Source: a virus
Length of the DNA stretch: 64,000 bases
Strand: one strand, 5' to 3'
Virus record (IMG/VR): IMGVR_UViG_3300047157_000098
Span: 1-64,000 of that record
The notes under the pieces were generated by a model, which was not told the origin of the DNA, made no database searches, and saw only the letters and a program-made list of their open reading frames with translations. Both the position numbers and the translations under genes were made by a program. Each line of letters opens with the position of its first letter. Positions within the stretch are counted from its first letter, which is position 1. Shown one piece after another: positions 1-64,000 of this stretch.

Positions 1-782
1 TCTCCAGCTGGAAATCTAACTCTATTTATTTTTCTAGTAGTAGTAAAAATTTGAACTGACTCTGCTGTAAAAGTTATAGTATCTAAATCACCAGCGATAA
101 CATTGTAGCTTGGTACATTATAATAAACTTTAAATTGAGCTATCTGCAGCGGTCTATCATAACGACCATTATCTAAATAAGTTTTCTCAACCTCAACTTC
201 GTAAAGCTCAGGGTGTTCTCTTATAGCGCTAGTTATGTTAAAGTCTGGTTCTACAGGGTAATAATAACCTGTAGCTGCTGTAAAAGTTTTTGTAAATAAC
301 AACACTCTAGAGCCTGTCTGTTTTGAACCAGTTACTGTTCTATGGTAATGATCACTAACAGTTGATCTTGAGGACACTGTTATACCTGAACCAGCAACTG
401 TAGTTACAGTAGCTTGAGTATTACTTTTTATAGGTTCTTTATCTACTAAATATATAGCTCTTGTTATAACTTCACCTTTAACAGCCGCTCCTGTAATGTT
501 TAAATTAACAACTGTGTCTGAATTAGGCATAGTATAACTATCGTTCAAATCGATATTAACACTAACAGTATTTTCAAAACTACCAGGAACACCAGTGTCA
601 GCAAACGTAATTGTTGATATAGACGATGGTATAGACCCAGCCGTGAAATCACTTGCTTTTACAGAATAGTATTGATTAGGTGTTATAGTTAACGTTAGAT
701 CAGTAGCTGAGTTGTTATCAACAGCTTGACCACCTATTTTTACTAAAGTACTTGAGTTTAATGTACAATTTGTTAACGCCAT
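1..782 (-). CDS. Virion structural protein, C-terminus cut by window edge
   Basis: Open on the minus strand from an ATG at 782 to the left window edge without a stop, so about 260 N-terminal residues are visible. They begin MALTNCTLNSSTLVKIGG and are rich in Thr, Ser, Val and Asn with short beta-type stretches, as in phage tail or fibre proteins. It lies just downstream of the 1656-residue tail protein, separated by about 17 bases that include the leader. I recognise no domain. The structural role is inferred from position and composition. Confidence 0.7.
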   Translation of the reverse strand, partial: MALTNCTLNSSTLVKIGGQAVDNNSATDLTLTITPNQYYSVKASDFTAGSIPSSISTITFADTGVPGSFENTVSVNIDLNDSYTMPNSDTVVNLNITGAAVKGEVITRAIYLVDKEPIKSNTQATVTTVAGSGITVSSRSTVSDHYHRTVTGSKQTGSRVLLFTKTFTAATGYYYPVEPDFNITSAIREHPELYEVEVEKTYLDNGRYDRPLQIAQFKVYYNVPSYNVIAGDLDTITFTAESVQIFTTTRKINRVRFPAG

Positions 783-799
783 TTATATTTTATTTATTA

Positions 800-3700
800 T
801 TAAAGACAACCTCCAGAGTTGTAGTTTTGAACAGCTGTAATAATACCATCAGAGTCAGTAGAAATCACTTTCCAGTTATTAGATATATTATTACTACTTG
901 AATTATGGTTTAAAGCAAATAAACCTCTTGTGTTATTACTCTCGTTCCATATTATAGGATAACCATAATTTCCATACTGACTATCGCTAGTGTTTATATT
1001 TGTTACAAAATTTCTAGAAACACCCGGGTTGAACTTAGATGATCCATTTATATCACTGTAAAGTTGTGTTCCAACAACATAGGAATCGGTTGATTTTTTA
1101 TAAAGCATTCCGCCTTGATAAACTATAGGTGGATATTCCGGTAAAGGATTACCTGAGTTCCAAAGCACACCAGCAGCGAACACGTACTTACAGTTAATAT
1201 TACCAAGACTTTGACTGTCGTAGGTATATGTATACGTATTACCTGTATTATTAGGTGGACCAAGCTCTACACCTTCATTAAAGAAAACCCCATCATATCC
1301 TGTATCTTGCGTGATCGTTAAGTTATATTCTTGACGAGTATCACCTGTAACACTAGCTCTTCCTAAACCTTGCACTGATATCTCTGTTGTGTCTAGATTT
1401 GAAAGTGAAGTACCTTTACCTCGTATAAAGTTAAACCACTTGTTTTCTTTCTTAACAAAATCTCCAACCTCACCTTCTTGCATGTCAGTAAATATACTAT
1501 AATTGTACCAACCATCTTTTGCAAAATTATTTACATAATTGCTGTCGTCTAAATTTAAACCAACCTTACTTTGTGTACCTTCGTAGTTGAGTGTTTTAAA
1601 GCTTTTAATTATTTCAGGAGCACCGTTAAGTAATAACCTAACAGAACAATCATAAGAAGTTCCGTAGAAAGTACCTCTACTATTATTACTGTGATGCAAC
1701 CATATCTCACCATTGTAAAAAGTATAATACTCATTGTTCAAGCTAACTCCTGTTTCTGGTATAAATGACATTCTACTAGTCCAACCTTTTATTTTTTCAC
1801 TAAATGATATAGTGTGGCTTTTTGGAAACTTACTCACTAATGTTAGGTTATACAGTTGCTTCTTATCATCGTAAGAACCAAAATGAGTGTGCGCTGCTTG
1901 TAGCTCATCTCTAAAATAATCCTCCATACCATGCATGGATATCGGTGTTATACCATCTGCAGAAAGTCTTATTACTGCACCTCTGTTTTTGTCAGTAAAA
2001 TATGCTCTAAACTCTTTAGCGACAAAAGATTCTGGGTTTAAAGATATACCATACTCTCCAGCAAATGGATCAGATGTTCCTAAAACTTTATTGCTTGATA
2101 CTAAGTTGGCACTACCATCAGCATTGTATAAAGCGTCCTTGTTGGAGTAAACTTTAAGTATTTTATCTTCACAACAAACTAAAAGATTGTTGTCTCTTGT
2201 GTGTAGTTTTTGAATAGTACCATAAGCTTGGTTAAGATCTTTTGTTATAGCTTCAGCCTGTATAAATTGATTGGTGTTGTTAACACCACTGGTTGAGTTA
2301 TATATTCCAGAGAATATTAAACCACTACCTTTTGTTTCTCTTTCGTATGGTATAGCTAACACAGTAGAAGCTCTAGGTCCTTTGTCTATAGTCGGAGCAT
2401 TAAAGTCATCTCTTATTCTATTTGACTCCACACCGTTACCAAAAGAGTAGCAGTTAAACCATTCCAATGTATGTGTGTCATTGTGTTGAGTAACAGGAAT
2501 AGCATTACTTATTTCATAATAAATATCTAAACCAACATCCTCCTTAGGTTCTGTTTCCCATATAGCTGGATTACTAGTGGTAAAAGAGTCTTCTTCAAAA
2601 TAAGGCTCTAAAAACTCCATAGTATCGCCTTGCAGGCTATTGTCATACACCCACTGCCCATCTTGTATAGGGTTGTAACCGCTAGGTCCACTACCTATGT
2701 TTGGTGTTACGGTTAATTCAAATCTTTTTCTTTTATTTGATCCATCACTAAACCTTGACTTCCATTTTCTAGGCTCGTATTGTCTTATTCTTTTTACCTC
2801 ACGTATGTTTGTTATTTCATAAATAGTAACGTCTGGATCATTTCCAAACTTAAACAATGATCCTCGTTTATTTAAATACTCAACAAAATCTTTTTCCTCG
2901 TGGTGGCAATTTACACCAACATCAAAATTCTTTTTAGGATCAGCCCATACACCGGTGAAAGATATATCCATTCTATTTCCGCCATCAGGAATTCCATTAC
3001 CACCACCTTCAGAGTTAGCATCACAACATGTTTCAGCTCCTATTTTATCAATAAACCATTTACCGCCTGATCTACCACCTATTGTAGCATCCATCCAAGT
3101 GTCTCTCCAGAAACTTCTCCCTCTTTTACCACCAGTGAGATATGGTATGTTTCTTGAAGATACTACAGTGTAATCTTGTACTAATCCAAAGCTTAATATA
3201 TTCGACTCTAAAGCCGCGTCTCTATATATTTTAACAAAAAATCGACCTTCAAATTCAGGTTTGTTTTTTGTTGTTATTTCTGCAATCTCTAATGATAACT
3301 CTTTCTTTTTTGTAGTAGATGCAGTAGAGCCACCTGTAATAACGTCAACTTCTGCACCCATTTTTTCGTGAGTTATAACATATTTGTTACCAGATAAAGA
3401 AATACTATTTATTTCATACCATTTAGACACAGAACTTACACCTCTTAATCTTAGAACAAGGTTAGACATAGACGTTGTGTCGCTCAAAGTACTGTCATCA
3501 AAATCATCTTTGTCTATATGCGTAAAGTTGAAATCTGATTGAGGATATCCAGACACTTCAAATGTGTTTCCACTAGGGTTCTCAAGCTCACCAAAAGATA
3601 CTTTTTTCTCTTTTAAAAATAACGGAGCTTCATTTTTTATCGCTATAACTTTATATCTAGCGTCTTCTTCTACAAAGACATCAGTGCTGTGTCTTTTTTT

Positions 3701-5770
3701 AAGTATTAAGAAAGTTTCATCATCAATCTTATTTCTTTCAGAAGAAGGGAAACTTAACCAAACATTACCATCTTCTGCTAGATAATATCTATCCATAGCT
3801 AGATTATAATACTCATTAGAAGTTTCTTTAACATAAAACTTAAATGTGTCAACAAAGTCGGGAGGTATACCACCTAGCGTGGCTTTTATTTGATTATATT
3901 CTGTTGAGGCTGATTTAGCTAATGTTTTTGTTGCGGTTTTATTTGTAAACACCGGTGTCTCTCTACCAAACTTATCCCTGTAAACCACACCTAATTGATA
4001 TGTTCTTTGACTCTTTATAGATTTACCTGGTTCACCAGTGTCTAACGTTAAACCTGTATTAGGTACTATGTTAAAACCAGCTAGGCTAGGTGTAAAAGGG
4101 CCTTGGTTATTAACCATCGATAAGTTCTGAGTATAGTTACCGTATATAATTCTATTAGCTGTTATTTCTTGAGCTTTAGCATTTAATGGAACGTTATCCC
4201 AAGGTCTAAGAGATTGATTTGCTGGAACAGCTGCGTATATTAATTCTGATTCAATAACTAGTTGATCAGATGTCCACTCTGGATCTGATAAGTTTTTCTT
4301 GCCTTTCTTTTTTAAAGTTTGAACCGTGTATACGTTATTGTTTGTAGACTCTTTATATAGTATATCTATCTCAATCACACCATCTGGTGTTCGTTGGTTA
4401 GCTGTGGCCCAGTCTTTATTAAACTCTTTTATTATTAAAGCTCTTAATTGGTTTTTCATACCTAAATTATAACCTTGATTTGGATTGTAATCAAAACTAT
4501 CAGGTAAAAAAGCTATTTCAGACCAAGGTGAAAACGCTGAGTACTCACCATCTTCATACTTATATCTGTAACCAAATCTTGGAAACTTAAATTCAAACAA
4601 AGGTTTTTCTTGTTCTAGTTTTGCCAACCACTGTCGGTCATCAACACCAACTTCATCTGTTATAGACAATAGAGTTGTTTGAAATAAATCACCACCATTG
4701 TACTGGACTATTTCCAACCTAACGGTATGGTCTGGTCTACCATCGTTATTGTCATCTGCAGATTCTAGTATTAAAACATCACCAGGTGTAAAGTCTGGAT
4801 CAGAATCTTCAAATTCAATTGTGACTGCAGTACCTGGAGGGAACTGTTCACCAGCATTAGAACCTGAGCTATAAATAAAAGATCTGTCTATTATACCTTC
4901 AACAACTATGTCACCACCATTTAAGTTTTGCCTCTTAGTATTAGACATGTCTAATATAGGTGCGTATTTTGGGTTTTGTTTTATGACGGTTATATCTCGT
5001 TCTCTTATATACAACCTAGGGCTATTTAATATTGTAGTAGCCACTGAACCTTGAACATAATGTTTACTGTGTTGTAATATGTCAGGAGTACCTAAAGCAG
5101 CTCTTTTTATATTTATTTTCTTAGGTTCGTTTGTTCCATCTGTCCAAAATAGTAATCCGTCTATAATATTAACGGCTGTTATTGGTTGACCAGTAAACTT
5201 TAAAACTCTTTCAGCTTTAAATGTAACGTTAGTGCCACTTGGTGGGTTTATAGTTGGTGCAGCCGATGTTGTTATAACATTACCAGATATGTTGGTAACC
5301 GTAACGTTGTCAGGGTAATAAGCTACGCCAGCTCCAGTATAGGCTTGAACAGTCATACCTATTCTAACTGTACCAGGTGAAACTACGTTTAAAGCAGTTG
5401 TGCTTATTTGACTTGAAGTAACTCTTCTACATTGATAATTATCAACAAGTATTGGTTTAACAGTGTTAGAACCAGGTATGTATTGAACAATATAATCTCT
5501 ACCTTCGCCACTTATAACACCACCTTCAATAAACCATATAATAAAATCACCTTTACCGTGAGCTATTGATCCAACACATTTTTGACCAAATTGACTGATA
5601 AAAGATTTTTGTGTATTACCTAGAACATTTTGAATAGTACCAACATGAGCTCCGTCAGAAGAAGCAACTTCTACGTTTAAAGCATCTCTGTACTCACCAT
5701 CTGGAACTAATCTCTCGTCCAGGTCTTTATTCATCTTACCCGCACGAAAGTGATGTTTTAACTCTGGCAT
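800..5770 (-). CDS. Very large tail/stabilisation structural protein
   Basis: A 1656-residue protein starting MPELKHHFRAGKMNKDLDER. An N-terminus with HxFxAGKMNKDLDERLVP, followed by a region on reading out a graph or text of the virion, is familiar from tail proteins of marine phages, sometimes annotated as stabilisation protein. It has no signal peptide or membrane segment and is rich in aromatic and Asn/Gly residues, like a beta-structured tail component. The gene is five bases downstream of the 366-residue connector-like gene and belongs to the capsid-to-tail block. The role, an extended tail hub or tail-tube component, is an inference and no catalytic motif is seen. The CC-DAN segment near residue 940 (TCCDANSEGGG) is Cys/Gly rich. 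Confidence 0.6.
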   Translation of the reverse strand: MPELKHHFRAGKMNKDLDERLVPDGEYRDALNVEVASSDGAHVGTIQNVLGNTQKSFISQFGQKCVGSIAHGKGDFIIWFIEGGVISGEGRDYIVQYIPGSNTVKPILVDNYQCRRVTSSQISTTALNVVSPGTVRIGMTVQAYTGAGVAYYPDNVTVTNISGNVITTSAAPTINPPSGTNVTFKAERVLKFTGQPITAVNIIDGLLFWTDGTNEPKKINIKRAALGTPDILQHSKHYVQGSVATTILNSPRLYIRERDITVIKQNPKYAPILDMSNTKRQNLNGGDIVVEGIIDRSFIYSSGSNAGEQFPPGTAVTIEFEDSDPDFTPGDVLILESADDNNDGRPDHTVRLEIVQYNGGDLFQTTLLSITDEVGVDDRQWLAKLEQEKPLFEFKFPRFGYRYKYEDGEYSAFSPWSEIAFLPDSFDYNPNQGYNLGMKNQLRALIIKEFNKDWATANQRTPDGVIEIDILYKESTNNNVYTVQTLKKKGKKNLSDPEWTSDQLVIESELIYAAVPANQSLRPWDNVPLNAKAQEITANRIIYGNYTQNLSMVNNQGPFTPSLAGFNIVPNTGLTLDTGEPGKSIKSQRTYQLGVVYRDKFGRETPVFTNKTATKTLAKSASTEYNQIKATLGGIPPDFVDTFKFYVKETSNEYYNLAMDRYYLAEDGNVWLSFPSSERNKIDDETFLILKKRHSTDVFVEEDARYKVIAIKNEAPLFLKEKKVSFGELENPSGNTFEVSGYPQSDFNFTHIDKDDFDDSTLSDTTSMSNLVLRLRGVSSVSKWYEINSISLSGNKYVITHEKMGAEVDVITGGSTASTTKKKELSLEIAEITTKNKPEFEGRFFVKIYRDAALESNILSFGLVQDYTVVSSRNIPYLTGGKRGRSFWRDTWMDATIGGRSGGKWFIDKIGAETCCDANSEGGGNGIPDGGNRMDISFTGVWADPKKNFDVGVNCHHEEKDFVEYLNKRGSLFKFGNDPDVTIYEITNIREVKRIRQYEPRKWKSRFSDGSNKRKRFELTVTPNIGSGPSGYNPIQDGQWVYDNSLQGDTMEFLEPYFEEDSFTTSNPAIWETEPKEDVGLDIYYEISNAIPVTQHNDTHTLEWFNCYSFGNGVESNRIRDDFNAPTIDKGPRASTVLAIPYERETKGSGLIFSGIYNSTSGVNNTNQFIQAEAITKDLNQAYGTIQKLHTRDNNLLVCCEDKILKVYSNKDALYNADGSANLVSSNKVLGTSDPFAGEYGISLNPESFVAKEFRAYFTDKNRGAVIRLSADGITPISMHGMEDYFRDELQAAHTHFGSYDDKKQLYNLTLVSKFPKSHTISFSEKIKGWTSRMSFIPETGVSLNNEYYTFYNGEIWLHHSNNSRGTFYGTSYDCSVRLLLNGAPEIIKSFKTLNYEGTQSKVGLNLDDSNYVNNFAKDGWYNYSIFTDMQEGEVGDFVKKENKWFNFIRGKGTSLSNLDTTEISVQGLGRASVTGDTRQEYNLTITQDTGYDGVFFNEGVELGPPNNTGNTYTYTYDSQSLGNINCKYVFAAGVLWNSGNPLPEYPPIVYQGGMLYKKSTDSYVVGTQLYSDINGSSKFNPGVSRNFVTNINTSDSQYGNYGYPIIWNESNNTRGLFALNHNSSSNNISNNWKVISTDSDGIITAVQNYNSGGCL

Positions 5771-5775
5771 ATATA

Positions 5776-6876
5776 TTATTTTATTTGTTTAGACTTGTTT
5801 CTTAATACTTGACGTATTTCTTCTGACTTAAAGTTTGAAAGTCTTAATTTAGCTTGTCTCATAGCCGCAAACCTTTCTTTCTTAAATCTTGCTACTATAT
5901 ACTCTGGTATATTGATTCTTGTTGCTAATATAGCGTGAGCTATATATTTATACATAGCTTCTTCAGCTAGCTTATGTATTATCATTTCATCTTCCGTACC
6001 TAAACCGTCACTAATATATCTAAGTGTAATTGTTCTACCTGACACGTCAGAACTAAAATGTATATAACCTCTAGAGTTGTCTATGAAATATACTCCGTTT
6101 ACATGAGCGTTCTCTGGGTTTAAACCATATCTTCTACCCTCAACATAAGCTTGATCTATATCAGTGTCATCTGATGAACCTATAGTTGAGCTACTTGATA
6201 GTTGTGTACTAAAAGATGTCCATGTGTCTGAATCACTTGCTGTTGTTAAGTTACCGTTTTCATCAAACATATAACTATAATCATTAGCTTGATTCACAGC
6301 TGTAGGGTTACCTGTTTTTCTAGCAGGATATATAACTCTATCTATACCACTATCATCTCTCCACGATAACTTAACATAGTTAACATAGTCGTGTGGTAAA
6401 GCCATTTTTAAACTAGGTCCTAGTTCAATTTCTTGACTCTTTTCAGATCTTAATATATCATAACTCATTTCTTGTAAACCTCTTTGAGCATGAAAAGCAA
6501 CATCGGATCTTCTTACTTTAGGTATTATTTTATCTTCACCAACATAGCTTATATTAAAATTATTTATAAGCTGTTGCATTGTTATATATTGATAGTTACC
6601 TAGATTAGGATTTATAATTGTTACAACAATAACATCATTAGCGGTAGCTCCGGAACCTAGAGTAACTGTGTTTGTTGTGTTATTAAAAGTAAAGGATGTT
6701 GTAGATGTACCATTTATAGTTACATTAAACTCTCCAGCAGACTCAGGCATTGTTGCTAGGCTGTTAAGTAATGTTTGGTTATCTGGAAAAGTTAAAACAA
6801 AAGCTGTTTGCCCAGCCGAAGCTATAAAACTTTCTGAACCGTAATATTGTTGTTGTGTTCCTTCAAATAGTGGCAT
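5776..6876 (-). CDS. Tail/connector structural protein
   Basis: A 366-residue protein. The N-terminal 110 residues are a beta-rich Thr/Asn domain (MPLFEGTQQQYYGSESF). The C-terminal half is more helical and basic (ARFKKERFAAMRQAKLRLSNF), which suits a protein sitting at the portal or tail interface. It lies between the 258-residue protein and the 1656-residue tail protein with gaps of 3 and 5 bases, so it is surely co-transcribed. Function is inferred from synteny only. Confidence 0.55.
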   Translation of the reverse strand: MPLFEGTQQQYYGSESFIASAGQTAFVLTFPDNQTLLNSLATMPESAGEFNVTINGTSTTSFTFNNTTNTVTLGSGATANDVIVVTIINPNLGNYQYITMQQLINNFNISYVGEDKIIPKVRRSDVAFHAQRGLQEMSYDILRSEKSQEIELGPSLKMALPHDYVNYVKLSWRDDSGIDRVIYPARKTGNPTAVNQANDYSYMFDENGNLTTASDSDTWTSFSTQLSSSSTIGSSDDTDIDQAYVEGRRYGLNPENAHVNGVYFIDNSRGYIHFSSDVSGRTITLRYISDGLGTEDEMIIHKLAEEAMYKYIAHAILATRINIPEYIVARFKKERFAAMRQAKLRLSNFKSEEIRQVLRNKSKQIK

Positions 6877-6879
6877 ATC

Positions 6880-7656
6880 TTATTGTTTTTCTTGTTGCGT
6901 GTTAATTTGATTTTCTTGTGAAGCCATTTGATATAAGCTAGGGTCCTTTATTAGTATTCCAGCTAATTGCAATATCTTAACAACTAATTCAGTTTCTTCT
7001 GATGCGTGAAGCTGAAAATGCTGAGTCGTATTAGCGTTGTATAACGCTTGCTCGTCTATAAGAGTATAGCCCCAACCAACTGTCTCGGGGAAATCTATAT
7101 AGTTACAATACACGTTACTTGATATAGTTGTTGGATAAACTTGGATAGCTCTTGCTTCAAACATACCTTCTAGGTCATTACTTGATTGAGCTGTACTACC
7201 TGCTCTTGGAACAAAGTTAGAAGCCCTAACATATACTGGTCTTGCTAAGTTTGGAGCTGTTAGTGGTGAGTTTTGTATGTGGTGAATATCGTTTTGATTT
7301 ATTTTTTCCATCTCAACGTAACCACCTTTATGCTTATAATATAATTCGCCCATTCTATAATGGTTTGGTAAAGTACCTTGACCAGGTTGTGATACGTGTG
7401 TTGACATAACAACATCTACCCTGTACTTTTCGAATATATCTATCTTTTCTTTTAACAAGTCAACTTGATCAGCATAGGTACTATCATTACCTGGTATTCT
7501 CATAAAAGCATTTAAGTCATAAAAATACTGCTCGAATATGTCTTGCTGAGCTTGATTTGCTAACAAGTTAAATTCAAGCGGTGTTATATAACCTCTTTGT
7601 TCTTTATTAGCTATAACTAATACTTTTTGATATACATTATCTATATTGACTGCCAT
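6880..7656 (-). CDS. Head-tail connector/ring-type structural protein
   Basis: A 258-residue protein beginning MAVNIDNVYQKVLVIANKEQ. The segment NKEQRGYITPLEFNLLANQAQ is a conserved opening in structural proteins of marine and crAss-like phages. The first 80 residues are helical (IFEQYFYDLNAFMRIPG) and the rest is mixed. Such proteins lie between capsid and tail genes and are taken as ring or adaptor proteins of the portal vertex. This role follows from family memory and gene order, not from a detectable catalytic motif. Confidence 0.55.
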   Translation of the reverse strand: MAVNIDNVYQKVLVIANKEQRGYITPLEFNLLANQAQQDIFEQYFYDLNAFMRIPGNDSTYADQVDLLKEKIDIFEKYRVDVVMSTHVSQPGQGTLPNHYRMGELYYKHKGGYVEMEKINQNDIHHIQNSPLTAPNLARPVYVRASNFVPRAGSTAQSSNDLEGMFEARAIQVYPTTISSNVYCNYIDFPETVGWGYTLIDEQALYNANTTQHFQLHASEETELVVKILQLAGILIKDPSLYQMASQENQINTQQEKQ

Positions 7657-7665
7657 AATTGTTTT

Positions 7666-7830
7666 TTATTTTTTATAAGGAAACGCTTTGTTTAAAGCTT
7701 CTTTTCTTTTTCCACAACCACAATCTTTACCGGTTGCTTCGCTAATTGTGTCTACGACTTTTTTTATACCAGTTGCTTTTGTAATTTTAGCAACAGTATC
7801 ACCAAGTCCTTTTGATTTATTGTTTTCCAT
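7666..7830 (-). CDS. Small Cys-rich phage protein (54 aa)
   Basis: Translation of the minus strand from ATG at 7830 gives 54 residues with a central DCGCGKRK motif and a Lys-rich end. It has an A/T-only leader (ATAATATAT before the start) and sits 9 bases upstream of the next structural gene. The CGCGK motif recurs in the small protein at 35118-35291. It may bind metal, but function is unknown. Confidence 0.6.
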   Translation of the reverse strand: MENNKSKGLGDTVAKITKATGIKKVVDTISEATGKDCGCGKRKEALNKAFPYKK

Positions 7831-7840
7831 ATAATATAAT

Positions 7841-7881
7841 TTGTAGTTTGCAATCGCCCCGTAGAGCGACTGCTACTACAA
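7841..7881 (-). promoter_or_regulatory. Long RNA hairpin between structural genes
   Basis: The minus-strand RNA can form a 7-bp outer stem (TTGTAGT with ACTACAA), a small internal loop, an 8-bp inner stem (GCAGTCGC with GCGATTGC) and an 8-base loop. One inner pair is G-U in the minus-strand RNA but A-C in the plus-strand RNA, so the minus transcript is the one that folds well. It lies just after the stop of the 254-residue gene and before the leader of the 54-aa gene. It has no T-tract, so it may be a processing site or attenuator and not a classic terminator. Confidence 0.55.
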
Positions 7882-7887
7882 AGTGAT

Positions 7888-8652
7888 TTATTTTAGTTTC
7901 TTTTCAATTGCTTTAAGAACTTCTAGTCCCTCATCAGTTTTCAACCAATGAGCTAAAGCATTGTAAGGATGTTCTTCAAATGGAACTGTACAAAGTTTCT
8001 TTTTGCTTGAAGTCCAAGTAAAATGTCTTTGGTCTGAAGATAAAGTTATTAAATTAGCTTCAACAGCTTTAACACCTATATTTCTTAATTGAACATCATC
8101 ATCAGAAGCTAACTGTATAAACGCTTGAGGTTGTTTCTTAGCATACAACAGTACGTCTCTTTTTATCTCCTTAGAAGACATATTAGACACTGAACTACCT
8201 TGTTCAACTCTCAATATAGCTTCAGCTTCATCAACACTTAGAGACATTGCTAGTTTAACGGCTTCGAATTCTAATTCAATCCAATCTGTTTCGTTTTCAG
8301 CTATCACCTCTGGTTCAAACTCTGTGTATAAAGTGTTTAACCTTGGGTGGTATAATGAAAGAAACATTTGTAGGTTTCTTTGTGAACTTGGAACTGTTAA
8401 CTTTCCATCTCTCATAACTATGTGTCCTAATGTACAAGGACCTTTTTGTTCGTCCACAAAAGGAGAAGGTTGGTTTGTTGCGTATCTTAATTCACGCTGA
8501 TAACCTTTCTCAGGGTCGAACCACATCAATGGTTTTCTTCTTGTGTGTTTTGACGGTATTACAAGTACTACCGGTGTATTTTGACCTTTTAATAAATAAG
8601 TCCTGTCTTTTACAACCCAATCTTTAGGTTGTGTTATTGTTTGTTTTTCCAT
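7888..8652 (-). CDS. Conserved phage protein downstream of the capsid gene
   Basis: A 254-residue soluble protein starting MEKQTITQPKDWVVKDRTYL. The first third is basic with a WFDPEKGYQRELRY stretch; the rest is helical and acidic, ending in a basic tail. It stands between the terminator after the capsid gene and the connector genes, with its own ATAATATAATAT-type leader. I recognise no enzymatic motif. A virion or head-completion role is a guess from position. Confidence 0.5.
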   Translation of the reverse strand: MEKQTITQPKDWVVKDRTYLLKGQNTPVVLVIPSKHTRRKPLMWFDPEKGYQRELRYATNQPSPFVDEQKGPCTLGHIVMRDGKLTVPSSQRNLQMFLSLYHPRLNTLYTEFEPEVIAENETDWIELEFEAVKLAMSLSVDEAEAILRVEQGSSVSNMSSKEIKRDVLLYAKKQPQAFIQLASDDDVQLRNIGVKAVEANLITLSSDQRHFTWTSSKKKLCTVPFEEHPYNALAHWLKTDEGLEVLKAIEKKLK

Positions 8653-8677
8653 AATATAATATAATAAAAGTTTGTAA

Positions 8678-8708
8678 ATAAAAATAAAGGGTCGGGTGCC
8701 GAAGCACC
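8678..8708 (-). terminator. Rho-independent terminator after the major capsid gene
   Basis: On the minus strand GGGTGC-TTCG-GCACCC forms a 6-bp stem closed by a stable UUCG tetraloop (8693-8708), followed about five bases on by a T-rich run (TTTATTTTTATTTAC). It lies 25 bases beyond the stop of the capsid gene. Partial termination here would give more capsid transcript than downstream tail transcript. Confidence 0.8.
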
Positions 8709-8732
8709 CAACTCTTTAAAGTAATAATGAAA

Positions 8733-10193
8733 TTATTTTTTCAATAATACGAAGTTATTCGCACCTTGAACACATAAACATCTTTCTGATAAGAAGTTTA
8801 CTACCATTTCATCAGCATCAGAAGTATAGTTTCCACCTACAGATCCAGTGATCCAAGATTTCATTTTTCTATCATCAGCTTCAGATTTTCTGTATCTAAC
8901 ATGCAAGAATGGTCTTGAGATATTCTTACCTAACGACTGATCGTATACAGTAGAAGTACCAGCAGGAACAATAAGTCCTTCGATATCTCCAACTAATCCT
9001 CTCGTTGTAGCGTCGTTTAAGTATTTCCAGTCAGATTTGTAGAAGTCATAAGAACCTCGTCTAAATCCAGTGAAACCTAAATTAAGAGCCATTTCCTCTT
9101 CGTTGTTGAATACACCATAAGATGATCCATTCATTCCTGAAGAAGAGTTAGCAGTAGATAACATGTTATCAATTTCTAAAGCAGTAGCTCTATCTAAGAA
9201 CATCATGTTCTCTTCAATAGCACCTTGCTTATCAAGTTCTTGTAAGATAGTATCAAACTCAGTTAAACCAGCTTGTGCATAAGGAGCAGATCCAGATACA
9301 GAATCGAAATCAGTACCAGTCCATACAAGACCTCTTGAATTAATAGCAGCAAATAAACCTTCAGTACCTGCAACATTGAATGCGTTAGAACCCATTGACT
9401 GAGCAGCTAATTCACCTTCAACCATTGCCATTTCCATTTGATCTTCAAATCTTAAACGAGCTTCGTGCTCAGATTTTAAGTACCATAAGAAACCAGAAGC
9501 TCCATTTTCAGAAGTAACTTCAACCCAACCGATTTGAGCAGTGTCAGAACCATTAACTTGGTATCTGTCTCTCATGATGATTGGTCTGTTGCTAAACTGA
9601 GTGAAAGAAGCATCTAAAGAACCAGTGATCTCCCTTGAACCTTTTCTATATTCAGTACCGTAAACGAATAACTTAATATCGTCTCCGTTAGCGAATGCAC
9701 CACCAGTTCCTAAATTAGCTTGCGTGTAAGGCTGAGCAGTAACTTGAATACCGTTAGCGTTCACAGCAATAATTAAACACTTAAGTACCGACGTTGATGC
9801 AGCGTTAGAAACGATGATAGTATCATGTAACTGAACGTTGTGTCCTGCTGGTAATTTAATAGTGTTAGATGCAGCTGTTTGAACTTCAACAGTGTTAGCT
9901 CCGCTTTCTGCAGCATCATATGCTACGTGTAATCTTCCTTGTTCAGACCAGATTACTTGGTCAGATTGTAATGGCATTTCAGCGCCAACCATTTTTAAGA
10001 AACCAGAGATAGTTCTATTTCCGTATCTTTCAACTTCTTTCTCATAGATTTCAGGTAAAAATTGTTCTGCGAACGAGCCACCACCAGTGCTATCATTGAA
10101 TGATAGGTAGTTGTCTCCCCAAAGGGATTGCGTAGGTGCCGGAGTTACGTGATTTAGTTCCGCCCCTTGCGCAGGATTAATAAATTGTCCCAT
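8733..10193 (-). CDS. Major capsid protein
   Basis: A 486-residue protein starting MGQFINPAQGAELNHVTPAP. The evidence is its place directly after the scaffold-like gene and portal, its size, the segment EKEVERYGNRTISGFLKMVGAE, which resembles capsid proteins of marine Bacteroidota phages, and its expression signals. These are an almost pure A run before the start codon and a strong terminator after the stop. The gene also avoids rare-looking codons more than its neighbours. The fold (probably HK97 type) is inferred; I see no motif that proves it. The middle contains a Gly/Ser/Asn-rich segment around residue 330-350. Confidence 0.8.
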   Translation of the reverse strand: MGQFINPAQGAELNHVTPAPTQSLWGDNYLSFNDSTGGGSFAEQFLPEIYEKEVERYGNRTISGFLKMVGAEMPLQSDQVIWSEQGRLHVAYDAAESGANTVEVQTAASNTIKLPAGHNVQLHDTIIVSNAASTSVLKCLIIAVNANGIQVTAQPYTQANLGTGGAFANGDDIKLFVYGTEYRKGSREITGSLDASFTQFSNRPIIMRDRYQVNGSDTAQIGWVEVTSENGASGFLWYLKSEHEARLRFEDQMEMAMVEGELAAQSMGSNAFNVAGTEGLFAAINSRGLVWTGTDFDSVSGSAPYAQAGLTEFDTILQELDKQGAIEENMMFLDRATALEIDNMLSTANSSSGMNGSSYGVFNNEEEMALNLGFTGFRRGSYDFYKSDWKYLNDATTRGLVGDIEGLIVPAGTSTVYDQSLGKNISRPFLHVRYRKSEADDRKMKSWITGSVGGNYTSDADEMVVNFLSERCLCVQGANNFVLLKK

Positions 10194-10213
10194 TTTTTTT
10201 AATTTTTAATTAA
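10194..10213 (-). promoter_or_regulatory. A-rich translation leader of the capsid gene
   Basis: On the minus strand the 20 bases before the capsid ATG are nearly all A and T, with a run of eight A adjoining the start codon. No Shine-Dalgarno sequence is present. A-rich leaders drive strong translation in Bacteroidota, so this supports that host group and high capsid expression. Confidence 0.45.
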
Positions 10214-11464
10214 TTAGTTAAACTTGTTTTTATTCATTCTAACTCTAAGCCTACTAGTATCATCTCCGCTAACTACTTTATAAGTGGTACCACCTTGCTT
10301 AACTTTAGTATGTCCTTGTCTAGGTGTCATATCAACATTCTTTGACTTAGAAATACTTTCTTTTAAAGCATCAGCTTTACCTTGATTGTAAAAGTGATTA
10401 GCTATAGCATCGGGATTCATTGCTGTAAATAAAGATTTATGATAACCCGCAGCGTCTGACATTTCATTATTTTTGTTCAAAAACTTTTTGACAAAATTAG
10501 ATATATCCCCTTGGGTGTTTTTAACCTCTTCAGCATTTTTTACGTTATATCTGTATCTTTTTTCTCCGACATTATATTCAAAACCTTTGAAATTGTCATT
10601 AAAAACCTTACCGGTTTCTTTTTTAAATACATCTATTTGACGCGCCTCAACCTTTTTGACATCAGCTTGCTCTTTGTTATATCTATTAAAAAATTCTACA
10701 GCTTTCTTTTGCTCAGGCGCTAACCTGCTTCCAGCTTTAATTTCCTCATAGTATTTAGACTTTAGCCCGTCTAAGTGGCTTTTAGCGTTCGCAACTTGCT
10801 CTTTCAACGCTAGTTTTTTTCTTTTAATATCTCTATCCTCATCTGTTTCTTCGTCATAAGAAAACTGATCTTCCATTAAGAAGTCAATTTCATCACTAGA
10901 TAAGTGAGGTTTTGTGTTTTGGTAGTATTCCTTTAGTAGTTGATTTTCATCTAACGATGTATAATCAGTATTTAACCGAACGTAGTCTTGCAGTGAACCA
11001 CCAGTCTCGTTCATGAACTCTACCACTTTTTGTATGTTTTCTGGTAAAGGGTCTCCTGTAGCCTCAGCTTCAGCAACAGCTTCTTCAACTTCTTCAGTTA
11101 ATTCTTCTGTTTTTTCTTCAACCTCTTCATCCGTTATCTCTTCTAAAACAGGAGTAACATTTACCTCTGTTTTTTCTTCAGGGGTAACATCTTCCCTTAT
11201 TTCTTCAACAACAGGTTCTTCCTCTTGTTTTTTCTTACTTAAGTCAACTTTTATAACGTCACTTTTTTCTTCAGTGATTTTATTTTTCTGTTCGTCTAAG
11301 TTTACTTTGATGACCTCTGGCTCGTCTTTAACCAATTGTTTAGGTCTTTTTTTCATTTTAACAGGCTCATTAACTACCTCTTCAGTTTTAGCCTCAGCTG
11401 GAGGAGGAGTAGACGGTAAGTCTGCTTTAACAGAATCTAACGATTCTTTGCTTTCATTTTCCAT
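10214..11464 (-). CDS. Acidic scaffold-like head assembly protein
   Basis: A 416-residue, highly charged protein. Residues 1-150 are almost only Glu, Lys, Val, Thr and Pro (many EE, EV and TEE runs) and should be disordered. The rest is helical with coiled-coil character (LKEQVANAKSHLDGLKSKYYEEI) and a basic C-terminus. Acidic, helical, low-complexity proteins encoded between portal and major capsid are usually internal scaffolds, and the basic C-terminus could bind the capsid inner face. No protease domain is seen. Function rests on composition and position. Confidence 0.6.
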   Translation of the reverse strand: MENESKESLDSVKADLPSTPPPAEAKTEEVVNEPVKMKKRPKQLVKDEPEVIKVNLDEQKNKITEEKSDVIKVDLSKKKQEEEPVVEEIREDVTPEEKTEVNVTPVLEEITDEEVEEKTEELTEEVEEAVAEAEATGDPLPENIQKVVEFMNETGGSLQDYVRLNTDYTSLDENQLLKEYYQNTKPHLSSDEIDFLMEDQFSYDEETDEDRDIKRKKLALKEQVANAKSHLDGLKSKYYEEIKAGSRLAPEQKKAVEFFNRYNKEQADVKKVEARQIDVFKKETGKVFNDNFKGFEYNVGEKRYRYNVKNAEEVKNTQGDISNFVKKFLNKNNEMSDAAGYHKSLFTAMNPDAIANHFYNQGKADALKESISKSKNVDMTPRQGHTKVKQGGTTYKVVSGDDTSRLRVRMNKNKFN

Positions 11465-11491
11465 AATATAATATAATTAAATAATTAAACA

Positions 11492-13921
11492 TTATCTAGG
11501 CTCAAAAGCGCCTAGATCAAAACCACCACCTAGTGTGTCATTGCCTTTAGATTCAAAGTTTTTAGGTGGTGCGTCTTTTGCCCTTTGATCTATTAATTCA
11601 GATTGTTGAGATGCTTGCATTTTAGTACGATCATCTTTACGATCTTCTTTTTGTGTTTCTTTTGCTTTAACAGCATCAAGCTCCATTTTCTTTAACTGCA
11701 TGTTAAGTTGGAACTCATGATCCATTAATTGCTTTTTTATCATAGCTTCAGCTTGTAATCTTTGTTGTTCCATTTCAGATTTAGCTTGTTCTAATTGTAT
11801 TTTACTTTGAGTTAAGGCTTGTTCTTTTTGAACTTCTGCTTGAGCAGCTACTTGTTGAGCTTGAGCATTTGCCTGTGACTGAGCTTGTATGTTCTCTTGC
11901 TGCATCTCTTGATCTCTCTTGAGCTTTTCTCTTCTTCTAACCTTAAGCAATTGGTTTGCTAATTTAACGTTCTTAATCTCCCTTAAGTCAATAGCATCAG
12001 TTAACTCTATTAATTGTTGTTGTAAAGCCTGCTGTATATTGTTTTCAAGCATTGCTCTTTCTTCTTCATCAGGTTGTAGATTTATAAATATACCAAAGTC
12101 ATACAAATGTAGATTCTTCATTTCATCTAAAGTCGCTACATTGTGAGTTCCTATACTCTGTATAAACGCGTCTCTTGTTGGTGAATATTCTATAATATCA
12201 GATATTCTTAATGATAAAGCCTCAGCCATCTCAGCTGTTATAAATAAACCAGCTTGCAATATATGTCTTGTTGCTACGTTTGAATTTGCAGCTGCAAGTT
12301 TTTGTACACCAACTAAAGCTTTCGCGTCCGGCGTGCTAGCATCTCTTGCTTCATTTAGACCGGTCACATCTCTGATCATTTGTAAATAATAGTTATATGT
12401 CTGAATTAGTGATTGCATTTTTGCACCACCATTCCCAGATTGAATTTCCTGTATAGGAACTTTTCCTGGGTTCATATCACCATCAGAAGTCATTGATCTA
12501 CCTATTATAGATCCCGTCTGAAAGAACATATTTAATGCTTCTTGAGGATTATAATTTGTACCGTTACCTAAATCTATTTCAGCAAGACCGTCAGCATCTA
12601 AATATATGCCGTCAGGTACCATTCGCGAAAGGACTTGTTGGAGTTTTAAGTGTGTTAATTGTATCATGTCAGCAAAACCAGTTATTCTACCAACTAATGA
12701 TTCTATTTTACCTTTATACATACGTGGCGCTACAATACTATAGTTCATTTTAACTTTAGTAAAATCGCTTTTAGGTCTCATCATATTTTTAGCAAGTTCC
12801 CACTTAAGTAGTTTTTCACTACCTAGTACAAGAGCTCCTTCATATAAAACCTCTATAGATCTTGACATTTTACCATATCTAGCTTCCAACATAGCGTCTT
12901 CAGCTGGGTTAAATGTATCATCTTTTATTATAACCTTGCTAGCACCAGTAGCAGTTTCTTTTACTTTGTAAACCTCGTTGGCGTATGTTTTATAATTAAA
13001 ATATAAAACTTCAACTTGGTTCTTGTCAGCAGATTCAGAGTGGCCCATATCTTTATTATAGTAACCCTTTTTTAATCTGCTTTGAGAAGTTAATTCTTCT
13101 AAGTCTCCTTGCTTTAAATGAGGAAACTGTTTCATCAACTCGTTAACTGGTATCGTTTTAACTTCACCTACATAATATATGTCATCAAAATAAGGTGACT
13201 CAGTATGAGAATATACTAAGTTAGCTGGATCAACGTACTCTACCGTAACACCTCTAGATGTATCAAAAGTACATTTAGCTGCTCCAATACCTAGAACAGC
13301 TATATCGTAGTAAAATCTTTTCTTAGTTAATTCATATCTATTACCTTCAAACAATGTGTTGATTGCTTGTTCCTCAGCTAACTCAACAGCTTGCTTATAA
13401 TTTAACTGCATGTGTAAAGCTAGTTCCTCTTCTGAATCAGGTAGTTTATCTGGTTGATTAGCAAATAAATTAACACCAAAAGCTTCTTCAGCAAACTGAT
13501 TAAGTTCTTTTGTTTTAAGGTCTCTAATAATACCTTCCATGTATTTGGTTCTCTTACTAACTCCGTATGGGTCTTGAGAGAATGCTTTTACATCGTATGT
13601 TCTTTCAGCAATACCATTAACAACTATATCAACAAATTTAGGTATAATAGGTACAGGTGTCCAGTCTAAGTTGAGATAAGATAAGTCACCGTTAATAGAT
13701 AATTCATTTTTATACTTCTGAATAGATTGCTCTCCTCTAGCATACAGTCTTAATTTATGAAAACTATTTTGATGACTAGAAAATCTATAACCACTGTTAT
13801 CACGCTTAAACCACTCGTCTTCTATTGCTCTAGCAACTTTAAGACCGTATTCAATCGTAGCTTTCTCTTTATCGCTTGCGACTTGACTAGGGAAAAAACC
13901 TTTTGAAAATGAATTAGCCAT
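11492..13921 (-). CDS. Portal protein
   Basis: An 809-residue protein between terminase and scaffold genes, the classical portal position. The core has mixed helical and beta character. The C-terminal 170 residues are an Ala/Gln/Glu/Lys coiled coil (NIQAQSQANAQAQQ and following), as in the barrel extension of large portals of podoviruses and crAss-like phages. An ISDIIEYSPTRDAF segment precedes it. The portal forms the 12-fold ring through which DNA enters and to which the terminase docks. Its stop codon lies 27 bases from the scaffold ATG and its start 4 bases from the terminase stop. Confidence 0.8.
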   Translation of the reverse strand: MANSFSKGFFPSQVASDKEKATIEYGLKVARAIEDEWFKRDNSGYRFSSHQNSFHKLRLYARGEQSIQKYKNELSINGDLSYLNLDWTPVPIIPKFVDIVVNGIAERTYDVKAFSQDPYGVSKRTKYMEGIIRDLKTKELNQFAEEAFGVNLFANQPDKLPDSEEELALHMQLNYKQAVELAEEQAINTLFEGNRYELTKKRFYYDIAVLGIGAAKCTFDTSRGVTVEYVDPANLVYSHTESPYFDDIYYVGEVKTIPVNELMKQFPHLKQGDLEELTSQSRLKKGYYNKDMGHSESADKNQVEVLYFNYKTYANEVYKVKETATGASKVIIKDDTFNPAEDAMLEARYGKMSRSIEVLYEGALVLGSEKLLKWELAKNMMRPKSDFTKVKMNYSIVAPRMYKGKIESLVGRITGFADMIQLTHLKLQQVLSRMVPDGIYLDADGLAEIDLGNGTNYNPQEALNMFFQTGSIIGRSMTSDGDMNPGKVPIQEIQSGNGGAKMQSLIQTYNYYLQMIRDVTGLNEARDASTPDAKALVGVQKLAAANSNVATRHILQAGLFITAEMAEALSLRISDIIEYSPTRDAFIQSIGTHNVATLDEMKNLHLYDFGIFINLQPDEEERAMLENNIQQALQQQLIELTDAIDLREIKNVKLANQLLKVRRREKLKRDQEMQQENIQAQSQANAQAQQVAAQAEVQKEQALTQSKIQLEQAKSEMEQQRLQAEAMIKKQLMDHEFQLNMQLKKMELDAVKAKETQKEDRKDDRTKMQASQQSELIDQRAKDAPPKNFESKGNDTLGGGFDLGAFEPR

Positions 13922-13925
13922 ATTA

Positions 13926-16136
13926 TTATTGTATTAATTTTGAATGCATACCTTTTTGTTTATATTTAGCAATGCTTATGTTTAGTTTTTGTTTTTCTAT
14001 TTTAGCGTTAGGATTATATAAATGTCTATTACAAGCCATAACAGCTAAACCACTACTAATAGCAGCATCAAAAGCTGTTCTTTTATTTATGTCAAATTTA
14101 GCCCAATCTTGTAGTGTTTCTGTAAAATACATGTCACCATAAACTCCTTCACCTTTGTGACCAACGTGATTTTGTATATACATTTCAATAGCAGCTGCGT
14201 GAGCTTGTTTTATATCTTCACTAGAGTTTGGTATACCACCGACTTCTCTTTCTGCTACAGATAACTTATTCCATACTTTATCTGGTCTGTTCATGCTGTA
14301 ACCTCTATAACCTCTTCTTCTTAAATAGTATAAAAGCCTAGGTTTGTTATTCTCAGCGAGTAAAGGCATACCGTAAAAAACCAAAGCCATAAGTACATCT
14401 TCAAAAAATATATCAGCGGTTTGTGGTCTAGCTATATATTCTAGGAAAAATGAGTTAGGTGGACAGTTTTCCATAGAGAACTTTGTCAAACCATGTAAAG
14501 CACCTTTTGATCCTTTACCATCTACAGTACCTGATATATCATAAGAGTCACATCCAAAAGCTCCCATATGTTCATTACCCGGATATTTTCTATTACCCTT
14601 ATTTGTGATATTATTTTGAAGGTGTCTAGGTGGAACCCAACTGACTTTAAACCTACCATTAGGATCTGGATAAAAGATCACCTCACTATCCTTCACGCCG
14701 TTAGTCCACTGAAAATTACCAGTTGTTAAACTGTTAGATGATCCGGTACCTTCGTTATAATCTATTTGCTCGTATATTTTAGCTAAATTAAATATACTGT
14801 TTTTTGTTTCGTCTCTGAAAGCATGTTCTTCAGTTCTTGGAAATTGACGATAAAACTCATTAAGAGCATCACCATCATTTTTTAATCCATCAGCCTCATT
14901 ATTCCAGTGTTCAATGATTCCGATGTCGATTGGTTCATTAAACGGGCCAACAGTTTCTGTTTCAGGTGTGTCGAAGACAGGCATCCCAAAAGAATCAATG
15001 AATCCCTCGTAATTCCATTCCATAGGAATGAACAAACTATATAGTCCTGAGCTTGTTTGTCCATTGCGATTTCGCTTGGTGACATCTGATGCATTGTATA
15101 GTTTTTTAAAATTATCTCCTCCTTTATCTAAAGCGTTTGATGTTGATCCCATCATACACTTACCTATTACTCTACTACCTAATCTAAGGGTGGTTTTCGT
15201 AACACGCCAGTTGTTGAGGATGTTGTTCGGCCTTTCCCATTTACCCGATTCATCGTGGACGAGGAGTTTAAGTTTCTCCCCATCATAGGAGTTATCACCG
15301 GTGTTTTTCCAATCGATCGTTGTATCGAGTCCCTGTAAGGCTTCGGGCTTGTCGGTACTTGTAATGTTCCGTCTCGTAAGCTTGGACGCGGGTACTCTAT
15401 ATGCAAGTTCGGTTTTGGGACGGTCCATTCCGTCCTGTATCGGTTTAAAAAAGAACGGATAATTGACCGATATTGGGACGACTTTATCTGTGAACATTTT
15501 CTTAGCGTCGGGCCCAGATTTGGACAATATACCGAATCGTGAATCGGAACTAATAGTTGCTGAATTAACCACCTCTCCTGATGCCATAAATGAAAATCCC
15601 GATCTACGGTTTTTAAGATAGCACATTCCATAACTCCTCTTGTCTGCTTTACAAGCTTCCCAGAATATAAAGAATAATCTGTTTGCTTCCCTAAAGTCTG
15701 GCTGCCCAACATCAATCTTGGACCACTGCAAGTACATGTAATGAGTACCAGTAATGTAAGTAGGGACATCTTTATTATAAAACCAAAAACCTTCTTCTCT
15801 TCTTTTAAACTCATTCTCTATATAGTCTATATATTTTTTTTTGAAATCATCTGGGTACTGTTTCCAATCAAAAATAGTTTTAATTCTTTTTAGCTCTACA
15901 GGTTGGTCAGTGTATTCCCAGGTGTTCTTGCTAAACTTATATGTGTCACTTTTTTTAGGTAAAGCTATTCTAAGGTTTTGGATCTCGTATACTTCACCTA
16001 TTTGACCAGTTTTAGATATAACAATTAAATCATGTTCCTTATTATATCCATATTGCCACTTTTTAGATTTATTTAATCTACTTATGGTATTTTTTTTAAT
16101 AGGTTCTATAACCTTATATAGAGTCTGCTCGTACAT
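13926..16136 (-). CDS. terL: Large terminase subunit
   Basis: A 736-residue packaging motor. A degenerate Walker-A-like segment (LKNRRSGFSF) lies near residue 175. A clear Walker B, KLLVHDESG, with the catalytic acid pair lies near residue 290. A C-terminal RNase-H-type nuclease is suggested by GCDSYDISGTVDG near residue 525. The gene directly precedes portal and follows a small helical protein that could be the small subunit. A stretch coding for roughly residues 199-318 is much richer in G+C than the flanks (see separate entry). The start ATG at 16136 overlaps the upstream stop codon by one base. Confidence 0.85.
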   Translation of the reverse strand: MYEQTLYKVIEPIKKNTISRLNKSKKWQYGYNKEHDLIVISKTGQIGEVYEIQNLRIALPKKSDTYKFSKNTWEYTDQPVELKRIKTIFDWKQYPDDFKKKYIDYIENEFKRREEGFWFYNKDVPTYITGTHYMYLQWSKIDVGQPDFREANRLFFIFWEACKADKRSYGMCYLKNRRSGFSFMASGEVVNSATISSDSRFGILSKSGPDAKKMFTDKVVPISVNYPFFFKPIQDGMDRPKTELAYRVPASKLTRRNITSTDKPEALQGLDTTIDWKNTGDNSYDGEKLKLLVHDESGKWERPNNILNNWRVTKTTLRLGSRVIGKCMMGSTSNALDKGGDNFKKLYNASDVTKRNRNGQTSSGLYSLFIPMEWNYEGFIDSFGMPVFDTPETETVGPFNEPIDIGIIEHWNNEADGLKNDGDALNEFYRQFPRTEEHAFRDETKNSIFNLAKIYEQIDYNEGTGSSNSLTTGNFQWTNGVKDSEVIFYPDPNGRFKVSWVPPRHLQNNITNKGNRKYPGNEHMGAFGCDSYDISGTVDGKGSKGALHGLTKFSMENCPPNSFFLEYIARPQTADIFFEDVLMALVFYGMPLLAENNKPRLLYYLRRRGYRGYSMNRPDKVWNKLSVAEREVGGIPNSSEDIKQAHAAAIEMYIQNHVGHKGEGVYGDMYFTETLQDWAKFDINKRTAFDAAISSGLAVMACNRHLYNPNAKIEKQKLNISIAKYKQKGMHSKLIQ
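15180..15540 (-). other. G+C-rich patch inside terL
   Basis: Counting by hand, 166 of the 360 bases at 15181-15540 are G or C (46%). Two sample lines of the same gene, 14041-14100 and 15841-15900, have 18 and 17 of 60 (about 29%). The reading frame stays intact, and CGG, CGT and CCG codons appear where flanks use AGA and CCA. The patch covers the Walker B part of the ATPase. A gene-conversion event from a higher-G+C relative is the simplest reading; a chimeric assembly is the alternative. Confidence 0.6.
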
Positions 16137-16411
16137 TACTTAGATCTTCTTTCGGCAAAACCAGAAAAAGTTTCTTCTTTTTTCTCCTCCACAACTTTTC
16201 CATTCAACATATTCTCTTCTTCTTGTATTCTATTTAGAATTTCAAAAGCATCAAATATAGCTAGCTTTTTAGTTGCTGCTGCGTTTTTTAATCTATCAGC
16301 AGTTATGTCATCACCTGAATCTACAATAGCTTCTTTTGCTACTTTAATAAGTTCTTCAACCGCTTTGTGTCCAGCTTGGATTATACTCTTCTTCGTTTCC
16401 TTGATATTCAT
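16136..16411 (-). CDS. Small helical protein, candidate small terminase
   Basis: A 91-residue protein that is nearly all helix (KAVEELIKVAKEAIVDSG, then RLKNAAATKKLAIFDAFEIL), with an acidic-basic tail. It overlaps terL by one base. Size, helical content and position upstream of the large subunit match a small terminase, but I find no clear HTH DNA-binding motif, so this is only a candidate. It overlaps the upstream GroES-like gene by 56 bases. Confidence 0.5.
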   Translation of the reverse strand: MNIKETKKSIIQAGHKAVEELIKVAKEAIVDSGDDITADRLKNAAATKKLAIFDAFEILNRIQEEENMLNGKVVEEKKEETFSGFAERRSK

Positions 16412-16961
16412 ATTTCATTGTAATTGATTTGCTAAATATTCTATATAATCTTTCTTCGTCTAAAATACATTCATATTCTGTATTAGGTTTGAAACCAACT
16501 AAATCGCCTTGCTTTAAACCGGCTTTAATAAGATTACTATCAGCATATTTAAGAACCCCTATCAAAGGTTGTTCTTTGTCAATGTTATAAATATCATTAG
16601 ATTTAATTGGCTTTACAAAACAATAAGTTTCTAAAGCGTTCCAAACACCGTTTCTTTTGTAAGCAAAGACTTGATCCCAGTGTACAAAGTACATGTCTTC
16701 TTTATAGAAGCTTTTGCTGTTTTTTTCTACACCCCTAACGTCTTTCCATCTCCTAAACACGTTGTGATGAACTAAAACTTCATCTCCAACTTTAACTTCA
16801 GTCTTAGGACCGCTGGGTATAGCCGTAACTACAGCTCTTTTACTAACGTATCTGTGGTTGTAGTTATCTGTATTAAGTATAAGATCAGCTCCTTCTATAC
16901 TTCTAGTATTGGTATATCTGGATTTTAATGGTCTTATTATAAAATTATTAACTCCTTGCAT
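16356..16961 (-). CDS. GroES-like (Cpn10-fold) protein, long form
   Basis: A 201-residue protein. It starts MQGVNNFIIRPL, close to the MQAVNYYIIVEK start of the 85-residue co-chaperonin at 35730-35987 and to the IRPLxDR opening of GroES. A VxAIPSGPKTEVKVGDEVLV segment then matches the GroES pattern of a short glycine turn followed by KVGDxV. An IEGADLIL segment sits where GroES has its mobile loop. The C-terminal 100 residues, with a second VGFK-type barrel strand (GLKQGDLVGFKPNTEY), may be a second degenerate barrel. It lies upstream of terminase, so it could assist capsid or terminase folding. Function is inferred. Confidence 0.5.
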   Translation of the reverse strand: MQGVNNFIIRPLKSRYTNTRSIEGADLILNTDNYNHRYVSKRAVVTAIPSGPKTEVKVGDEVLVHHNVFRRWKDVRGVEKNSKSFYKEDMYFVHWDQVFAYKRNGVWNALETYCFVKPIKSNDIYNIDKEQPLIGVLKYADSNLIKAGLKQGDLVGFKPNTEYECILDEERLYRIFSKSITMKYEYQGNEEEYNPSWTQSG

Positions 16962-17179
16962 TAGTATTCTAAATTGAATTCAATAGCTATAGCCATATTT
17001 TTATTAAAATCTTTCCAAGGTAAGACCTCGTCAGCTTTTTTAATATATATTCTATACTTGTCATCTTCTTCAATTATATCAGAAATAGTATGCCCTCCGT
17101 AGACCTCTTGGCCCACGGAGTAATGCATAGCTTCATTTTTATAATCTTTACCTATACTAATCTTTCGTATCAGATTCAT
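16961..17179 (-). CDS. Small conserved hypothetical protein
   Basis: A 72-residue protein with a GQEVYGGHTISDIIEEDDKYR segment that looks like a small beta-barrel domain. It overlaps the next gene by one base and the upstream coiled-coil gene by 23 bases, so translation is probably coupled. No family is recognised. Confidence 0.5.
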   Translation of the reverse strand: MNLIRKISIGKDYKNEAMHYSVGQEVYGGHTISDIIEEDDKYRIYIKKADEVLPWKDFNKNMAIAIEFNLEY

Positions 17180-17426
17180 CTTGACTAGGTATTTCAGAGA
17201 TTGTACCGTCTTGAATGTTTACAGATACTTTACCGTATTCTTCTTCAAGAGAGTCTTGCATAGCTTTTAACTTCATTTGGAAGTCTCCAATTGTAGCCAT
17301 CATACCAGCTTTTTGTGTCTCTATTTGACCAACTGACAATTGAGCATTGTTAATTTGCCCAACTAAGTCTTGTAAATCTTTTAATTGTTCGTCTGTGATT
17401 TTTAAATCGTTTGTCTTTTTTGCCAT
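17157..17426 (-). CDS. Small coiled-coil protein
   Basis: An 89-residue protein with a long central helix (ITDEQLKDLQDLVGQINNAQ to MQDSLEEEYG) and an acidic, disordered tail ending DESDTKD. Its leader is AATTAAATTAAATTATG-like. Heptad spacing suggests a dimer or trimer. Function is unknown; its place upstream of terminase and the GroES-like gene suggests a virion-assembly role. Confidence 0.5.
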   Translation of the reverse strand: MAKKTNDLKITDEQLKDLQDLVGQINNAQLSVGQIETQKAGMMATIGDFQMKLKAMQDSLEEEYGKVSVNIQDGTISEIPSQDESDTKD

Positions 17427-17457
17427 AATTTAATTTAATTTAATTGTTAATTTTTGT

Positions 17458-17827
17458 TACGCGTCTGTGTAATCCTTGTACTTTTCTTCTGCTTTTAAAG
17501 CTTGGTAAGCTTGTTTTACGTGGTTTTTTGCTGAAGCAGTTAGAGATCCATCAAAGTTAAAACTAAATGACATTATCTGACCGTTTGGGTCTAAGTCTCT
17601 AGTTTCTTGATCTTTAAATACCATCACTTCGCAATTACTACCGGAATGCTTTTAATCCAAACATCTTTATAAACAGGTTCTGCAAGTATATTACCATCTT
17701 CGTCGTAAACAGGTCTGTTTCAAGTTCTTTAGCCTGATGAATGAGAGTGATAACAAACGGAAGAAACCTGAAGGTAAGCATCGCTTATCGTTATACCTTT
17801 AAAATCGTATGATCCTTTTATTGCCAT
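17458..17827 (-). pseudogene. Frame-broken structural protein gene A
   Basis: The minus strand opens MAIKGSYDFKGITISDAYLQ from the ATG at 17827, then hits a stop. The rest of a coherent protein is found by changing frame at least three times: AKELET, then PVYDEDGNILAEPVYKD, then EVMVFKDQETRDLDPNGQ to the stop near 17458. The opening resembles a small structural protein common in marine phages (MAIKG..YKGITLNDAY). Indels of single bases explain all breaks. Sequence error or true decay cannot be told apart here. Confidence 0.55.
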
Positions 17828-17912
17828 TGTTTTGTTTTTTTAAATTGTTTTATCTTTTTATATTATTACACGCTTTATCATATTATTAAAGCGCTGTTGT
17901 CACTAACGTGTA

Positions 17913-18749
17913 TTACGGTGAACATATATTTATACTTGTCACAACACCGTTTAAATTTGAGAACGTATAATAAGCAAGACTTGTTCTTATATATCTATTT
18001 GTTTGAACTGTTGTACCACTAGAGTTAGTATACACTGTGTCACCTACTTGTGGTAAACTTGAGCTTCCATTATGCCAGTAATTTGTATTTATTGTCTGCG
18101 TCACATATAAACTTAACACCAGATTGCCCAGCGGAAGCAGAGAACTGTGTAACTGTTTGACAAGTGTTTACACTTGATACCGCACCGTTTGACCCTACTA
18201 TAATATATTGAGTTGCTGATATTCTATAATGTCCGGACGATAAATAAGGGTATGTACCACTATTCGATGAATAAGCAATATCCCCAACCGCGTATTAACG
18301 TAGCACTTCCATTGTGATAATAAGTTTGATTTTGGGTTGCACTACAAACTCCAGATACAGTGGATTGAACGCTAGAGCTACTAAAAGAACTTAAGCTACA
18401 AGTGTATAATTGTTTTACTTCTCCACTTCCACTATCAAACCTATATAAACCTGTGCCTCCTGAGTATGACCAGTTGCATTACCCTTCCATAAATTATTGC
18501 TAGGATTATATTCGTTATCTACCTGCTGCATCTGTATAAACAGTATCTCCTACTACAGGCGTAGAACCGCTTCCGTCGTGGTAATAAATTGAAGCATAAA
18601 AACTACCATCAAATATATAGTTACATGAATACGCTGCTGTTGCAGTTGTGCACACCGGAGTTAGTCATGTAGAAAGCAGGGCCAACTGGCGTACAGTCTT
18701 TATCGTAACCACGCCAGTCTGAAAATCTATATGGATAAGCTATAGGCAT
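17913..18749 (-). pseudogene. Frame-broken tail protein with repeated Cys/Tyr modules
   Basis: From the ATG at 18749 (MPIAYPYRFSDWRGYDKDC) the frame is lost soon after FYMTNS, but the protein can be followed through several one-base shifts to the stop at 17913. At least three copies of a module are visible, each with YYHDGS, YYHNGS or YWHNGS, then a PxVGDTVYT-type stretch and a Cys about 40 residues on. The modules look like a repeat domain of tail or fibre proteins. The longest intact piece is 68 residues (17913-18119). Confidence 0.55.
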
Positions 18750-18759
18750 AATTTAATTT

Positions 18760-19223
18760 TTAAGGGCATTGAGAACCGTTAGTAGTTACAACTCCAGATG
18801 AGCTTACGGAAATATTAGGACATTGACTTTGAAACTCCAAAAAATGTTCCTTGGCTCCATATCCAATACGAATGAGTTTGTGAAGCACCTGTCCAAGCTG
18901 TATATGATCCGCTTGCGTAAGTATATAAAACATCATTTGTTACTAAACCATTAATAGGGCTTCTTGTTGTGAAAACAGTTACGTTATATCCTGGCGTTGT
19001 TGCTGCGGTTAATGTTATTTGATGATAACCATCATGACTTATAGGATTTGGCGTACAGTCATCGTTTACCGTAGGGTAACTAACTGTAGATCCGTGAGAT
19101 TACCACCATTAACCATGTCGTATAAAGATATAACACCCATGCTTTGACTACCATTATAATCTCCGTGCTTTGCTTCTCTAGCCATCTTAAGCATAGACAT
19201 TTGTCCACTAGTAGGTATCGCCA
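18760..19223 (-). pseudogene. Frame-broken tail protein gene C
   Basis: Starts MAIPTSGQMSMLKMAREAKH at 19223 and changes frame after ISLYDMVNGGNLT; the second piece reads SHGSTVSYPTVNDDCTPNP to FFGVSK. A further shift restores SQCPNISVSSSGVVTTNG to the stop at 18760. The gene directly follows the 1536-residue fibre gene with no gap, and the N-terminal part resembles small tail proteins of related phages. Two indels are needed. Confidence 0.55.
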
Positions 19224-22200
19224 TTACTTAATTTGTTTTTTAAGTTCTTCTATTTCAGCTTTTAATTCTTTTATAGCTTCAAGTAATATTGGTGTAATAC
19301 CTTGATGTCTCATAGAAAGCATACCATTCTCGTTTTCTCTTACAAGTTCTGGTAGAACTTTTTGAACATCTTGAGCTATAAAACCTATATCTTCTTTTAT
19401 TTTTAATATACTTTCACTGTCTTTCCAATCAAATGTAACCCCTTGTAGTTTATCAACTTTGGCTAAAGCTGATTCTATTGGTTTTATATTTTCCTTTAAC
19501 CTAATATCAGAAGGTGAACCGTAAGCTACAATATCTCCAGAACTTGTAAAAGTTCCAGAAGTCATGTTGTGTTGAAATCTAGTATTACTTCCTTGTCTCC
19601 AGTAAACTACACCACAATTCATATCAAAATAAGTATTTGAATTGTTTGTATGAAATCTTGCGTAATTTCCAGTGTGATTATTTCCTAAATAAATATCACC
19701 GACTCCAGTGCTGGACTTAGCAATAATTTTACCTAAGAAAGTTGAATCTTGGTCCTCGTCTATAGTAAGAGCTGTTATTAAAGCGTTTTGTTTTGCTGTT
19801 TGGAATACTAATTTTGATGGATATACATTTGGACTACCCATATTCCACGTTCCTGCTGCTACGCCTTTAATAGCTGCCCCTGTGTTAGTTGCACTTGGGT
19901 CATCACCTTGAAAGTAAATAGTACCTATACTGTCGCCTTCAATTATACTCGTATCTTCCCTCCTTAATTTAAGCACTGGTGCCACAGCGTGTTTTGAAGT
20001 TAACTCTGCGCCTGTAATATCTCCAGCTGTAATTGTACCTCCAGCAATAATACCACCTGAAAGACTAATGGTTGGATTATTGTTGTAAGCAGAGGTTATT
20101 CTTAAATAACCACCACCTACAGATCCTGTTACGTTTAAAGCGTGACCACTGTTAGCTGAGTTAACTTGTATTCCTACTCCCGTGTGGCTTCCTGAGCCGT
20201 GGTTAACGGTTAAAACCTCCGCTGTTCCACTACCAACGTTTGGAGAGATAGTTGTGTTTTTAGCTGTTACAGTACCTCCAAAAGCAGCACTACCAGTAGC
20301 TCCAGGTTGTACGATTAAAGCTTTAGCTATATTAACAGCTCCACTTCTCCAGTTTAAATACATAGTAGCACTACCATTTGCTTCTGTAAATGTGTTTATT
20401 TCATTTCCATGAGCAATAGTAGTTTTATAGGTAGTGCTACCGTGGTGAAAAGTTGCGTTACCGTAAGTCGTGATAGTATTAGAAGTAACTAAATCTCTAA
20501 CATGATTACTATTAGTAGGCATATCAACTCTTTCAGTAGCTACAAAATCTGTTAACAACGTACCTGCTTCAACCTTTGGACTGTGTAAAGTAACCGTGTG
20601 TCCTGAACCTTGGTTTAAATTTATGTCAAAAAACCTGTAAGTAGAGTTGTAATCAGATCTAGAAGCGTACCCATATATTCTACCTGATTTAGGTGCGCTC
20701 GATGTACCAACTTGACTACCGTTACCTGTAACTGATACATCACAAAAATCCACATTTAATGTTCCAATTAAGTTTTCGTAATAAACACTAACCATGTAAT
20801 TATCACCATCTATTAATTGGTTATCATCAACGTACAGTCTAATTGTAGACGAGCCTGTGTTGTCGTTTGTATATCTGGCTACATAAGGACTTATAGTTGT
20901 TTTTGTGGCGTTACCATATTGATCATTATTACTAGCTATTTTAATACTATCTATATCTAAAAGGTTTTTGTTTGGTACTATAGCGTCGTAATCATAAAAC
21001 TTAGACTTAGCTACAGCTATATTGTTAAACACAACCGAGTTTGGTCCAGCCTGCATGTTATCACTAGCGGTAAGTGAATTATTGTTACCGTTAATTTGCA
21101 TTAGCATAACCCCAGTACTTGATCTAAACTTAAAACCTTCGTTTTGATTACAACCTAGTACCATCCAAAATGATTCTAAACCTATATCATTTTTCCAAGA
21201 AGTTGATCCAAATTTAATTTTACCTGTTGTTGATATAGTGCTACCTATTAATAAATGAGAGGTTGCTGAAGGTATAGCGGCTGAACTGTTAAATGTTGTT
21301 GCTCCGGTTATAGTTAAAGACCCGTAAAAAGTTGATGCTAAGTCTTTTTTTATTTGAAATGCTTTTGTATGTCCACTAGTTGCGGTATCTGAATCAGTAT
21401 TAACAAAAAAGTAATGGTTCTGTACTCCTGCATAGGAACTGTCAGCACTACCGTAATAAATAGAATTAATATCATTCTGTTGGAATGTTTGAAGAATACT
21501 AACATCATTTCCTTCGTAATTCTCTGTTACAATACCTGATTGTTTATTTGCATTTGCGGTAAGATTACTTGCTATTTTTATTTGATTATATCCAGAACCT
21601 CTTACATCAAGAGCACCTACAAAAGTTGCTTTTTTGTTTGTGTCTATAGTAACTGCATCTTGGTTGTTTTGAATTATCTTAACAGTGGTGTTTGAATCTG
21701 AACCTATTCTAGTGTCATTACCTTCTTGTTGAAATAAAGCAGCGCCAGCATTCGTGTCGTTTAAATATATATAAGGGTTAGTTGCGTTAGAAACTGTTAC
21801 GTTGGTTCCAGTCACGCTTAGCGTGCCTTGTATTGTTGTTCCTTTGTCTAACAGTATAGATGTCTCAGAATGTAAGTCAAGCACACCAGTGCTGTGGTTA
21901 TACCCTAACCAAGCAGCGTTGTTAGCACCAGCATCACCAAACATATAGTAAGCATCAGCAGTGCTTGATTGTTGCACGATTGATCTTGTAGTACCTTTAA
22001 CGTGTAAAAACGTTGTTGCATCATATGGAGAACCTGTAGTACCAGGCCCTACGGTAAGAAGATTAGATATACTTAAATCACTAATATTTGACCACTCACC
22101 CACGTTTAAATCAAACTTGTAATCATCATCTTGTGCTTCTATTATTTTAGCATTATAAAACCATGATTTAGAACCGTTAACAGAGCCATAACAAGTACCT

Positions 22201-23834
22201 AATCTTAAATGCACTAAACTTGTTGTAGAGTGCATTACACCTGTAACACCTGAAATACCAGAAGCTTGTGTTCTGTTGCTGCTAGCGTTTCTATCTGCTA
22301 CCGAATCTGCTTGACCACTAGTTGTTCTATGTGATTTTAACTTAAAAGTTAATTTAGTCCAACCGTTGATATTTGCAACAACAGTTCCTGTATTATTGCT
22401 ATTAGCATATGTTTTTATTTTATTAGTATGAAAATAGGGGTTAGAGGTAATTCTATTACCGTTAGATGCAAACTCATGCCAACCTAAGTATAAGTGATCA
22501 TCACCTGTAGACTTAATCCAAACACTAAATTCATAATCTTTTTCAGGATTAACTTTAATATTTTCTGAAGTGTACCACTGGTAGCAGTGAGTATTAGTTC
22601 CATTACCTGTAGATGTATGGGCTTGTACCTTTGTACCGTCTATAAACATTACTTCTTCTCTATGTGCAGAAGCTTGAACAGCTATATCAGTACCTTTTCT
22701 AATCATATTAGCGCCACCTAAATTATCAGCAATTAAACCTTCACCAGCGTAAGCAAATTGACCAACGTTAGTACCAGTGTTATTAGTAGATACACCTCCA
22801 TGCCAACCTAAGTTTAATATATCTTTTGCGTTAGCTCTAAGTGTTATATGATCAGTTTGAAATCTAATATACGTATCGGTGTCACCTTTGTGGTATATGT
22901 AATCGTGTAAGTAGATACTAGGGATATCAGCTGTTCCTGTCATAAATAGATTTCTAAATCTATAACTTGAATCATTAAAACCTAAATCAACAGAATTATC
23001 AGTTTGTGGATAAAATTTACCGTTTAAATCTATATTTATTATATGGTTACCACCGGCGTGAAATCTTAAGTTACTACCTGTAGATTTTAAATTTGCACCA
23101 ACTGTTACATCATTTGAAAATGTTGCGTTATTAGTAGCTGCTTCAATGATAAAAGGGTTAGTACTACTTGTTTCGTTTCTTACAGTAAATGTTTCGTTAT
23201 TTGTACCAACACTAAAACTTCTAGCAACTCCCTGGTTGTCATCTAAGAATAATTTAGGATATGCTTTACCACCTATTGTTAAATCACCAGCTCCAAGACG
23301 GAAATCTCCTCCATCAAACCAACTTCCACCAGCAGAATCTATACGTACTTTTTCTATATTGTTGTTAGTACCATCTGATGCCATTAACGAAAACAAACCT
23401 TTGTCTAAGTTTACACCAGAAGATCCTCTAGGTATAATACGAGCTAGATTATAATCAGTGGACTTAAGCCAAAACTCGTTTCCATCTTCTATAATCATTA
23501 AGTCACCATAAAGCTTAGTATTCTTCGCGTTATCAATTACTAACGCATGATTATCATTTGTTCCACCAACAGCAATTCTAAAGTCAGAACCCCAACCTTG
23601 AAGAAAAACTTCATTTGTACTACTATCTCTTAATCCAATTTGAGCAACACTATTACTACCTTCCCAGAACTTTATTCTATTGTTACCTGGGTTAATTGTA
23701 AGAGAACTATTAATAGTAGACGGGCCAGTCACAATGATGCCTTGATCACCACCTGTAGCTAATGTTTGTTCACCATCTTTATTAAAGATGTTTATTATTT
23801 CTATGCCGTCAAGCTTTAAAGGGTTGTAGCTCAT
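19224..23834 (-). CDS. Tail fibre/spike with C-terminal S74 chaperone
   Basis: A 1536-residue protein. The main body has many degenerate beta repeats with FNGDVTVG/ATFSNDVT-like turns. The last 95 residues match the intramolecular chaperone of endosialidase (peptidase S74): SDIRLKENIKPIESALAKV, then FIAQDVQKVLPELV, then a coiled coil. This domain trimerises the fibre and then cuts itself off in known members, using a Ser near the start and a Lys-Glu pair; SDIRLKENI is the conserved cleavage site region. It acts at the virion tip in host recognition. The gene is 7 bases downstream of the next fibre gene. Confidence 0.8.
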   Translation of the reverse strand: MSYNPLKLDGIEIINIFNKDGEQTLATGGDQGIIVTGPSTINSSLTINPGNNRIKFWEGSNSVAQIGLRDSSTNEVFLQGWGSDFRIAVGGTNDNHALVIDNAKNTKLYGDLMIIEDGNEFWLKSTDYNLARIIPRGSSGVNLDKGLFSLMASDGTNNNIEKVRIDSAGGSWFDGGDFRLGAGDLTIGGKAYPKLFLDDNQGVARSFSVGTNNETFTVRNETSSTNPFIIEAATNNATFSNDVTVGANLKSTGSNLRFHAGGNHIINIDLNGKFYPQTDNSVDLGFNDSSYRFRNLFMTGTADIPSIYLHDYIYHKGDTDTYIRFQTDHITLRANAKDILNLGWHGGVSTNNTGTNVGQFAYAGEGLIADNLGGANMIRKGTDIAVQASAHREEVMFIDGTKVQAHTSTGNGTNTHCYQWYTSENIKVNPEKDYEFSVWIKSTGDDHLYLGWHEFASNGNRITSNPYFHTNKIKTYANSNNTGTVVANINGWTKLTFKLKSHRTTSGQADSVADRNASSNRTQASGISGVTGVMHSTTSLVHLRLGTCYGSVNGSKSWFYNAKIIEAQDDDYKFDLNVGEWSNISDLSISNLLTVGPGTTGSPYDATTFLHVKGTTRSIVQQSSTADAYYMFGDAGANNAAWLGYNHSTGVLDLHSETSILLDKGTTIQGTLSVTGTNVTVSNATNPYIYLNDTNAGAALFQQEGNDTRIGSDSNTTVKIIQNNQDAVTIDTNKKATFVGALDVRGSGYNQIKIASNLTANANKQSGIVTENYEGNDVSILQTFQQNDINSIYYGSADSSYAGVQNHYFFVNTDSDTATSGHTKAFQIKKDLASTFYGSLTITGATTFNSSAAIPSATSHLLIGSTISTTGKIKFGSTSWKNDIGLESFWMVLGCNQNEGFKFRSSTGVMLMQINGNNNSLTASDNMQAGPNSVVFNNIAVAKSKFYDYDAIVPNKNLLDIDSIKIASNNDQYGNATKTTISPYVARYTNDNTGSSTIRLYVDDNQLIDGDNYMVSVYYENLIGTLNVDFCDVSVTGNGSQVGTSSAPKSGRIYGYASRSDYNSTYRFFDINLNQGSGHTVTLHSPKVEAGTLLTDFVATERVDMPTNSNHVRDLVTSNTITTYGNATFHHGSTTYKTTIAHGNEINTFTEANGSATMYLNWRSGAVNIAKALIVQPGATGSAAFGGTVTAKNTTISPNVGSGTAEVLTVNHGSGSHTGVGIQVNSANSGHALNVTGSVGGGYLRITSAYNNNPTISLSGGIIAGGTITAGDITGAELTSKHAVAPVLKLRREDTSIIEGDSIGTIYFQGDDPSATNTGAAIKGVAAGTWNMGSPNVYPSKLVFQTAKQNALITALTIDEDQDSTFLGKIIAKSSTGVGDIYLGNNHTGNYARFHTNNSNTYFDMNCGVVYWRQGSNTRFQHNMTSGTFTSSGDIVAYGSPSDIRLKENIKPIESALAKVDKLQGVTFDWKDSESILKIKEDIGFIAQDVQKVLPELVRENENGMLSMRHQGITPILLEAIKELKAEIEELKKQIK

Positions 23835-23840
23835 ATTTTA

Positions 23841-24407
23841 TTATATTAATCTTCTAAATTTAAACCTCATTATTTTACCACCGTTACTATTATCTAAAGC
23901 TGCGCTATAAGATAGCGTTGATTTTACCATTAACATTAACGTGCCACTACTGTGTCTTACTGTTTTTAATTGAATATGACCACCATTTGGTGCATGGCCA
24001 GCTCTATGTAAAGGTATTTCATCTTCTTTTGTAGAATTTGTACCTGCACCATACCAACTCATCATACCAGAATAATGCTCATAATAATGTCCACCACCAA
24101 CCGTAAAATCACTAACATACATTTGAACAGCATATGTTCCAGTAGCTAGATCAGTGCCGTCTATACCAGTATCTGTCCACGTTTCTGCGGCTAACTGAAA
24201 TGTCATTGCAGCTTCGTAAAGCTGATCAATATCAGTACCAGTTGTCATTGTTAAACCTTTATGCTGCACATTACCATTAAAAGTTGATGTTCCTGTTCCT
24301 TGAACATCTATAACACCATGGGTTAATACATTACCCCGCTCTGTCCATATACATCTTCTCAACAGCACCATATCCAAAAGATAACTTACTACCACTACCA
24401 CCACCAT
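23841..24407 (-). CDS. C-terminal part of the largest tail fibre (shifted frame)
   Basis: An open frame that continues the protein of 24331-29733 after a one-base shift. Only the part from about 24336 downward is likely real: NVLTHGVIDVQGTGTSTFNG onward is fibre-like, whereas the Val-rich residues before it are a shadow of the upstream frame. The end (GGKIMRFKFRRLI) looks like a natural fibre tip. About 164 residues are added to the fibre if the shift occurs. Confidence 0.5.
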   Translation of the reverse strand: MVVVVVVSYLLDMVLLRRCIWTERGNVLTHGVIDVQGTGTSTFNGNVQHKGLTMTTGTDIDQLYEAAMTFQLAAETWTDTGIDGTDLATGTYAVQMYVSDFTVGGGHYYEHYSGMMSWYGAGTNSTKEDEIPLHRAGHAPNGGHIQLKTVRHSSGTLMLMVKSTLSYSAALDNSNGGKIMRFKFRRLI

Positions 24408-27400
24408 AAGCAGCTATATTATAATAATCACCACCTATCATATCTCCATCGGAACCATCTAACCATATCACTGCTCCATTACTATATTCAGTCATTGTAA
24501 TAGCGGAAGACCCAACCTTAACTTCAAATGGCTTGTTGACTTCCCATTGAGTTCCAGTGTGATCGTATAATATTGAAGCACTTGCTCCATCTACAACTAT
24601 TCCAGCACCATCAGCGGCAGCTGAATCAGCAGCACCTTTTGCTACTGTTATTGTTTTATCTGTTACATCTAAGTTAGTAACACTAGTAGAGTTTATATCA
24701 CCAGTTATATTCAGATTACCGGTAACTTCTAAGTCCATATTAAACTTAGCTTTATCACTTCCCGCAAAGTCTAATGTTGTATAATGAGATCCTATATTGT
24801 GCGTTAAGTGTTTTATAGTTGCAGACTTGGTATTGAGTTGGCCATCAGATTGTCTTGATCTAGTTTGGAATTGGAGTTTTGCAGATTCGTTTGTAGTATT
24901 GTTTGCGCTTGGTGCTACAGTCATCATATAAACAGACTGTGAATTTACACCTTCAAATATACTTATCGCACCTGTTTCATCAGGCCTTAAATACATAGTT
25001 TCACCTGATGTATGTTTTATTCTCATAGGACCAGTACCGGTACCTTTTATATAAGGATTAATACCTGCGACTATTAGTTCGTTACCATATATAGTTGCAT
25101 CACCACCTGTTGTTATTGCGAGTTTAGCTTGAGCATTATAAGATGATTGAGAGCCATCGGAAGCGTAGCCAATGTTAAATCCAGAAGAATTATACCCAGT
25201 ACCAACAAACCACTCTCTATCAGTTGATCCACTAGCACTATTAACACTGTCTTTCATTTTTATACCAACACCACGGCCTTCATAACCATGCATGTTCATT
25301 ACAGCTGTCATAGCTGTGGCAGCACCGTCAGGGGCGTTTATTTTAAGACTTGAACCAAAAGTACCTGCACCTGAAAAAGTTGCGTCACCATCACCTTGTA
25401 GCTGTATCTTATTAACACCAGCTGCGTTTCTTACAACTATTGCATTTTCACCATCTGTTTGCGATAAGATACCGTAGTCAGCTGTACCGTCTTTATCTAC
25501 TTTTATACCCCAATCATCATTGTCGTTAGTTACTAAAATACCAGCATCACCAGTACGATTACCTGTATAGTCAACTGTCAAACCAGTACTAGTAATATCA
25601 CCTGCAAAAGTTGCGTTAGCACCACTACCTGTCAACATTGTTGTTGAGCCTGACTTAAGAATTAAGTTACCAGAAGAGTTTGTTAATCTACCAAATTCTA
25701 CACCATCATCTCTCAAAACTATATCTCCACCGCCAGCATCTAACCTAATATCGTCTGCAGCGTCAATAGTAAAATCACCACTACCACTCTCTGTAAGCGT
25801 AACAGCATTGCTACCGTCTGCGGTTATCTCAAATGATCCATGAACTCTTGTTCTATGTCTGCTTGAATAAGCCGAAGGTATTGTTACTGAAGCGGGCGAT
25901 GTTAAGCTTATGTTTTGAAGTTGATGTGCTTGACCGCCAAAATATTCTACCTTAACTCTTACTGAGTTACCATGTGAATTTATATGGTATATAGGTATGT
26001 TATATTTTGATGTTGAAGAGTTCCAAGTTATATTACCTATAGTAAATGCATCGGCTACACCTCCAGTAGCTTTTACAATGTAGTCAGCTCCAGCACCATA
26101 TAAACCACTAGTAGAACCTGAACCAGGATTCCATCCGAAAGGTATTGTTTTTACAAGTTCACCTGTTATGTTTTGATGTGAATAACTACCAGATAATGTT
26201 ATCTTAAGCATACCTTGCATTTGAACATTAGGAAAAACAATGTTTATACCTAAGTTAGCCGTACCATTTGCAAAATAACCTGATGAAAGATTTCTTTCTG
26301 AATAAGCACCTTGTTGTAAAGCACCATCCATTTGAACATGCTTCGCAACATACAAGTTATTATTCATTTTCCAAGTACCATTACTATCACCAGAGTACAA
26401 AAGAAGATCTCCACTAGAAGGGTATACCTGCCACGACCTTGTTCCTGATTGATCAAACTGTAAACGGTTTGCACTCATTTGAATGTTACCAGTCATAGTA
26501 CCACCAGCTAAAGGTAGTTTTGAACTATCAGTTGATACAACGCCTGTTATGTTGCTACCATCACCGTAGATAGTTGTCGCGTGTAGTTCTCTCCAGCGTC
26601 TATTTGAAGCTCCTAGTTTACGAGCACTATTATTATCAGCGTCTGGTATAAAATTACCTTGTGCTTGTATGTTTGTGGCCGCCACAAAAAGAGTACTACT
26701 AGATGCTTCTATCTTAGCATGGTTACTTAGGGTTTTAAAAACCATGCTTGCTGCAGCAACCTCACCCGTAAAAGTTGCTCTACCACTAGGTGTGGTAAAA
26801 GTCATGTTAGGATGGGCTAGTTGTATAAAGGTAGCATTATTAGCTCTATCAAACAACTTACCACTACCACCTATGTATATATCATTGTTGGCGTGTAGTT
26901 TATCGTCTGTTCTTATTATATTAACACCGTCTCTAAATATAGTAACGTCAGCTCCTAGTTGCAAGGTTCCACCTGTTACTTTAACAACACCGCCACTAAT
27001 CAGTCTTAACCTTTCACCAGTACTACCATGTTCTTTAATAACTAAATCACTATTAACACCGTTAGTAACGGGGTTAAAAGCCCAACCTCTATTTGGATAT
27101 CCAGCATTTTTAATGCCTAAAAATAAATTTTCTGATGCACTATTGGAAAAACTAGAAATGTTCCCATAAACGTTTTGAGTACCATTGTCACCTACGGTAT
27201 AATCGTCAACTTGAAATTTAGAACCTGGGTTATGAGCACCTCCAACACCTACTTTTCCATTATCTAGTAAGTTCATTGATGAATTACCACCTGTTGATAT
27301 TTGTATACCACCAAGAGTTGTGTTTCTTTTTATAGAGTTATAACCAAGGTTGCTATCTATAAAATCAATTGACTGACCAGACGCCATTCTAAAACCTGTA

Positions 27401-29733
27401 CCTGCACTTACGTAGCTAGAAAAGTTACCGGTTCCCGCGTAAACTGTATGCCATCTTTTAGTTGAAGTACCTGAGGTTTGGTCTGATTGTAGGTTGCCTG
27501 TTGGTTTAATACCTCTATTAAATTGTATTTTATTTTCACTTTCTTCTAAACCTATTTCACCCCAACCACTTCCTGCTGCATTGTATAATCTAAATGCTTT
27601 TCCAGTTGGAACAGAAACAACACCTGTGAATTCAGCGTTACCCGTGGAATCTATTTCAAGCTTCGTGACAGTACCTAATCTAAAAGTTAGATCTTCTGAG
27701 CTACCACAAAATAATCTCCAAAAATTATTATTACCATTTTTAAGGTATAATGAAGGGGATGCACCGGAATTGTCATCTAAAGTTATATCACCTGAAAAAG
27801 TTGCACCACTTGAAGTATTTATTGGTTTATTTATCTCTATGGTTGAACCATCTAAAACAATACTTTTATCAGTAGCTCCACCAGCACCTATCCAAAGCTC
27901 ATTTCCAGAAGGACCAGCGTATATTGAAGCGTAACCAGTACCCCAAGTCAGAATACCTCTATTCGCACCCCATTGTGTTACACCACCAGTGTTAACACCA
28001 AGGTATGTACCACCGAAAGCATTGCCATTGAAGGTTGTATTACCAAGCACGTTTATGTTTCCAGCTGCTGATATGCTCATTCTCTCCGTCGATGTACCTG
28101 CATTATTTGTTTTAAAACTAATACCACCAGTTGCGTTAGTATTGTTTGCAGCTGTTATTATTAAATTTGTATTAGGTGTGTAAAAACCTGTACTTGAACT
28201 ACTTGATATATAATGACCACCAGCTGTTATAAGCGTACCACCTATTGTCAACGCTGACGCAAACTCTACAGCACCACTACCCTCGAAAGTATGTTTAATA
28301 TTAGATCCTGGACTTCCTAACCCAAACTGTAATGTAGCAGAGTTACTACCACCGTTTCTTACATACCAAGCATTGTTGTTGTTTGAATTGTCAAATACAA
28401 CAGCGCCATTATTGTCAATTTCAATTGTACTTTTAAAAGTTGCACCACCATCCATCTCAAACACAACAGCGTCAGAAGTGGTTTCAGTGTGTAGTTTTAA
28501 AGCTTTGCTGCTAGCGGGAACCACAAGTTGAGTATCATTACCACCAGTTCTAAAATGTAACTTAGACTCGTGATTGCCATCATCTTGGTGAATTATAAGC
28601 ACTGAGTCTCCAGCATTTTTATATACCTCAACCCCAGCAACACCACTGAATGAATTAACAACTGTATCAGCTGCAAATATTGACCTAGCACCTCCAGCTG
28701 TAATTGACCCTGCAAAAGTTGCGTTTCCACCCTCAGACATATCTAAGGTTAAAGCATCTATTGAAGAAGCACCATCTTTGCCTTTAAATATTATATCTTT
28801 ATCAGAAACAGAATTTTGTATTTTAAAATCTCCTGCTGTTTGATTAATAAATAAAGCATTAGAACCGTCGTGCAGAAGTCTTAGACCTGTAGTTCCATTT
28901 AAATATAAACTATCCCCTGTTCCTAAAACTACATTACCTGTAAAAGTTGCGGTTGTATCATTAACTGTTAATCTTACAGCACCACCGGTTCTCACAACAA
29001 ACGTGTCGTCAGCGCTAAAACCAAATTTAGTACCAGTATCACTAGCATGGTTTATATAATCAGGTATAGTTAAACTTGAATTAAAGTGTAAACCACCGTT
29101 CGTAATGTTTAATTGCTCAGTACCTGCAACGTAAAATTTAAGATTACTGTCACTTTCTTCTGCTATGTAAGTATGGCCACTAGCACCATCAAATAATACT
29201 TTTTTAGTTGATGCTGTAGCTATATTTCCTGCAAAAGTTGCAGAATTATCAGCGTTTAAAGTAAGTGCGGTAGCTATTGTACCAGCATTGCTTGTTCCAA
29301 ATTTTAAATTACTTGTGTTGTTTGCGCCGTTTGTTTCTGCAACTATTTTAGAAAGTGTTGTGTCGGCATTGTTACCAAAGAATATGGTACCTATTGTGTC
29401 TGTAGAATTATTGTTTGCGTGTTTTAAATATAATGTAGCACCATCAGCAGCAGCACCATCTGATGTGTGTCGTATGTAGTCGTGCTGAGCTTCAAACATT
29501 ACTTGACTATCAGCAGTGTTTGTAAATACAAAACCATTTCCAGTTGCGCCAGTTGTAGCTTGCCATATACCACTATAGTTTCTTACCGAATTGCCGGAAG
29601 TTAGATACACGTTTCCAATAGCGTTTACACCATTTGCATCTATAAAAAACCTTTCATTTCCATCTACCGCAAATGCTATTCTGTCATTTGAGGAGTGGGC
29701 ACGTGCGTACATACCAGTAAACTTTTGCGCCAT
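24331..29733 (-). CDS. Giant tail fibre protein (main frame)
   Basis: An 1800-residue protein made of degenerate beta repeats, many closing with ATFAG (DNA GCAACTTTTGCAGG and variants). It begins MAQKFTGMYARAHSSNDRIA. Near residue 1720 it has a segment DKTITVAKGAADSAAADGAG that recurs in the 672-residue fibre. The frame ends in RAG then TAA at a G run. Removing one G gives a smooth join to RAGNVLTHG in the next frame, so the full fibre is probably about 1,965 residues. Confidence 0.75.
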   Translation of the reverse strand: MAQKFTGMYARAHSSNDRIAFAVDGNERFFIDANGVNAIGNVYLTSGNSVRNYSGIWQATTGATGNGFVFTNTADSQVMFEAQHDYIRHTSDGAAADGATLYLKHANNNSTDTIGTIFFGNNADTTLSKIVAETNGANNTSNLKFGTSNAGTIATALTLNADNSATFAGNIATASTKKVLFDGASGHTYIAEESDSNLKFYVAGTEQLNITNGGLHFNSSLTIPDYINHASDTGTKFGFSADDTFVVRTGGAVRLTVNDTTATFTGNVVLGTGDSLYLNGTTGLRLLHDGSNALFINQTAGDFKIQNSVSDKDIIFKGKDGASSIDALTLDMSEGGNATFAGSITAGGARSIFAADTVVNSFSGVAGVEVYKNAGDSVLIIHQDDGNHESKLHFRTGGNDTQLVVPASSKALKLHTETTSDAVVFEMDGGATFKSTIEIDNNGAVVFDNSNNNNAWYVRNGGSNSATLQFGLGSPGSNIKHTFEGSGAVEFASALTIGGTLITAGGHYISSSSSTGFYTPNTNLIITAANNTNATGGISFKTNNAGTSTERMSISAAGNINVLGNTTFNGNAFGGTYLGVNTGGVTQWGANRGILTWGTGYASIYAGPSGNELWIGAGGATDKSIVLDGSTIEINKPINTSSGATFSGDITLDDNSGASPSLYLKNGNNNFWRLFCGSSEDLTFRLGTVTKLEIDSTGNAEFTGVVSVPTGKAFRLYNAAGSGWGEIGLEESENKIQFNRGIKPTGNLQSDQTSGTSTKRWHTVYAGTGNFSSYVSAGTGFRMASGQSIDFIDSNLGYNSIKRNTTLGGIQISTGGNSSMNLLDNGKVGVGGAHNPGSKFQVDDYTVGDNGTQNVYGNISSFSNSASENLFLGIKNAGYPNRGWAFNPVTNGVNSDLVIKEHGSTGERLRLISGGVVKVTGGTLQLGADVTIFRDGVNIIRTDDKLHANNDIYIGGSGKLFDRANNATFIQLAHPNMTFTTPSGRATFTGEVAAASMVFKTLSNHAKIEASSSTLFVAATNIQAQGNFIPDADNNSARKLGASNRRWRELHATTIYGDGSNITGVVSTDSSKLPLAGGTMTGNIQMSANRLQFDQSGTRSWQVYPSSGDLLLYSGDSNGTWKMNNNLYVAKHVQMDGALQQGAYSERNLSSGYFANGTANLGINIVFPNVQMQGMLKITLSGSYSHQNITGELVKTIPFGWNPGSGSTSGLYGAGADYIVKATGGVADAFTIGNITWNSSTSKYNIPIYHINSHGNSVRVKVEYFGGQAHQLQNISLTSPASVTIPSAYSSRHRTRVHGSFEITADGSNAVTLTESGSGDFTIDAADDIRLDAGGGDIVLRDDGVEFGRLTNSSGNLILKSGSTTMLTGSGANATFAGDITSTGLTVDYTGNRTGDAGILVTNDNDDWGIKVDKDGTADYGILSQTDGENAIVVRNAAGVNKIQLQGDGDATFSGAGTFGSSLKINAPDGAATAMTAVMNMHGYEGRGVGIKMKDSVNSASGSTDREWFVGTGYNSSGFNIGYASDGSQSSYNAQAKLAITTGGDATIYGNELIVAGINPYIKGTGTGPMRIKHTSGETMYLRPDETGAISIFEGVNSQSVYMMTVAPSANNTTNESAKLQFQTRSRQSDGQLNTKSATIKHLTHNIGSHYTTLDFAGSDKAKFNMDLEVTGNLNITGDINSTSVTNLDVTDKTITVAKGAADSAAADGAGIVVDGASASILYDHTGTQWEVNKPFEVKVGSSAITMTEYSNGAVIWLDGSDGDMIGGDYYNIAAYGGGSGSKLSFGYGAVEKMYMDRAG

Positions 29734-29750
29734 GTGAGAATTTTATTTTA

Positions 29751-31769
29751 TTATGCTGTTATCTTATGTAGTAACACTTTATAATCTTGAGTAGCTGAAG
29801 GTGCAACTGCGAAATCAACAGTTATATAGTTATTGTTTGGTCTAGTAACGTCAGCATGTACTGTAGCGTAAGTAGCGTTAGAGCCGTTATTTCCCCAATC
29901 TAGTATTTCTACTTTTACGTACTTAGTACCAAAATTATGCGTTAGATCAAATGATGTTTCACTAGCATCTCCAGTTATAGTAAGAATCTTACTGTAAGCA
30001 TCTATTTGAGCGGTTACTTCTGTAGGTGTTGTTGCTGTGTTTAGTTGTGTAACTTGAGCTGCACTCATAACACCACCAACACTTGTTGTTGCTACAGGTA
30101 GAGTCGTGTTATTACCGTCAGATGATGTTACTTCTAAAGTAGTGGACGACGTGTTGTGACCTAAGTTAGTTGTTACATTTGTTTCTTTTAACGTGTTAGC
30201 AGCAACATCTGTAGCAATGTCTATACCATCAACAGTTCCACTAAGAGTTATATTACCTTGAACATTAAAATGTTTGTTTAAGTTTATATATGCACTAGTA
30301 TTACTCCAAGATAATACAGGTGCAGCTGACCAACTACTAAACGTTATACCAGCGCCATCAGTTGCGGCTGAAGTTGTAGCACCTTTTGCTATTTTAATGT
30401 TTTTATCAGCAATATCAACTACAGTTGAATTAACTGTTGTGGTAGTACCTGTTACTGTAAGATCACCAGCTATAGTTGTTACAGAGTCTGTACCGTTACC
30501 AATAGTAACATCTACTCTATTATCAGTCGTGTGACCTTCAATTACTATACCGTCTTGATAACTGTTTGTACCGTGCCCGGTAGATACACCTATTTTAACC
30601 TTACCTATTTCATCGTTGTTTGTTACATCTTTTGCAAAACCTTTAATAGAAGCAAACAAATGCTGTGTGTTAGATGAATCGTCGTGTTTAAATTCAATTT
30701 GTCCTATTTCATCATCATCACCCATCGCTAAAGCACTAACGTCTTTAGTGAATCTTAATGTAGATCCAGCTGTATCGTTGTTAGTATTTTTAAGTACGAC
30801 TAACGGTTTACCAGATACAGCGTCTTCAAAAGTAAATTGTGATGCTAAGAAAGATGAACTTTCTTCCATCTTAATAGAACCAGTAAATTTAATTGTATCA
30901 CCTGAATCAGTACCTATTGTTATTTCTTGATCTGCACTACCGCCAGTTGATTCTAAATTTGCTAATGCTGTAAGTAAATGAGCGTTAGAAACGTTAAGTA
31001 TATCTGTGTTACCAGCTAAAGCATCTGTAGAGCCAGTACCTAAAGCAGGTAGTGTCCATGTCTTTTTGGTTCTAGCAGTAACGTGACCAGTTGTAGATGA
31101 CGTAAGAGAATTTATTACAACTAAATCATCACCAAATTCTAGATTACCGGTTTGATCAGTGTTTGTTCTAGACACATTAGAGTGGTCTAGTGTTATAGTT
31201 TCATTAGTGCCTTGGTTTGTTGTAAAAGCGCCATTTGCACCACCACTTGTGTTTATTTCTAAATCTCCACCACCAGCTATTGTTATTGTAGCGTCGCCAA
31301 CAGTTATACTGTTATTACCAGCATCTGTAATTCTACCTTGTGCATCGACTGTGAAGTTTGGTATTTGTGTGCTTGAACCATACGTTCCAGCGGTTACAGC
31401 TGTATCGTCTAGATCAATTTCTATTTTTGTACCAGAAGCTGTAGTTGAAATACCAGTATCACCTGATATTGTAAAGCTAACAGCACCAGCGTTATCAGTT
31501 ATTGAATTACCATCATCAGCAGTTAAACCAACAGATGATATATCACCAGCACCATCTAAAACAACCCAACCTGTACCTTTCCATATGAGGAAAGTTAACG
31601 TTTGACTGTTCCAATACATTTTACCAATGTTAGCAGCTCCAGTACCTAAATAACTAGCATGAGAGCTATTTGCAAAGTTTGTTTGATCCGCTGTTGTTAT
31701 AACATAAGGTTTCGCGTTCTGTATTTCAAGACCGCCAAGATCGATGTTAGATAGATATTTTAATGCCAT
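29751..31769 (-). CDS. Tail fibre protein
   Basis: A 672-residue protein. The N-terminus (MALKYLSNIDLGGLEIQNAK, then MYWNSQTLTFLIWKGTGWVV) is typical of tail-attached fibre proteins: the virion-binding end plus a WNG/WKG turn. The middle is repeats and the AKGATTSAATDGAG module shared with the giant fibre. The end has HNFGTKYVKVEILD, the H-N-x-G fibre-tip pattern found also in the 232-residue gene. Role: receptor binding. Confidence 0.7.
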   Translation of the reverse strand: MALKYLSNIDLGGLEIQNAKPYVITTADQTNFANSSHASYLGTGAANIGKMYWNSQTLTFLIWKGTGWVVLDGAGDISSVGLTADDGNSITDNAGAVSFTISGDTGISTTASGTKIEIDLDDTAVTAGTYGSSTQIPNFTVDAQGRITDAGNNSITVGDATITIAGGGDLEINTSGGANGAFTTNQGTNETITLDHSNVSRTNTDQTGNLEFGDDLVVINSLTSSTTGHVTARTKKTWTLPALGTGSTDALAGNTDILNVSNAHLLTALANLESTGGSADQEITIGTDSGDTIKFTGSIKMEESSSFLASQFTFEDAVSGKPLVVLKNTNNDTAGSTLRFTKDVSALAMGDDDEIGQIEFKHDDSSNTQHLFASIKGFAKDVTNNDEIGKVKIGVSTGHGTNSYQDGIVIEGHTTDNRVDVTIGNGTDSVTTIAGDLTVTGTTTTVNSTVVDIADKNIKIAKGATTSAATDGAGITFSSWSAAPVLSWSNTSAYINLNKHFNVQGNITLSGTVDGIDIATDVAANTLKETNVTTNLGHNTSSTTLEVTSSDGNNTTLPVATTSVGGVMSAAQVTQLNTATTPTEVTAQIDAYSKILTITGDASETSFDLTHNFGTKYVKVEILDWGNNGSNATYATVHADVTRPNNNYITVDFAVAPSATQDYKVLLHKITA

Positions 31770-31780
31770 GTTTTGTGTGT

Positions 31781-32479
31781 TTAATTAAGATGTGCAATTC
31801 CTGATACTGCTGCAGCAAAGGAAACTACTAATGTGTTATTATTCGTATATGTCACCTCACCTATTACTTGTGCGCCTGTAGCCAAAGTTGTTATTGTTAC
31901 AGATGGTTTTTTTCCTAGGTTATGGTTAATTGTCCAGCTAGAAGCTGAAGCGGTTTGTGTATGCGTAAATTGTTTATCACCTGTATTAGGTATCGCATAT
32001 AATATAATTGAATAAAATTGCTCATCTATCATCGCACCGTTATTCTTTGTCTTAGCTGTTAAAGCTATGTCATAATAATCGTTAGCACTAGAATCTTGAG
32101 TTATTGATGTTACGGTATATATACCAAAGTTATTTATGTTATTGACATCATTTATTATAATGTCACAATCAACAAGCGACTGTAAATACTCTACCGCCGC
32201 GTTAGCACTCCCATTGGGTGTTTTATGTATTTTAATTGATGTTAAGTTTGCAAATGTGGTACCAGAAGAAAAAGTACCTACAAAGCCTCCAGGTTGATTA
32301 CCTACAGCATTAAACCTATATACCAACTGTCCACTAACACCAGCAGCGTTAGTATCTCTTAAGAATTTAGTTACATCTGAAACTTGAAAGTTTGCAGTCT
32401 TACCGTCACTGTTTGATCCTAAAAGCTTGTCATTATTCTGTACAGAGGTATCTCTTGTATAATTACTTATTCTAGCCAT
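31781..32479 (-). CDS. Tail fibre-associated protein
   Basis: A 232-residue protein. It begins MARISNYTRDTSVQNNDKLL and has an early SDGKTANFQVSDVTKFL segment common at the base of phage fibres. It ends in a beta domain with WTINHNLGKKPSVTITTL, the HNLGKxPxV pattern of fibre tips. Four bases separate it from the holin gene. It may be a fibre-adaptor. Confidence 0.65.
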   Translation of the reverse strand: MARISNYTRDTSVQNNDKLLGSNSDGKTANFQVSDVTKFLRDTNAAGVSGQLVYRFNAVGNQPGGFVGTFSSGTTFANLTSIKIHKTPNGSANAAVEYLQSLVDCDIIINDVNNINNFGIYTVTSITQDSSANDYYDIALTAKTKNNGAMIDEQFYSIILYAIPNTGDKQFTHTQTASASSWTINHNLGKKPSVTITTLATGAQVIGEVTYTNNNTLVVSFAAAVSGIAHLN

Positions 32480-32482
32480 TAT

Positions 32483-32941
32483 TTACTTGTTGCTTATAGA
32501 TTTAAATTTTTCAGCTCCTCGAGAACCAAAGTAAGCTACATAGACTGTAACTAATAGTGTTTGTAGTAGTGAAACCCAACCTTCAGCTACGTGAAACTCT
32601 ATTTCAAAACTATCTAATAATATAAGTATCACCATAGATACTGTTAGAAATATCAATGACATCGGACGTGTGTTTTTTGAAAGCCATGAATCCGACTTCA
32701 TATCACTATCCCAACGTTTAGATACCTCCTGTAGTTCCACCATATCTTGTTCTAGCAGTTTCAATGCTTTTTCCTTGTCTTCAGGTGGTAATACAGCTGG
32801 ATCTTCTTTTTGTATTAAATTCTTTACTATACCTAAAAAACCAGCATTAGGTAAAATATCTCCAGCCACACCCAATATGCTAGGTGCAGCTTTTGATAAA
32901 AATTTCCCAACTTTTGTTTCAGAGAATTTCTTCTTAGGCAT
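32483..32941 (-). CDS. Holin-like membrane protein
   Basis: A 152-residue protein with an N-terminal soluble helix region (KALKLLEQDMVELQEVSKRW) and two or three hydrophobic segments near residues 90-145 (SLIFLTVSMVILILLDSF and VSLLQTLLVTVYVAYFG). The layout NTRPxxLIFLT..VYVAYFG matches the GTA-type three-membrane-segment holin family. It should form inner-membrane lesions for release. It shares one base with the next gene. Confidence 0.65.
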   Translation of the reverse strand: MPKKKFSETKVGKFLSKAAPSILGVAGDILPNAGFLGIVKNLIQKEDPAVLPPEDKEKALKLLEQDMVELQEVSKRWDSDMKSDSWLSKNTRPMSLIFLTVSMVILILLDSFEIEFHVAEGWVSLLQTLLVTVYVAYFGSRGAEKFKSISNK

Positions 32942-33702
32942 TAGTACTTCTTTTTCTTAGCAGGAGCTTCGGTTTTAACTTCTTCTCCTTTTCTTGCTGC
33001 TCTTATTTTAGACCTAGCATCTTTTCTAGCCGCTTTATTAGCTGATCTGTTTTCTTTTCTAGCAGCTCTCTTTTCTACTCTATCGGCTTTTCTTTCAGCT
33101 CTTTTAGCTTTACGCTCTTTAATTTTTTCAACCTTAGCATCTCCTTTTGCTGTGATTTTTTCAGCTTTAGTTTGCTTTGGTTTAGCCTCTGTTAACGACT
33201 TAGTTTCTGTTGTCTTAGTCTCCGTTGGCTTAGTTTCTGTTTTCTTAGAGGCAACATCTTTAGCTAACTGATCTTTAGTCTTACCAGCTTTTTTAGAATC
33301 AGCTGTAGGATTAGTTGTGCCATATTTTTTAGTATTATAAGACTTAGCAGCTTTTTCAAACTCCTCGTAAGTTTTATACTTCTTTTTATCAGCATCAGCA
33401 TAAGCATCTTTGTAAGATACGGCTTTTCCTGATTTACGGGTTTCAGCATTTTTCTCTGATTGAGTTTTTCCTTTTGGTGCATTTAGAGAAAACTCTTTGT
33501 TCTTTTTATCGTCTGAAGCTTGTTGCTCAGCTGTTAAAGGTCTGTCTCTACCATCTTCACCTATGTCTTTAGCTGGAGAAGTCATTTTTGTAGGTGCAGG
33601 TTTTTTACTATTTACACCTAGGTTAGGTATAATTGGGCCTTCTGATCCACCGTGGAATATGCCTTTAGCAATTTCCGAAATTGGTCTTTTAAATCGTTTC
33701 AT
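32941..33702 (-). CDS. Highly basic Lys/Ala-rich protein
   Basis: A 253-residue, low-complexity protein. Residues 140-250 are a long Lys/Arg/Ala/Glu helix (ERKAKRAERKADRVEK, then RSANKAARKDARSKIRA) with no hydrophobic core, ending AKKKKY. The front half is disordered Lys/Asp/Thr/Pro. It could bind nucleic acid or coat DNA in the virion like a histone-type protein, but may equally be a single-helix spacer. I recognise no family. Confidence 0.45.
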   Translation of the reverse strand: MKRFKRPISEIAKGIFHGGSEGPIIPNLGVNSKKPAPTKMTSPAKDIGEDGRDRPLTAEQQASDDKKNKEFSLNAPKGKTQSEKNAETRKSGKAVSYKDAYADADKKKYKTYEEFEKAAKSYNTKKYGTTNPTADSKKAGKTKDQLAKDVASKKTETKPTETKTTETKSLTEAKPKQTKAEKITAKGDAKVEKIKERKAKRAERKADRVEKRAARKENRSANKAARKDARSKIRAARKGEEVKTEAPAKKKKY

Positions 33703-33723
33703 TGTTTTATTAATTAAGTTGGG

Positions 33724-34782
33724 TTATTTTTTATATTTAAAATTTTTAAGCGCAGGGCTTTTCTTTTTTAAGCCAAATTTTACAGGCGCTTTTTTCTTAT
33801 CATTACCTGTTACTTCAGCAGTACTTGTTACGCTAGAGTCTTTATAAGTAATATCATCTTTTTTACCATGTTTAGTTTCGTCATACTGTTCTTTCTGAGT
33901 ACTTGTCTCAGTTTTACCAGCTGTATCTCTACCTCTTCTAGTACCTATACCTTGATTAAATTCTTGAGTAGCATCTATTGTTCCATCTGATTTTCTATCT
34001 TCAGATTTACCCATTCTAAAATCAGCATATTCAGTCGCGGTAGCAAAAGGTTTACCTGTAGTAGGATTTATCGTGTTTTTGCCTTTTTTATCGAATTTTT
34101 TACTATACTTATTAAATTGTCTTAAATCTTGATTAGCATCTCTTTTTTGAACACCTTCAGCCCATTTAGCGTTTACAGAAGCAGCCCAACCCATATTGTA
34201 GTTAGACTTAGTTCCTGGGGTTGTAGTTTCTACTTTTTCTTCGTTTTCTTTAACGTCGTATTTTTTATCTACAGTACTAGCTGTTCTATGGCCATCAGCT
34301 TCTTCTCTATCATATCTTGCTTGTTTTTGATCAGCAGTTTCGTTTTCTAAATACTTTACCCAGTCCTCGTTAGACATTTGGTTCTCATAACTAGTACCAG
34401 TTCTACCACCAGCAGTAGTAGTTGTAGTTTCTGTTACATCACCAAACTTATCACCAACAAAACCTTTACCCATAGATTTTTTAATCTCATCTTTAACACT
34501 TTTAGCAGGAGACGCGTATTTTCCAGCAGCAGCAGTAGCACCAGTAGCACCAGCACCATCTACTATGTTTTCGTTGTTCTCATCAGTTTTTACAACCTCA
34601 TCTACAGAAGTGTCGTCTTTTTTCTCTTCATTAGTTGCAACAGGTTCTGACTTAACGGGTTTTTTACCACCTTTAGTACTCAAGTCTTGGTAAGTTGGAG
34701 CAGCATCAGCAGCGCCAGATATTAAAGCAGCATTTGCTTTAAACGCTGAAGATTTTTTTATTTTTTCATAAATTGTTCCCAT
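33724..34782 (-). CDS. Disordered virion-type protein
   Basis: A 352-residue protein of low complexity, rich in Lys, Asp, Thr, Glu and Gly, with a possible short ordered part (GWAASVNAKWAEGVQKRDAN). It ends in a basic tail PALKNFKYKK. The start MGTIYEKIKKSSAFKANAAL resembles small structural proteins of marine phages. Four bases separate it from the HExxH gene upstream. Function is unknown; it may be carried in the virion. Confidence 0.5.
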   Translation of the reverse strand: MGTIYEKIKKSSAFKANAALISGAADAAPTYQDLSTKGGKKPVKSEPVATNEEKKDDTSVDEVVKTDENNENIVDGAGATGATAAAGKYASPAKSVKDEIKKSMGKGFVGDKFGDVTETTTTTAGGRTGTSYENQMSNEDWVKYLENETADQKQARYDREEADGHRTASTVDKKYDVKENEEKVETTTPGTKSNYNMGWAASVNAKWAEGVQKRDANQDLRQFNKYSKKFDKKGKNTINPTTGKPFATATEYADFRMGKSEDRKSDGTIDATQEFNQGIGTRRGRDTAGKTETSTQKEQYDETKHGKKDDITYKDSSVTSTAEVTGNDKKKAPVKFGLKKKSPALKNFKYKK

Positions 34783-34787
34783 ATTAT

Positions 34788-35117
34788 TTATACTTTTACT
34801 TTGTTATAAGCTTCTTTTTCCCAAGGTAGGTTTTTCGCTCCCTCTTTCATATTAGCTCTTGAATATTTTTTACCCTTCCAATAAACGTAGTCATCATCAT
34901 AGTCAAGATCACCTCTTTCCATTTGGTCTAAGTGAACTTTTTCATGATCTATAATCTTACTAGCTCTTGTTGAGTTTAACTTTACTGATCTATCTACATA
35001 TATACTACCGTCTTTATTAGCCTCAGCTAACACACCATCTTCTAGATCTTTTTTAACAATAGGAGCATGTTCATGATCTTGGCTACCAAAATCAACACCT
35101 TTCATCTTAAAACCCAT
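34788..35117 (-). CDS. Small zincin-like metallopeptidase
   Basis: A 109-residue protein with IIDHEKVHLDQMERGDLD. HExxH is the zinc-binding and catalytic motif of gluzincin or metzincin-type peptidases, here with a further Asp-rich downstream part (DYDDDYVYW) and a Glu in PWEKEAYNK that could be the third ligand. Similar short HExxH proteins occur in marine phages near the small-protein cluster. Substrate is unknown. It starts two bases from the stop of the next gene. Confidence 0.55.
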   Translation of the reverse strand: MGFKMKGVDFGSQDHEHAPIVKKDLEDGVLAEANKDGSIYVDRSVKLNSTRASKIIDHEKVHLDQMERGDLDYDDDYVYWKGKKYSRANMKEGAKNLPWEKEAYNKVKV

Positions 35118-35291
35118 TTACTTTTTTTCCATTACCTTACTTGCTATTGCTGGAGCAATTGCAGCAACTAATGGAGCTATTTTAGCTGGTGAATCTCCAC
35201 AATCACATTTTTTTGGCATACCACACCCACAGTCTGACATTTTACTTTGTCCAACACCTAGGTTTTGCGGTCCTATTCCTTTTGGTCCCAT
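35118..35291 (-). CDS. Small Cys-rich protein (57 aa)
   Basis: Translation from the ATG at 35291 gives 57 residues with SDCGCGMPKKCDCGDS, four to five Cys in a short window, then a hydrophobic Ala/Ile stretch (APLVAAIAPAIASKV). The Cys cluster could bind a metal. The DCGCG core recurs in the 54-residue protein at 7666-7830. The gene fits without gap between its neighbours. Confidence 0.6.
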   Translation of the reverse strand: MGPKGIGPQNLGVGQSKMSDCGCGMPKKCDCGDSPAKIAPLVAAIAPAIASKVMEKK

Positions 35292-35292
35292 A

Positions 35293-35733
35293 TTATCTTT
35301 CTTTGTCTTTTATCATATCATCAATAGCCTTATTATAGACTTTATCTGTATATGATTTGTTATTAAAAAATTTATTTCTTTCTGATGTAGGAAGGTCTTC
35401 TTCGCCTAATAATATGCGATATATCCTACTTATTAATTGGGAGCATTTAAATGATGTCTTAAAAATGCTGTATTTGATTGTAGTGCGGTTACGATGTCTC
35501 CAAACTTCTATCCATTCCTGCTTGCGTAATCGTTCCCATCGGTTCTTATCCCATGAATATGTATAAGCGCCGTCTATAAAGTCATTACGTGTAAATCGCG
35601 ATTTGCAATCTAAATAGACTAAAAGTTCTAAATCAGCGTCAGTTAGCCCATAAGTTTTACAGGCCCATTTTCTAACAAGCCTGTAATACTTAAATAATTG
35701 TATATCTCTTATATCTGATGCAGTTAGCTTCAT
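35293..35733 (-). CDS. Winged-helix (MarR-like) protein
   Basis: A 146-residue protein with helices and a wing: LTASDIRDIQLFKYYRLVRK, then YGLTDADLELLVYLDCKSRF as the dimer and pre-HTH region, then DKNRWERLRKQEWIEVWRHR. Residues 27-95 resemble a MarR-type winged helix (LTDADLELL followed by a second helix pair). Such proteins in late gene clusters may regulate late transcription. It overlaps the co-chaperonin gene by 4 bases. Promoter target is not known. Confidence 0.5.
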   Translation of the reverse strand: MKLTASDIRDIQLFKYYRLVRKWACKTYGLTDADLELLVYLDCKSRFTRNDFIDGAYTYSWDKNRWERLRKQEWIEVWRHRNRTTIKYSIFKTSFKCSQLISRIYRILLGEEDLPTSERNKFFNNKSYTDKVYNKAIDDMIKDKER

Positions 35734-35987
35734 TCTACTAATACAACATCTCTTATTGTGATAACGTGATATAACTTATCTTTCCAAGTCATACCGTTTC
35801 CAGCATGAGAATCGTGATGTACTATATCACCGACTTTAACGCCTTCAACTAAATTACCTACACTTATAACTTCAGCCTTTAAATACCTATTGTCAACATC
35901 TAGTTCTTCTGTTAATTCCAAACCACCTATTGTTTTAGGTTCTTCTTTTATTTTTTCTACGATTATATAATAATTAACTGCTTGCAT
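35730..35987 (-). CDS. groES: GroES-like co-chaperonin
   Basis: An 85-residue Cpn10-fold protein. It opens MQAVNYYIIVEKIKEEPKTI. GGLEL at residues 21-25 stands where GroES has its mobile loop GGIVL, and VGNLVEGVKVGDIVHHD matches the Cpn10 pattern VG..KVGD.V. It lies directly upstream of groEL in the same direction, overlapping it by 14 bases, so both are co-translated. The pair should fold phage proteins, perhaps capsid or fibre. The protein is shorter than host GroES (about 95 residues). Confidence 0.8.
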   Translation of the reverse strand: MQAVNYYIIVEKIKEEPKTIGGLELTEELDVDNRYLKAEVISVGNLVEGVKVGDIVHHDSHAGNGMTWKDKLYHVITIRDVVLVE

Positions 35988-37545
35988 TGTCTATTCTTGT
36001 ATTAGAGATTACACAATCCGCAGAAATTATAGTAGAAACAACACTAACTGCGTTCTTCAGTGCTGTTTTAGTTACTAACACTGGGTCTATAACTCCAGCT
36101 TCAATCATGTCAACGTACTTTCCAGTAGTTACATCTATACCAAACCCTTTAGCTGCACCCGTTTTTTGAGTATCTTCAATACCGGCATTATCGAGTATCG
36201 TATTAAAAGGTGCTAATATAGCTTCTAGCAATATTTTTTCGCCAGTATTTACAGCGTCGATGTTTATTGAAGCATCAAATAGAGCAACTCCACCACCGGG
36301 AACAATTCCTTCTTGCAAAGCTGCTTTTGTAGCGTAAATAGCGTCTTCTACTCGGTCTTTTTTCTCTTTTAACTCAACTTTCGAGTCAGCACCGACCTTT
36401 ATAACACCAACAGATCCAGACAACATGGTCAACCTGTCCTTAAGTTTGCCTTTAATATAGTCGTTTTTCTCTTTTTTTATCTTTTTTCTGATATCCTTGA
36501 TTCTTTCAGTTAATTCATCACCAATTACACCAGTTGTTAGGACTGTAGTTCTGTTATCTGTTACAGATTTCACCACTTCACCCAAACAATCTGGCTGGAT
36601 TAGATCTAAATCGTCTCCAAGCTCTTCATTTATGACTGTAGCACCTGTTAGTATTGCTAAATCTTCCATAGTATCACCCTTTGTAGGTCCGAAACCAGGT
36701 GGATCTATGATGTTAACCTTAATATTACCCTTAATTTTGTTCATTAAGAGCGCTGATTTTACTTGTTGGTCAACATTTGCGACAATTAGCAGTGATCTCT
36801 TGTTTTTTATAACATATTCTAGTATGCTCTGTATTCTCCTAATGTTAGGAATTTCAGAAGCTACTTGTAATACTACTGGGTTTTCTAATACTGCTGTTTG
36901 TCTTTCTTTATCTGTCACCCAGTGTGGTGAGGTTAAGTGGCTTTTTAGCTGAACACCGTCAACTATTTCAACAAATGTGTCATTTGTGTCACTTTCCTCC
37001 ATTAATACCGTACCGTCCTTACCTACTTTTTCGTATGCTTCTGCGATAATCGCTCCAAGTTCTGCATCATTGTTGCAACTAATGGTTGATACGTTTTTGA
37101 GCTGAGATCCTGATACTGGCGTGGCGTGTTCAGAAAGGTATTTGTTAACCTTCTCAAGACCGGTGGAAATACCGTTCTTAATATCTCTTGTAGATATGTG
37201 TACTTCATTGTTATATACTGTTTGTAAAAGTGATTGAGCAAGAACGATAGCTGTAGTAGTACCGTCACCTGCTTCTCTCACTGTATTTTTCGATGCCTCT
37301 TTAATAAGGGTAGCACCTATGTTTTCAACCGGATCGTATAAGACTACAGAATCTGCGACTGTTACACCATCTTTTGTGATTACCGGTTTACCTGTTGCGT
37401 CTTCGTATATTACACACTTTCCAGACGCTCCTAATGTTGATTTAACAGCAGAGGCCAGTTTATTGACCCCTGTTGTTATTTTCTCTTTTGCCTCGTCGCC
37501 AAAGTTTAAGTCCTTGACAATCTGGCTTGGTAGATTGTATTCCAT
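35974..37545 (-). CDS. groEL: GroEL-type chaperonin
   Basis: A 523-residue Cpn60. The ATP-binding GDGTTTA signature sits at residues 93-99, KDGVTVA at 58-64, and the GIVPGGGVAL signature near residue 400. It lacks the usual C-terminal GGM tail. Chaperonins are rare in phages and usually linked to morphogenesis of large virions. The co-chaperonin gene follows it. The leader is A/T-only with repeated TTAGATT units. The apical domain sequence seems divergent from host GroEL, so substrate preference may differ. Confidence 0.9.
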   Translation of the reverse strand: MEYNLPSQIVKDLNFGDEAKEKITTGVNKLASAVKSTLGASGKCVIYEDATGKPVITKDGVTVADSVVLYDPVENIGATLIKEASKNTVREAGDGTTTAIVLAQSLLQTVYNNEVHISTRDIKNGISTGLEKVNKYLSEHATPVSGSQLKNVSTISCNNDAELGAIIAEAYEKVGKDGTVLMEESDTNDTFVEIVDGVQLKSHLTSPHWVTDKERQTAVLENPVVLQVASEIPNIRRIQSILEYVIKNKRSLLIVANVDQQVKSALLMNKIKGNIKVNIIDPPGFGPTKGDTMEDLAILTGATVINEELGDDLDLIQPDCLGEVVKSVTDNRTTVLTTGVIGDELTERIKDIRKKIKKEKNDYIKGKLKDRLTMLSGSVGVIKVGADSKVELKEKKDRVEDAIYATKAALQEGIVPGGGVALFDASINIDAVNTGEKILLEAILAPFNTILDNAGIEDTQKTGAAKGFGIDVTTGKYVDMIEAGVIDPVLVTKTALKNAVSVVSTIISADCVISNTRIDNASS

Positions 37546-37575
37546 TTGATTTAATTAAATTAGATTAGATTGATT

Positions 37576-37896
37576 TTACTTGAATGTCTTAACTACTTTT
37601 GGCCCTTTTAAGAAGTCTACTTTCTTAGCATAGTGATCGATGCTTCCATCAATTGCAGCTTCTGCTCCGTCCATAGTTTCTCTTCTTGTAACGTCATGCC
37701 ATTTTTCACAGCATGTATCTTCTTCAGGATCACATGGACAATCGATGTCTTTGTATTCCGTTTGGAAGAAACCGTTAGGTAGTTGTACAATCCTCCAGTT
37801 CTTTTTTTCTGAGAGGTGTTTCCAAAGTTTTATCTGGTCTTCGGAGATTTGTGGTTGACTATTCCACGTATTAGTCTTGTAATAAAAATACGTCAT
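37576..37896 (-). CDS. Small Cys-containing hypothetical protein
   Basis: A 106-residue protein with an aromatic N-terminus (MTYFYYKTNTWNSQPQIS), a DCPCDPEEDTCCEKWHDV cluster of five Cys with His that could bind metal, and a basic C-terminus. Family not recognised. It is 30 bases upstream of groEL in the same transcript. Confidence 0.5.
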   Translation of the reverse strand: MTYFYYKTNTWNSQPQISEDQIKLWKHLSEKKNWRIVQLPNGFFQTEYKDIDCPCDPEEDTCCEKWHDVTRRETMDGAEAAIDGSIDHYAKKVDFLKGPKVVKTFK

Positions 37897-37917
37897 TATT
37901 AAGGTATTTAGGTTAAT

Positions 37918-37944
37918 TGAGACACTTTGGTTTAGCGGGTCTCA
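37918..37944. other. Short inverted repeat
   Basis: TGAGAC (37918-37923) is matched by GTCTCA (37939-37944), a 6-bp stem with a 15-base loop. It lies between the 78-residue and 106-residue genes, 22 bases from the ATG of the latter. No T-tract follows on either strand. It could be an operator or attenuator; the loop is too long for a strong terminator. Confidence 0.3.
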
Positions 37945-37963
37945 GTTGCGCTCTATGCTGTGG

Positions 37964-38200
37964 TTAGGATTTTACTTCTCCTCTAGTATGTGTAGCTCTG
38001 TTATAAGCTATCGATGTTCTTCTTGTTGTTCCGTCCGCAAGATGATGAATATCACTGTCTGAACGTTGGCCTATACGCTGGTTTTCTGCACGTTTCTTTT
38101 TTCTAGCTGGACTGTTTGCCGCAGCCAAATCTCTAGCACGCTTTGCAGCTAATGCTTCTCTTGATAATCCTTGTGAATTCCCTGCTCGTTTTGTTGCCAT
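37964..38200 (-). CDS. Small basic protein with a DIHH motif
   Basis: A 78-residue, Arg/Lys/Ala-rich protein with SDIHHLADGTTRRTSIAYNR at its C-terminal side. The pattern D-I-H-H..DG..R.S..NR resembles the core of HNH-type nucleases, but the rest of the finger is missing, so activity is doubtful. It is the first minus-strand gene beside the divergent control region and may be the first late gene. Confidence 0.45.
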   Translation of the reverse strand: MATKRAGNSQGLSREALAAKRARDLAAANSPARKKKRAENQRIGQRSDSDIHHLADGTTRRTSIAYNRATHTRGEVKS

Positions 38201-38242
38201 AGTAGTATTATTACACGCTCTGTTTTAAATTTAATAAAAGTA

Positions 38243-38286
38243 TGACACTTGCCTATTACTAGATACTCTTATATAGGCTAATGTCA
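38243..38286. repeat. Bulged inverted repeat, 13 bp
   Basis: TGACA, then TT, then GCCTAT on the left pair with ATAGGC, AA and TGTCA on the right, with one unpaired base on each side of the stem and a 16-base loop. A run of nine A follows immediately on the plus strand. The position in the divergent control region suits an operator or origin structure; it is not a terminator for either direction, because the T-run would lie upstream of the hairpin on the minus strand. Confidence 0.4.
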
Positions 38287-38415
38287 CATAAAAAAAAAGT
38301 TGTTAGATAATTAGAGGTACTGCATTTCCCCCCTCCCCCACCCGTATTCACTCCGTAGAAAAACGCAATTATTTTAGCCAGCCCCCACTCATCTTTATCA
38401 TTTACATATGACAGT

Positions 38416-38436
38416 TTGACATGACACATTGACATG
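38416..38436 (+). repeat. Two TTGACATG direct repeats
   Basis: TTGACATG at 38416-38423 and again at 38429-38436, 13 bases apart. TTGACA is the sigma-70 -35 consensus; TATATATAAT lies about 35 bases after the second copy, too far for a standard pair, so a factor-binding repeat is equally likely. Confidence 0.4.
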
Positions 38437-38479
38437 TTCGCATCACTACTATTTTCTTATTTCTATTTTATATATATAA

Positions 38480-38501
38480 TTTCACATATTACTTTCACAT
38501 A
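38480..38501 (+). repeat. Two TTTCACATA direct repeats
   Basis: TTTCACATA at 38480-38488 and 38493-38501, again 13 bases apart, the same spacing as the TTGACATG pair. The second copy ends one base into the first copy of the early motif, so a factor bound here would sit against it. Confidence 0.4.
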
Positions 38502-38530
38502 CTAAATACGAGACTAAATGGATAATATAA
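38501..38530 (+). promoter_or_regulatory. Early motif copy 1
   Basis: ACTAAATACGA, seven variable bases (GACTAAA), then TGGATAATATAA. It is the first plus-strand copy beyond the control region. The right half runs into ATGTAA, a start codon followed at once by a stop, about 100 bases before the first early gene. Confidence 0.6.
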
Positions 38531-38548
38531 ATGTAAATAAAATCTATT

Positions 38549-38611
38549 ATGAATAAGATATTGAGAGACAGTGTGGAATGGTTTCTGTGAGTTCGATTCT
38601 CACCTACTCAT
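38549..38611 (+). other. tRNA-like hairpin element 1
   Basis: GTGAG-TTCGATT-CTCAC at 38587-38603 has the form of a tRNA T-arm, followed by CTACTCA and T as in an acceptor 3' strand. The 5' acceptor partner is weak (TGAATAA, 5 of 7 pairs) and I cannot fold a D-arm. AGAGAC-GTTTCT upstream forms a 6-bp stem with an 11-base loop. It may be a degenerate tRNA, or an RNA element that shares only the T-arm. A 13-residue reading frame also lies here (ATG at 38549). Confidence 0.3.
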
Positions 38612-38632
38612 CTAACAATTAAAATAATTAAA

Positions 38633-38767
38633 ATGAAAAGAAAGTTTCAACACTTTGCAATCAATGCGATATTGGTTTCGCTTGCAACACTAGCATTCAC
38701 AGGAATAATAACTATTATGTATCACTTGGCTTTTAATAATCCAACAATAACTTACGGCGGATGGTAG
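38633..38767 (+). CDS. Small membrane peptide (44 aa)
   Basis: Translation gives 44 residues: a basic start (MKRKFQHF), one membrane segment (AILVSLATLAFTGIITIMY), and a short polar tail. It overlaps the next gene by 7 bases. It follows the first motif copy and the tRNA-like element, so it is likely among the first proteins made. Function unknown. Confidence 0.5.
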   Translation: MKRKFQHFAINAILVSLATLAFTGIITIMYHLAFNNPTITYGGW

Positions 38768-38874
38768 AACTACTTGACAAAATAGCACAAGAAACATACG
38801 GTGAATTTGGATTCGCTACATGTACTGACGAGCAACAACTAGAAATAATAAGTAATAATTTAACAACTAAATAA
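38761..38874 (+). CDS. Small acidic peptide (37 aa)
   Basis: Starts at ATG 38761 inside the end of the membrane-peptide gene and reads 37 residues with a polar, acidic character (MVELLDKIAQETYGEFG). The overlap suggests coupled translation. Family unknown. Confidence 0.45.
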   Translation: MVELLDKIAQETYGEFGFATCTDEQQLEIISNNLTTK

Positions 38875-38875
38875 T

Positions 38876-39013
38876 ATGCAGTGGATTTTAACATGCGAAA
38901 ACGGTAAGCAAATAGATATGTCAAGCGATATACTAAAGCAAATGGAAAGAAAAATAACAAGACAAGATGTTCTTGAAAGAATTGAGTTTTATAAATCAAC
39001 TAATAAAAAATAA
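38876..39013 (+). CDS. Small helical protein (45 aa)
   Basis: A 45-residue protein, MQWILTCENGKQIDMSSDIL onward, one base after the stop of the previous gene. A single helix with a basic tail. Family unknown. Confidence 0.5.
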   Translation: MQWILTCENGKQIDMSSDILKQMERKITRQDVLERIEFYKSTNKK

Positions 39014-39017
39014 TAAT

Positions 39018-39179
39018 ATGTATAGAAAATATCAAACTAATCAACAAGCGTGGGATGAAGTGACACGTAACTACAATGAATCACTAAGACGAACAGAAAT
39101 CTGTAAAGAAATGTTTGGTCAAGAAAATCTAAAAGGTTTAACAGATGAGCAAAGAGAATCATTCTGGAAAGCAGTATAA
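39018..39179 (+). CDS. Small hypothetical protein (53 aa)
   Basis: A longer in-frame reading starts at 38967, but ATG 39018 follows an AATAATATG-type leader right after the previous stop, and gives MYRKYQTNQQAWDEVTRNYN. It is the more likely start. The protein is helical and charged, ending WKAV. Family unknown. Confidence 0.55.
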   Translation: MYRKYQTNQQAWDEVTRNYNESLRRTEICKEMFGQENLKGLTDEQRESFWKAV

Positions 39180-39184
39180 TACAA

Positions 39185-39217
39185 TCTAAATACGAACTGA
39201 GTTGGATAATAATATAA
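39185..39217 (+). promoter_or_regulatory. Early motif copy 2
   Basis: TCTAAATACGA, seven variable bases (ACTGAGT), then TGGATAATAATATAA (one extra AAT unit). It is followed two bases later by the ATG of the next gene. Confidence 0.6.
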
Positions 39218-39219
39218 AT

Positions 39220-39414
39220 ATGAATATGAAAACATTTAAACAAGTAAACAAAACTACCATCAGAGTAAAAGATGGCGACAACTACTCAACCTATAAAGGC
39301 TATGATATTGGCTCTTTACCTCCAACATTTGGCTTCTGGTTTAATCCAGAAACAGAGAAAGAAGGTATTGGTGAATGGTTTAACTACAAAGGTTTAACTT
39401 ATATACAAAAATAA
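39220..39414 (+). CDS. Small hypothetical protein (64 aa)
   Basis: The ATG at 39220 (MNMKTFKQVNKTTIRVKDGD) lies two bases after motif copy 2; an upstream in-frame TTG at 39202 is part of the motif itself, so I prefer the ATG. A beta-strand-rich domain with YKGYDIGSLPP. Function unknown. Confidence 0.6.
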   Translation: MNMKTFKQVNKTTIRVKDGDNYSTYKGYDIGSLPPTFGFWFNPETEKEGIGEWFNYKGLTYIQK

Positions 39415-39421
39415 TAATAAT

Positions 39422-39670
39422 ATGACTAAAAGAAAATACTTTGACGATTTAACTCTCGAGGAGATGTTTAAATCACATGACTGGACTTATATGTACGCTG
39501 ATGACAATAGATATTACACATCAGGTAGAAGACAGAAAGAATTGATAGATAATAAAATAGAACAATCAGGTGGATGGTCACAAGATATTCTTAAACTACA
39601 CAACGCTCATTGCCCAAAACCAATGCAGATCAGTGAAGAATGGCTAGAAAATCATTTACTAAAACAATAA
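39422..39670 (+). CDS. Small hypothetical protein (82 aa)
   Basis: 82 residues, MTKRKYFDDLTLEEMFKSHD onward, mixed helix with a His and Cys near the end (NAHCPKPMQISEEWLEN). Leader ATAATAATATG. Family unknown. It sits in the tightly packed cluster behind motif copy 2. Confidence 0.55.
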   Translation: MTKRKYFDDLTLEEMFKSHDWTYMYADDNRYYTSGRRQKELIDNKIEQSGGWSQDILKLHNAHCPKPMQISEEWLENHLLKQ

Positions 39671-39674
39671 ATAT

Positions 39675-40205
39675 ATGAAGACTATATATAAAGGTGATGC
39701 TCGTTATGAAAAAATAAAAGAGCAGATGGATTTACTAAATATAACTGATGTAAGTACTGAAAAACAAATTAAAAACGGTACAATAATCTGGAGATTACCA
39801 TACAAACTAAGAGGTAATTACGTAGAATATGGTGCTTTCTCTACAGGTTATGTAAGAAATCAAGGTAATCAGTGTCATTCTAACTGGCAATGTAACAAAA
39901 GAGTCAAAAGTGAACCTCAATATTATCCTGACTATAAATGGTGCGATAAAACAAATCAAAGCATAGCGACAGGTAAATTTAATAGATACTACAGTAGAAT
40001 ATGTGTTTTAATACCTACAGAAATAGATAGATTAGAGTATATGATGAAATATATAGTTAAAAATGAGTTTGTCAAGCGTGCTAAAACTTTAGAAAGAGAT
40101 TACATACCAAGATGGAAGTATGATTACTTAAAAAAAGAAAAAGTACAAGAAACTATCAACGAAGTAACATTAACAGTAAACGGACAAAGATATAATATAA
40201 TATAA
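39675..40205 (+). CDS. Conserved early hypothetical protein
   Basis: A 176-residue basic protein beginning MKTIYKGDARYEKIKEQMDL. HSNWQCNKRVKSEPQYYPDY and KWCDKTNQS give a Cys/His-rich centre, which could bind metal. The C-terminal part is beta-rich (ETINEVTLTVNGQRYNI). It follows its neighbour by 4 bases and leads directly into the next gene. Family unknown. Confidence 0.5.
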   Translation: MKTIYKGDARYEKIKEQMDLLNITDVSTEKQIKNGTIIWRLPYKLRGNYVEYGAFSTGYVRNQGNQCHSNWQCNKRVKSEPQYYPDYKWCDKTNQSIATGKFNRYYSRICVLIPTEIDRLEYMMKYIVKNEFVKRAKTLERDYIPRWKYDYLKKEKVQETINEVTLTVNGQRYNII

Positions 40206-40206
40206 T

Positions 40207-40560
40207 ATGGAAAAAAGTAAATTAAAAGAACTATACTTAGAACACCACGGTTCTACACTAGATACAGTAGATTTTAAAGGTGGTTATGATTTTATAATGA
40301 ATCAAGAATACACTGCAGATGGCTATGACTTATTTTTATGTCATGACGGTAAATCTGCTGTTTGTTTAAGTGAAGATGTATATTACTACTCTCATGATTT
40401 AACAGATGTACTCAAAAATGCTATACACGGCGCCCAGTCTATATACTGTGGTGAAGAGATATATGATGAGTGTTATATTAATGATGAGTGGGAAGAATGG
40501 TGTCTTGAAGACGGATTAGTAGAGTATAATGACGAAGACGAACTAGTTATTACAGACTAA
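40207..40560 (+). CDS. Acidic early hypothetical protein
   Basis: A 117-residue, strongly acidic protein (CGEEIYDECYINDEWEEWCL, ending EDELVITD) with MEKSKLKELYLEHHGSTLDT at the start. Acidic early phage proteins often mimic DNA to inhibit host factors, but I have no direct support for that. Its stop codon lies inside motif copy 3. Confidence 0.5.
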   Translation: MEKSKLKELYLEHHGSTLDTVDFKGGYDFIMNQEYTADGYDLFLCHDGKSAVCLSEDVYYYSHDLTDVLKNAIHGAQSIYCGEEIYDECYINDEWEEWCLEDGLVEYNDEDELVITD

Positions 40561-40585
40561 ATACGATTACCATTGGATAATATAA
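40556..40585 (+). promoter_or_regulatory. Early motif copy 3
   Basis: ACTAAATACGA, seven variable bases (TTACCAT), then TGGATAATATAA. The stop codon of the upstream gene (TAA, 40558-40560) lies inside the left half, and the next gene ATG lies 11 bases after the right half. Confidence 0.6.
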
Positions 40586-40596
40586 TAAACGAATAT

Positions 40597-40809
40597 ATGA
40601 ATTGTAAAAAATGTAACAATACAATACCTCAACAGCGGCTAGCATTTGGTTATACTTCCTGCGTTAAATGTAGCACTACAGAAGCTTATGGTTGTGTTAA
40701 TATCACTTACCACAAAACTGGCAACACTATCCAAATTATGCCAAAAACCCAAGCAGCTAGAATACGTAAGCTATCCGCTCGTAGAGGTTACGGAACATGT
40801 TTAAGATAA
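40597..40809 (+). CDS. Small zinc-ribbon protein
   Basis: An ATG at 40597 (MNCKKCNNTIPQQRLAFGYT) follows the motif. The protein has two Cys pairs: CKKC and CVKC separated by about 22 residues. This is a typical zinc ribbon, with a basic tail (ARIRKLSARRGYGTCLR). It could bind nucleic acid. The in-frame TTG at 40573 is inside the motif and is less likely as a start. Confidence 0.6.
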   Translation: MNCKKCNNTIPQQRLAFGYTSCVKCSTTEAYGCVNITYHKTGNTIQIMPKTQAARIRKLSARRGYGTCLR

Positions 40810-40813
40810 TAAT

Positions 40814-40897
40814 ATGAAAGAATACTACGAATTTAATAATGAACAAGAGTACGAAGAGTACGCCCAGTTAATGTGGTTAATAAATAATAACAAATGA
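40814..40897 (+). CDS. Very small acidic peptide (27 aa)
   Basis: A 27-residue reading, MKEYYEFNNEQEYEEYAQLM onward, after an AATAATATG leader and overlapping the next start by 4 bases (ATGA junction). Coupled translation suggests it is real. Function unknown. Confidence 0.4.
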   Translation: MKEYYEFNNEQEYEEYAQLMWLINNNK

Positions 40898-41022
40898 AAG
40901 AATATACAGTAACATATCTACCTCATATGAGAGAAGACAAAGAGTGGATCAATGTAAACGCTAAGTCTGAAGAAGATTTAGTACTTAATTTTAAAGCAGG
41001 AGTAATATTAAATATAGAGTAA
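40894..41022 (+). CDS. Small hypothetical protein (42 aa)
   Basis: A 42-residue reading that overlaps the previous stop by an ATGA junction, MKEYTVTYLPHMREDKEWIN onward, ending GVILNIE. Beta-strand-like. Family unknown. Confidence 0.45.
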   Translation: MKEYTVTYLPHMREDKEWINVNAKSEEDLVLNFKAGVILNIE

Positions 41023-41023
41023 A

Positions 41024-41269
41024 ATGAAAGAAAATGTAAGAGTAAATGGATGGGACTTTGAATATGTAAGTCAAGATGATGGCAATGACCAGTTCTATCA
41101 GTGTAGAGGTGAGGTAATGTATGATGACGAGCATGACCAAATACCTGAACCAGCGTTGTGGGATGCAGCGTTGAAGTTAGAAAAAGAATTAACTGAAGAA
41201 GGTTATAGATGTGATGCAAATCACAGTGAAAAAGGATGGGTTGAAGTATCAATATTTGGCAAGATATGA
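41024..41269 (+). CDS. Small acidic hypothetical protein (81 aa)
   Basis: 81 residues, MKENVRVNGWDFEYVSQDDG onward. Two possible short strands and a helix (DAALKLEKELTEEGYRCDAN). Its stop shares bases with the next ATG. Family unknown. Confidence 0.5.
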   Translation: MKENVRVNGWDFEYVSQDDGNDQFYQCRGEVMYDDEHDQIPEPALWDAALKLEKELTEEGYRCDANHSEKGWVEVSIFGKI

Positions 41270-41466
41270 GTAAGTTAGACGAAATAATAGACAAAGAGTT
41301 AAAGATATTTGATAGATCAATAGTGGCTACACCAAGTGATAGAGAAAAATTAGATGCCTTCGCGGCGGCTAATCATGGAGTTAATGATTTTTTATTAACG
41401 CAGATGGCTGTACAGTTGGGTTACGTAACAGCTTTAAAATTTATAAAAGAAGAAGTAAACATATGA
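41266..41466 (+). CDS. Small helical protein (66 aa)
   Basis: 66 residues, MSKLDEIIDKELKIFDRSIV onward, mostly helical. ATGA overlaps on both sides (4 bases each) show it belongs to a coupled run. Family unknown. Confidence 0.5.
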   Translation: MSKLDEIIDKELKIFDRSIVATPSDREKLDAFAAANHGVNDFLLTQMAVQLGYVTALKFIKEEVNI

Positions 41467-41666
41467 GTGATTCAGTAAAGAAATACTACGAAATGGTAGA
41501 AGACGGGGAAATAAAAGTAAACCCTGATAAAGTAAATCCTAGGTTAAGGTGTGAACAAAAAATACTAGACATAGGTCATGCTTTAAAAGAGTACGAAGGT
41601 AACGTCATAGATAAATGGCAGGTTATCAACAAGATAGAAGAAATAATGTCAAGGCTAGACGAGTAG
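41463..41666 (+). CDS. Small hypothetical protein (67 aa)
   Basis: 67 residues, MSDSVKKYYEMVEDGEIKVN onward, with HALKEYEGNVIDKWQVINKI at the end. The gene is followed by 184 bases without a gene, containing the second tRNA-like element. Family unknown. Confidence 0.5.
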   Translation: MSDSVKKYYEMVEDGEIKVNPDKVNPRLRCEQKILDIGHALKEYEGNVIDKWQVINKIEEIMSRLDE

Positions 41667-41748
41667 CTTAATTAGATGAGTTTGAAGTTGATCATGAAAA
41701 ATAGGTTATATGATGGATTCTCATACATAAGTGAATAGCTAGCAAAGG

Positions 41749-41848
41749 AAACTAGGTCAGGCAAAACATTGTACAAGTAAACGTTTTCACGAGCTTGTAG
41801 TGTAGATGGGCTACCGACGGGTATGAGGTTCGAATCCTCACTAGTTAC
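41749..41848 (+). other. tRNA-like hairpin element 2
   Basis: TGAGG-TTCGAAT-CCTCA at 41824-41840 is a perfect tRNA T-arm, followed by CTAGTTA and C. An AAACTAG at 41749-41755 pairs with CTAGTTA in six of seven positions but lies 100 bases upstream, too far for a plain tRNA. The interior has a TACAAG/CTTGTA stem and a GTAGT/GCTAC stem. I cannot fold a cloverleaf. It ends 2 bases before motif copy 4. The remaining bases of 41667-41850 show no gene. Confidence 0.3.
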
Positions 41849-41850
41849 AA

Positions 41851-41880
41851 ACTAAATACGAATACAGTTGGATAATATAA
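41851..41880 (+). promoter_or_regulatory. Early motif copy 4
   Basis: ACTAAATACGA, seven variable bases (ATACAGT), then TGGATAATATAA. The next gene ATG lies 13 bases after the right half; between them only A and T occur. It is directly behind the second tRNA-like element. Confidence 0.6.
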
Positions 41881-41893
41881 TTAAATAATAAAT

Positions 41894-42130
41894 ATGATAA
41901 AAATTAAAACCGTCTACGACAAGTTATTGCCCGACGTTAAAACAGAATTGCAGTCAAGTGCTAGAAAGTATAATTCTGCTAAAAGGTTAAAGTATACACT
42001 AATGTCTAAAACTATGTGGCATGAACTTACAATAGATGAGATGAGAGATCTTATGACTTATGGTAACTTAACTACTTACAAACTAGATCCATTTAGCTTT
42101 ATGTATGGTGATAATATACTTGTAAAATGA
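41894..42130 (+). CDS. Small hypothetical protein (78 aa)
   Basis: 78 residues, MIKIKTVYDKLLPDVKTELQ onward, helical then short strands. First gene behind motif copy 4. It overlaps the next gene by 4 bases. Family unknown. Confidence 0.55.
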   Translation: MIKIKTVYDKLLPDVKTELQSSARKYNSAKRLKYTLMSKTMWHELTIDEMRDLMTYGNLTTYKLDPFSFMYGDNILVK

Positions 42131-42384
42131 GCAAGTTAAATATACCAAAATGGTTTAAAGGTAGCGTGTATAACGAAGGTGATACCGTTACCAATCCATT
42201 CAGCGGCGAAAGCTATGAACTAACTGGCTTAGAGTTAAGTATTTACGACTTTATAATGGGTTGTCAATACGTATTTGAAGTAGCACCAAAAGCTGCAACG
42301 CCTCAACAAATCAAAGACTTTCATAAAGGTATTGATTGGTTTAGAAAACATAACACTAAAGCTTATATGGTATTATTAGATTAA
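42127..42384 (+). CDS. Small hypothetical protein (85 aa)
   Basis: 85 residues, MSKLNIPKWFKGSVYNEGDT onward, with GDTVTNPFSGESYELTGLEL like a small beta-barrel domain and a helical end (IKDFHKGIDWFRKHNTKAYM). Twelve bases separate it from the tRNA. Family unknown. Confidence 0.5.
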   Translation: MSKLNIPKWFKGSVYNEGDTVTNPFSGESYELTGLELSIYDFIMGCQYVFEVAPKAATPQQIKDFHKGIDWFRKHNTKAYMVLLD

Positions 42385-42396
42385 TGCTATACACAT

Positions 42397-42469
42397 TGCG
42401 CGGTAGAGCAGCTGGTAGCTCGTTGGGTTCATATCCCAAAAGTCGGAGGTTCGAGTCCTCCCTGCGCAC
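42397..42469 (+). tRNA. tRNA-Met(CAT)
   Basis: A full cloverleaf of 73 bases. The acceptor is 7 bp (TGCGCGG with CTGCGCA, one G-T), the D-arm GAGC/GCTC with an 8-base loop, the anticodon stem TTGGG/CCCAA with loop TTCATAT and anticodon CAT, variable loop AAGTC, and T-arm GGAGG/CCTCC with TTCGAGT. The anticodon CAT could also be lysidine-modified Ile, but Met is the default reading. No CCA is encoded. Confidence 0.9.
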
Positions 42470-42483
42470 CTAAATAATAATAT

Positions 42484-42828
42484 ATGAATACAATAGAATT
42501 TAATAAACTAGTACACGAACTAAACGAGTACTCAAACAATGTAATGTCAAAGAAAGGTCCTGAGTATACTCAAGAATCAGCAGACGTTTTAAACAATTTT
42601 AAAGCAACAGCAAAAAGAATAGGTATATCACCGTTAAAAGTATGGTCTATATTCTTTGACAAACAAGTGCAATCAATAATGTCTCATGTCAATAATCCCA
42701 ATCTTGACAAGGCAGAAAGCTTAGAATCTAGGTTCGCAGATGTTATAAACTACTGCAGATTAGGTCACGCTTTATTTACAGAAAGAGAATCGGGAATAAT
42801 TAAAGAAGTATTTAACAATGATAACTAA
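42484..42828 (+). CDS. Helical protein, possible nucleotide-modification-associated (DUF1599-like)
   Basis: 114 residues, MNTIEFNKLVHELNEYSNNV onward, then KKGPEYTQESADVLNNFKAT and ESRFADVINYCRLGHALF. The layout F..KN..Y followed by DxxNYxxL resembles the DUF1599 (Nmad1) family found near phage nucleotide-modification genes. I cannot confirm it. Its stop overlaps the start of the next gene by 11 bases. Confidence 0.4.
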   Translation: MNTIEFNKLVHELNEYSNNVMSKKGPEYTQESADVLNNFKATAKRIGISPLKVWSIFFDKQVQSIMSHVNNPNLDKAESLESRFADVINYCRLGHALFTERESGIIKEVFNNDN

Positions 42829-42997
42829 AAATGAATTTCAATCGTACGTAGACGTACAAATGTCAGGTGTAACTAATATGTTTGATGTAAGAACAGTAGA
42901 GTCTATATCTGGTCTTTCAAAAGCTAAGATTATGGATATAATGAAAAACTATAGTCAATATGACAAAACTTTTAAACTAGAAGAAAATGTCGACTAG
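42818..42997 (+). CDS. Small hypothetical protein (59 aa)
   Basis: Starts at ATG 42818, inside the end of the previous gene, and reads MITKNEFQSYVDVQMSGVTN onward for 59 residues. It is mostly helical and overlaps the next gene by 11 bases. Both overlaps fit coupled translation. Family unknown. Confidence 0.45.
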   Translation: MITKNEFQSYVDVQMSGVTNMFDVRTVESISGLSKAKIMDIMKNYSQYDKTFKLEENVD

Positions 42998-43448
42998 AAA
43001 CCTAACAATGGTAGTGGATAGGAAATATGCAGAGAACCATGAACTTGGTTTTGCTGCTCCTCCCACATTTTTTCATGACAATAGCTATGTAAACATGTAT
43101 TTACATCATGATGGCTATCCTGAATGGCAAGGTGTGCAAATAGCAAATTGGCTTCATGCTAACCCAACTAGTGACGGTAGCCGTTTAGCTGCTAAGTTAG
43201 TTCATGATATGTACTATGACAGTTGCTATTTATATCCTGATCACTCTAATATAGATCATCACTACACTTATATTATATTCTCAGGCAAACAAGACAGATG
43301 GGTTAGTTGTTATGACAATTACTCGAACGAAACTGTATTTGTACTAAAACCAGAGAAGATTATATCTAAATATATGAGAGATATGGAGTACACTGATTTT
43401 TCAAACAATGAAACTAGAAAAAAACAAAGAGAAGTTTATACAAACTAA
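42987..43448 (+). CDS. Conserved early hypothetical protein
   Basis: A 153-residue protein starting MSTRNLTMVVDRKYAENHEL, rich in Tyr, His and Asp (HDNSYVNMYLHHDGYPEW, CYLYPDHSNIDHHYTYIIF). Similar proteins occur in other large phages without known function. Its last codons overlap motif copy 5. Confidence 0.5.
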   Translation: MSTRNLTMVVDRKYAENHELGFAAPPTFFHDNSYVNMYLHHDGYPEWQGVQIANWLHANPTSDGSRLAAKLVHDMYYDSCYLYPDHSNIDHHYTYIIFSGKQDRWVSCYDNYSNETVFVLKPEKIISKYMRDMEYTDFSNNETRKKQREVYTN

Positions 43449-43473
43449 ATACGAACGTAGTTGGATAATATAA
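43444..43473 (+). promoter_or_regulatory. Early motif copy 5
   Basis: ACTAAATACGA, seven variable bases (ACGTAGT), then TGGATAATATAA. The stop codon of the upstream gene (43446-43448) lies in its left half. The next gene ATG is two bases after the right half. Confidence 0.6.
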
Positions 43474-43475
43474 AT

Positions 43476-43763
43476 ATGACAGACGAACAATTAACAAAGT
43501 TAGCAGACTTGATAACAGAAAGGTTAATCAACCATCGTAATGAAAAAGATATAGCTTGGCATGACAAAAGCCCTATAACAATAGAAGATTTGCTTGAAGA
43601 TATGCCTTTAAGTTTCAAAGAAACTCCTGAAGAACATATCATAGGTGAAATTGCACGTCTTACTACTCTTCTAATGATGTATCAAGAACAAGAAGAATAC
43701 AGAAAAATGCAGATAATACAAAATAAAATTAACAGATTACAGAATAAACTAGATAAACTATGA
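43476..43763 (+). CDS. Small helical protein upstream of ligase
   Basis: 95 residues from ATG 43476, MTDEQLTKLADLITERLINH onward, all helical with a coiled-coil end (QEEYRKMQIIQNKINRLQNK). An in-frame TTG at 43461 is inside the motif. It overlaps the ligase gene by 4 bases. Family unknown. Confidence 0.55.
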   Translation: MTDEQLTKLADLITERLINHRNEKDIAWHDKSPITIEDLLEDMPLSFKETPEEHIIGEIARLTTLLMMYQEQEEYRKMQIIQNKINRLQNKLDKL

Positions 43764-44608
43764 TAAAACCAATGCTCGCATACAAAGTAGGCAACAAACC
43801 TGTCGACTGGTCCGAGAAAGTGTACATACAACCTAAGCTTGACGGCGTTCGTTGTGTTATACAGCTCGATCCCAACGGAGAAGTTGTGGCACATTCACGT
43901 ACAGGTAAACAATTTTTCAATATAGCTCACATCACAAACTCGTTGCACTATTTTCTTACGCAACACCCTGATGTCGTCCTCGACGGTGAGTTGTATAATC
44001 ATGATCTAAGAGATGATTTCGAAAAAATTATATCATTAGTCAGAAAGCAAAAACCAACTCCATCAGACAGATCAGAGGCTGGTAAGATGATACAATTTCA
44101 TTGTTACGACTACATAGAAACTGTAATGAATCAACCGTATAGCTACAGAATGAATCAACTCGCGACTAGTGATATGTATTCTTACTGTGTTATGCATGTT
44201 AAAACTCTACGTGCTCTTAGTGACCTGCAAGCAAAAGCGATTCACAAATGTAACTTAGAAGCAGGTTACGAAGGCTCAATCCTAAGATTAGACAAAGCAT
44301 ATCAGCAGAAACGCTCTTATAACTTACAAAAGTTCAAAGACTTTTCCGACACTGAAGCTACTATCATAGGTTATGTAGATGGTAAAGGCAAGAGGACGGG
44401 TACGCTAGGCAAGTTCATAATGCGAGATGACGAAGGTATAGAGTTCGGTTGTCCACCGGGCAAAGGCTATACCTACAAGGATCTAGCTAATATGCTCGAT
44501 AATATAGGTGACTATATTGGCCAGCGTGCTACCTTTACCTACTTCGAACGTACTAAAGCTAACAGCTACAGACACCCATTGTTTAAAACTATTCGTAACT
44601 ATGAATAG
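43760..44608 (+). CDS. ATP-dependent DNA ligase
   Basis: 282 residues. The adenylation motif KLDGVR lies at residues 26-31, with Lys26 the AMP-binding residue. DGELYNH near residue 76 is motif III, YEGSILR near residue 170 is motif IV, and KFKDFS near 190 is motif V. The C-terminal part is an OB-fold-like domain (GTLGKFIMRDDEGIEFGCPP). The short form matches small phage ligases. It seals nicks after replication and recombination. It precedes several small genes in the early module. Confidence 0.85.
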   Translation: MIKPMLAYKVGNKPVDWSEKVYIQPKLDGVRCVIQLDPNGEVVAHSRTGKQFFNIAHITNSLHYFLTQHPDVVLDGELYNHDLRDDFEKIISLVRKQKPTPSDRSEAGKMIQFHCYDYIETVMNQPYSYRMNQLATSDMYSYCVMHVKTLRALSDLQAKAIHKCNLEAGYEGSILRLDKAYQQKRSYNLQKFKDFSDTEATIIGYVDGKGKRTGTLGKFIMRDDEGIEFGCPPGKGYTYKDLANMLDNIGDYIGQRATFTYFERTKANSYRHPLFKTIRNYE

Positions 44609-44795
44609 AGATAAACATATATGGGAAGGTTGGACGGTTGGTTGCTTCATTGATGATATAGAACCTATATTTGATATGTGTGCTCCGTTCCATGACAAAC
44701 AAAGTCTTAAAAGATGGGTTGCACAAGAACAACCTTATTATAAAAAACATATACCAGAAGTATATAATTACTTTTTAAAAAAATCAGGATTATGA
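44601..44795 (+). CDS. Small hypothetical protein (64 aa)
   Basis: From ATG 44601 (MNRDKHIWEGWTVGCFIDDI) the 64-residue protein overlaps the ligase end by 8 bases. A longer in-frame reading from 44508 lies within the ligase gene and is less likely. Helical, with Cys residues. Family unknown. Confidence 0.5.
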   Translation: MNRDKHIWEGWTVGCFIDDIEPIFDMCAPFHDKQSLKRWVAQEQPYYKKHIPEVYNYFLKKSGL

Positions 44796-44899
44796 CAAAA
44801 ACAATATGGAAATTATATAATGAGAATATGATTAGCATAGACGTAGCTAACGAGTTGTTAGACGCGTGGTATGAAAGAAACAGTAGAAAATATAAATAA
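44792..44899 (+). CDS. Very small helical protein (35 aa)
   Basis: 35 residues, MTKTIWKLYNENMISIDVAN onward. Its start overlaps the previous stop and its stop overlaps the next ATG, so it is translationally coupled. Function unknown. Confidence 0.45.
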   Translation: MTKTIWKLYNENMISIDVANELLDAWYERNSRKYK

Positions 44900-45246
44900 T
44901 GATGAATATAGTAACTACATTATTAGCTTCAGTTTATGTGACAGCAACTATTTACCACGCTGTACCATCGCAAACTGATAGCACACCATTTGTAACAGCC
45001 AGCAATTCTAGAATTAATCCCGAGAACCCTCAGGGTCACAGATGGATTGCAGTCTCAAGAGACCTAGAAAAGCTTGGCTTTACATTCGGTACAAAAGTTT
45101 GTGTGTACGATGCTGGTACATTGTCCGGTGAATGGACAGTACAAGATCGAATGAACAAACGATGGACTAAAAGAATAGACTTTCTAGTTAATGAAGATAT
45201 AACTGGAGGTAAGTGGAATAATATAAAAATAGAAATTATAAAATGA
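44899..45246 (+). CDS. Secreted 3D-domain/RlpA-like protein
   Basis: 115 residues with an N-terminal hydrophobic segment (MMNIVTTLLASVYVTATIYH) and a double-psi-barrel pattern: TASNSRINPENPQGHRWIAV, then SRDLEKLGFTFGTKVCVYD, then EWTVQDRMNKRW and RIDFLV. It resembles 3D/RlpA-like domains that act on cell walls. A start at 44902 is also possible. It may modify the host wall or be secreted. Confidence 0.5.
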   Translation: MMNIVTTLLASVYVTATIYHAVPSQTDSTPFVTASNSRINPENPQGHRWIAVSRDLEKLGFTFGTKVCVYDAGTLSGEWTVQDRMNKRWTKRIDFLVNEDITGGKWNNIKIEIIK

Positions 45247-45734
45247 ATATATTTTATTTAGATAAAGATCCAGTTAAAGCCGCACAGGTACAATATAATA
45301 AGCATGTTGTTAAAATGATTCTTGAATCGGCTCAGATGTTATGTACCGCACATCATTTACTGTGTCCAGAAGAATCAGACAATATACCTTATAAAATCGC
45401 CCATAAAAACCATCCATCAACTGTATGGGTTAGACAAAGTGCTAGCCATTATTCTTGGCTGTACTATCATATGATAGCATTAGGTGAAGAATATACTAAA
45501 AGATATGGTAAAACACATTTAACTATTACTAAATGTAAAGACGTTCTTGCTAAATATCCAGGTGGTATATTCCACGTAGGATTTGAAGAACCTCCACAGT
45601 GTATGCCTGATGAGTACAAACACGAAAGTGCTATACACGCGTACTGGAACTACTATATAGGCGATAAGTCAGCTATATGTAATACCAAAAAAGAGAAATT
45701 ATACACAGAAATACCTAATAATATAGCCGTATAA
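45243..45734 (+). CDS. Conserved phage protein of the DxDPVKAAQ type
   Basis: 163 residues starting MNIFYLDKDPVKAAQVQYNK, then HVVKMILESAQMLCTAHH and a His/Trp-rich centre (HPSTVWVRQSASHYSWLYYH). Proteins with this start recur in many large phages without a settled function, sometimes labelled pyrimidine-dimer glycosylase. I cannot confirm that label and leave the function open. It overlaps the previous gene by 4 bases. Confidence 0.55.
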   Translation: MNIFYLDKDPVKAAQVQYNKHVVKMILESAQMLCTAHHLLCPEESDNIPYKIAHKNHPSTVWVRQSASHYSWLYYHMIALGEEYTKRYGKTHLTITKCKDVLAKYPGGIFHVGFEEPPQCMPDEYKHESAIHAYWNYYIGDKSAICNTKKEKLYTEIPNNIAV

Positions 45735-45736
45735 GT

Positions 45737-45835
45737 ATGACAAATAAACTAAGAAAAAGATTAAACAAAAATAATAAAATTATTTTTTTAACATTAAAAC
45801 CAAAGGGGACTGTGACAACAGCCCTTAAGATATAA
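45737..45835 (+). CDS. Possible 32-residue peptide overlapping a hairpin
   Basis: A reading of 32 residues (MTNKLRKRLNKNNKIIFLTL onward) starts 2 bases after the previous stop. It is Lys/Asn-rich, and may only be A-rich spacer. Its 3' end covers a hairpin at 45803-45826, so a leader-peptide role before the regulator and sigma genes can be imagined but is unproven. Confidence 0.25.
   Translation: MTNKLRKRLNKNNKIIFLTLKPKGTVTTALKI
45803..45826 (+). promoter_or_regulatory. Hairpin upstream of the regulator/sigma pair
   Basis: AAGGG pairs with CCCTT and CTGT with ACAG, with a two-base GA bulge and a GACA loop. The stem lies 24 bases before the ATG of the HTH regulator (45850). No T-run follows, so it is not a clear terminator on this strand; a structure that controls the next gene is possible. 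Confidence 0.35.
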
Positions 45836-45849
45836 CTAGTAACGGGCTT

Positions 45850-46485
45850 ATGTCACAAGACAGAAATATAAAGTGGCTAAATAATAGACGCATCGTCTAC
45901 AGGAGAGATCCTACTACCGATGTACCTACTATTGAGACAGAACAATATAAATACTACGCTGATGGTACATACCAATGTTATCACTTGTTTAATAGCAAGG
46001 CTAAGATAACTACGTATAAATCGTTAAAGTGGCATATGCTTGTATTGTATTATCTAAATGAAGATACAACACACGACTCGACTGGAGAAGGAGGTAGTAT
46101 TGAACGAGTGTTTAGATTTATAGCTGATAAAGAAAATGGGTTTGTTACATTTTTTATTAAAAGCAGAATATTAGATGAAATGATAGAAAACGTTATGACA
46201 ATAGGTGGTGAACCACCAGCTAATAAAATGCGTAAAGTAGTATTTAAACCCTACAATGGACTGAGTTTAAGTGAAAAACTTAGCATAGTAGGTAAATTAA
46301 TAGGTAGATCTTCAGAAGTAGATGAAGAAGCAATCTACCAAACAATGTTAGATTTAAATGAGTTTGGAAAAAAGATTACAATAAGTAGGATAGCTGGTTT
46401 GCTCAACTGTTCTACTAGAACAATATATAGAAATATGAGCAATCAACTTAAAAACGAAAAAAAAATATTAAATGAAGAAATATAA
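45850..46485 (+). CDS. HTH regulator upstream of sigma factor
   Basis: 211 residues starting MSQDRNIKWLNNRRIVYRRD. The C-terminal 45 residues have a clear helix-turn-helix (ITISRIAGLLNCSTRTIYRN) followed by a basic helix. The middle is helical. It overlaps the sigma factor by 14 bases, so both are made together. It is probably a phage transcription regulator that works with the sigma factor. DNA target unknown. Confidence 0.6.
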   Translation: MSQDRNIKWLNNRRIVYRRDPTTDVPTIETEQYKYYADGTYQCYHLFNSKAKITTYKSLKWHMLVLYYLNEDTTHDSTGEGGSIERVFRFIADKENGFVTFFIKSRILDEMIENVMTIGGEPPANKMRKVVFKPYNGLSLSEKLSIVGKLIGRSSEVDEEAIYQTMLDLNEFGKKITISRIAGLLNCSTRTIYRNMSNQLKNEKKILNEEI

Positions 46486-47236
46486 TATACCCGGTTATAT
46501 AATCGATAAAGAAGATTTAAAACAATCGTTAGCTAGAATACCTGAACATGGAACAGACTATAATTTATATACTAGAGATCAACTTATAATTAAGTTTTGT
46601 CCATTGGCAGAGAATATAGCTAGAAAATTTTCAACTAGTCAACAAGCCTCTGGTGTTATGAGTATAAGAGATTTAATACAAGAGGGTAGAGCTGGCTTAA
46701 CTAAAGCTGTTGATAGAATTGATTGGGAAAGACTAAATGAATCTGAAGATAAAGAAAAAACAATAAAAAGTTTTTTATCAAAGAGAATACGAGGTGCTAT
46801 CCGTAGATCAATAGATATTAACAGAGGTGACATACGTATACCTGAACATAAATTAAACGAAATACGTAGAAACTTTGGCAAGGATAAAAAAATGGTGTCG
46901 ATGTTTTTTAATAGTATATTTTTAAGCATAGATGATAAACCTAATAATGATGAGAACATGGTATATCAGATACCAGACAAGTCTGAGCCTTATAATATGC
47001 AATTACTTAATATATATTTAACTGGTTTGTTAAAGAAACATTTAGATGATAGAGAGTATAATGTATTGAGACTTAGCTATGGATTAGATTGTGACAAGCA
47101 TTCAGCAAAGCAAATTGCAACTGAATTAAACATCGAAGGATCTAGCTCTTACGTGAGAGTTTCACAGCTAAAAAAGCAAGCGGTAGATAAGTTAATAGAA
47201 AACGTAGACCACTCGCAAGTGCTTGATTACCTATAA
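46472..47236 (+). CDS. Phage-encoded sigma-70-like factor
   Basis: 254 residues. Region 2: SIRDLIQEGRAGLTKAVDRI (about residues 67-86) and SFLSKRIRGAIRRSIDI (about 106-122), the core-binding and -10 recognition part. Region 4: LDDREYNVLRLSYGLD, then HSAKQIATELNIEGSSSYVR as the HTH (about residues 185-225). Region 1.1 and full region 3 are absent, as in compact sigma factors. It should redirect host RNA polymerase to phage promoters. It lies in the middle of the early module, so it could drive middle or late genes, but its recognition motif is not established. Confidence 0.75.
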   Translation: MKKYNIPGYIIDKEDLKQSLARIPEHGTDYNLYTRDQLIIKFCPLAENIARKFSTSQQASGVMSIRDLIQEGRAGLTKAVDRIDWERLNESEDKEKTIKSFLSKRIRGAIRRSIDINRGDIRIPEHKLNEIRRNFGKDKKMVSMFFNSIFLSIDDKPNNDENMVYQIPDKSEPYNMQLLNIYLTGLLKKHLDDREYNVLRLSYGLDCDKHSAKQIATELNIEGSSSYVRVSQLKKQAVDKLIENVDHSQVLDYL

Positions 47237-47307
47237 GTTAGGTGACCAGGTTAATTTAAATTTACAAATCTATATGTAATTATATATATAGACCAAAAAC
47301 CTTAGAT

Positions 47308-47862
47308 ATGAAAGAATTAAACCAAAAACTAGCAATAGTTCAGACTAAGCTAAAAACCAAGAAGACAAGCTATAACAGCTTCGGTAAATACTTTTTCCGA
47401 AAAGCTGAAGACATTCTTGAAGCTGTCAAACCATTTCTAATCGAACAAGGCATTACGGTTAAAATAACCGAGGAGATGATCTCCGCAGATCCTGTTCCAA
47501 TCATTCAATCAACGGCAACAATATCAGATGGCGATAATGCTATACACGCAACCGCAGTAGTAGGAGTAGACCTTAATCAAAAAGGTATGCAAACAGCGCA
47601 GCAGTTCGGTGCAGCCTCGTCTTATGGTAAGAAATATGCGTTAGGAAATTTATTTTTAATAGACGACACGGCTGATGCTGATAGTACTAATAAGCACGAT
47701 TCAAAAGCTGTTAGTAAAATAAAACAAGCATCAAAACCAAACATAACAACAGCACAGTTAAGTAAGGCTGTAGACTATGTTAAATCAGGTGGTAAGCTCG
47801 AGGCTATAACTAACAAATACAATGTTTCTAAAGCTCAGTTGACTGAACTAACAACGTTATAA
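47308..47862 (+). CDS. ERF-family single-strand annealing protein
   Basis: 184 residues. The ERF signature is TAQQFGAASSYGKKYALGNL, followed by FLIDDTADADS, which matches the G.aSYgrRYaL..Ll.i..dDDAD pattern. The start (KELNQKLAIVQTKLKTKKTS) and a YNSFGKYFFRKAEDILEAVK segment match the family N-terminus. It anneals single strands in phage recombination. The PD-(D/E)xK exonuclease follows with no gap, as in phage recombination pairs. The last 40 residues carry an extra helix. Confidence 0.85.
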   Translation: MKELNQKLAIVQTKLKTKKTSYNSFGKYFFRKAEDILEAVKPFLIEQGITVKITEEMISADPVPIIQSTATISDGDNAIHATAVVGVDLNQKGMQTAQQFGAASSYGKKYALGNLFLIDDTADADSTNKHDSKAVSKIKQASKPNITTAQLSKAVDYVKSGGKLEAITNKYNVSKAQLTELTTL

Positions 47863-48603
47863 ATGAAGAAAACAGAAATTATTGAAAGACTAAGAAATGA
47901 TGAGGATTACTACGGTAAGTTTGGAAAACAATACTTAAGTAACTCAGATATTTACACTCTTTTAAACAATCCCTTGGCTTATGGCACGCCAATGAAACCA
48001 TCAGCTGCTTTTTTAGTAGGAGGATATTTTCACACTGCAATACTTGAACCAGATAAACTGAAAAAGTATAAAGTTATAGAATCTAGCACTCGTAATACAA
48101 AAGCATACAGGGAAATGTCAGGTGGTGAGTTGTGTTTATTACAACATGAGGTCGATAAAATAGAATTAATGCAAGAAAAACTTATGAGCTTAGATATTGC
48201 GTCAGAACTTATTAGAGGTACTGAAGGTAAGCCTAATGACTACGAAGTACCTGCTATAAAAGAAATAGCTGGTATGACGTGGAAAGGTAAGGCAGATATC
48301 ATAAATCATAACGAAAAACTTGTTATTGATCTCAAGACCACCGGTGACATTAAGAAATTTCAATGGTCTGCTTCTAAGTTTAATTACGATAGTCAAGCGT
48401 ACATATACAGTAAACTATTTGGTTATGAAATGCTATTCATAGTAATAGACAAAGAAACCTTAGAAATAAATATATGTGACTGTTCTCCGCAATTTTACGA
48501 ACGAGGCAAGGAAAAGGTAGAACAAGCAGTTGAAGCTTACAAGCTGTTTTATGATACCGAGGGTTTTGACCCTAAACAATATTTCGTAAGCAAAACACTT
48601 TAA
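47863..48603 (+). CDS. PD-(D/E)xK exonuclease (RecE/PDDEXK-like)
   Basis: 246 residues. It starts KKTEIIERLRNDEDYYGKFG, with LSNSDIYTLLNNPLAYG, the family's early helix. The catalytic core is GKADIINHNEKLVIDLKTTG: Asp, then D-L-K-T for the second Asp and Lys. SQAYIYSKLFG is the QxxxY motif. It makes 3' single strands from double-strand ends for the ERF protein. Its start codon directly follows the ERF stop. Confidence 0.8.
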   Translation: MKKTEIIERLRNDEDYYGKFGKQYLSNSDIYTLLNNPLAYGTPMKPSAAFLVGGYFHTAILEPDKLKKYKVIESSTRNTKAYREMSGGELCLLQHEVDKIELMQEKLMSLDIASELIRGTEGKPNDYEVPAIKEIAGMTWKGKADIINHNEKLVIDLKTTGDIKKFQWSASKFNYDSQAYIYSKLFGYEMLFIVIDKETLEINICDCSPQFYERGKEKVEQAVEAYKLFYDTEGFDPKQYFVSKTL

Positions 48604-48613
48604 ATTTAATAAA

Positions 48614-48784
48614 ATGGCAAGAACAAAAAAAAGAGTATGTAGTGTAACTGGTATTAACACTAGTGTAAACAATTTTTATACAAATCAAAACCACGTAAAA
48701 GCCGTAGATAATCTACGCAGAACGACAAGCGCTACTAAAGAGCAAATGTCTAGAATGTTTAACCAAATTAATCAATACGCATAA
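48614..48784 (+). CDS. Small basic protein (56 aa)
   Basis: 56 residues, MARTKKRVCSVTGINTSVNN onward, with basic start and a helical end. It lies between the exonuclease and the SSB-like gene with 1 to 10-base gaps. A CSVTG segment resembles zinc-ribbon halves but a second Cys pair is absent. Function unknown. Confidence 0.5.
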   Translation: MARTKKRVCSVTGINTSVNNFYTNQNHVKAVDNLRRTTSATKEQMSRMFNQINQYA

Positions 48785-48785
48785 T

Positions 48786-49106
48786 ATGGCAAGTATAATT
48801 AAAGCAAGTATAAACTTGAACAACATACCCAAAGATAAGATCTATGTGGGTAAGAAGGGTAAGTATTTACCCATCACAATTACATTGAATGATGAGTTAG
48901 ATCAGTTCGGTAATCAGGGTCCTGTAGTAGTTGAACAAACTAAAGAGGAAAGAGAAACTAAAACTGAAAAGACTTACCTAGGTAATGTAAAAGTAGTATG
49001 GACGAACGGTTCTAATGTTGAAGTTGCTCCACGAGATGAAGCACAGGCTGCACCAGCTATGCCACAAGCACAGGCTGCTCCGGTTGAAGATGATTTACCG
49101 TTTTAA
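48786..49106 (+). CDS. SSB-like protein with acidic DDLPF tail
   Basis: 106 residues. The C-terminus is Ala/Pro/Gln-rich linker then EDDLPF, the acidic tip by which single-stranded DNA-binding proteins recruit partners. The N-terminal 60 residues could form a small OB-like sheet (IKASINLNNIPKDKIYVGKK). It lies between recombination genes and primase-helicase, where a phage SSB is expected. The fold is inferred. Confidence 0.6.
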   Translation: MASIIKASINLNNIPKDKIYVGKKGKYLPITITLNDELDQFGNQGPVVVEQTKEERETKTEKTYLGNVKVVWTNGSNVEVAPRDEAQAAPAMPQAQAAPVEDDLPF

Positions 49107-49118
49107 TAAATAATTTAA

Positions 49119-50846
49119 ATGACAGTAGAAGATAAAGAGATTAATGGATTTTTGATTGACAAGTTCAATCAACACAACTTAGAAGTTGGGAAGACTCAGG
49201 GTGTTTGCCCTACCTGCTCACACACTAGGAAACCTAACAAGCAGAAGCTTAAATGTGCTTCTTACGATTGGGAACGTGGTCTCGGAACATGTCATAACTG
49301 TAGTACCTCGTTTCAATTACATACGTACCAACGTAAAGGTCAAGCTGAAAAAGTTTACATAAAACCAACCGTAAAGGTTGATGAAGAAAGACCTGAGTTT
49401 GTAAGTGATAAAGTAATTGAATGGTTTAAGACTAGAGGAATATCAGCTCAGACTCTTGCTAGCTTAAAAGTTAGTGAGGGTTCTGAGTGGATGCCTCAAA
49501 CTCAGAAACAAGAAAATACAATTAAGTTTAATTATTATATGGGCGGTGAGCTTATTAATATAAAATACCGTGACGGTAGAAAAAACTTTAAACTGTATAA
49601 AGGTGCTGAAAAGATATTTTATAATATCGATAGTACAGTTGGTCATGATTCATGTATAATTGTAGAAGGTGAGATGGATGTGTTGGCGTTACACGAAGCA
49701 GGTATAACAAACGCTATATCAGTTCCAAACGGTGCTACGTTAAACACTAATAACTTAGAGTACTTAGACAATTGTATAGATTACTTAGAAGATAAAGATA
49801 AAGTTATTTTAGCTGTCGATAACGACGAGGCTGGTAATGCTTTAAAACAAGAATTAATACGTAGGCTCGGTGCTGAAGTATGTTTTCTTGTAGACTTCGC
49901 TGATTGTAAAGATTCAAACGAATACTTAACCAAACATGGTGCTGATGCCTTAAAAAGTGCTATACACGCATGCAAGCCTGTACCGCTAGAAGGCGTTAGT
50001 ACATTATATGATATAGAAGATGAACTTAAAGACTTTGTTAAAAATGGATTCAAACCAGGGTTTCAAGTTGGTTTGGAAAACTTTGATAAGATTTTTTCAA
50101 CATACACATCTCAGTTTATTACTGTTACTGGCATACCTAGTAGCGGTAAGTCTGATTTTGTTGATCAGATGGTTGTAGGTTATAACAACAACTACGGTTG
50201 GAAGACGGCTTTTGCTAGTCCCGAAAACCAACCTACTTATTTACATGCTCACAAGCTAATGAGGAAGGTTTGGCAAGATATGCCTAGACCTTCTGATATT
50301 GGTGGAGAGTCTTGGAACAGGGTAGCAGATCACGTTAATGATAACTTCTTTTTTATAGACATGGACAGATATACTTTAGAAGCTGTGCTTAAAAAAGGCG
50401 CTGAGCTAGTCAAAAGAAAAGGTATAAAATGTTTAGTACTTGATCCATTCAATAAAATAAGAGATGTAAACTGTAAGACAGAAGATGTTAACAGGTATAC
50501 TATGGAGTATTTAACAAAGATCGAAACATTTGCTAAGAAATATGATGTATTAGTTTTTGTAGTCGCTCACCCAACTAAAATGTACAAAGATAAAGATGGT
50601 AAGATTGAAGAACCAACAATGTACAGTATTAAAGGTGGTGGTGAATGGTATGATGCTAGTTATCACGGTATATTAGTTCATAGAGATTATGAGGCTAAAA
50701 CTGTTAAGGCTAAAGTTCTAAAAGTTAAGTTCCAAAACCTGGGTGAAAACCAAGCTGAAGCTCATTTCAAATGGGAACCAAGATCAGGTTGTTTTATACC
50801 TGAGATAACTGATAAAGTAGTGGAAGATGCCTTACCGTGGGAGTAA
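49119..50846 (+). CDS. Primase-helicase (T7 gp4-like)
   Basis: 575 residues. Zinc finger at the start: CPTC (residues 30-33) and CHNC (58-61). TOPRIM domain: VEGEMDVLAL near residue 180 and DNDEAGNAL near 233. RecA-like helicase: GIPSSGKSD near 337 as Walker A, and LVLDPFNKI near 445 as Walker B. This matches T7 gp4/Twinkle helicases that unwind and prime at the replication fork. The gene overlaps the next by 20 bases. No separate phage DNA polymerase is seen in the window. Confidence 0.85.
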   Translation: MTVEDKEINGFLIDKFNQHNLEVGKTQGVCPTCSHTRKPNKQKLKCASYDWERGLGTCHNCSTSFQLHTYQRKGQAEKVYIKPTVKVDEERPEFVSDKVIEWFKTRGISAQTLASLKVSEGSEWMPQTQKQENTIKFNYYMGGELINIKYRDGRKNFKLYKGAEKIFYNIDSTVGHDSCIIVEGEMDVLALHEAGITNAISVPNGATLNTNNLEYLDNCIDYLEDKDKVILAVDNDEAGNALKQELIRRLGAEVCFLVDFADCKDSNEYLTKHGADALKSAIHACKPVPLEGVSTLYDIEDELKDFVKNGFKPGFQVGLENFDKIFSTYTSQFITVTGIPSSGKSDFVDQMVVGYNNNYGWKTAFASPENQPTYLHAHKLMRKVWQDMPRPSDIGGESWNRVADHVNDNFFFIDMDRYTLEAVLKKGAELVKRKGIKCLVLDPFNKIRDVNCKTEDVNRYTMEYLTKIETFAKKYDVLVFVVAHPTKMYKDKDGKIEEPTMYSIKGGGEWYDASYHGILVHRDYEAKTVKAKVLKVKFQNLGENQAEAHFKWEPRSGCFIPEITDKVVEDALPWE

Positions 50847-51099
50847 GAAGACAAAGTATATGGGTGAAAACCCATTTGCAACTATGTCAGCAAACGCTAA
50901 GGCTCATAGGTGGTGTTTTAAAAATAACATTTTTATCACACCTGTAGAAGCTGGTTATCAAAGTAGAACTTGGTACTTAGAAATACAGTTAGGTAGCAAG
51001 ACGTTTAAAAGTCCAGAAACATATGGACCAACAGACGTTTGGGAAAAGATGTATGAATTTTATAAATATTATTACGATAAATATGAGAAAGAGATTTAA
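50827..51099 (+). CDS. Small hypothetical protein overlapping primase
   Basis: 90 residues, MPYRGSKKTKYMGENPFATM onward, beginning 20 bases before the primase stop and ending 17 bases into the next gene. Basic at the start, beta-strand-like in the middle (RTWYLEIQLGSKTFKSPETY). Family unknown. Overlaps at both ends point to coupled translation. Confidence 0.5.
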   Translation: MPYRGSKKTKYMGENPFATMSANAKAHRWCFKNNIFITPVEAGYQSRTWYLEIQLGSKTFKSPETYGPTDVWEKMYEFYKYYYDKYEKEI

Positions 51100-51724
51100 A
51101 AATGCTAATAAAGCTTATGAGGCTGTTCTTGATGAGATATTACAAAACGGTGTAGATTTTGGTGACACAAAAGCTATATTTAATTGTGGTTTTTATATAG
51201 ACAACCCAAGCCAAAAGCATATAACAAACGCTGAGCGTAATTGGAGTCAAAAGTATGCAGCTGCAGAATGGGCTTGGTACTTGTCTGGTGACCCTAATAT
51301 AATTAAGTTAGGTCAACTGTATGGTAAGATACCACCTATATGGGAACGTATGGCTGATAGTGATGGTAATGTTAATAGTAATTATGGTTATCAATGGATG
51401 CGTAACAACCAAATAGATTATGTTGTTGCTAAACTTAGAGATAATCCAGACACTAGACACGCTGCTATAAGCATATATGATGCTAAAGAATATGATAAGT
51501 ATGCTAAAGACACTCCTTGTACGTACGCAGTACAATTTACAATAATTAATAATAAACTATGTATGTCTGTTTATATGCGTTCTAATGACATCTGGTACGG
51601 CTTTTGTAATGATCAATATCAATTTGCATCATTGCAGGAAATGATTGCAGACAGGCTGTATATTGAGACCGGATGGTATTACCACCATGCACACAACATG
51701 CATTTATATAACAACAAATTATGA
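51083..51724 (+). CDS. ThyA-family pyrimidine methylase or hydroxymethylase
   Basis: 213 residues from ATG 51083 (a longer in-frame reading from 51023 is unlikely because it overlaps the previous gene further). The catalytic Cys146 sits in TPCTYAVQF. Phosphate-binding Arg166 is in YMRSNDIWYG, and His207 and Tyr209 are in MHLY. All align without gaps to E. coli ThyA numbering. At position 177, where dTMP synthases have Asn, this protein has Asp (FCND). Asp there is the mark of dCMP hydroxymethylase (T4 gp42). The enzyme may make 5-hydroxymethyl-dCMP or act on dUMP. It is about 50 residues shorter at the C-terminus than E. coli ThyA. Confidence 0.7.
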   Translation: MRKRFKNANKAYEAVLDEILQNGVDFGDTKAIFNCGFYIDNPSQKHITNAERNWSQKYAAAEWAWYLSGDPNIIKLGQLYGKIPPIWERMADSDGNVNSNYGYQWMRNNQIDYVVAKLRDNPDTRHAAISIYDAKEYDKYAKDTPCTYAVQFTIINNKLCMSVYMRSNDIWYGFCNDQYQFASLQEMIADRLYIETGWYYHHAHNMHLYNNKL

Positions 51725-52521
51725 TGTATCATTTATACCATATACCTGGTAAAAAGATAGGTGTAACCTGTGATCTTAATAACCGGGTCACAAAACAACA
51801 AGGCTATAAAGCTGATGAATATGAAGTATTACTTAGTAGCGACGATATAGATTATATATCAAACATGGAGATACAGTTACAAAAAGCTCATGGCTACAAG
51901 GTAGATAGAAAATTATATAAAAATTTAAAACCAATAACCGATATGAAGATAAACGTGACAGAGCAAACCACAACATTCCCTGTACCAGTTAATAAACTGA
52001 AAGGAAGATTGATGGATAATATAGGTATGAGCTGGAATACCGAGCATGGAGAGCTAAATATAACAACAGCAACAATTGATTGGATAATGAAAAACGTTAA
52101 AACATCAATGTATAACAATGACAGAAGCTATGTATATAACAAAGCGTTTGCTAGGTTTTACGATAATAACGATGTATATCCAAGAACTGGAGCCTTATCA
52201 ATGGGCTCGAAAGCTTCTAAAAAACCTTTAAAAATGTTTGAAAACATTAGAGAATGGGCACGTGTTAGAGGCTTGTATGATGAAGGTAATCCACATACAC
52301 AATACGTTAAGCTACAGGAAGAAGCTGGTGAGCTTGCAAAAGCATTACTTAAGGACGACCAAGTAGAAGTTGTAGACGCTATTGGCGATATGGTAGTTGT
52401 GTTGACTAACTTAGCACACTTGAGAGGAGTTAATATAGAAACTTGTATAACCTCAGCTTACAATGTTATAAACAAGAGAACAGGTAAGATGGTTAACGGA
52501 ACATTTGTTAAAGATGAATAA
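51721..52521 (+). CDS. GIY-YIG-like plus MazG-like fusion protein
   Basis: 266 residues. The N-terminus MMYHLYHIPGKKIGVTCDLN followed by RVTKQQGYKADEYEV resembles the GIY-YIG nuclease core in its order of strands, but the YIG part is weak. The C-terminus has a MazG motif: LQEEAGELAKALL then VEVVDAIGDMVVVL, with the Glu-Glu and Asp metal ligands, which cleaves NTPs to NMP and pyrophosphate. It overlaps the ThyA-family gene by 4 bases. The fusion would link a nuclease-type domain to nucleotide-pool control. The nuclease assignment is tentative. Confidence 0.55.
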   Translation: MMYHLYHIPGKKIGVTCDLNNRVTKQQGYKADEYEVLLSSDDIDYISNMEIQLQKAHGYKVDRKLYKNLKPITDMKINVTEQTTTFPVPVNKLKGRLMDNIGMSWNTEHGELNITTATIDWIMKNVKTSMYNNDRSYVYNKAFARFYDNNDVYPRTGALSMGSKASKKPLKMFENIREWARVRGLYDEGNPHTQYVKLQEEAGELAKALLKDDQVEVVDAIGDMVVVLTNLAHLRGVNIETCITSAYNVINKRTGKMVNGTFVKDE

Positions 52522-52789
52522 GAGAACTATATTATTTAGAGACCCAGTAGTAGAACGTGTAGTAGATAAATTTGTCAGCAGATCTGACGTGGGTTTCAGT
52601 AAATACGGAAAAACTCTACACGACGAACGCACAACAGGTATTAAAGATCTTGGTAAATATCTTAATGATATACAAGAGGAATTAATGGATGCAGTGCTAT
52701 ACATACAGGCCGCACGCGAAGAGATCAGGGATCTCACAGAAGAGGCGATTATTAAATCAATCGAGGTTCATGAGGAAGAAGAAATTTAA
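52514..52789 (+). CDS. MazG-like small phage protein
   Basis: 91 residues from ATG 52514 (MNKRTILFRDPVVERVVDKF). GFSKYGKTLHDERTTGIKDL, then IQEELMDAVLYIQAAREEI, matches helical nucleotide pyrophosphohydrolase-like proteins of phages. It overlaps its neighbours by 8 and 20 bases. Likely part of nucleotide metabolism. Confidence 0.5.
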   Translation: MNKRTILFRDPVVERVVDKFVSRSDVGFSKYGKTLHDERTTGIKDLGKYLNDIQEELMDAVLYIQAAREEIRDLTEEAIIKSIEVHEEEEI

Positions 52790-53222
52790 ACGTAAAAAAG
52801 GTCCGGTACAAGCAAAGAAGATATCATTTGATGGTATCGACTTTGCCTCAGGGCTTGAGAAATATATGTATATGGCATTAAAGAAAGCTAAAATAAAAGC
52901 TTTGTATGAAGGTCAAACGTACGAATTGTCTCCGCCATTTGATTTTAATTTTGAATCTTATGAGCGATGTGGTAACGGTAAAGGTGAATATAAAAACAGA
53001 GGTAATAAGAAAATACTTAATATAAAGTATACGCCTGATTTCATTGGTAAGAACTTTATCATAGAAACAAAAGGTAGAGCTAACGAATCATTTCCATTAA
53101 GATGGAAGTTATTTAAAAAACTTATAGCCGAAGAAAGACTAGAACCTTTTACCTTATACAAACCACAGAATCAAAAAGAATGCGATTTAACAGTAGAACT
53201 AATAAAAAATAAATTAATATGA
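52770..53222 (+). CDS. DUF1064-type PD-(D/E)xK nuclease
   Basis: 150 residues from ATG 52770 (MRKKKFKRKKGPVQAKKISF). FDGIDFASGLEKYMYMALKK, then an acidic-lysine core, NIKYTPDFIGKNFIIETKGR: Asp, then Glu-Thr-Lys. This is the phage DUF1064 nuclease pattern, possibly resolving branched DNA. A longer start at 52689 lies inside the upstream gene. It ends overlapping the next ATG. Confidence 0.65.
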   Translation: MRKKKFKRKKGPVQAKKISFDGIDFASGLEKYMYMALKKAKIKALYEGQTYELSPPFDFNFESYERCGNGKGEYKNRGNKKILNIKYTPDFIGKNFIIETKGRANESFPLRWKLFKKLIAEERLEPFTLYKPQNQKECDLTVELIKNKLI

Positions 53223-53368
53223 CAGCATGGGAAATTAACCTGGGATTGTTCCCCGGTATATTGTTTGGTTTCAGACAATATGAAGATTATGATAAAATAA
53301 AAACAGACTATGTTTTATACCTCGGTATTTTTGACGTATGTTTTACGGCTTATTACGACGAAGAGTAA
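53219..53368 (+). CDS. Small hypothetical protein before nrdB
   Basis: 49 residues, MTAWEINLGLFPGILFGFRQ onward, with one hydrophobic segment and an acidic tail (CFTAYYDEE). It overlaps the previous gene and touches the nrdB start (stop TAA shares one base with ATG). Function unknown. Confidence 0.45.
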   Translation: MTAWEINLGLFPGILFGFRQYEDYDKIKTDYVLYLGIFDVCFTAYYDEE

Positions 53369-54336
53369 TGGGATTATTTGACGAAAGAATACCGTATAAG
53401 CCTTTTGAGTACCCTGACTATTACACAGAAGGTTGGTTAAAACAAGCGCAGGCATTTTGGTTACACACTGAAATACCTATGTCAGGAGATGTTAAAGATT
53501 GGAATGAATCGTTAACAAAGAAAGAGAAAAACCTGGTAGGAAATATCCTACTGGGCTTTGCTCAGACTGAATGTGCGGTAAGTGATTACTGGACACAGAA
53601 AGTAGTTTCGTGGTTTCCAAAACACGAAATACAACAGATGGCTATGATGTTTGGCTCACAGGAAACTGTACACGCTGTAGCATATAGTTATTTAAATGAA
53701 ACGTTAAAGTTAGAAGATTATGAAGCGTTTTTACACGAACCAGCGACAGCTGCGAGGTTTGATAATTTGGTTGCTTACGATGGTAATGACACTATTGGTA
53801 TTGCAAAAAGTTTGGCTGTTTTTTCTGCCTTTGCTGAGGGGGTTAGCCTTTATTCTGCTTTTGCTGTGTTATATTCTTTTCAATTAAGAAATTTATTAAA
53901 AGGTATAGGTCAGCAAATGAAATGGTCTGTTAGAGATGAATCATTACATAGTCGTATGGGTTGTCAACTATTTAGACATATGTGTGAAGAAGATAAAAGC
54001 TTACTAGATGCTTGTAGAGATGATATTGTTGAAGCAGCTAAAACAATGGTTGATCTTGAAGAGAAATATATAGATAAGATGTTTGAAATGGGAGATATTG
54101 AAGGTATAAAGTCCTATGATCTAAAACAATTTATAAGAAAAAGAGCTAATGAAAAACTACAAGAACTTGGCTACCTGGATCTTGGGTCGTACTTCTCGTT
54201 TAACGAAAAGGCAGCGGATAGTTTGGACTGGTTTTATCATCTTACTGGTGGTCATACCCATACCGATTTTTTCGCTATTAGGTCTACTGACTATTCTAAA
54301 GCAAACGAAGGAGAAGACTTTGAAGACGTATGGTAA
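53368..54336 (+). CDS. nrdB: Ribonucleotide reductase, small subunit
   Basis: 322 residues from ATG 53368 (MGLFDERIPYKPFEYPDYYT). The first 10 residues of the longer reading from 53338 lie in the previous gene. The first metal ligand is in TECAVSDYW. Then EXXH: QETVHAVAY, with the radical Tyr four residues after the His. Further ligands are in EGVSLYSAF and RDESLHSRMG. All class-I metal-ligand residues appear present and the radical tyrosine is conserved, so it should make the Tyr radical. It supplies deoxynucleotides with nrdA. Confidence 0.85.
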   Translation: MGLFDERIPYKPFEYPDYYTEGWLKQAQAFWLHTEIPMSGDVKDWNESLTKKEKNLVGNILLGFAQTECAVSDYWTQKVVSWFPKHEIQQMAMMFGSQETVHAVAYSYLNETLKLEDYEAFLHEPATAARFDNLVAYDGNDTIGIAKSLAVFSAFAEGVSLYSAFAVLYSFQLRNLLKGIGQQMKWSVRDESLHSRMGCQLFRHMCEEDKSLLDACRDDIVEAAKTMVDLEEKYIDKMFEMGDIEGIKSYDLKQFIRKRANEKLQELGYLDLGSYFSFNEKAADSLDWFYHLTGGHTHTDFFAIRSTDYSKANEGEDFEDVW

Positions 54337-54584
54337 GCTACAAGATAAAAAAATTCTTAATAGAAAGAAGACGAAGATTAAGACCGAGTGAGCGTATGGC
54401 TACAAGGGTTGGTTACATGGGTGCAGGGTTTTTAATTGCTGCACAATGGACACTAGAACCAGTGCTATACATACTCGGTTTTGTCTGCGTTATGATTCAA
54501 ACAGGAACAAGAAAACAATGGAACTTAGTTGCTTTAAACCTTAATGGTTTAGTAGCTTGGATTAAACACTTAATAACTTTATAA
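54330..54584 (+). CDS. Small membrane protein between nrdB and nrdA
   Basis: 84 residues from ATG 54330 (MVSYKIKKFLIERRRRLRPS), overlapping nrdB by 7 bases. A basic N-terminus is followed by two hydrophobic segments (VGYMGAGFLIAAQ and EPVLYILGFVCVMI). It may be a membrane protein translated with nrdB. Function unknown. Confidence 0.5.
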   Translation: MVSYKIKKFLIERRRRLRPSERMATRVGYMGAGFLIAAQWTLEPVLYILGFVCVMIQTGTRKQWNLVALNLNGLVAWIKHLITL

Positions 54585-54585
54585 T

Positions 54586-56307
54586 ATGTGGAGTAATAGA
54601 TGGAAAAAAGGCATTGACTATCCCGACTGGGCTGAGTCAGATGTTTATAAAAAAACAATACAAGGTGGTTATTTATTACCTGGCGAAACACCTAAGGAAG
54701 CTTACCAAAGAGTTTCTAAGGCTGTAGCGCGAAGATTAGATAAGCCAGAAATGGCAGATAGATTTTTTGAGTACATATGGAATGGTTGGTTGTGTTTAGC
54801 TTCTCCAGTGTTATCTAATACAGGAACAGACAGAGGTTTACCAATTAGTTGTTTTGGTATAGATGTTGCTGATAGTATATTTGATATCGGTACTAAAAAT
54901 TTAGAGATGATGTTATTAGCTAAACACGGAGGCGGTGTTGGTATTGGTATTAACCAGATCAGACCTGCTGGGGCTAAAATAACAGGTAACGGTACATCAG
55001 ACGGTGTTGTACCTTTCTGTAAGATATATGACTCTACAATACTTGCAACAAACCAAGGATCAGTTAGAAGAGGTGCTGCATCAGTAAATTTAAATATTGA
55101 ACATGCTGATTTTGAAGACTGGTTAGAGATTAGAGAACCTAAAGGAGACGTCAATAGACAATCACTTAATCTACATCAATGTGCAATTATTGGTGATAAG
55201 TTTATGAGAAAATTGACAGCTGGAGATAAAGTAGCTAGAAGAAAGTGGGGAAAATTACTACAGAAAAGAAAAGCAACAGGAGAACCTTATATAATGTTTA
55301 AAGGTAATGTTAATAAAAACAATCCTCCAGCTTACAAGGATAATGCGCTAAAAGTATTCATGACTAATATATGTAGCGAGATAGCATTACACACCGATGA
55401 GAATCATAGTTTTGTGTGTTGTCTTTCTAGTTTAAACCTAGCTAAGTATAACGAATGGAAAAACACTAATCTTATATATGATAGTATATGGTTTTTAGAC
55501 GGTGTTATGGAAGAGTTTATACAAAGAGCTAAAGGTTTAAAAGGTTTTGAAAACTCCGTTAGATCAGCTGAAAAAGGTAGAGCTGTAGGTCTAGGCGTTT
55601 TAGGTTGGCACACTTACCTTCAACAAAAATCAATCCCATTTGAGGGACTATTATCACAATATGAAACAAGAAGAATATTCTCACAAATTAAAATTGAATC
55701 AGAAAGAGCTAGTATGGCTTTGGCTGAAGAGTTCGGTGAACCGCTTTGGTGTGTGGGTACAGGTTTTAGGAACACACATCTCAGAGCTATTGCTCCTACT
55801 GTTAGTAATAGTAAGTTATCTGGGAATATTAGTCCTGGAATTGAGCCTTGGGCTGCTAATGTTTTTACAGACCAGTCTGCTAAAGGTACGTTCATACGTA
55901 AGAACCCTACGTTAGAAAAAGTATTAGAAAATAACAATTTAAACAATAAGAAAATATGGGACCAAATACTCAAAGACGAGGGATCAATCCAAGGTATCAA
56001 AGCATTAGACAAAATTACATTGGGAGATCACGACATACCAATCAAAGAGGTTTTCAAAACCTTCAAGGAAATAAACCAACTAGATTTAGTTAATCAAGCT
56101 GGTATACGACAGCAGTATATAGATCAGGCTGTAAGTTTGAACTTAGCATTTCCTTCTGAAGCAGAACCTAAGTTTATAAATAAGGTTCATTTAGATGCTT
56201 GGAAAAAAGGCGTGAAGACTTTGTATTATATGCGTACCGAATCGGTACTAAGAGGAGATATCGCTGCGAGTGCAACTGATGAGGGTTGTATGAGTTGTGA
56301 TGGATAA
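54586..56307 (+). CDS. nrdA: Ribonucleotide reductase, large subunit
   Basis: 573 residues. NICSEI near residue 263 holds the catalytic Cys and Glu; YYMRTES near residue 548 holds the radical-transfer Tyr pair and phosphate-binding segment. The C-terminal CMSCDG carries the redox Cys pair. An ATP-cone is not seen, and the protein is shorter than most class-I NrdA, so it probably lacks the cone. It reduces NDPs with nrdB. It ends 9 bases before a strong terminator. Confidence 0.85.
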   Translation: MWSNRWKKGIDYPDWAESDVYKKTIQGGYLLPGETPKEAYQRVSKAVARRLDKPEMADRFFEYIWNGWLCLASPVLSNTGTDRGLPISCFGIDVADSIFDIGTKNLEMMLLAKHGGGVGIGINQIRPAGAKITGNGTSDGVVPFCKIYDSTILATNQGSVRRGAASVNLNIEHADFEDWLEIREPKGDVNRQSLNLHQCAIIGDKFMRKLTAGDKVARRKWGKLLQKRKATGEPYIMFKGNVNKNNPPAYKDNALKVFMTNICSEIALHTDENHSFVCCLSSLNLAKYNEWKNTNLIYDSIWFLDGVMEEFIQRAKGLKGFENSVRSAEKGRAVGLGVLGWHTYLQQKSIPFEGLLSQYETRRIFSQIKIESERASMALAEEFGEPLWCVGTGFRNTHLRAIAPTVSNSKLSGNISPGIEPWAANVFTDQSAKGTFIRKNPTLEKVLENNNLNNKKIWDQILKDEGSIQGIKALDKITLGDHDIPIKEVFKTFKEINQLDLVNQAGIRQQYIDQAVSLNLAFPSEAEPKFINKVHLDAWKKGVKTLYYMRTESVLRGDIAASATDEGCMSCDG

Positions 56308-56313
56308 TAATTA

Positions 56314-56340
56314 AAGGGAGCTTAACGGCTCCCTTTTTTT
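56314..56340 (+). terminator. Terminator after nrdA, probably bidirectional
   Basis: GGGAGC (56316-56321) pairs with GCTCCC (56328-56333), flanked by AA and TT, followed by a T7 run (56334-56340). The opposite strand has T-rich DNA on its downstream side too (TTTAATTATT), so it may end both the early plus-strand and the minus-strand transcripts, which converge here. Confidence 0.85.
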
Positions 56341-56623
56341 AACAATTCCAGTTTCTTCTAGCTATGTCGTTAGGACAATCACCGTTTTTGTCTGGGTCTT
56401 TACATTTCTTAATACCAGCAGATCTATCACAATAACTATCTCTACGTGATCCACCTTCTGGTTGTGGTGCTTTGAGATTACCACCTGTTTTATTGTTGTA
56501 AGCTTTTCTTTCAGCTGCTGTCATACCACCGGTATGAGGCTTGGTTCTTTTAACCGGAGAAGAACATCCTCTCTTTTTTATAGGAGAATTATAGAAAGCT
56601 TTTTGTCTTATTAGCCAATTCAT
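56339..56623 (-). CDS. Small basic hypothetical protein (DUF5872-like)
   Basis: 94 residues, MNWLIRQKAFYNSPIKKRGC onward. A segment GGMTAAERKAYNNKTGGNLK followed by SRRDSYCDRSAGIKKC occurs in small phage proteins that are Cys-rich at both ends (five Cys here). It may be a nucleic-acid or virion-associated factor; function unknown. It shares 4 bases with the next gene. Confidence 0.5.
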   Translation of the reverse strand: MNWLIRQKAFYNSPIKKRGCSSPVKRTKPHTGGMTAAERKAYNNKTGGNLKAPQPEGGSRRDSYCDRSAGIKKCKDPDKNGDCPNDIARRNWNC

Positions 56624-56772
56624 TTTTTAACACAGTTGTTTACCATTTTAATATTACCACCTGCTGTTTTCTTGCCTGATGGTGATTTTTTCTTTCCTTC
56701 TGCTTTATAACCTGGCCAACAGCTAACTTTTAGCGGACCTGGCATAGCAACGTTTCTTAATTTATAACTCAT
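56620..56772 (-). CDS. Small basic protein (50 aa)
   Basis: 50 residues, MSYKLRNVAMPGPLKVSCWP onward, with Lys/Gly-rich middle. Overlaps both neighbours by 4 bases. Two Cys residues. Family unknown. Confidence 0.5.
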   Translation of the reverse strand: MSYKLRNVAMPGPLKVSCWPGYKAEGKKKSPSGKKTAGGNIKMVNNCVKK

Positions 56773-57224
56773 ATCATCATGTATTTAGTTTTACCGTCTT
56801 CACGATAAGCTTTTAAACATCTGTTTCTATTCACAGACTCACTTACATAACTTACGTGAACCCAGTCAGGATTATTATCTGTACCAAACTCCCATATCAT
56901 TTGGTCAAAGTTTAAATTATTTTTAATGTACTTATACATATCAGCATTAGAAGCATAACCGTAAGAGTCATCGATATCCATAGCTTGTCCATTACAATGT
57001 TGTGATTTTGAACTTCCGCCAATAGCTTTGTTAAGTTTTGGTCCACGATAAAACGAATTGATCTTTATAGGACCATTTACGTGACTTCTAAGGGGTTCAA
57101 ATATTTTTTCGCATATAAGCTCCATGTTAGCTATATGTTCATCACTAGGGGTGTTATCTAATCCAAGACGTTTCGCTGTTGTGCTATACACGCCTTCCTT
57201 CATGCTCACGTGTTTACTTAGCAT
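56769..57224 (-). CDS. M15-family peptidase endolysin
   Basis: 151 residues. SFYRGPKLNKAIGGSSKSQH then CNGQAMDID holds the SxHxxGxAxD zinc-binding pattern with His and Asp ligands; PDWVHVSY gives the second His. This fits M15_3 L-Ala-D-Glu or D,D-peptidases that act as endolysins. No signal peptide is seen, so it needs a holin for release (one at 32483-32941). The C-terminus is short and basic. Confidence 0.75.
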   Translation of the reverse strand: MLSKHVSMKEGVYSTTAKRLGLDNTPSDEHIANMELICEKIFEPLRSHVNGPIKINSFYRGPKLNKAIGGSSKSQHCNGQAMDIDDSYGYASNADMYKYIKNNLNFDQMIWEFGTDNNPDWVHVSYVSESVNRNRCLKAYREDGKTKYMMI

Positions 57225-57444
57225 TCTTCTTCTTTTTTCTACCTTTTCTAGCTTTACCTTTTACAGCACCACCAATATCACCAATCTGATTACCCACTTC
57301 TTTTACAGCTACTGCAACATCTTTAATCTCTTCTTTTACAGCTTTAGCTCGTTTTTTAGTTTCTTTAACTGTTGCTACAACTTTTTCGTCTATAGTTGTT
57401 TTGCTAAATACCCAGTTCCAAAATCTATTAATTATATTTCTCAT
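57214..57444 (-). CDS. Small basic coiled-coil protein
   Basis: 76 residues, MRNIINRFWNWVFSKTTIDE onward, with amphipathic helix (VKETKKRAKAVKEEIKDVAV) and a Lys-rich end (KARKGRKKKKNAK). It overlaps the endolysin by 11 bases. It may be part of lysis control or bind the membrane through its N-terminus. Function unknown. Confidence 0.45.
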   Translation of the reverse strand: MRNIINRFWNWVFSKTTIDEKVVATVKETKKRAKAVKEEIKDVAVAVKEVGNQIGDIGGAVKGKARKGRKKKKNAK

Positions 57445-57446
57445 AT

Positions 57447-57764
57447 TTAATTTTTTTCTAACTCTATAGCCCTCATTACTTGTTCTTTAGTAACGACTAA
57501 TTTAAAACTTATATCTGCTGACCACTGCATTATGGGTCTACCGTCTTTATATAATATGACTAACGGTACTGATTTTACTTTTTTCTTAAAACTAGGCGTC
57601 TGCTCTTCTAAATAAGCTATTTGATGTGGTATTCCACGTATTTTTTCAACTTTAGCTTTGTTTGCCCAGTTCCACTCAGAATTTACCTCTAACAGAACAT
57701 AGTCTTGAGATTGTACATTGTTATAAACTAATAATAATAATAATAAAATTAGTGTTTTTTTCAT
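57447..57764 (-). CDS. Secreted thioredoxin-fold protein without CxxC
   Basis: 105 residues. A signal peptide MKKTLILLLLLLVYNNVQSQ is followed by DYVLLEVNSEWNWANKAKVE, where the position of the thioredoxin WCxxC is WNWAN, and VPLVILYKDGRPIMQW, which contains the cis-Pro segment. No Cys is present in the mature part. It looks like a thioredoxin-like protein that lost its active site and may be a periplasmic binder or chaperone. Function inferred from fold. Confidence 0.5.
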   Translation of the reverse strand: MKKTLILLLLLLVYNNVQSQDYVLLEVNSEWNWANKAKVEKIRGIPHQIAYLEEQTPSFKKKVKSVPLVILYKDGRPIMQWSADISFKLVVTKEQVMRAIELEKN

Positions 57765-57767
57765 GAT

Positions 57768-58049
57768 TTATTTTTTTATAATTTGATAAAGTTTCTCATC
57801 TATCTTATCAAGTTTCTCGCTGTTCTCTTCTACTTTTTCCTGAGTATTCATTATAGTTTTTCTAATTAACTGATCTTTTAAATCGTATTCAGTTCTAGTA
57901 ACAGGTGGTTCAGGTAGCTCTTTAGCTAACTGTATATCTGCCTGTATAGCGAACCACATTCCCACCACGGTGACAACGAAAGTTATTACTATTATTAGTG
58001 TTTTTAAATCTAATGTTAATTCAGTGTTTTCTGATATTTTGTTAGCCAT
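57768..58049 (-). CDS. Small membrane protein, possible holin or spanin part
   Basis: 93 residues. An N-terminal polar stretch, one membrane segment (LIIVITFVVTVVGMWFAI), then a long amphipathic helix (DLKDQLIRKTIMNTQEKVEE). The single-membrane layout with a long helix fits a small inner-membrane phage protein near the endolysin. A specific role is not established. Confidence 0.5.
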   Translation of the reverse strand: MANKISENTELTLDLKTLIIVITFVVTVVGMWFAIQADIQLAKELPEPPVTRTEYDLKDQLIRKTIMNTQEKVEENSEKLDKIDEKLYQIIKK

Positions 58050-58093
58050 TACCTGTTTTTTAATTTGTTTGATTGTGATTGTTATGTTTAGTA

Positions 58094-61000
58094 TTACTTG
58101 ATTATTTTCTTTTTTATTGTTTTCTTCTTTAAAGTTTTCTTTCTAATTACACCATCAGCTTTATCTTTAGCTTTTTCCACATCGTAATTCTCTATACCAA
58201 CATCCCAAGTTGTCCAGCCTAATAACGTTGCTATTCTTTGCCAAGAAGAGTTTCTTTCATCTAAAGATGCTCTCACATTTCTAACCTTCTTTATAGCTCT
58301 ATCTAAGGGTAGGTTTGTAACAGCAGATACTATGTTTCCAAAAGCATCATAAGTTGGATTATCAATATCAAATCCCATACCTTTAGGCCCAAACATTATT
58401 TTTTTATTAAACTTATATGTTTGTATTGCTGAGTATAGTTTTCTTAGTTTGGAGCCGATTGGTGGAGACAGGTTCACTGCTTCTATTACAGTATAAGTAT
58501 GGTCTGCATTCCAACCTTTTTTCTCTTGCTCTATAAACTTCATTATCACATTTTTAATAGTAGAAACCGCAGCGCCGTATAAACCAGAACCTCTTAATAT
58601 AGTGTCAGACATGCTATTAACTATTCTACTTTTCTTCTTGTCTAGCTTCAAATCCTCCTCTTCTTCTTCATCAGCAAACATCATGCCGAACAATGCGTTT
58701 TGTAAAGCAGCAAACACAAAGTTTTGTACAGCTCCATAGTATATAATTTTAGAAACGTTTGTTTTAAAATCACCCCTACCATTAACTAAGTCTCTCATAG
58801 CTTTTTTGGTTAACCTCATGTACTGCATTGGTGTGTTTTGGAAAGCTAATATAACTCTACCAAGTGGTCCAGCTTGTTGTTGTGATATTAAATCTGGTCT
58901 ACTAGACTGCTGAGATTCTTCCGACACTTGAGCAAAGTCTTCAAAAGCTTTAGCCTCAGCTTCTTTCTTGCTTAAACCATTTTTTAAGTATGTGTTAACT
59001 CTATTCCTATACATAGATGCTCCACCAATAGCTATAGCAAAACTATCCGCTATTTGAGTAGGTGTAAAACCAAGTTTTAGTATATAAGCTAATACAGCAC
59101 TTGCTTTGTTTTTAGCTCCCGAAGCAGCGTTAGCTATTTCTGCTTCATTAACATCTGTTTGTAAACCACTACGTCTTTGTTTTAACATGTCTGAATTAAA
59201 TATCATAGCGAAGTCAGACCAAAACTGTTTTTGATTAGCAAAGGCTATAGCAGCTTTGATAGGGTTATTGTCTGACCAGTTAACAAAGTTTACAGCTGAT
59301 AGTGTTTGTAATATAGCTGATCTCATATTCAAGAACATAATAGCTCCAACAGAGTTGTTTACCCAATTCATCCAACGGTTAACAATTCTATTTTTACCAA
59401 ACGATCTATTAGTACCGTTTTTCATACGGTATATCATATCCTCTAAGGCTTCTCTAAAGTTACTACCATATATAGCCTCTATTTTATTTAAATTCTTTTT
59501 AGAAAATACAACATCTACATTTTCTGAAAACTCTTTTAGAAACTTTTTTCTACCTATTTTTTCAGAAATATCGTTTAAATCGGAAGCTATAGTTCCAGCT
59601 AACCAACTATCTGAGGGTGATATATAACCATCTTCTAGTTTAGTTATTCTACTTAAAGTATCTGCAAAAGCAACCATTTCTTTATTGCTGGAGACTATTT
59701 TAACTAACTCAACTTGGTCTTGTTTTGATAAACCAGGTATTGGCATACCAAATTTACTCCACAAATAAACTCTTATAGCTTGCCCGTAAGTAAAATCCTT
59801 GTACTCTGTTTTCTTTCCAAGTAATTTTCTAACTTGTGGAAACGCTTTTCTCAAACCTAACCAGTCATTTGATATGCTTTGTTTAGCTACGTTTAAAGCA
59901 GCCATACCTCTAGCAAAAGGCTTTATTAAGTGCTTTTGGAAAAACTCCATTTGAGCTTCTCCTTTCTTACCTTTTGATAAAAAGTCGTACAATAAACCTA
60001 TAAAATCCTCAGCTGACGGTGGTAAAAAATACTTCCATTTCGATCTTTTGCTTTGTCCTATTCTTTGTGCCGCTGCCTGAGAATACTCTTTAAAAGCCTC
60101 AACACCTTCAGATTCTTCTATTATATTGTTAAACTCAGAATCTAGATCTTCTATAGAGAATTTAGCTTGCTGAACATCAGACTTAACATCAACAGTATCT
60201 AACACCTCTTGAACAGCTTTAACATTCTTATAAGCGTCGTCAGCAAAGTAAAAGTTATTATAACCCTCTGCTGCTTTGTTTAAAATCCAATCAGCTTTAG
60301 CTTTAGCCGTACCATCCGCTAAACCAGTTATATTGTTAAGAGGAATATTTAAACCTATACCTTTTAAAAACTTATGTATAGCATTTGCAGCCTCTGCTGG
60401 TCTAGCTGTTAAAACAAATATGTTTTTGTTACCGAACTTACCTTGTCTTTTAGTGGCTAGATCAAACAGTGGACCTTTTCTACCATCTATAACCTTATTA
60501 AACTCACTAAAGTCATAAGAAGCTCCTTTCTCTGTTAATTCAGCATCTCTTTTAGCAAACTCTGTAGCGTTTATCTTCATGACCTTACCGTTAGGCATGG
60601 TGACTATTATCTGGCTGTTAGTAACAGCTAGTGTGTCGTCAAAATCAAAAACACTTATACCTTTGTCAGGTTGGTTCATAGACCTTGCGTTGTCCATAGC
60701 TTTATCAGCTATACTAAGTTTTGTTACTTCTAGTGTTTTTTCTGCTACCTTGTCTCTAAATTCATTTGTTTTTTGAGATTCATTAGAGTATGCGTCAATA
60801 TTGGTTCCACCAACAACATATATATCAGTTTTCTTGTTTTTAGGTAAAGCTTTTAGTCTACCTTTTTTAGACTGGTTTGTTTTACCTGCTAAATCTACTA
60901 TATCCAAGTTATAATTTATGTCTAACCACTGTATGTGTTCAGCTAAGATGTCAGATACTTGGTTTATAGTTTCTGCTTTAGTTAGATTTTTAACATCCAC

Positions 61001-64000
61001 CGAGGCAAGCTTTAACATTGTGTTTGAATTAGGAGATAAGTGTTCTCCTTTTTCCGATAACTTCTTTATAGCAGCATCTTCTATTTGTTGTAACGTAGCG
61101 TCTGGATTGCTATTTTTTGTTATTTTAAAAACTAAACTCCAACCAGGAGTTTGTTTCCAAGAATTAACATAAGCATCTCTAGCTTCTTTTTCGGTTTTAT
61201 ACTTACCATTTTTAGTAACGTTGGGTTTACTGTCCATACCAAACTGAACTCCATCTTCAAACCTAATCAAATCAAGTCTTGTTAAAGCTCTAAGTCCATT
61301 AACAGCATTAGTTTGAAGCTGAAAGAAATGAAGCATAGATGATTCAGATATTTTACCAGAACTGTACATATCTAAAACAGTACTTACAATGTGCTCAGCT
61401 AAAAGTAGGTTAGCTATGTTTGCTTTTTCTAACCTAGGTAGTATTGTCTCTTCAAAAAGTTTTATTTTCTCGTCTCTTTTGATATCCATTTTTTGAATAT
61501 CTTTTATTTCTTGCATTATACCAGAGCCTGAATTCATAGGGGCAACATCTTCCATTACCAAAGCCTCTGGCAAAGTTGATTCTGTTTTAATACTTGTAGC
61601 TTTTAAAAAATCTTTATAAAAAGCACCCTCACTTCCATCATTCTTTTTCTTTGCTGGATCTAAAACTCTATTTATATAACCCAAACCTTCAATGAATCTA
61701 GGAATATTAATAACAGCAGCACCTAGTACAGAAGCTAGTTTAAGCATGTCTTTTGAAAAAGCTTTTAAATCTTTTATAGAGCTAGTTTTTGCTTTTAAAG
61801 CGGACGTGTATTCAAACCTGCCTTGCTTTTTTATACCAGCTACAAAACCGTGGGCTTTAGCGTCGTTTATTAAACCAATGTCATATAGATATCTAACTAC
61901 TTTAGGAACTTTAACTCCGTACTTAGAGATATCTTGCATGTTACCATCTTCGTCTATTAAACTATCAAGATCCTTTTTTTGCACTTCTCTAACAAGCTTT
62001 GAGACCTCACTCATCTCTTGTTTAGTCAGGTCGAAGTCAACGTCATTCTCACTTAAAGCAAACTTAGTGTTGGGGTCTCTGTTTATTTGTTTAGCTGTTT
62101 CCTCTACGTAATTATCAGCTTGCTCTCTTTCTAGTATCTCGTCAATAGCCTTTCTTCTTTCTTGAACATCTGGGTCTTTAACTACATCCATAGTAGCATC
62201 AAAAGCTAATTCTTCAGCTAAAGCCTCTGCTAAAGCATCTTTTCTAGTACCTTTAGTTGACGCTCCAACTTTGCTACCTATAAAATAAGATAACCACTCT
62301 GCTTTTGCTATCTTTCTTTTAGCAAAAATAGCGTTACCTTGTGGAGTTTTTTCTCTTAGCTGTTTACCATCTTTATCAAGCACTGGCTCTGCAAACTGTC
62401 TAAATCTTTTGTTTATAATCTCTTGTGATAATTTAGCGTATATAGCTTCAAAATTATCTCTTAAAAACTGTTCTTTAATAGCTCTAGTACCTATAAGGTT
62501 TGCCATAGCTGTTTTCAACTCTACTCTAAAAGCTTTTTGCAGAGCTTTTTTAAACTCTTTGCTAGTTACAGCAGGTAGTCTAGTTCCAAACGTTTTTACA
62601 ACAGCTCTTTTTATCTTGTTATAAAGATCGCTACCTTCTTCTATGTTTAGCTGTTTTCGTAATGATGGTTGTTCTACAGTCTCTTCAACAACCGTCTCCT
62701 CAGCCACAACACCTTTTGCTTCAGACACATCAGACGTAAACTCTTTTTCGAACATGCTATCAGCTATCTCTATAGCTCTAGATGCTAGGTATTTATTTAT
62801 GTAAGCAGCTAACGGCACGCCACTATCAGGATTGTACTTCATAACAAGGCCGTAAACACCTCTATTATCTATAAGCAACTGCTCTATAAAATCGTCTTTA
62901 TAAGTTGTATAACCAGGCACGTCTCTATATTTACCAGCTATTTTGTTGACCATACCTCTATATGCTTCTGTTATCTCAAAAGCCGCGTCTTTACCGCTCT
63001 TATTATATAGGTCTTGAACTTCGTTACTTTTTTCAAAAGCTCTAGATTCTTTTTTAACAGTTTCACTAACCTCTGTTTTAGCTTTTATAAGCTTGCCTTT
63101 AACTTTACCAGCAGCTACAGTGCTTATTCCTTTTCCAAGTTTACCTTTGGCTATACCAGTATTGTAGTCTTTTATAAAATTATAAACATCTCTACCATTG
63201 TTGAACTTAACAGCCACGCCTGTTGACTGCAATATTTTTCTTATTACATCACCAATCTTTGTGAATATATTTTCATTAAACTTTATATCTCCAGTTGCTA
63301 AAGCATCAGAAAACAAAGTAAGGATCTCTTCTGCAGCATCTCCTTCTTTGTACTTACCCTCTTTATATAGTTTTTGATACTGCTCAATTCTTTTCTTGAA
63401 TCTACTATTTTGAATTTGCTTAGCGTCTATATTGTTTAAGTAACCCATTAGTGACTTACCTAAAGCTTTTTGTGTGTCAGGGCTAAATTTAACAGCTTCA
63501 AATAAAACAGCATGAAGAAACTCATGTGCAGCTATATTTACGTTGCCTTGTTTAGCAGCGACATCTTTGTTTATAAATATTATTTGTTTACCAGTGGCTG
63601 GGTCTTGAATAGCAAAACCTTGTTGCTTAGCTTCAGTTCTTAATTCTTTTAAGCTTTTTTTATTAGGATTATCATCATCAAGCTTATCATTCATCTCCTT
63701 GAGTCTCTTTAATATTGACTCAGTGTCGTTCTCAACTTGAAAACTAACATCATCTCCAAACATGTTTGTTGCTTCTTTAGCCAGCATTTCCATTTGCTCG
63801 TCAATCTTTTCAGCATTTTCTTTTTCAATGTAAGGATTTACAATTTCGTTTTTCTTTGATAAAGAGTCTTGGTACTTAGCTTTTAATTTATCTAATTCAA
63901 CTTTCTTTTCTTCTTTCGATAATGAATCATCGTTTTTAATATCTTCAGCTTGGTTGACTAAGTTGTGTCTTACTCTAGCTTCTTCTACAAGAGCTTCTTT
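58094..64000 (-). CDS. Giant multi-domain virion protein, N-terminus beyond window
   Basis: The minus frame stays open to the right edge, so the N-terminus is missing; 1899 residues follow the first visible Met, with at least 69 residues before it. From that Met: HEFLH at residues 90-94 is a zincin motif. Residues about 262-350 resemble a sigma region-2 layout (YNPDSGVPLAAYINKYLASR). VFDFDDTL near residue 1045 is a HAD-phosphatase motif I, with VLTARP and YFADDAYKN as later motifs. The last 600 residues are helical with short hydrophobic parts, as in ejected proteins. This matches phage polyvalent proteins. The mix suggests a protein injected with DNA. Domain calls other than HExxH and HAD are tentative. 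Confidence 0.6.
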   Translation of the reverse strand, partial: KEALVEEARVRHNLVNQAEDIKNDDSLSKEEKKVELDKLKAKYQDSLSKKNEIVNPYIEKENAEKIDEQMEMLAKEATNMFGDDVSFQVENDTESILKRLKEMNDKLDDDNPNKKSLKELRTEAKQQGFAIQDPATGKQIIFINKDVAAKQGNVNIAAHEFLHAVLFEAVKFSPDTQKALGKSLMGYLNNIDAKQIQNSRFKKRIEQYQKLYKEGKYKEGDAAEEILTLFSDALATGDIKFNENIFTKIGDVIRKILQSTGVAVKFNNGRDVYNFIKDYNTGIAKGKLGKGISTVAAGKVKGKLIKAKTEVSETVKKESRAFEKSNEVQDLYNKSGKDAAFEITEAYRGMVNKIAGKYRDVPGYTTYKDDFIEQLLIDNRGVYGLVMKYNPDSGVPLAAYINKYLASRAIEIADSMFEKEFTSDVSEAKGVVAEETVVEETVEQPSLRKQLNIEEGSDLYNKIKRAVVKTFGTRLPAVTSKEFKKALQKAFRVELKTAMANLIGTRAIKEQFLRDNFEAIYAKLSQEIINKRFRQFAEPVLDKDGKQLREKTPQGNAIFAKRKIAKAEWLSYFIGSKVGASTKGTRKDALAEALAEELAFDATMDVVKDPDVQERRKAIDEILEREQADNYVEETAKQINRDPNTKFALSENDVDFDLTKQEMSEVSKLVREVQKKDLDSLIDEDGNMQDISKYGVKVPKVVRYLYDIGLINDAKAHGFVAGIKKQGRFEYTSALKAKTSSIKDLKAFSKDMLKLASVLGAAVINIPRFIEGLGYINRVLDPAKKKNDGSEGAFYKDFLKATSIKTESTLPEALVMEDVAPMNSGSGIMQEIKDIQKMDIKRDEKIKLFEETILPRLEKANIANLLLAEHIVSTVLDMYSSGKISESSMLHFFQLQTNAVNGLRALTRLDLIRFEDGVQFGMDSKPNVTKNGKYKTEKEARDAYVNSWKQTPGWSLVFKITKNSNPDATLQQIEDAAIKKLSEKGEHLSPNSNTMLKLASVDVKNLTKAETINQVSDILAEHIQWLDINYNLDIVDLAGKTNQSKKGRLKALPKNKKTDIYVVGGTNIDAYSNESQKTNEFRDKVAEKTLEVTKLSIADKAMDNARSMNQPDKGISVFDFDDTLAVTNSQIIVTMPNGKVMKINATEFAKRDAELTEKGASYDFSEFNKVIDGRKGPLFDLATKRQGKFGNKNIFVLTARPAEAANAIHKFLKGIGLNIPLNNITGLADGTAKAKADWILNKAAEGYNNFYFADDAYKNVKAVQEVLDTVDVKSDVQQAKFSIEDLDSEFNNIIEESEGVEAFKEYSQAAAQRIGQSKRSKWKYFLPPSAEDFIGLLYDFLSKGKKGEAQMEFFQKHLIKPFARGMAALNVAKQSISNDWLGLRKAFPQVRKLLGKKTEYKDFTYGQAIRVYLWSKFGMPIPGLSKQDQVELVKIVSSNKEMVAFADTLSRITKLEDGYISPSDSWLAGTIASDLNDISEKIGRKKFLKEFSENVDVVFSKKNLNKIEAIYGSNFREALEDMIYRMKNGTNRSFGKNRIVNRWMNWVNNSVGAIMFLNMRSAILQTLSAVNFVNWSDNNPIKAAIAFANQKQFWSDFAMIFNSDMLKQRRSGLQTDVNEAEIANAASGAKNKASAVLAYILKLGFTPTQIADSFAIAIGGASMYRNRVNTYLKNGLSKKEAEAKAFEDFAQVSEESQQSSRPDLISQQQAGPLGRVILAFQNTPMQYMRLTKKAMRDLVNGRGDFKTNVSKIIYYGAVQNFVFAALQNALFGMMFADEEEEEDLKLDKKKSRIVNSMSDTILRGSGLYGAAVSTIKNVIMKFIEQEKKGWNADHTYTVIEAVNLSPPIGSKLRKLYSAIQTYKFNKKIMFGPKGMGFDIDNPTYDAFGNIVSAVTNLPLDRAIKKVRNVRASLDERNSSWQRIATLLGWTTWDVGIENYDVEKAKDKADGVIRKKTLKKKTIKKKIIK

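Follow-up and report, generated by a model that had tools for sequence, protein, structure and literature searches.

Phage-encoded sigma factors, such as gp28 and gp33/34 of SPO1 and gp55 of T4, which acts at late promoters, steer the host core polymerase to phage-specific promoters of the −10/−35 type. The middle promoters of T4, which involve MotA/AsiA, have an enlarged upstream box instead of a −35 element, combined with a sigma-70-like −10 element. In Flavobacteria, the sigma-A promoter consists of the boxes TTTG and TAnnTTTG, and 5.5% of the mRNAs of F. psychrophilum are leaderless (PMC9723704, ISME Commun 2021).

The repeated motif described here resembles each of these systems in part. 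As with the SPO1 and T4 sigma promoters, a phage sigma factor would direct the host core enzyme, but the sequence is different, a 16-nt upstream block keeps a rigid distance of 7 nt, the host is probably of Bacteroidota type and the promoters are clustered upstream of the sigma gene. The enlarged upstream box and the sigma-70-like −10 element recall T4 middle promoters, but the motif-bearing phage has its own sigma. A TAATACGA-like octamer and its spacing to a G are shared with T7 class III promoters, whereas no T7-like polymerase accompanies the motif and a conserved GATAATA is followed by a pyrimidine/purine start signature 12 nt further on. Like flavobacterial sigma-A promoters, the motif has an A/T-rich −10 region and short or absent leaders; unlike them, it has no TTTG in the −7 box, and the host boxes occur at chance level in phages that carry the motif and are enriched in relatives that lack the sigma.

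The motif is almost certainly the promoter class that a widespread marine phage clade infecting Flavobacteria-type bacteria uses for its first gene block. From sequence comparison, we consider it probable (about 0.7) that this sigma-70-like architecture is read by host core RNA polymerase carrying a phage sigma factor, possibly aided by a neighbouring helix-turn-helix (HTH) protein. We found no earlier description of the motif in the open-access literature. For this clade of abundant marine phages, it supplies a sequence-based rule by which promoters, start sites and leaderless genes can be predicted.

Five copies at the opening of the rightward gene block

The 69.6-kb virus contig IMGVR_UViG_3300047157_000098, whose first 64,000 nucleotides were analysed and are hereafter called the window, encodes a TerL nearest to that of the uncultured phage ctfjg026 (63%) and also close to those of phages of Flavobacterium, Cellulophaga, Tenacibaculum and Maribacter, so a Bacteroidota-type host is likely. 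A leftward late block holds TerL, portal and other structural genes. The rightward block contains small genes, tRNA-Met, DNA ligase, an HTH protein, a sigma factor, ERF, a primase-helicase, ThyA and ribonucleotide reductase, and a second leftward block lies beyond it. The motif copies stand at the opening of the rightward block, whose designation as early genes in a preliminary description is plausible from position.

A search for ACTAAATACGA-N7-TGGATAATATAA with up to 3 mismatches returns exactly five matches in the window, all on the plus strand, starting at 38501, 39185 (3 mismatches), 40556, 41851 and 43444. These are the copies first described, with the same 7-base spacers (GACTAAA, ACTGAGT, TTACCAT, ATACAGT and ACGTAGT). 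No other copy occurs anywhere in the complete 69,639-base record; the backwards control returns 0 matches, as do 100 dinucleotide shuffles of the window at up to 3 mismatches. The five copies are far beyond chance. The left half runs about 5 bases further 5′ (TACAA) than originally given, and the predicted features are as follows.

38496..38533, plus strand: promoter copy 1; upstream block 38496-38511, TGGATAATA 38519-38527, predicted +1 G 38533
39180..39217, plus strand: promoter copy 2; upstream block 39180-39195, TGGATAATA 39203-39211, predicted +1 39217, ATG 39220
40551..40588, plus strand: promoter copy 3, overlapping the stop of 40207-40560; TGGATAATA 40574-40582, predicted +1 40588, ATG 40597
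41846..41883, plus strand: promoter copy 4; TGGATAATA 41869-41877, predicted +1 41883, ATG 41894
43439..43476, plus strand: promoter copy 5, overlapping the stop of 42987-43448; TGGATAATA 43462-43470, predicted +1 43476, the A of the ATG (leaderless)
43476..43763, plus strand: predicted leaderless gene, 95 aa, served by copy 5

Gaps of 5, 11, 13 and 2 bases separate copies 2–5 from the next ATG, within the 2–13 bases reported for four copies, and the two overlaps with an upstream stop codon that had been described are those of copies 3 and 5. Copy 1 precedes a start–stop, ATGTAA, with the first open reading frame (ORF) about 100 nt further on; its transcript would open with a tRNA-like stretch, followed by small ORFs. 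Sequences resembling tRNA T-arms lie at 38560-38612, right after copy 1, and at 41655-41850, right before copy 4, and are uncalled by ARAGORN and Rfam.

Anatomy of the motif and predicted start site

We aligned 682 distinct copies, many of which are kin by descent and hence statistically non-independent. Selection relied only on the columns up to the end of GATAATA, leaving the −1 and +1 columns unused. The consensus is TACAAACTAAATACGA-N7-(TG)GATAATA-N4-Y-R; column by column, the copies read T-A-C-A-A-A-C-T-A-A-A-T-A-C-G-A, then 7 variable positions, a weak TG, a near-invariant GATAATA, four W-rich positions, a pyrimidine, a purine and an A-rich stretch. The TG of TGGATAATA is kept in only 67–69% of copies, columns 18 and 22 (the A at −11 and the T at −7 of GATAAT) are conserved in approximately 100%, and the predicted +1 and −1 are a purine in 98% and a pyrimidine in 83%, respectively. 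Sigma-70-type promoters have these same traits: a −10-like hexamer in which A occupies −11 and T occupies −7, and a purine start about 7 nt on with a pyrimidine before it. The start site is accordingly placed, as a prediction, at the purine after GATAAT, at canonical sigma-70 spacing.

The placement of the copies is promoter-like. They lie outside same-strand ORFs of at least 60 aa in 97.5% of cases (49% for random positions), an ORF starts 0–40 nt past the predicted +1 in 75% (control, 19%), and an ORF has its ATG exactly at +1 in 17% (control, 0.6%). ORF start codons are near zero in columns 15–28 and then peak at 117 at +1; a further 57 ATGs at column 14 are in frame with column 29, and most of these can be read as upstream extensions of the column-29 frames. 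Because the start-codon peak falls at +1, about 17% of copies would yield leaderless mRNAs, including that of the window gene 43476-43763. We rejected translation from the ATG at column 27, since only 12 of 198 such ATGs open a frame of at least 30 aa and 143 are ATG-TAA. The start–stop ATGTAA, in columns 27–32, is read in 142 of the 682 copies, and transcripts of the TGTAA class, window copy 1 among them, would begin with GUAA.

The right half had been described as a short conserved leader, with +1 at the G of TGGATAATA. The Y/R step, the onset of ORF starts and the leaderless peak instead all fall 12 nt past the conserved G, at sigma-70 spacing, so that the supposed leader reads as a −10 element with its discriminator and is probably not transcribed. 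A start at the G of TG is also hard to square with three motif-bearing genomes (G004, G005 and G038) in which TG is often replaced by other bases. A role at the RNA level or in structure (for instance in enhancing translation, in processing or in termination) might be suggested by copies that just precede start codons, but has a next to negligible probability: the 17% of ORFs that start at +1 begin inside the extended motif, other distances range from 0 to more than 100 nt, and there are also copies that stand before tRNA-like stretches or in divergent pairs.

The preliminary description also pointed to AATACGA in the left half as the core of T7-type promoters. This sequence, which occupies roughly −28 to −22, does match the T7 layout, as does the 9-nt gap between it and the conserved G, and relatives too encode giant virion proteins, so the reader could in principle be a phage RNA polymerase, either T7-like and single-subunit or of an unrecognised virion type such as the 2628-aa protein at 58094-65980. 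We regard this as highly improbable. PF00940 is found in 0 of 51 motif-bearing records, with the T7 positive control detected; the C-terminal 1577 aa of gp66, the crAss-like virion polymerase of phi14:2, match 0 of 11 genomes, with phi14:2 itself positive; and the start-site signature lies at sigma spacing. The 2628-aa protein was rejected as a polymerase, having no support from RNA polymerase families or PDB structures, no catalytic DFDGD and no [TD]xxGR. This protein, at 58094-64000 in the window and extending to 65980 of the record, has no family match but contains HEFLH zinc-peptidase-like and FDFDDT HAD-like motifs, and resembles a large polyvalent ejected virion protein.

Conservation across a marine phage clade

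An exact 17-base core of the motif occurs in at least 119 stretches in IMG/VR. Relatives were also sought independently of the motif, by way of the sigma protein. This gave 57 loci, and each of the 31 that include 8 kb or more of upstream sequence has 2–13 motif copies (at least 5 in 29 of them); the reversed-sequence control on the sigma loci gives 0 matches. Nearly all copies (215 of 227) are on the strand of the sigma gene, mostly 1–9 kb upstream of it, and the 12 on the opposite strand are mostly one divergent copy adjoining the first. Conversely, the sigma is encoded in 45 of the 51 large motif-bearing records, and the other 6 stop short of its expected place. Both motif and sigma are missing from the relatives phi38:1, phi14:2 (a more distant, crAss-like phage), ctfjg026 and elemoF. 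No cultured member of the clade was found in the phage collection searched. A search of relatives and a test for enrichment before genes had been proposed as checks, and these 31 loci, together with the 75% of copies followed by an ORF start, bear on both. The proposal of a phage-specific promoter is strongly supported.

A phage sigma factor as candidate reader

Two adjacent genes in the rightward block are candidates for recognition of the motif.

45850..46485, plus strand: HTH protein, 211 aa, overlapping the sigma gene; candidate co-activator
46472..47236, plus strand: phage sigma-70-family factor, 254 aa, with regions 2, 3.0 and 4; proposed motif recogniser

The product of 46472-47236 is a bona fide sigma-70 relative: it matches Pfam Sigma70_r2/r4, phrog_351 and, by profile, SigA (E 7e-9), and every top Foldseek match is a sigma-70. 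In sigma-70 genetics, Gln and Thr of region 2.4 read position −12 in SigA. The SigA sequence IRQAITR aligns to I[RK]GxIRR of the phage proteins, so these −12-reading positions are altered: Gln is replaced by Gly and Thr by Arg, both invariant, with the Arg at the place of Thr440. The motif has a near-invariant G at −12, which the altered region 2.4 may contact.

In the proposed mechanism, host core RNA polymerase carrying the phage sigma would recognise GATAATA as a −10 element (G −12, A −11, T −7), with an optional TG just before it, and TACAAACTAAATACGA (−37 to −22) as an enlarged −35-type block, invariably 7 nt away, and would begin transcription at the purine 7 nt past the last T of GATAAT. 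The promoters would drive the rightward small genes, tRNA and ligase, running into the sigma/replication module, so the sigma would boost its own expression; in two loci a motif copy lies 29 bp before the sigma gene, which fits such self-amplification. The HTH partner may assist the sigma. An activator may be required at the long block from −37 to −22, with the HTH protein as the obvious candidate, and conservation from −29 to −22, unusual for sigma-70 promoters, suggests a second DNA-binding protein.

Promoter-like placement, architecture, the +1 signature, conservation, co-occurrence with the sigma, no T7-type polymerase and no excess of host boxes all lend sequence-level support to this mechanism, in which we infer both the identity of the reader and the timing. 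Co-occurrence fails to single out the sigma, because its gene is part of a module of about ten genes, every one of them clade-specific, that co-occurs with the motif as well. Nor was any host-type promoter found that could produce the first sigma. We also leave co-divergence out of the evidence, because a partial Mantel association between motif and sigma divergence, suggestive at 22 loci, vanished at 44.

A MotA-like arrangement, in which a phage activator such as the HTH protein binds TACAAACTAAATACGA and recruits polymerase with the host sigma, the phage sigma being used elsewhere, is rather unlikely. The long rigid upstream block does resemble an activator site, the HTH gene adjoins the sigma gene and equals it in conservation (it lies directly upstream in nearly all relatives examined), and some factor must act before the sigma exists, given that the motifs precede its gene. 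Yet the −10 element is GATAATA, as opposed to the TAnnTTTG read by flavobacterial sigma-A (PMC9723704), and the HTH protein has no match among solved structures. Nor are host boxes enriched in motif phages: TAnnTTTG shows no excess in 11 of them (21 observed versus 19 expected), whereas phi38:1, phi14:2, ctfjg026 and elemoF have 7, 8, 10 and 15 where 1.7, 3.1, 1.2 and 2.1 are expected. A reading of the motif itself as a Bacteroidota sigma-A promoter was rejected, as the consensus has no TAnnTTTG −7 box and the boxes are not enriched. The candidate sigma seems to have replaced host-type promoters.

Copies in bacterial chromosomes

When 257 Gb of bacterial and archaeal genome sequence was searched for exact matches, 52 stretches were returned. 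Scored against the full profile, most of these are chance matches, and the high scores belong to phage contigs and to a group of marine flavobacterial chromosomes. Copies with 0–1 mismatch are found in G070 (two copies), G071, G072 and G076, and copies with two mismatches in G073–G075. They precede TerB-domain genes (G072, G073 and G074, two of which are closely related), a CAP gene (G075), a gene for a small exported protein (G070 and G071) and a truncated ORF (G076). Among 397 Flavobacteriaceae genomes, only seven have any match, compared with one in the reversed control.

Single perfect or near-perfect copies before genes in a few chromosomes are what might be expected if the phage had borrowed the promoter of a host alternative sigma factor. 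This origin is very unlikely, as such genomes have only 1–2 copies, singletons with no intermediate or weaker ones nearby, about 390 other Flavobacteriaceae genomes have essentially none, and the F. psychrophilum sigma motifs of PMC9723704 are unlike the motif. Integrated phage of this clade was rejected as their source, since no window ORF matches those regions. The copies bear on whether hosts exploit a phage sigma: a host gene (TerB-domain, small exported or CAP-domain) set behind a phage promoter could act as a tripwire, with the phage sigma triggering a host response, a possibility that we consider speculative and quite unlikely. At the chromosomal loci L369, L378, L368, L367, L370, L372, L371 and L374, single copies stand before genes, and some chromosomal copies adjoin a tRNA gene with variable genes downstream.

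Other features of the window and its relatives

A repeated promoter common to many late genes was looked for and not found. A phage-encoded GroEL at 35974-37545 of the window shares about 40% identity with the GroEL proteins of phages and bacteria. The 70.7-kb record G005 (L302–L305) has an early region with a motif cluster at both ends (808-6522 and 64572-70420), similar but not identical, which may reflect terminal redundancy, a duplication or an assembly that merged two strains. Between the divergent blocks, at 38207-38289, lies the dyad TGTGACAnTAGCC...GGCTAnTGTCACACT, conserved in 27 distinct stretches from relatives and a candidate late promoter/operator or origin; after it, TGTAATAATA or TGTGATTAT precedes the first leftward gene.
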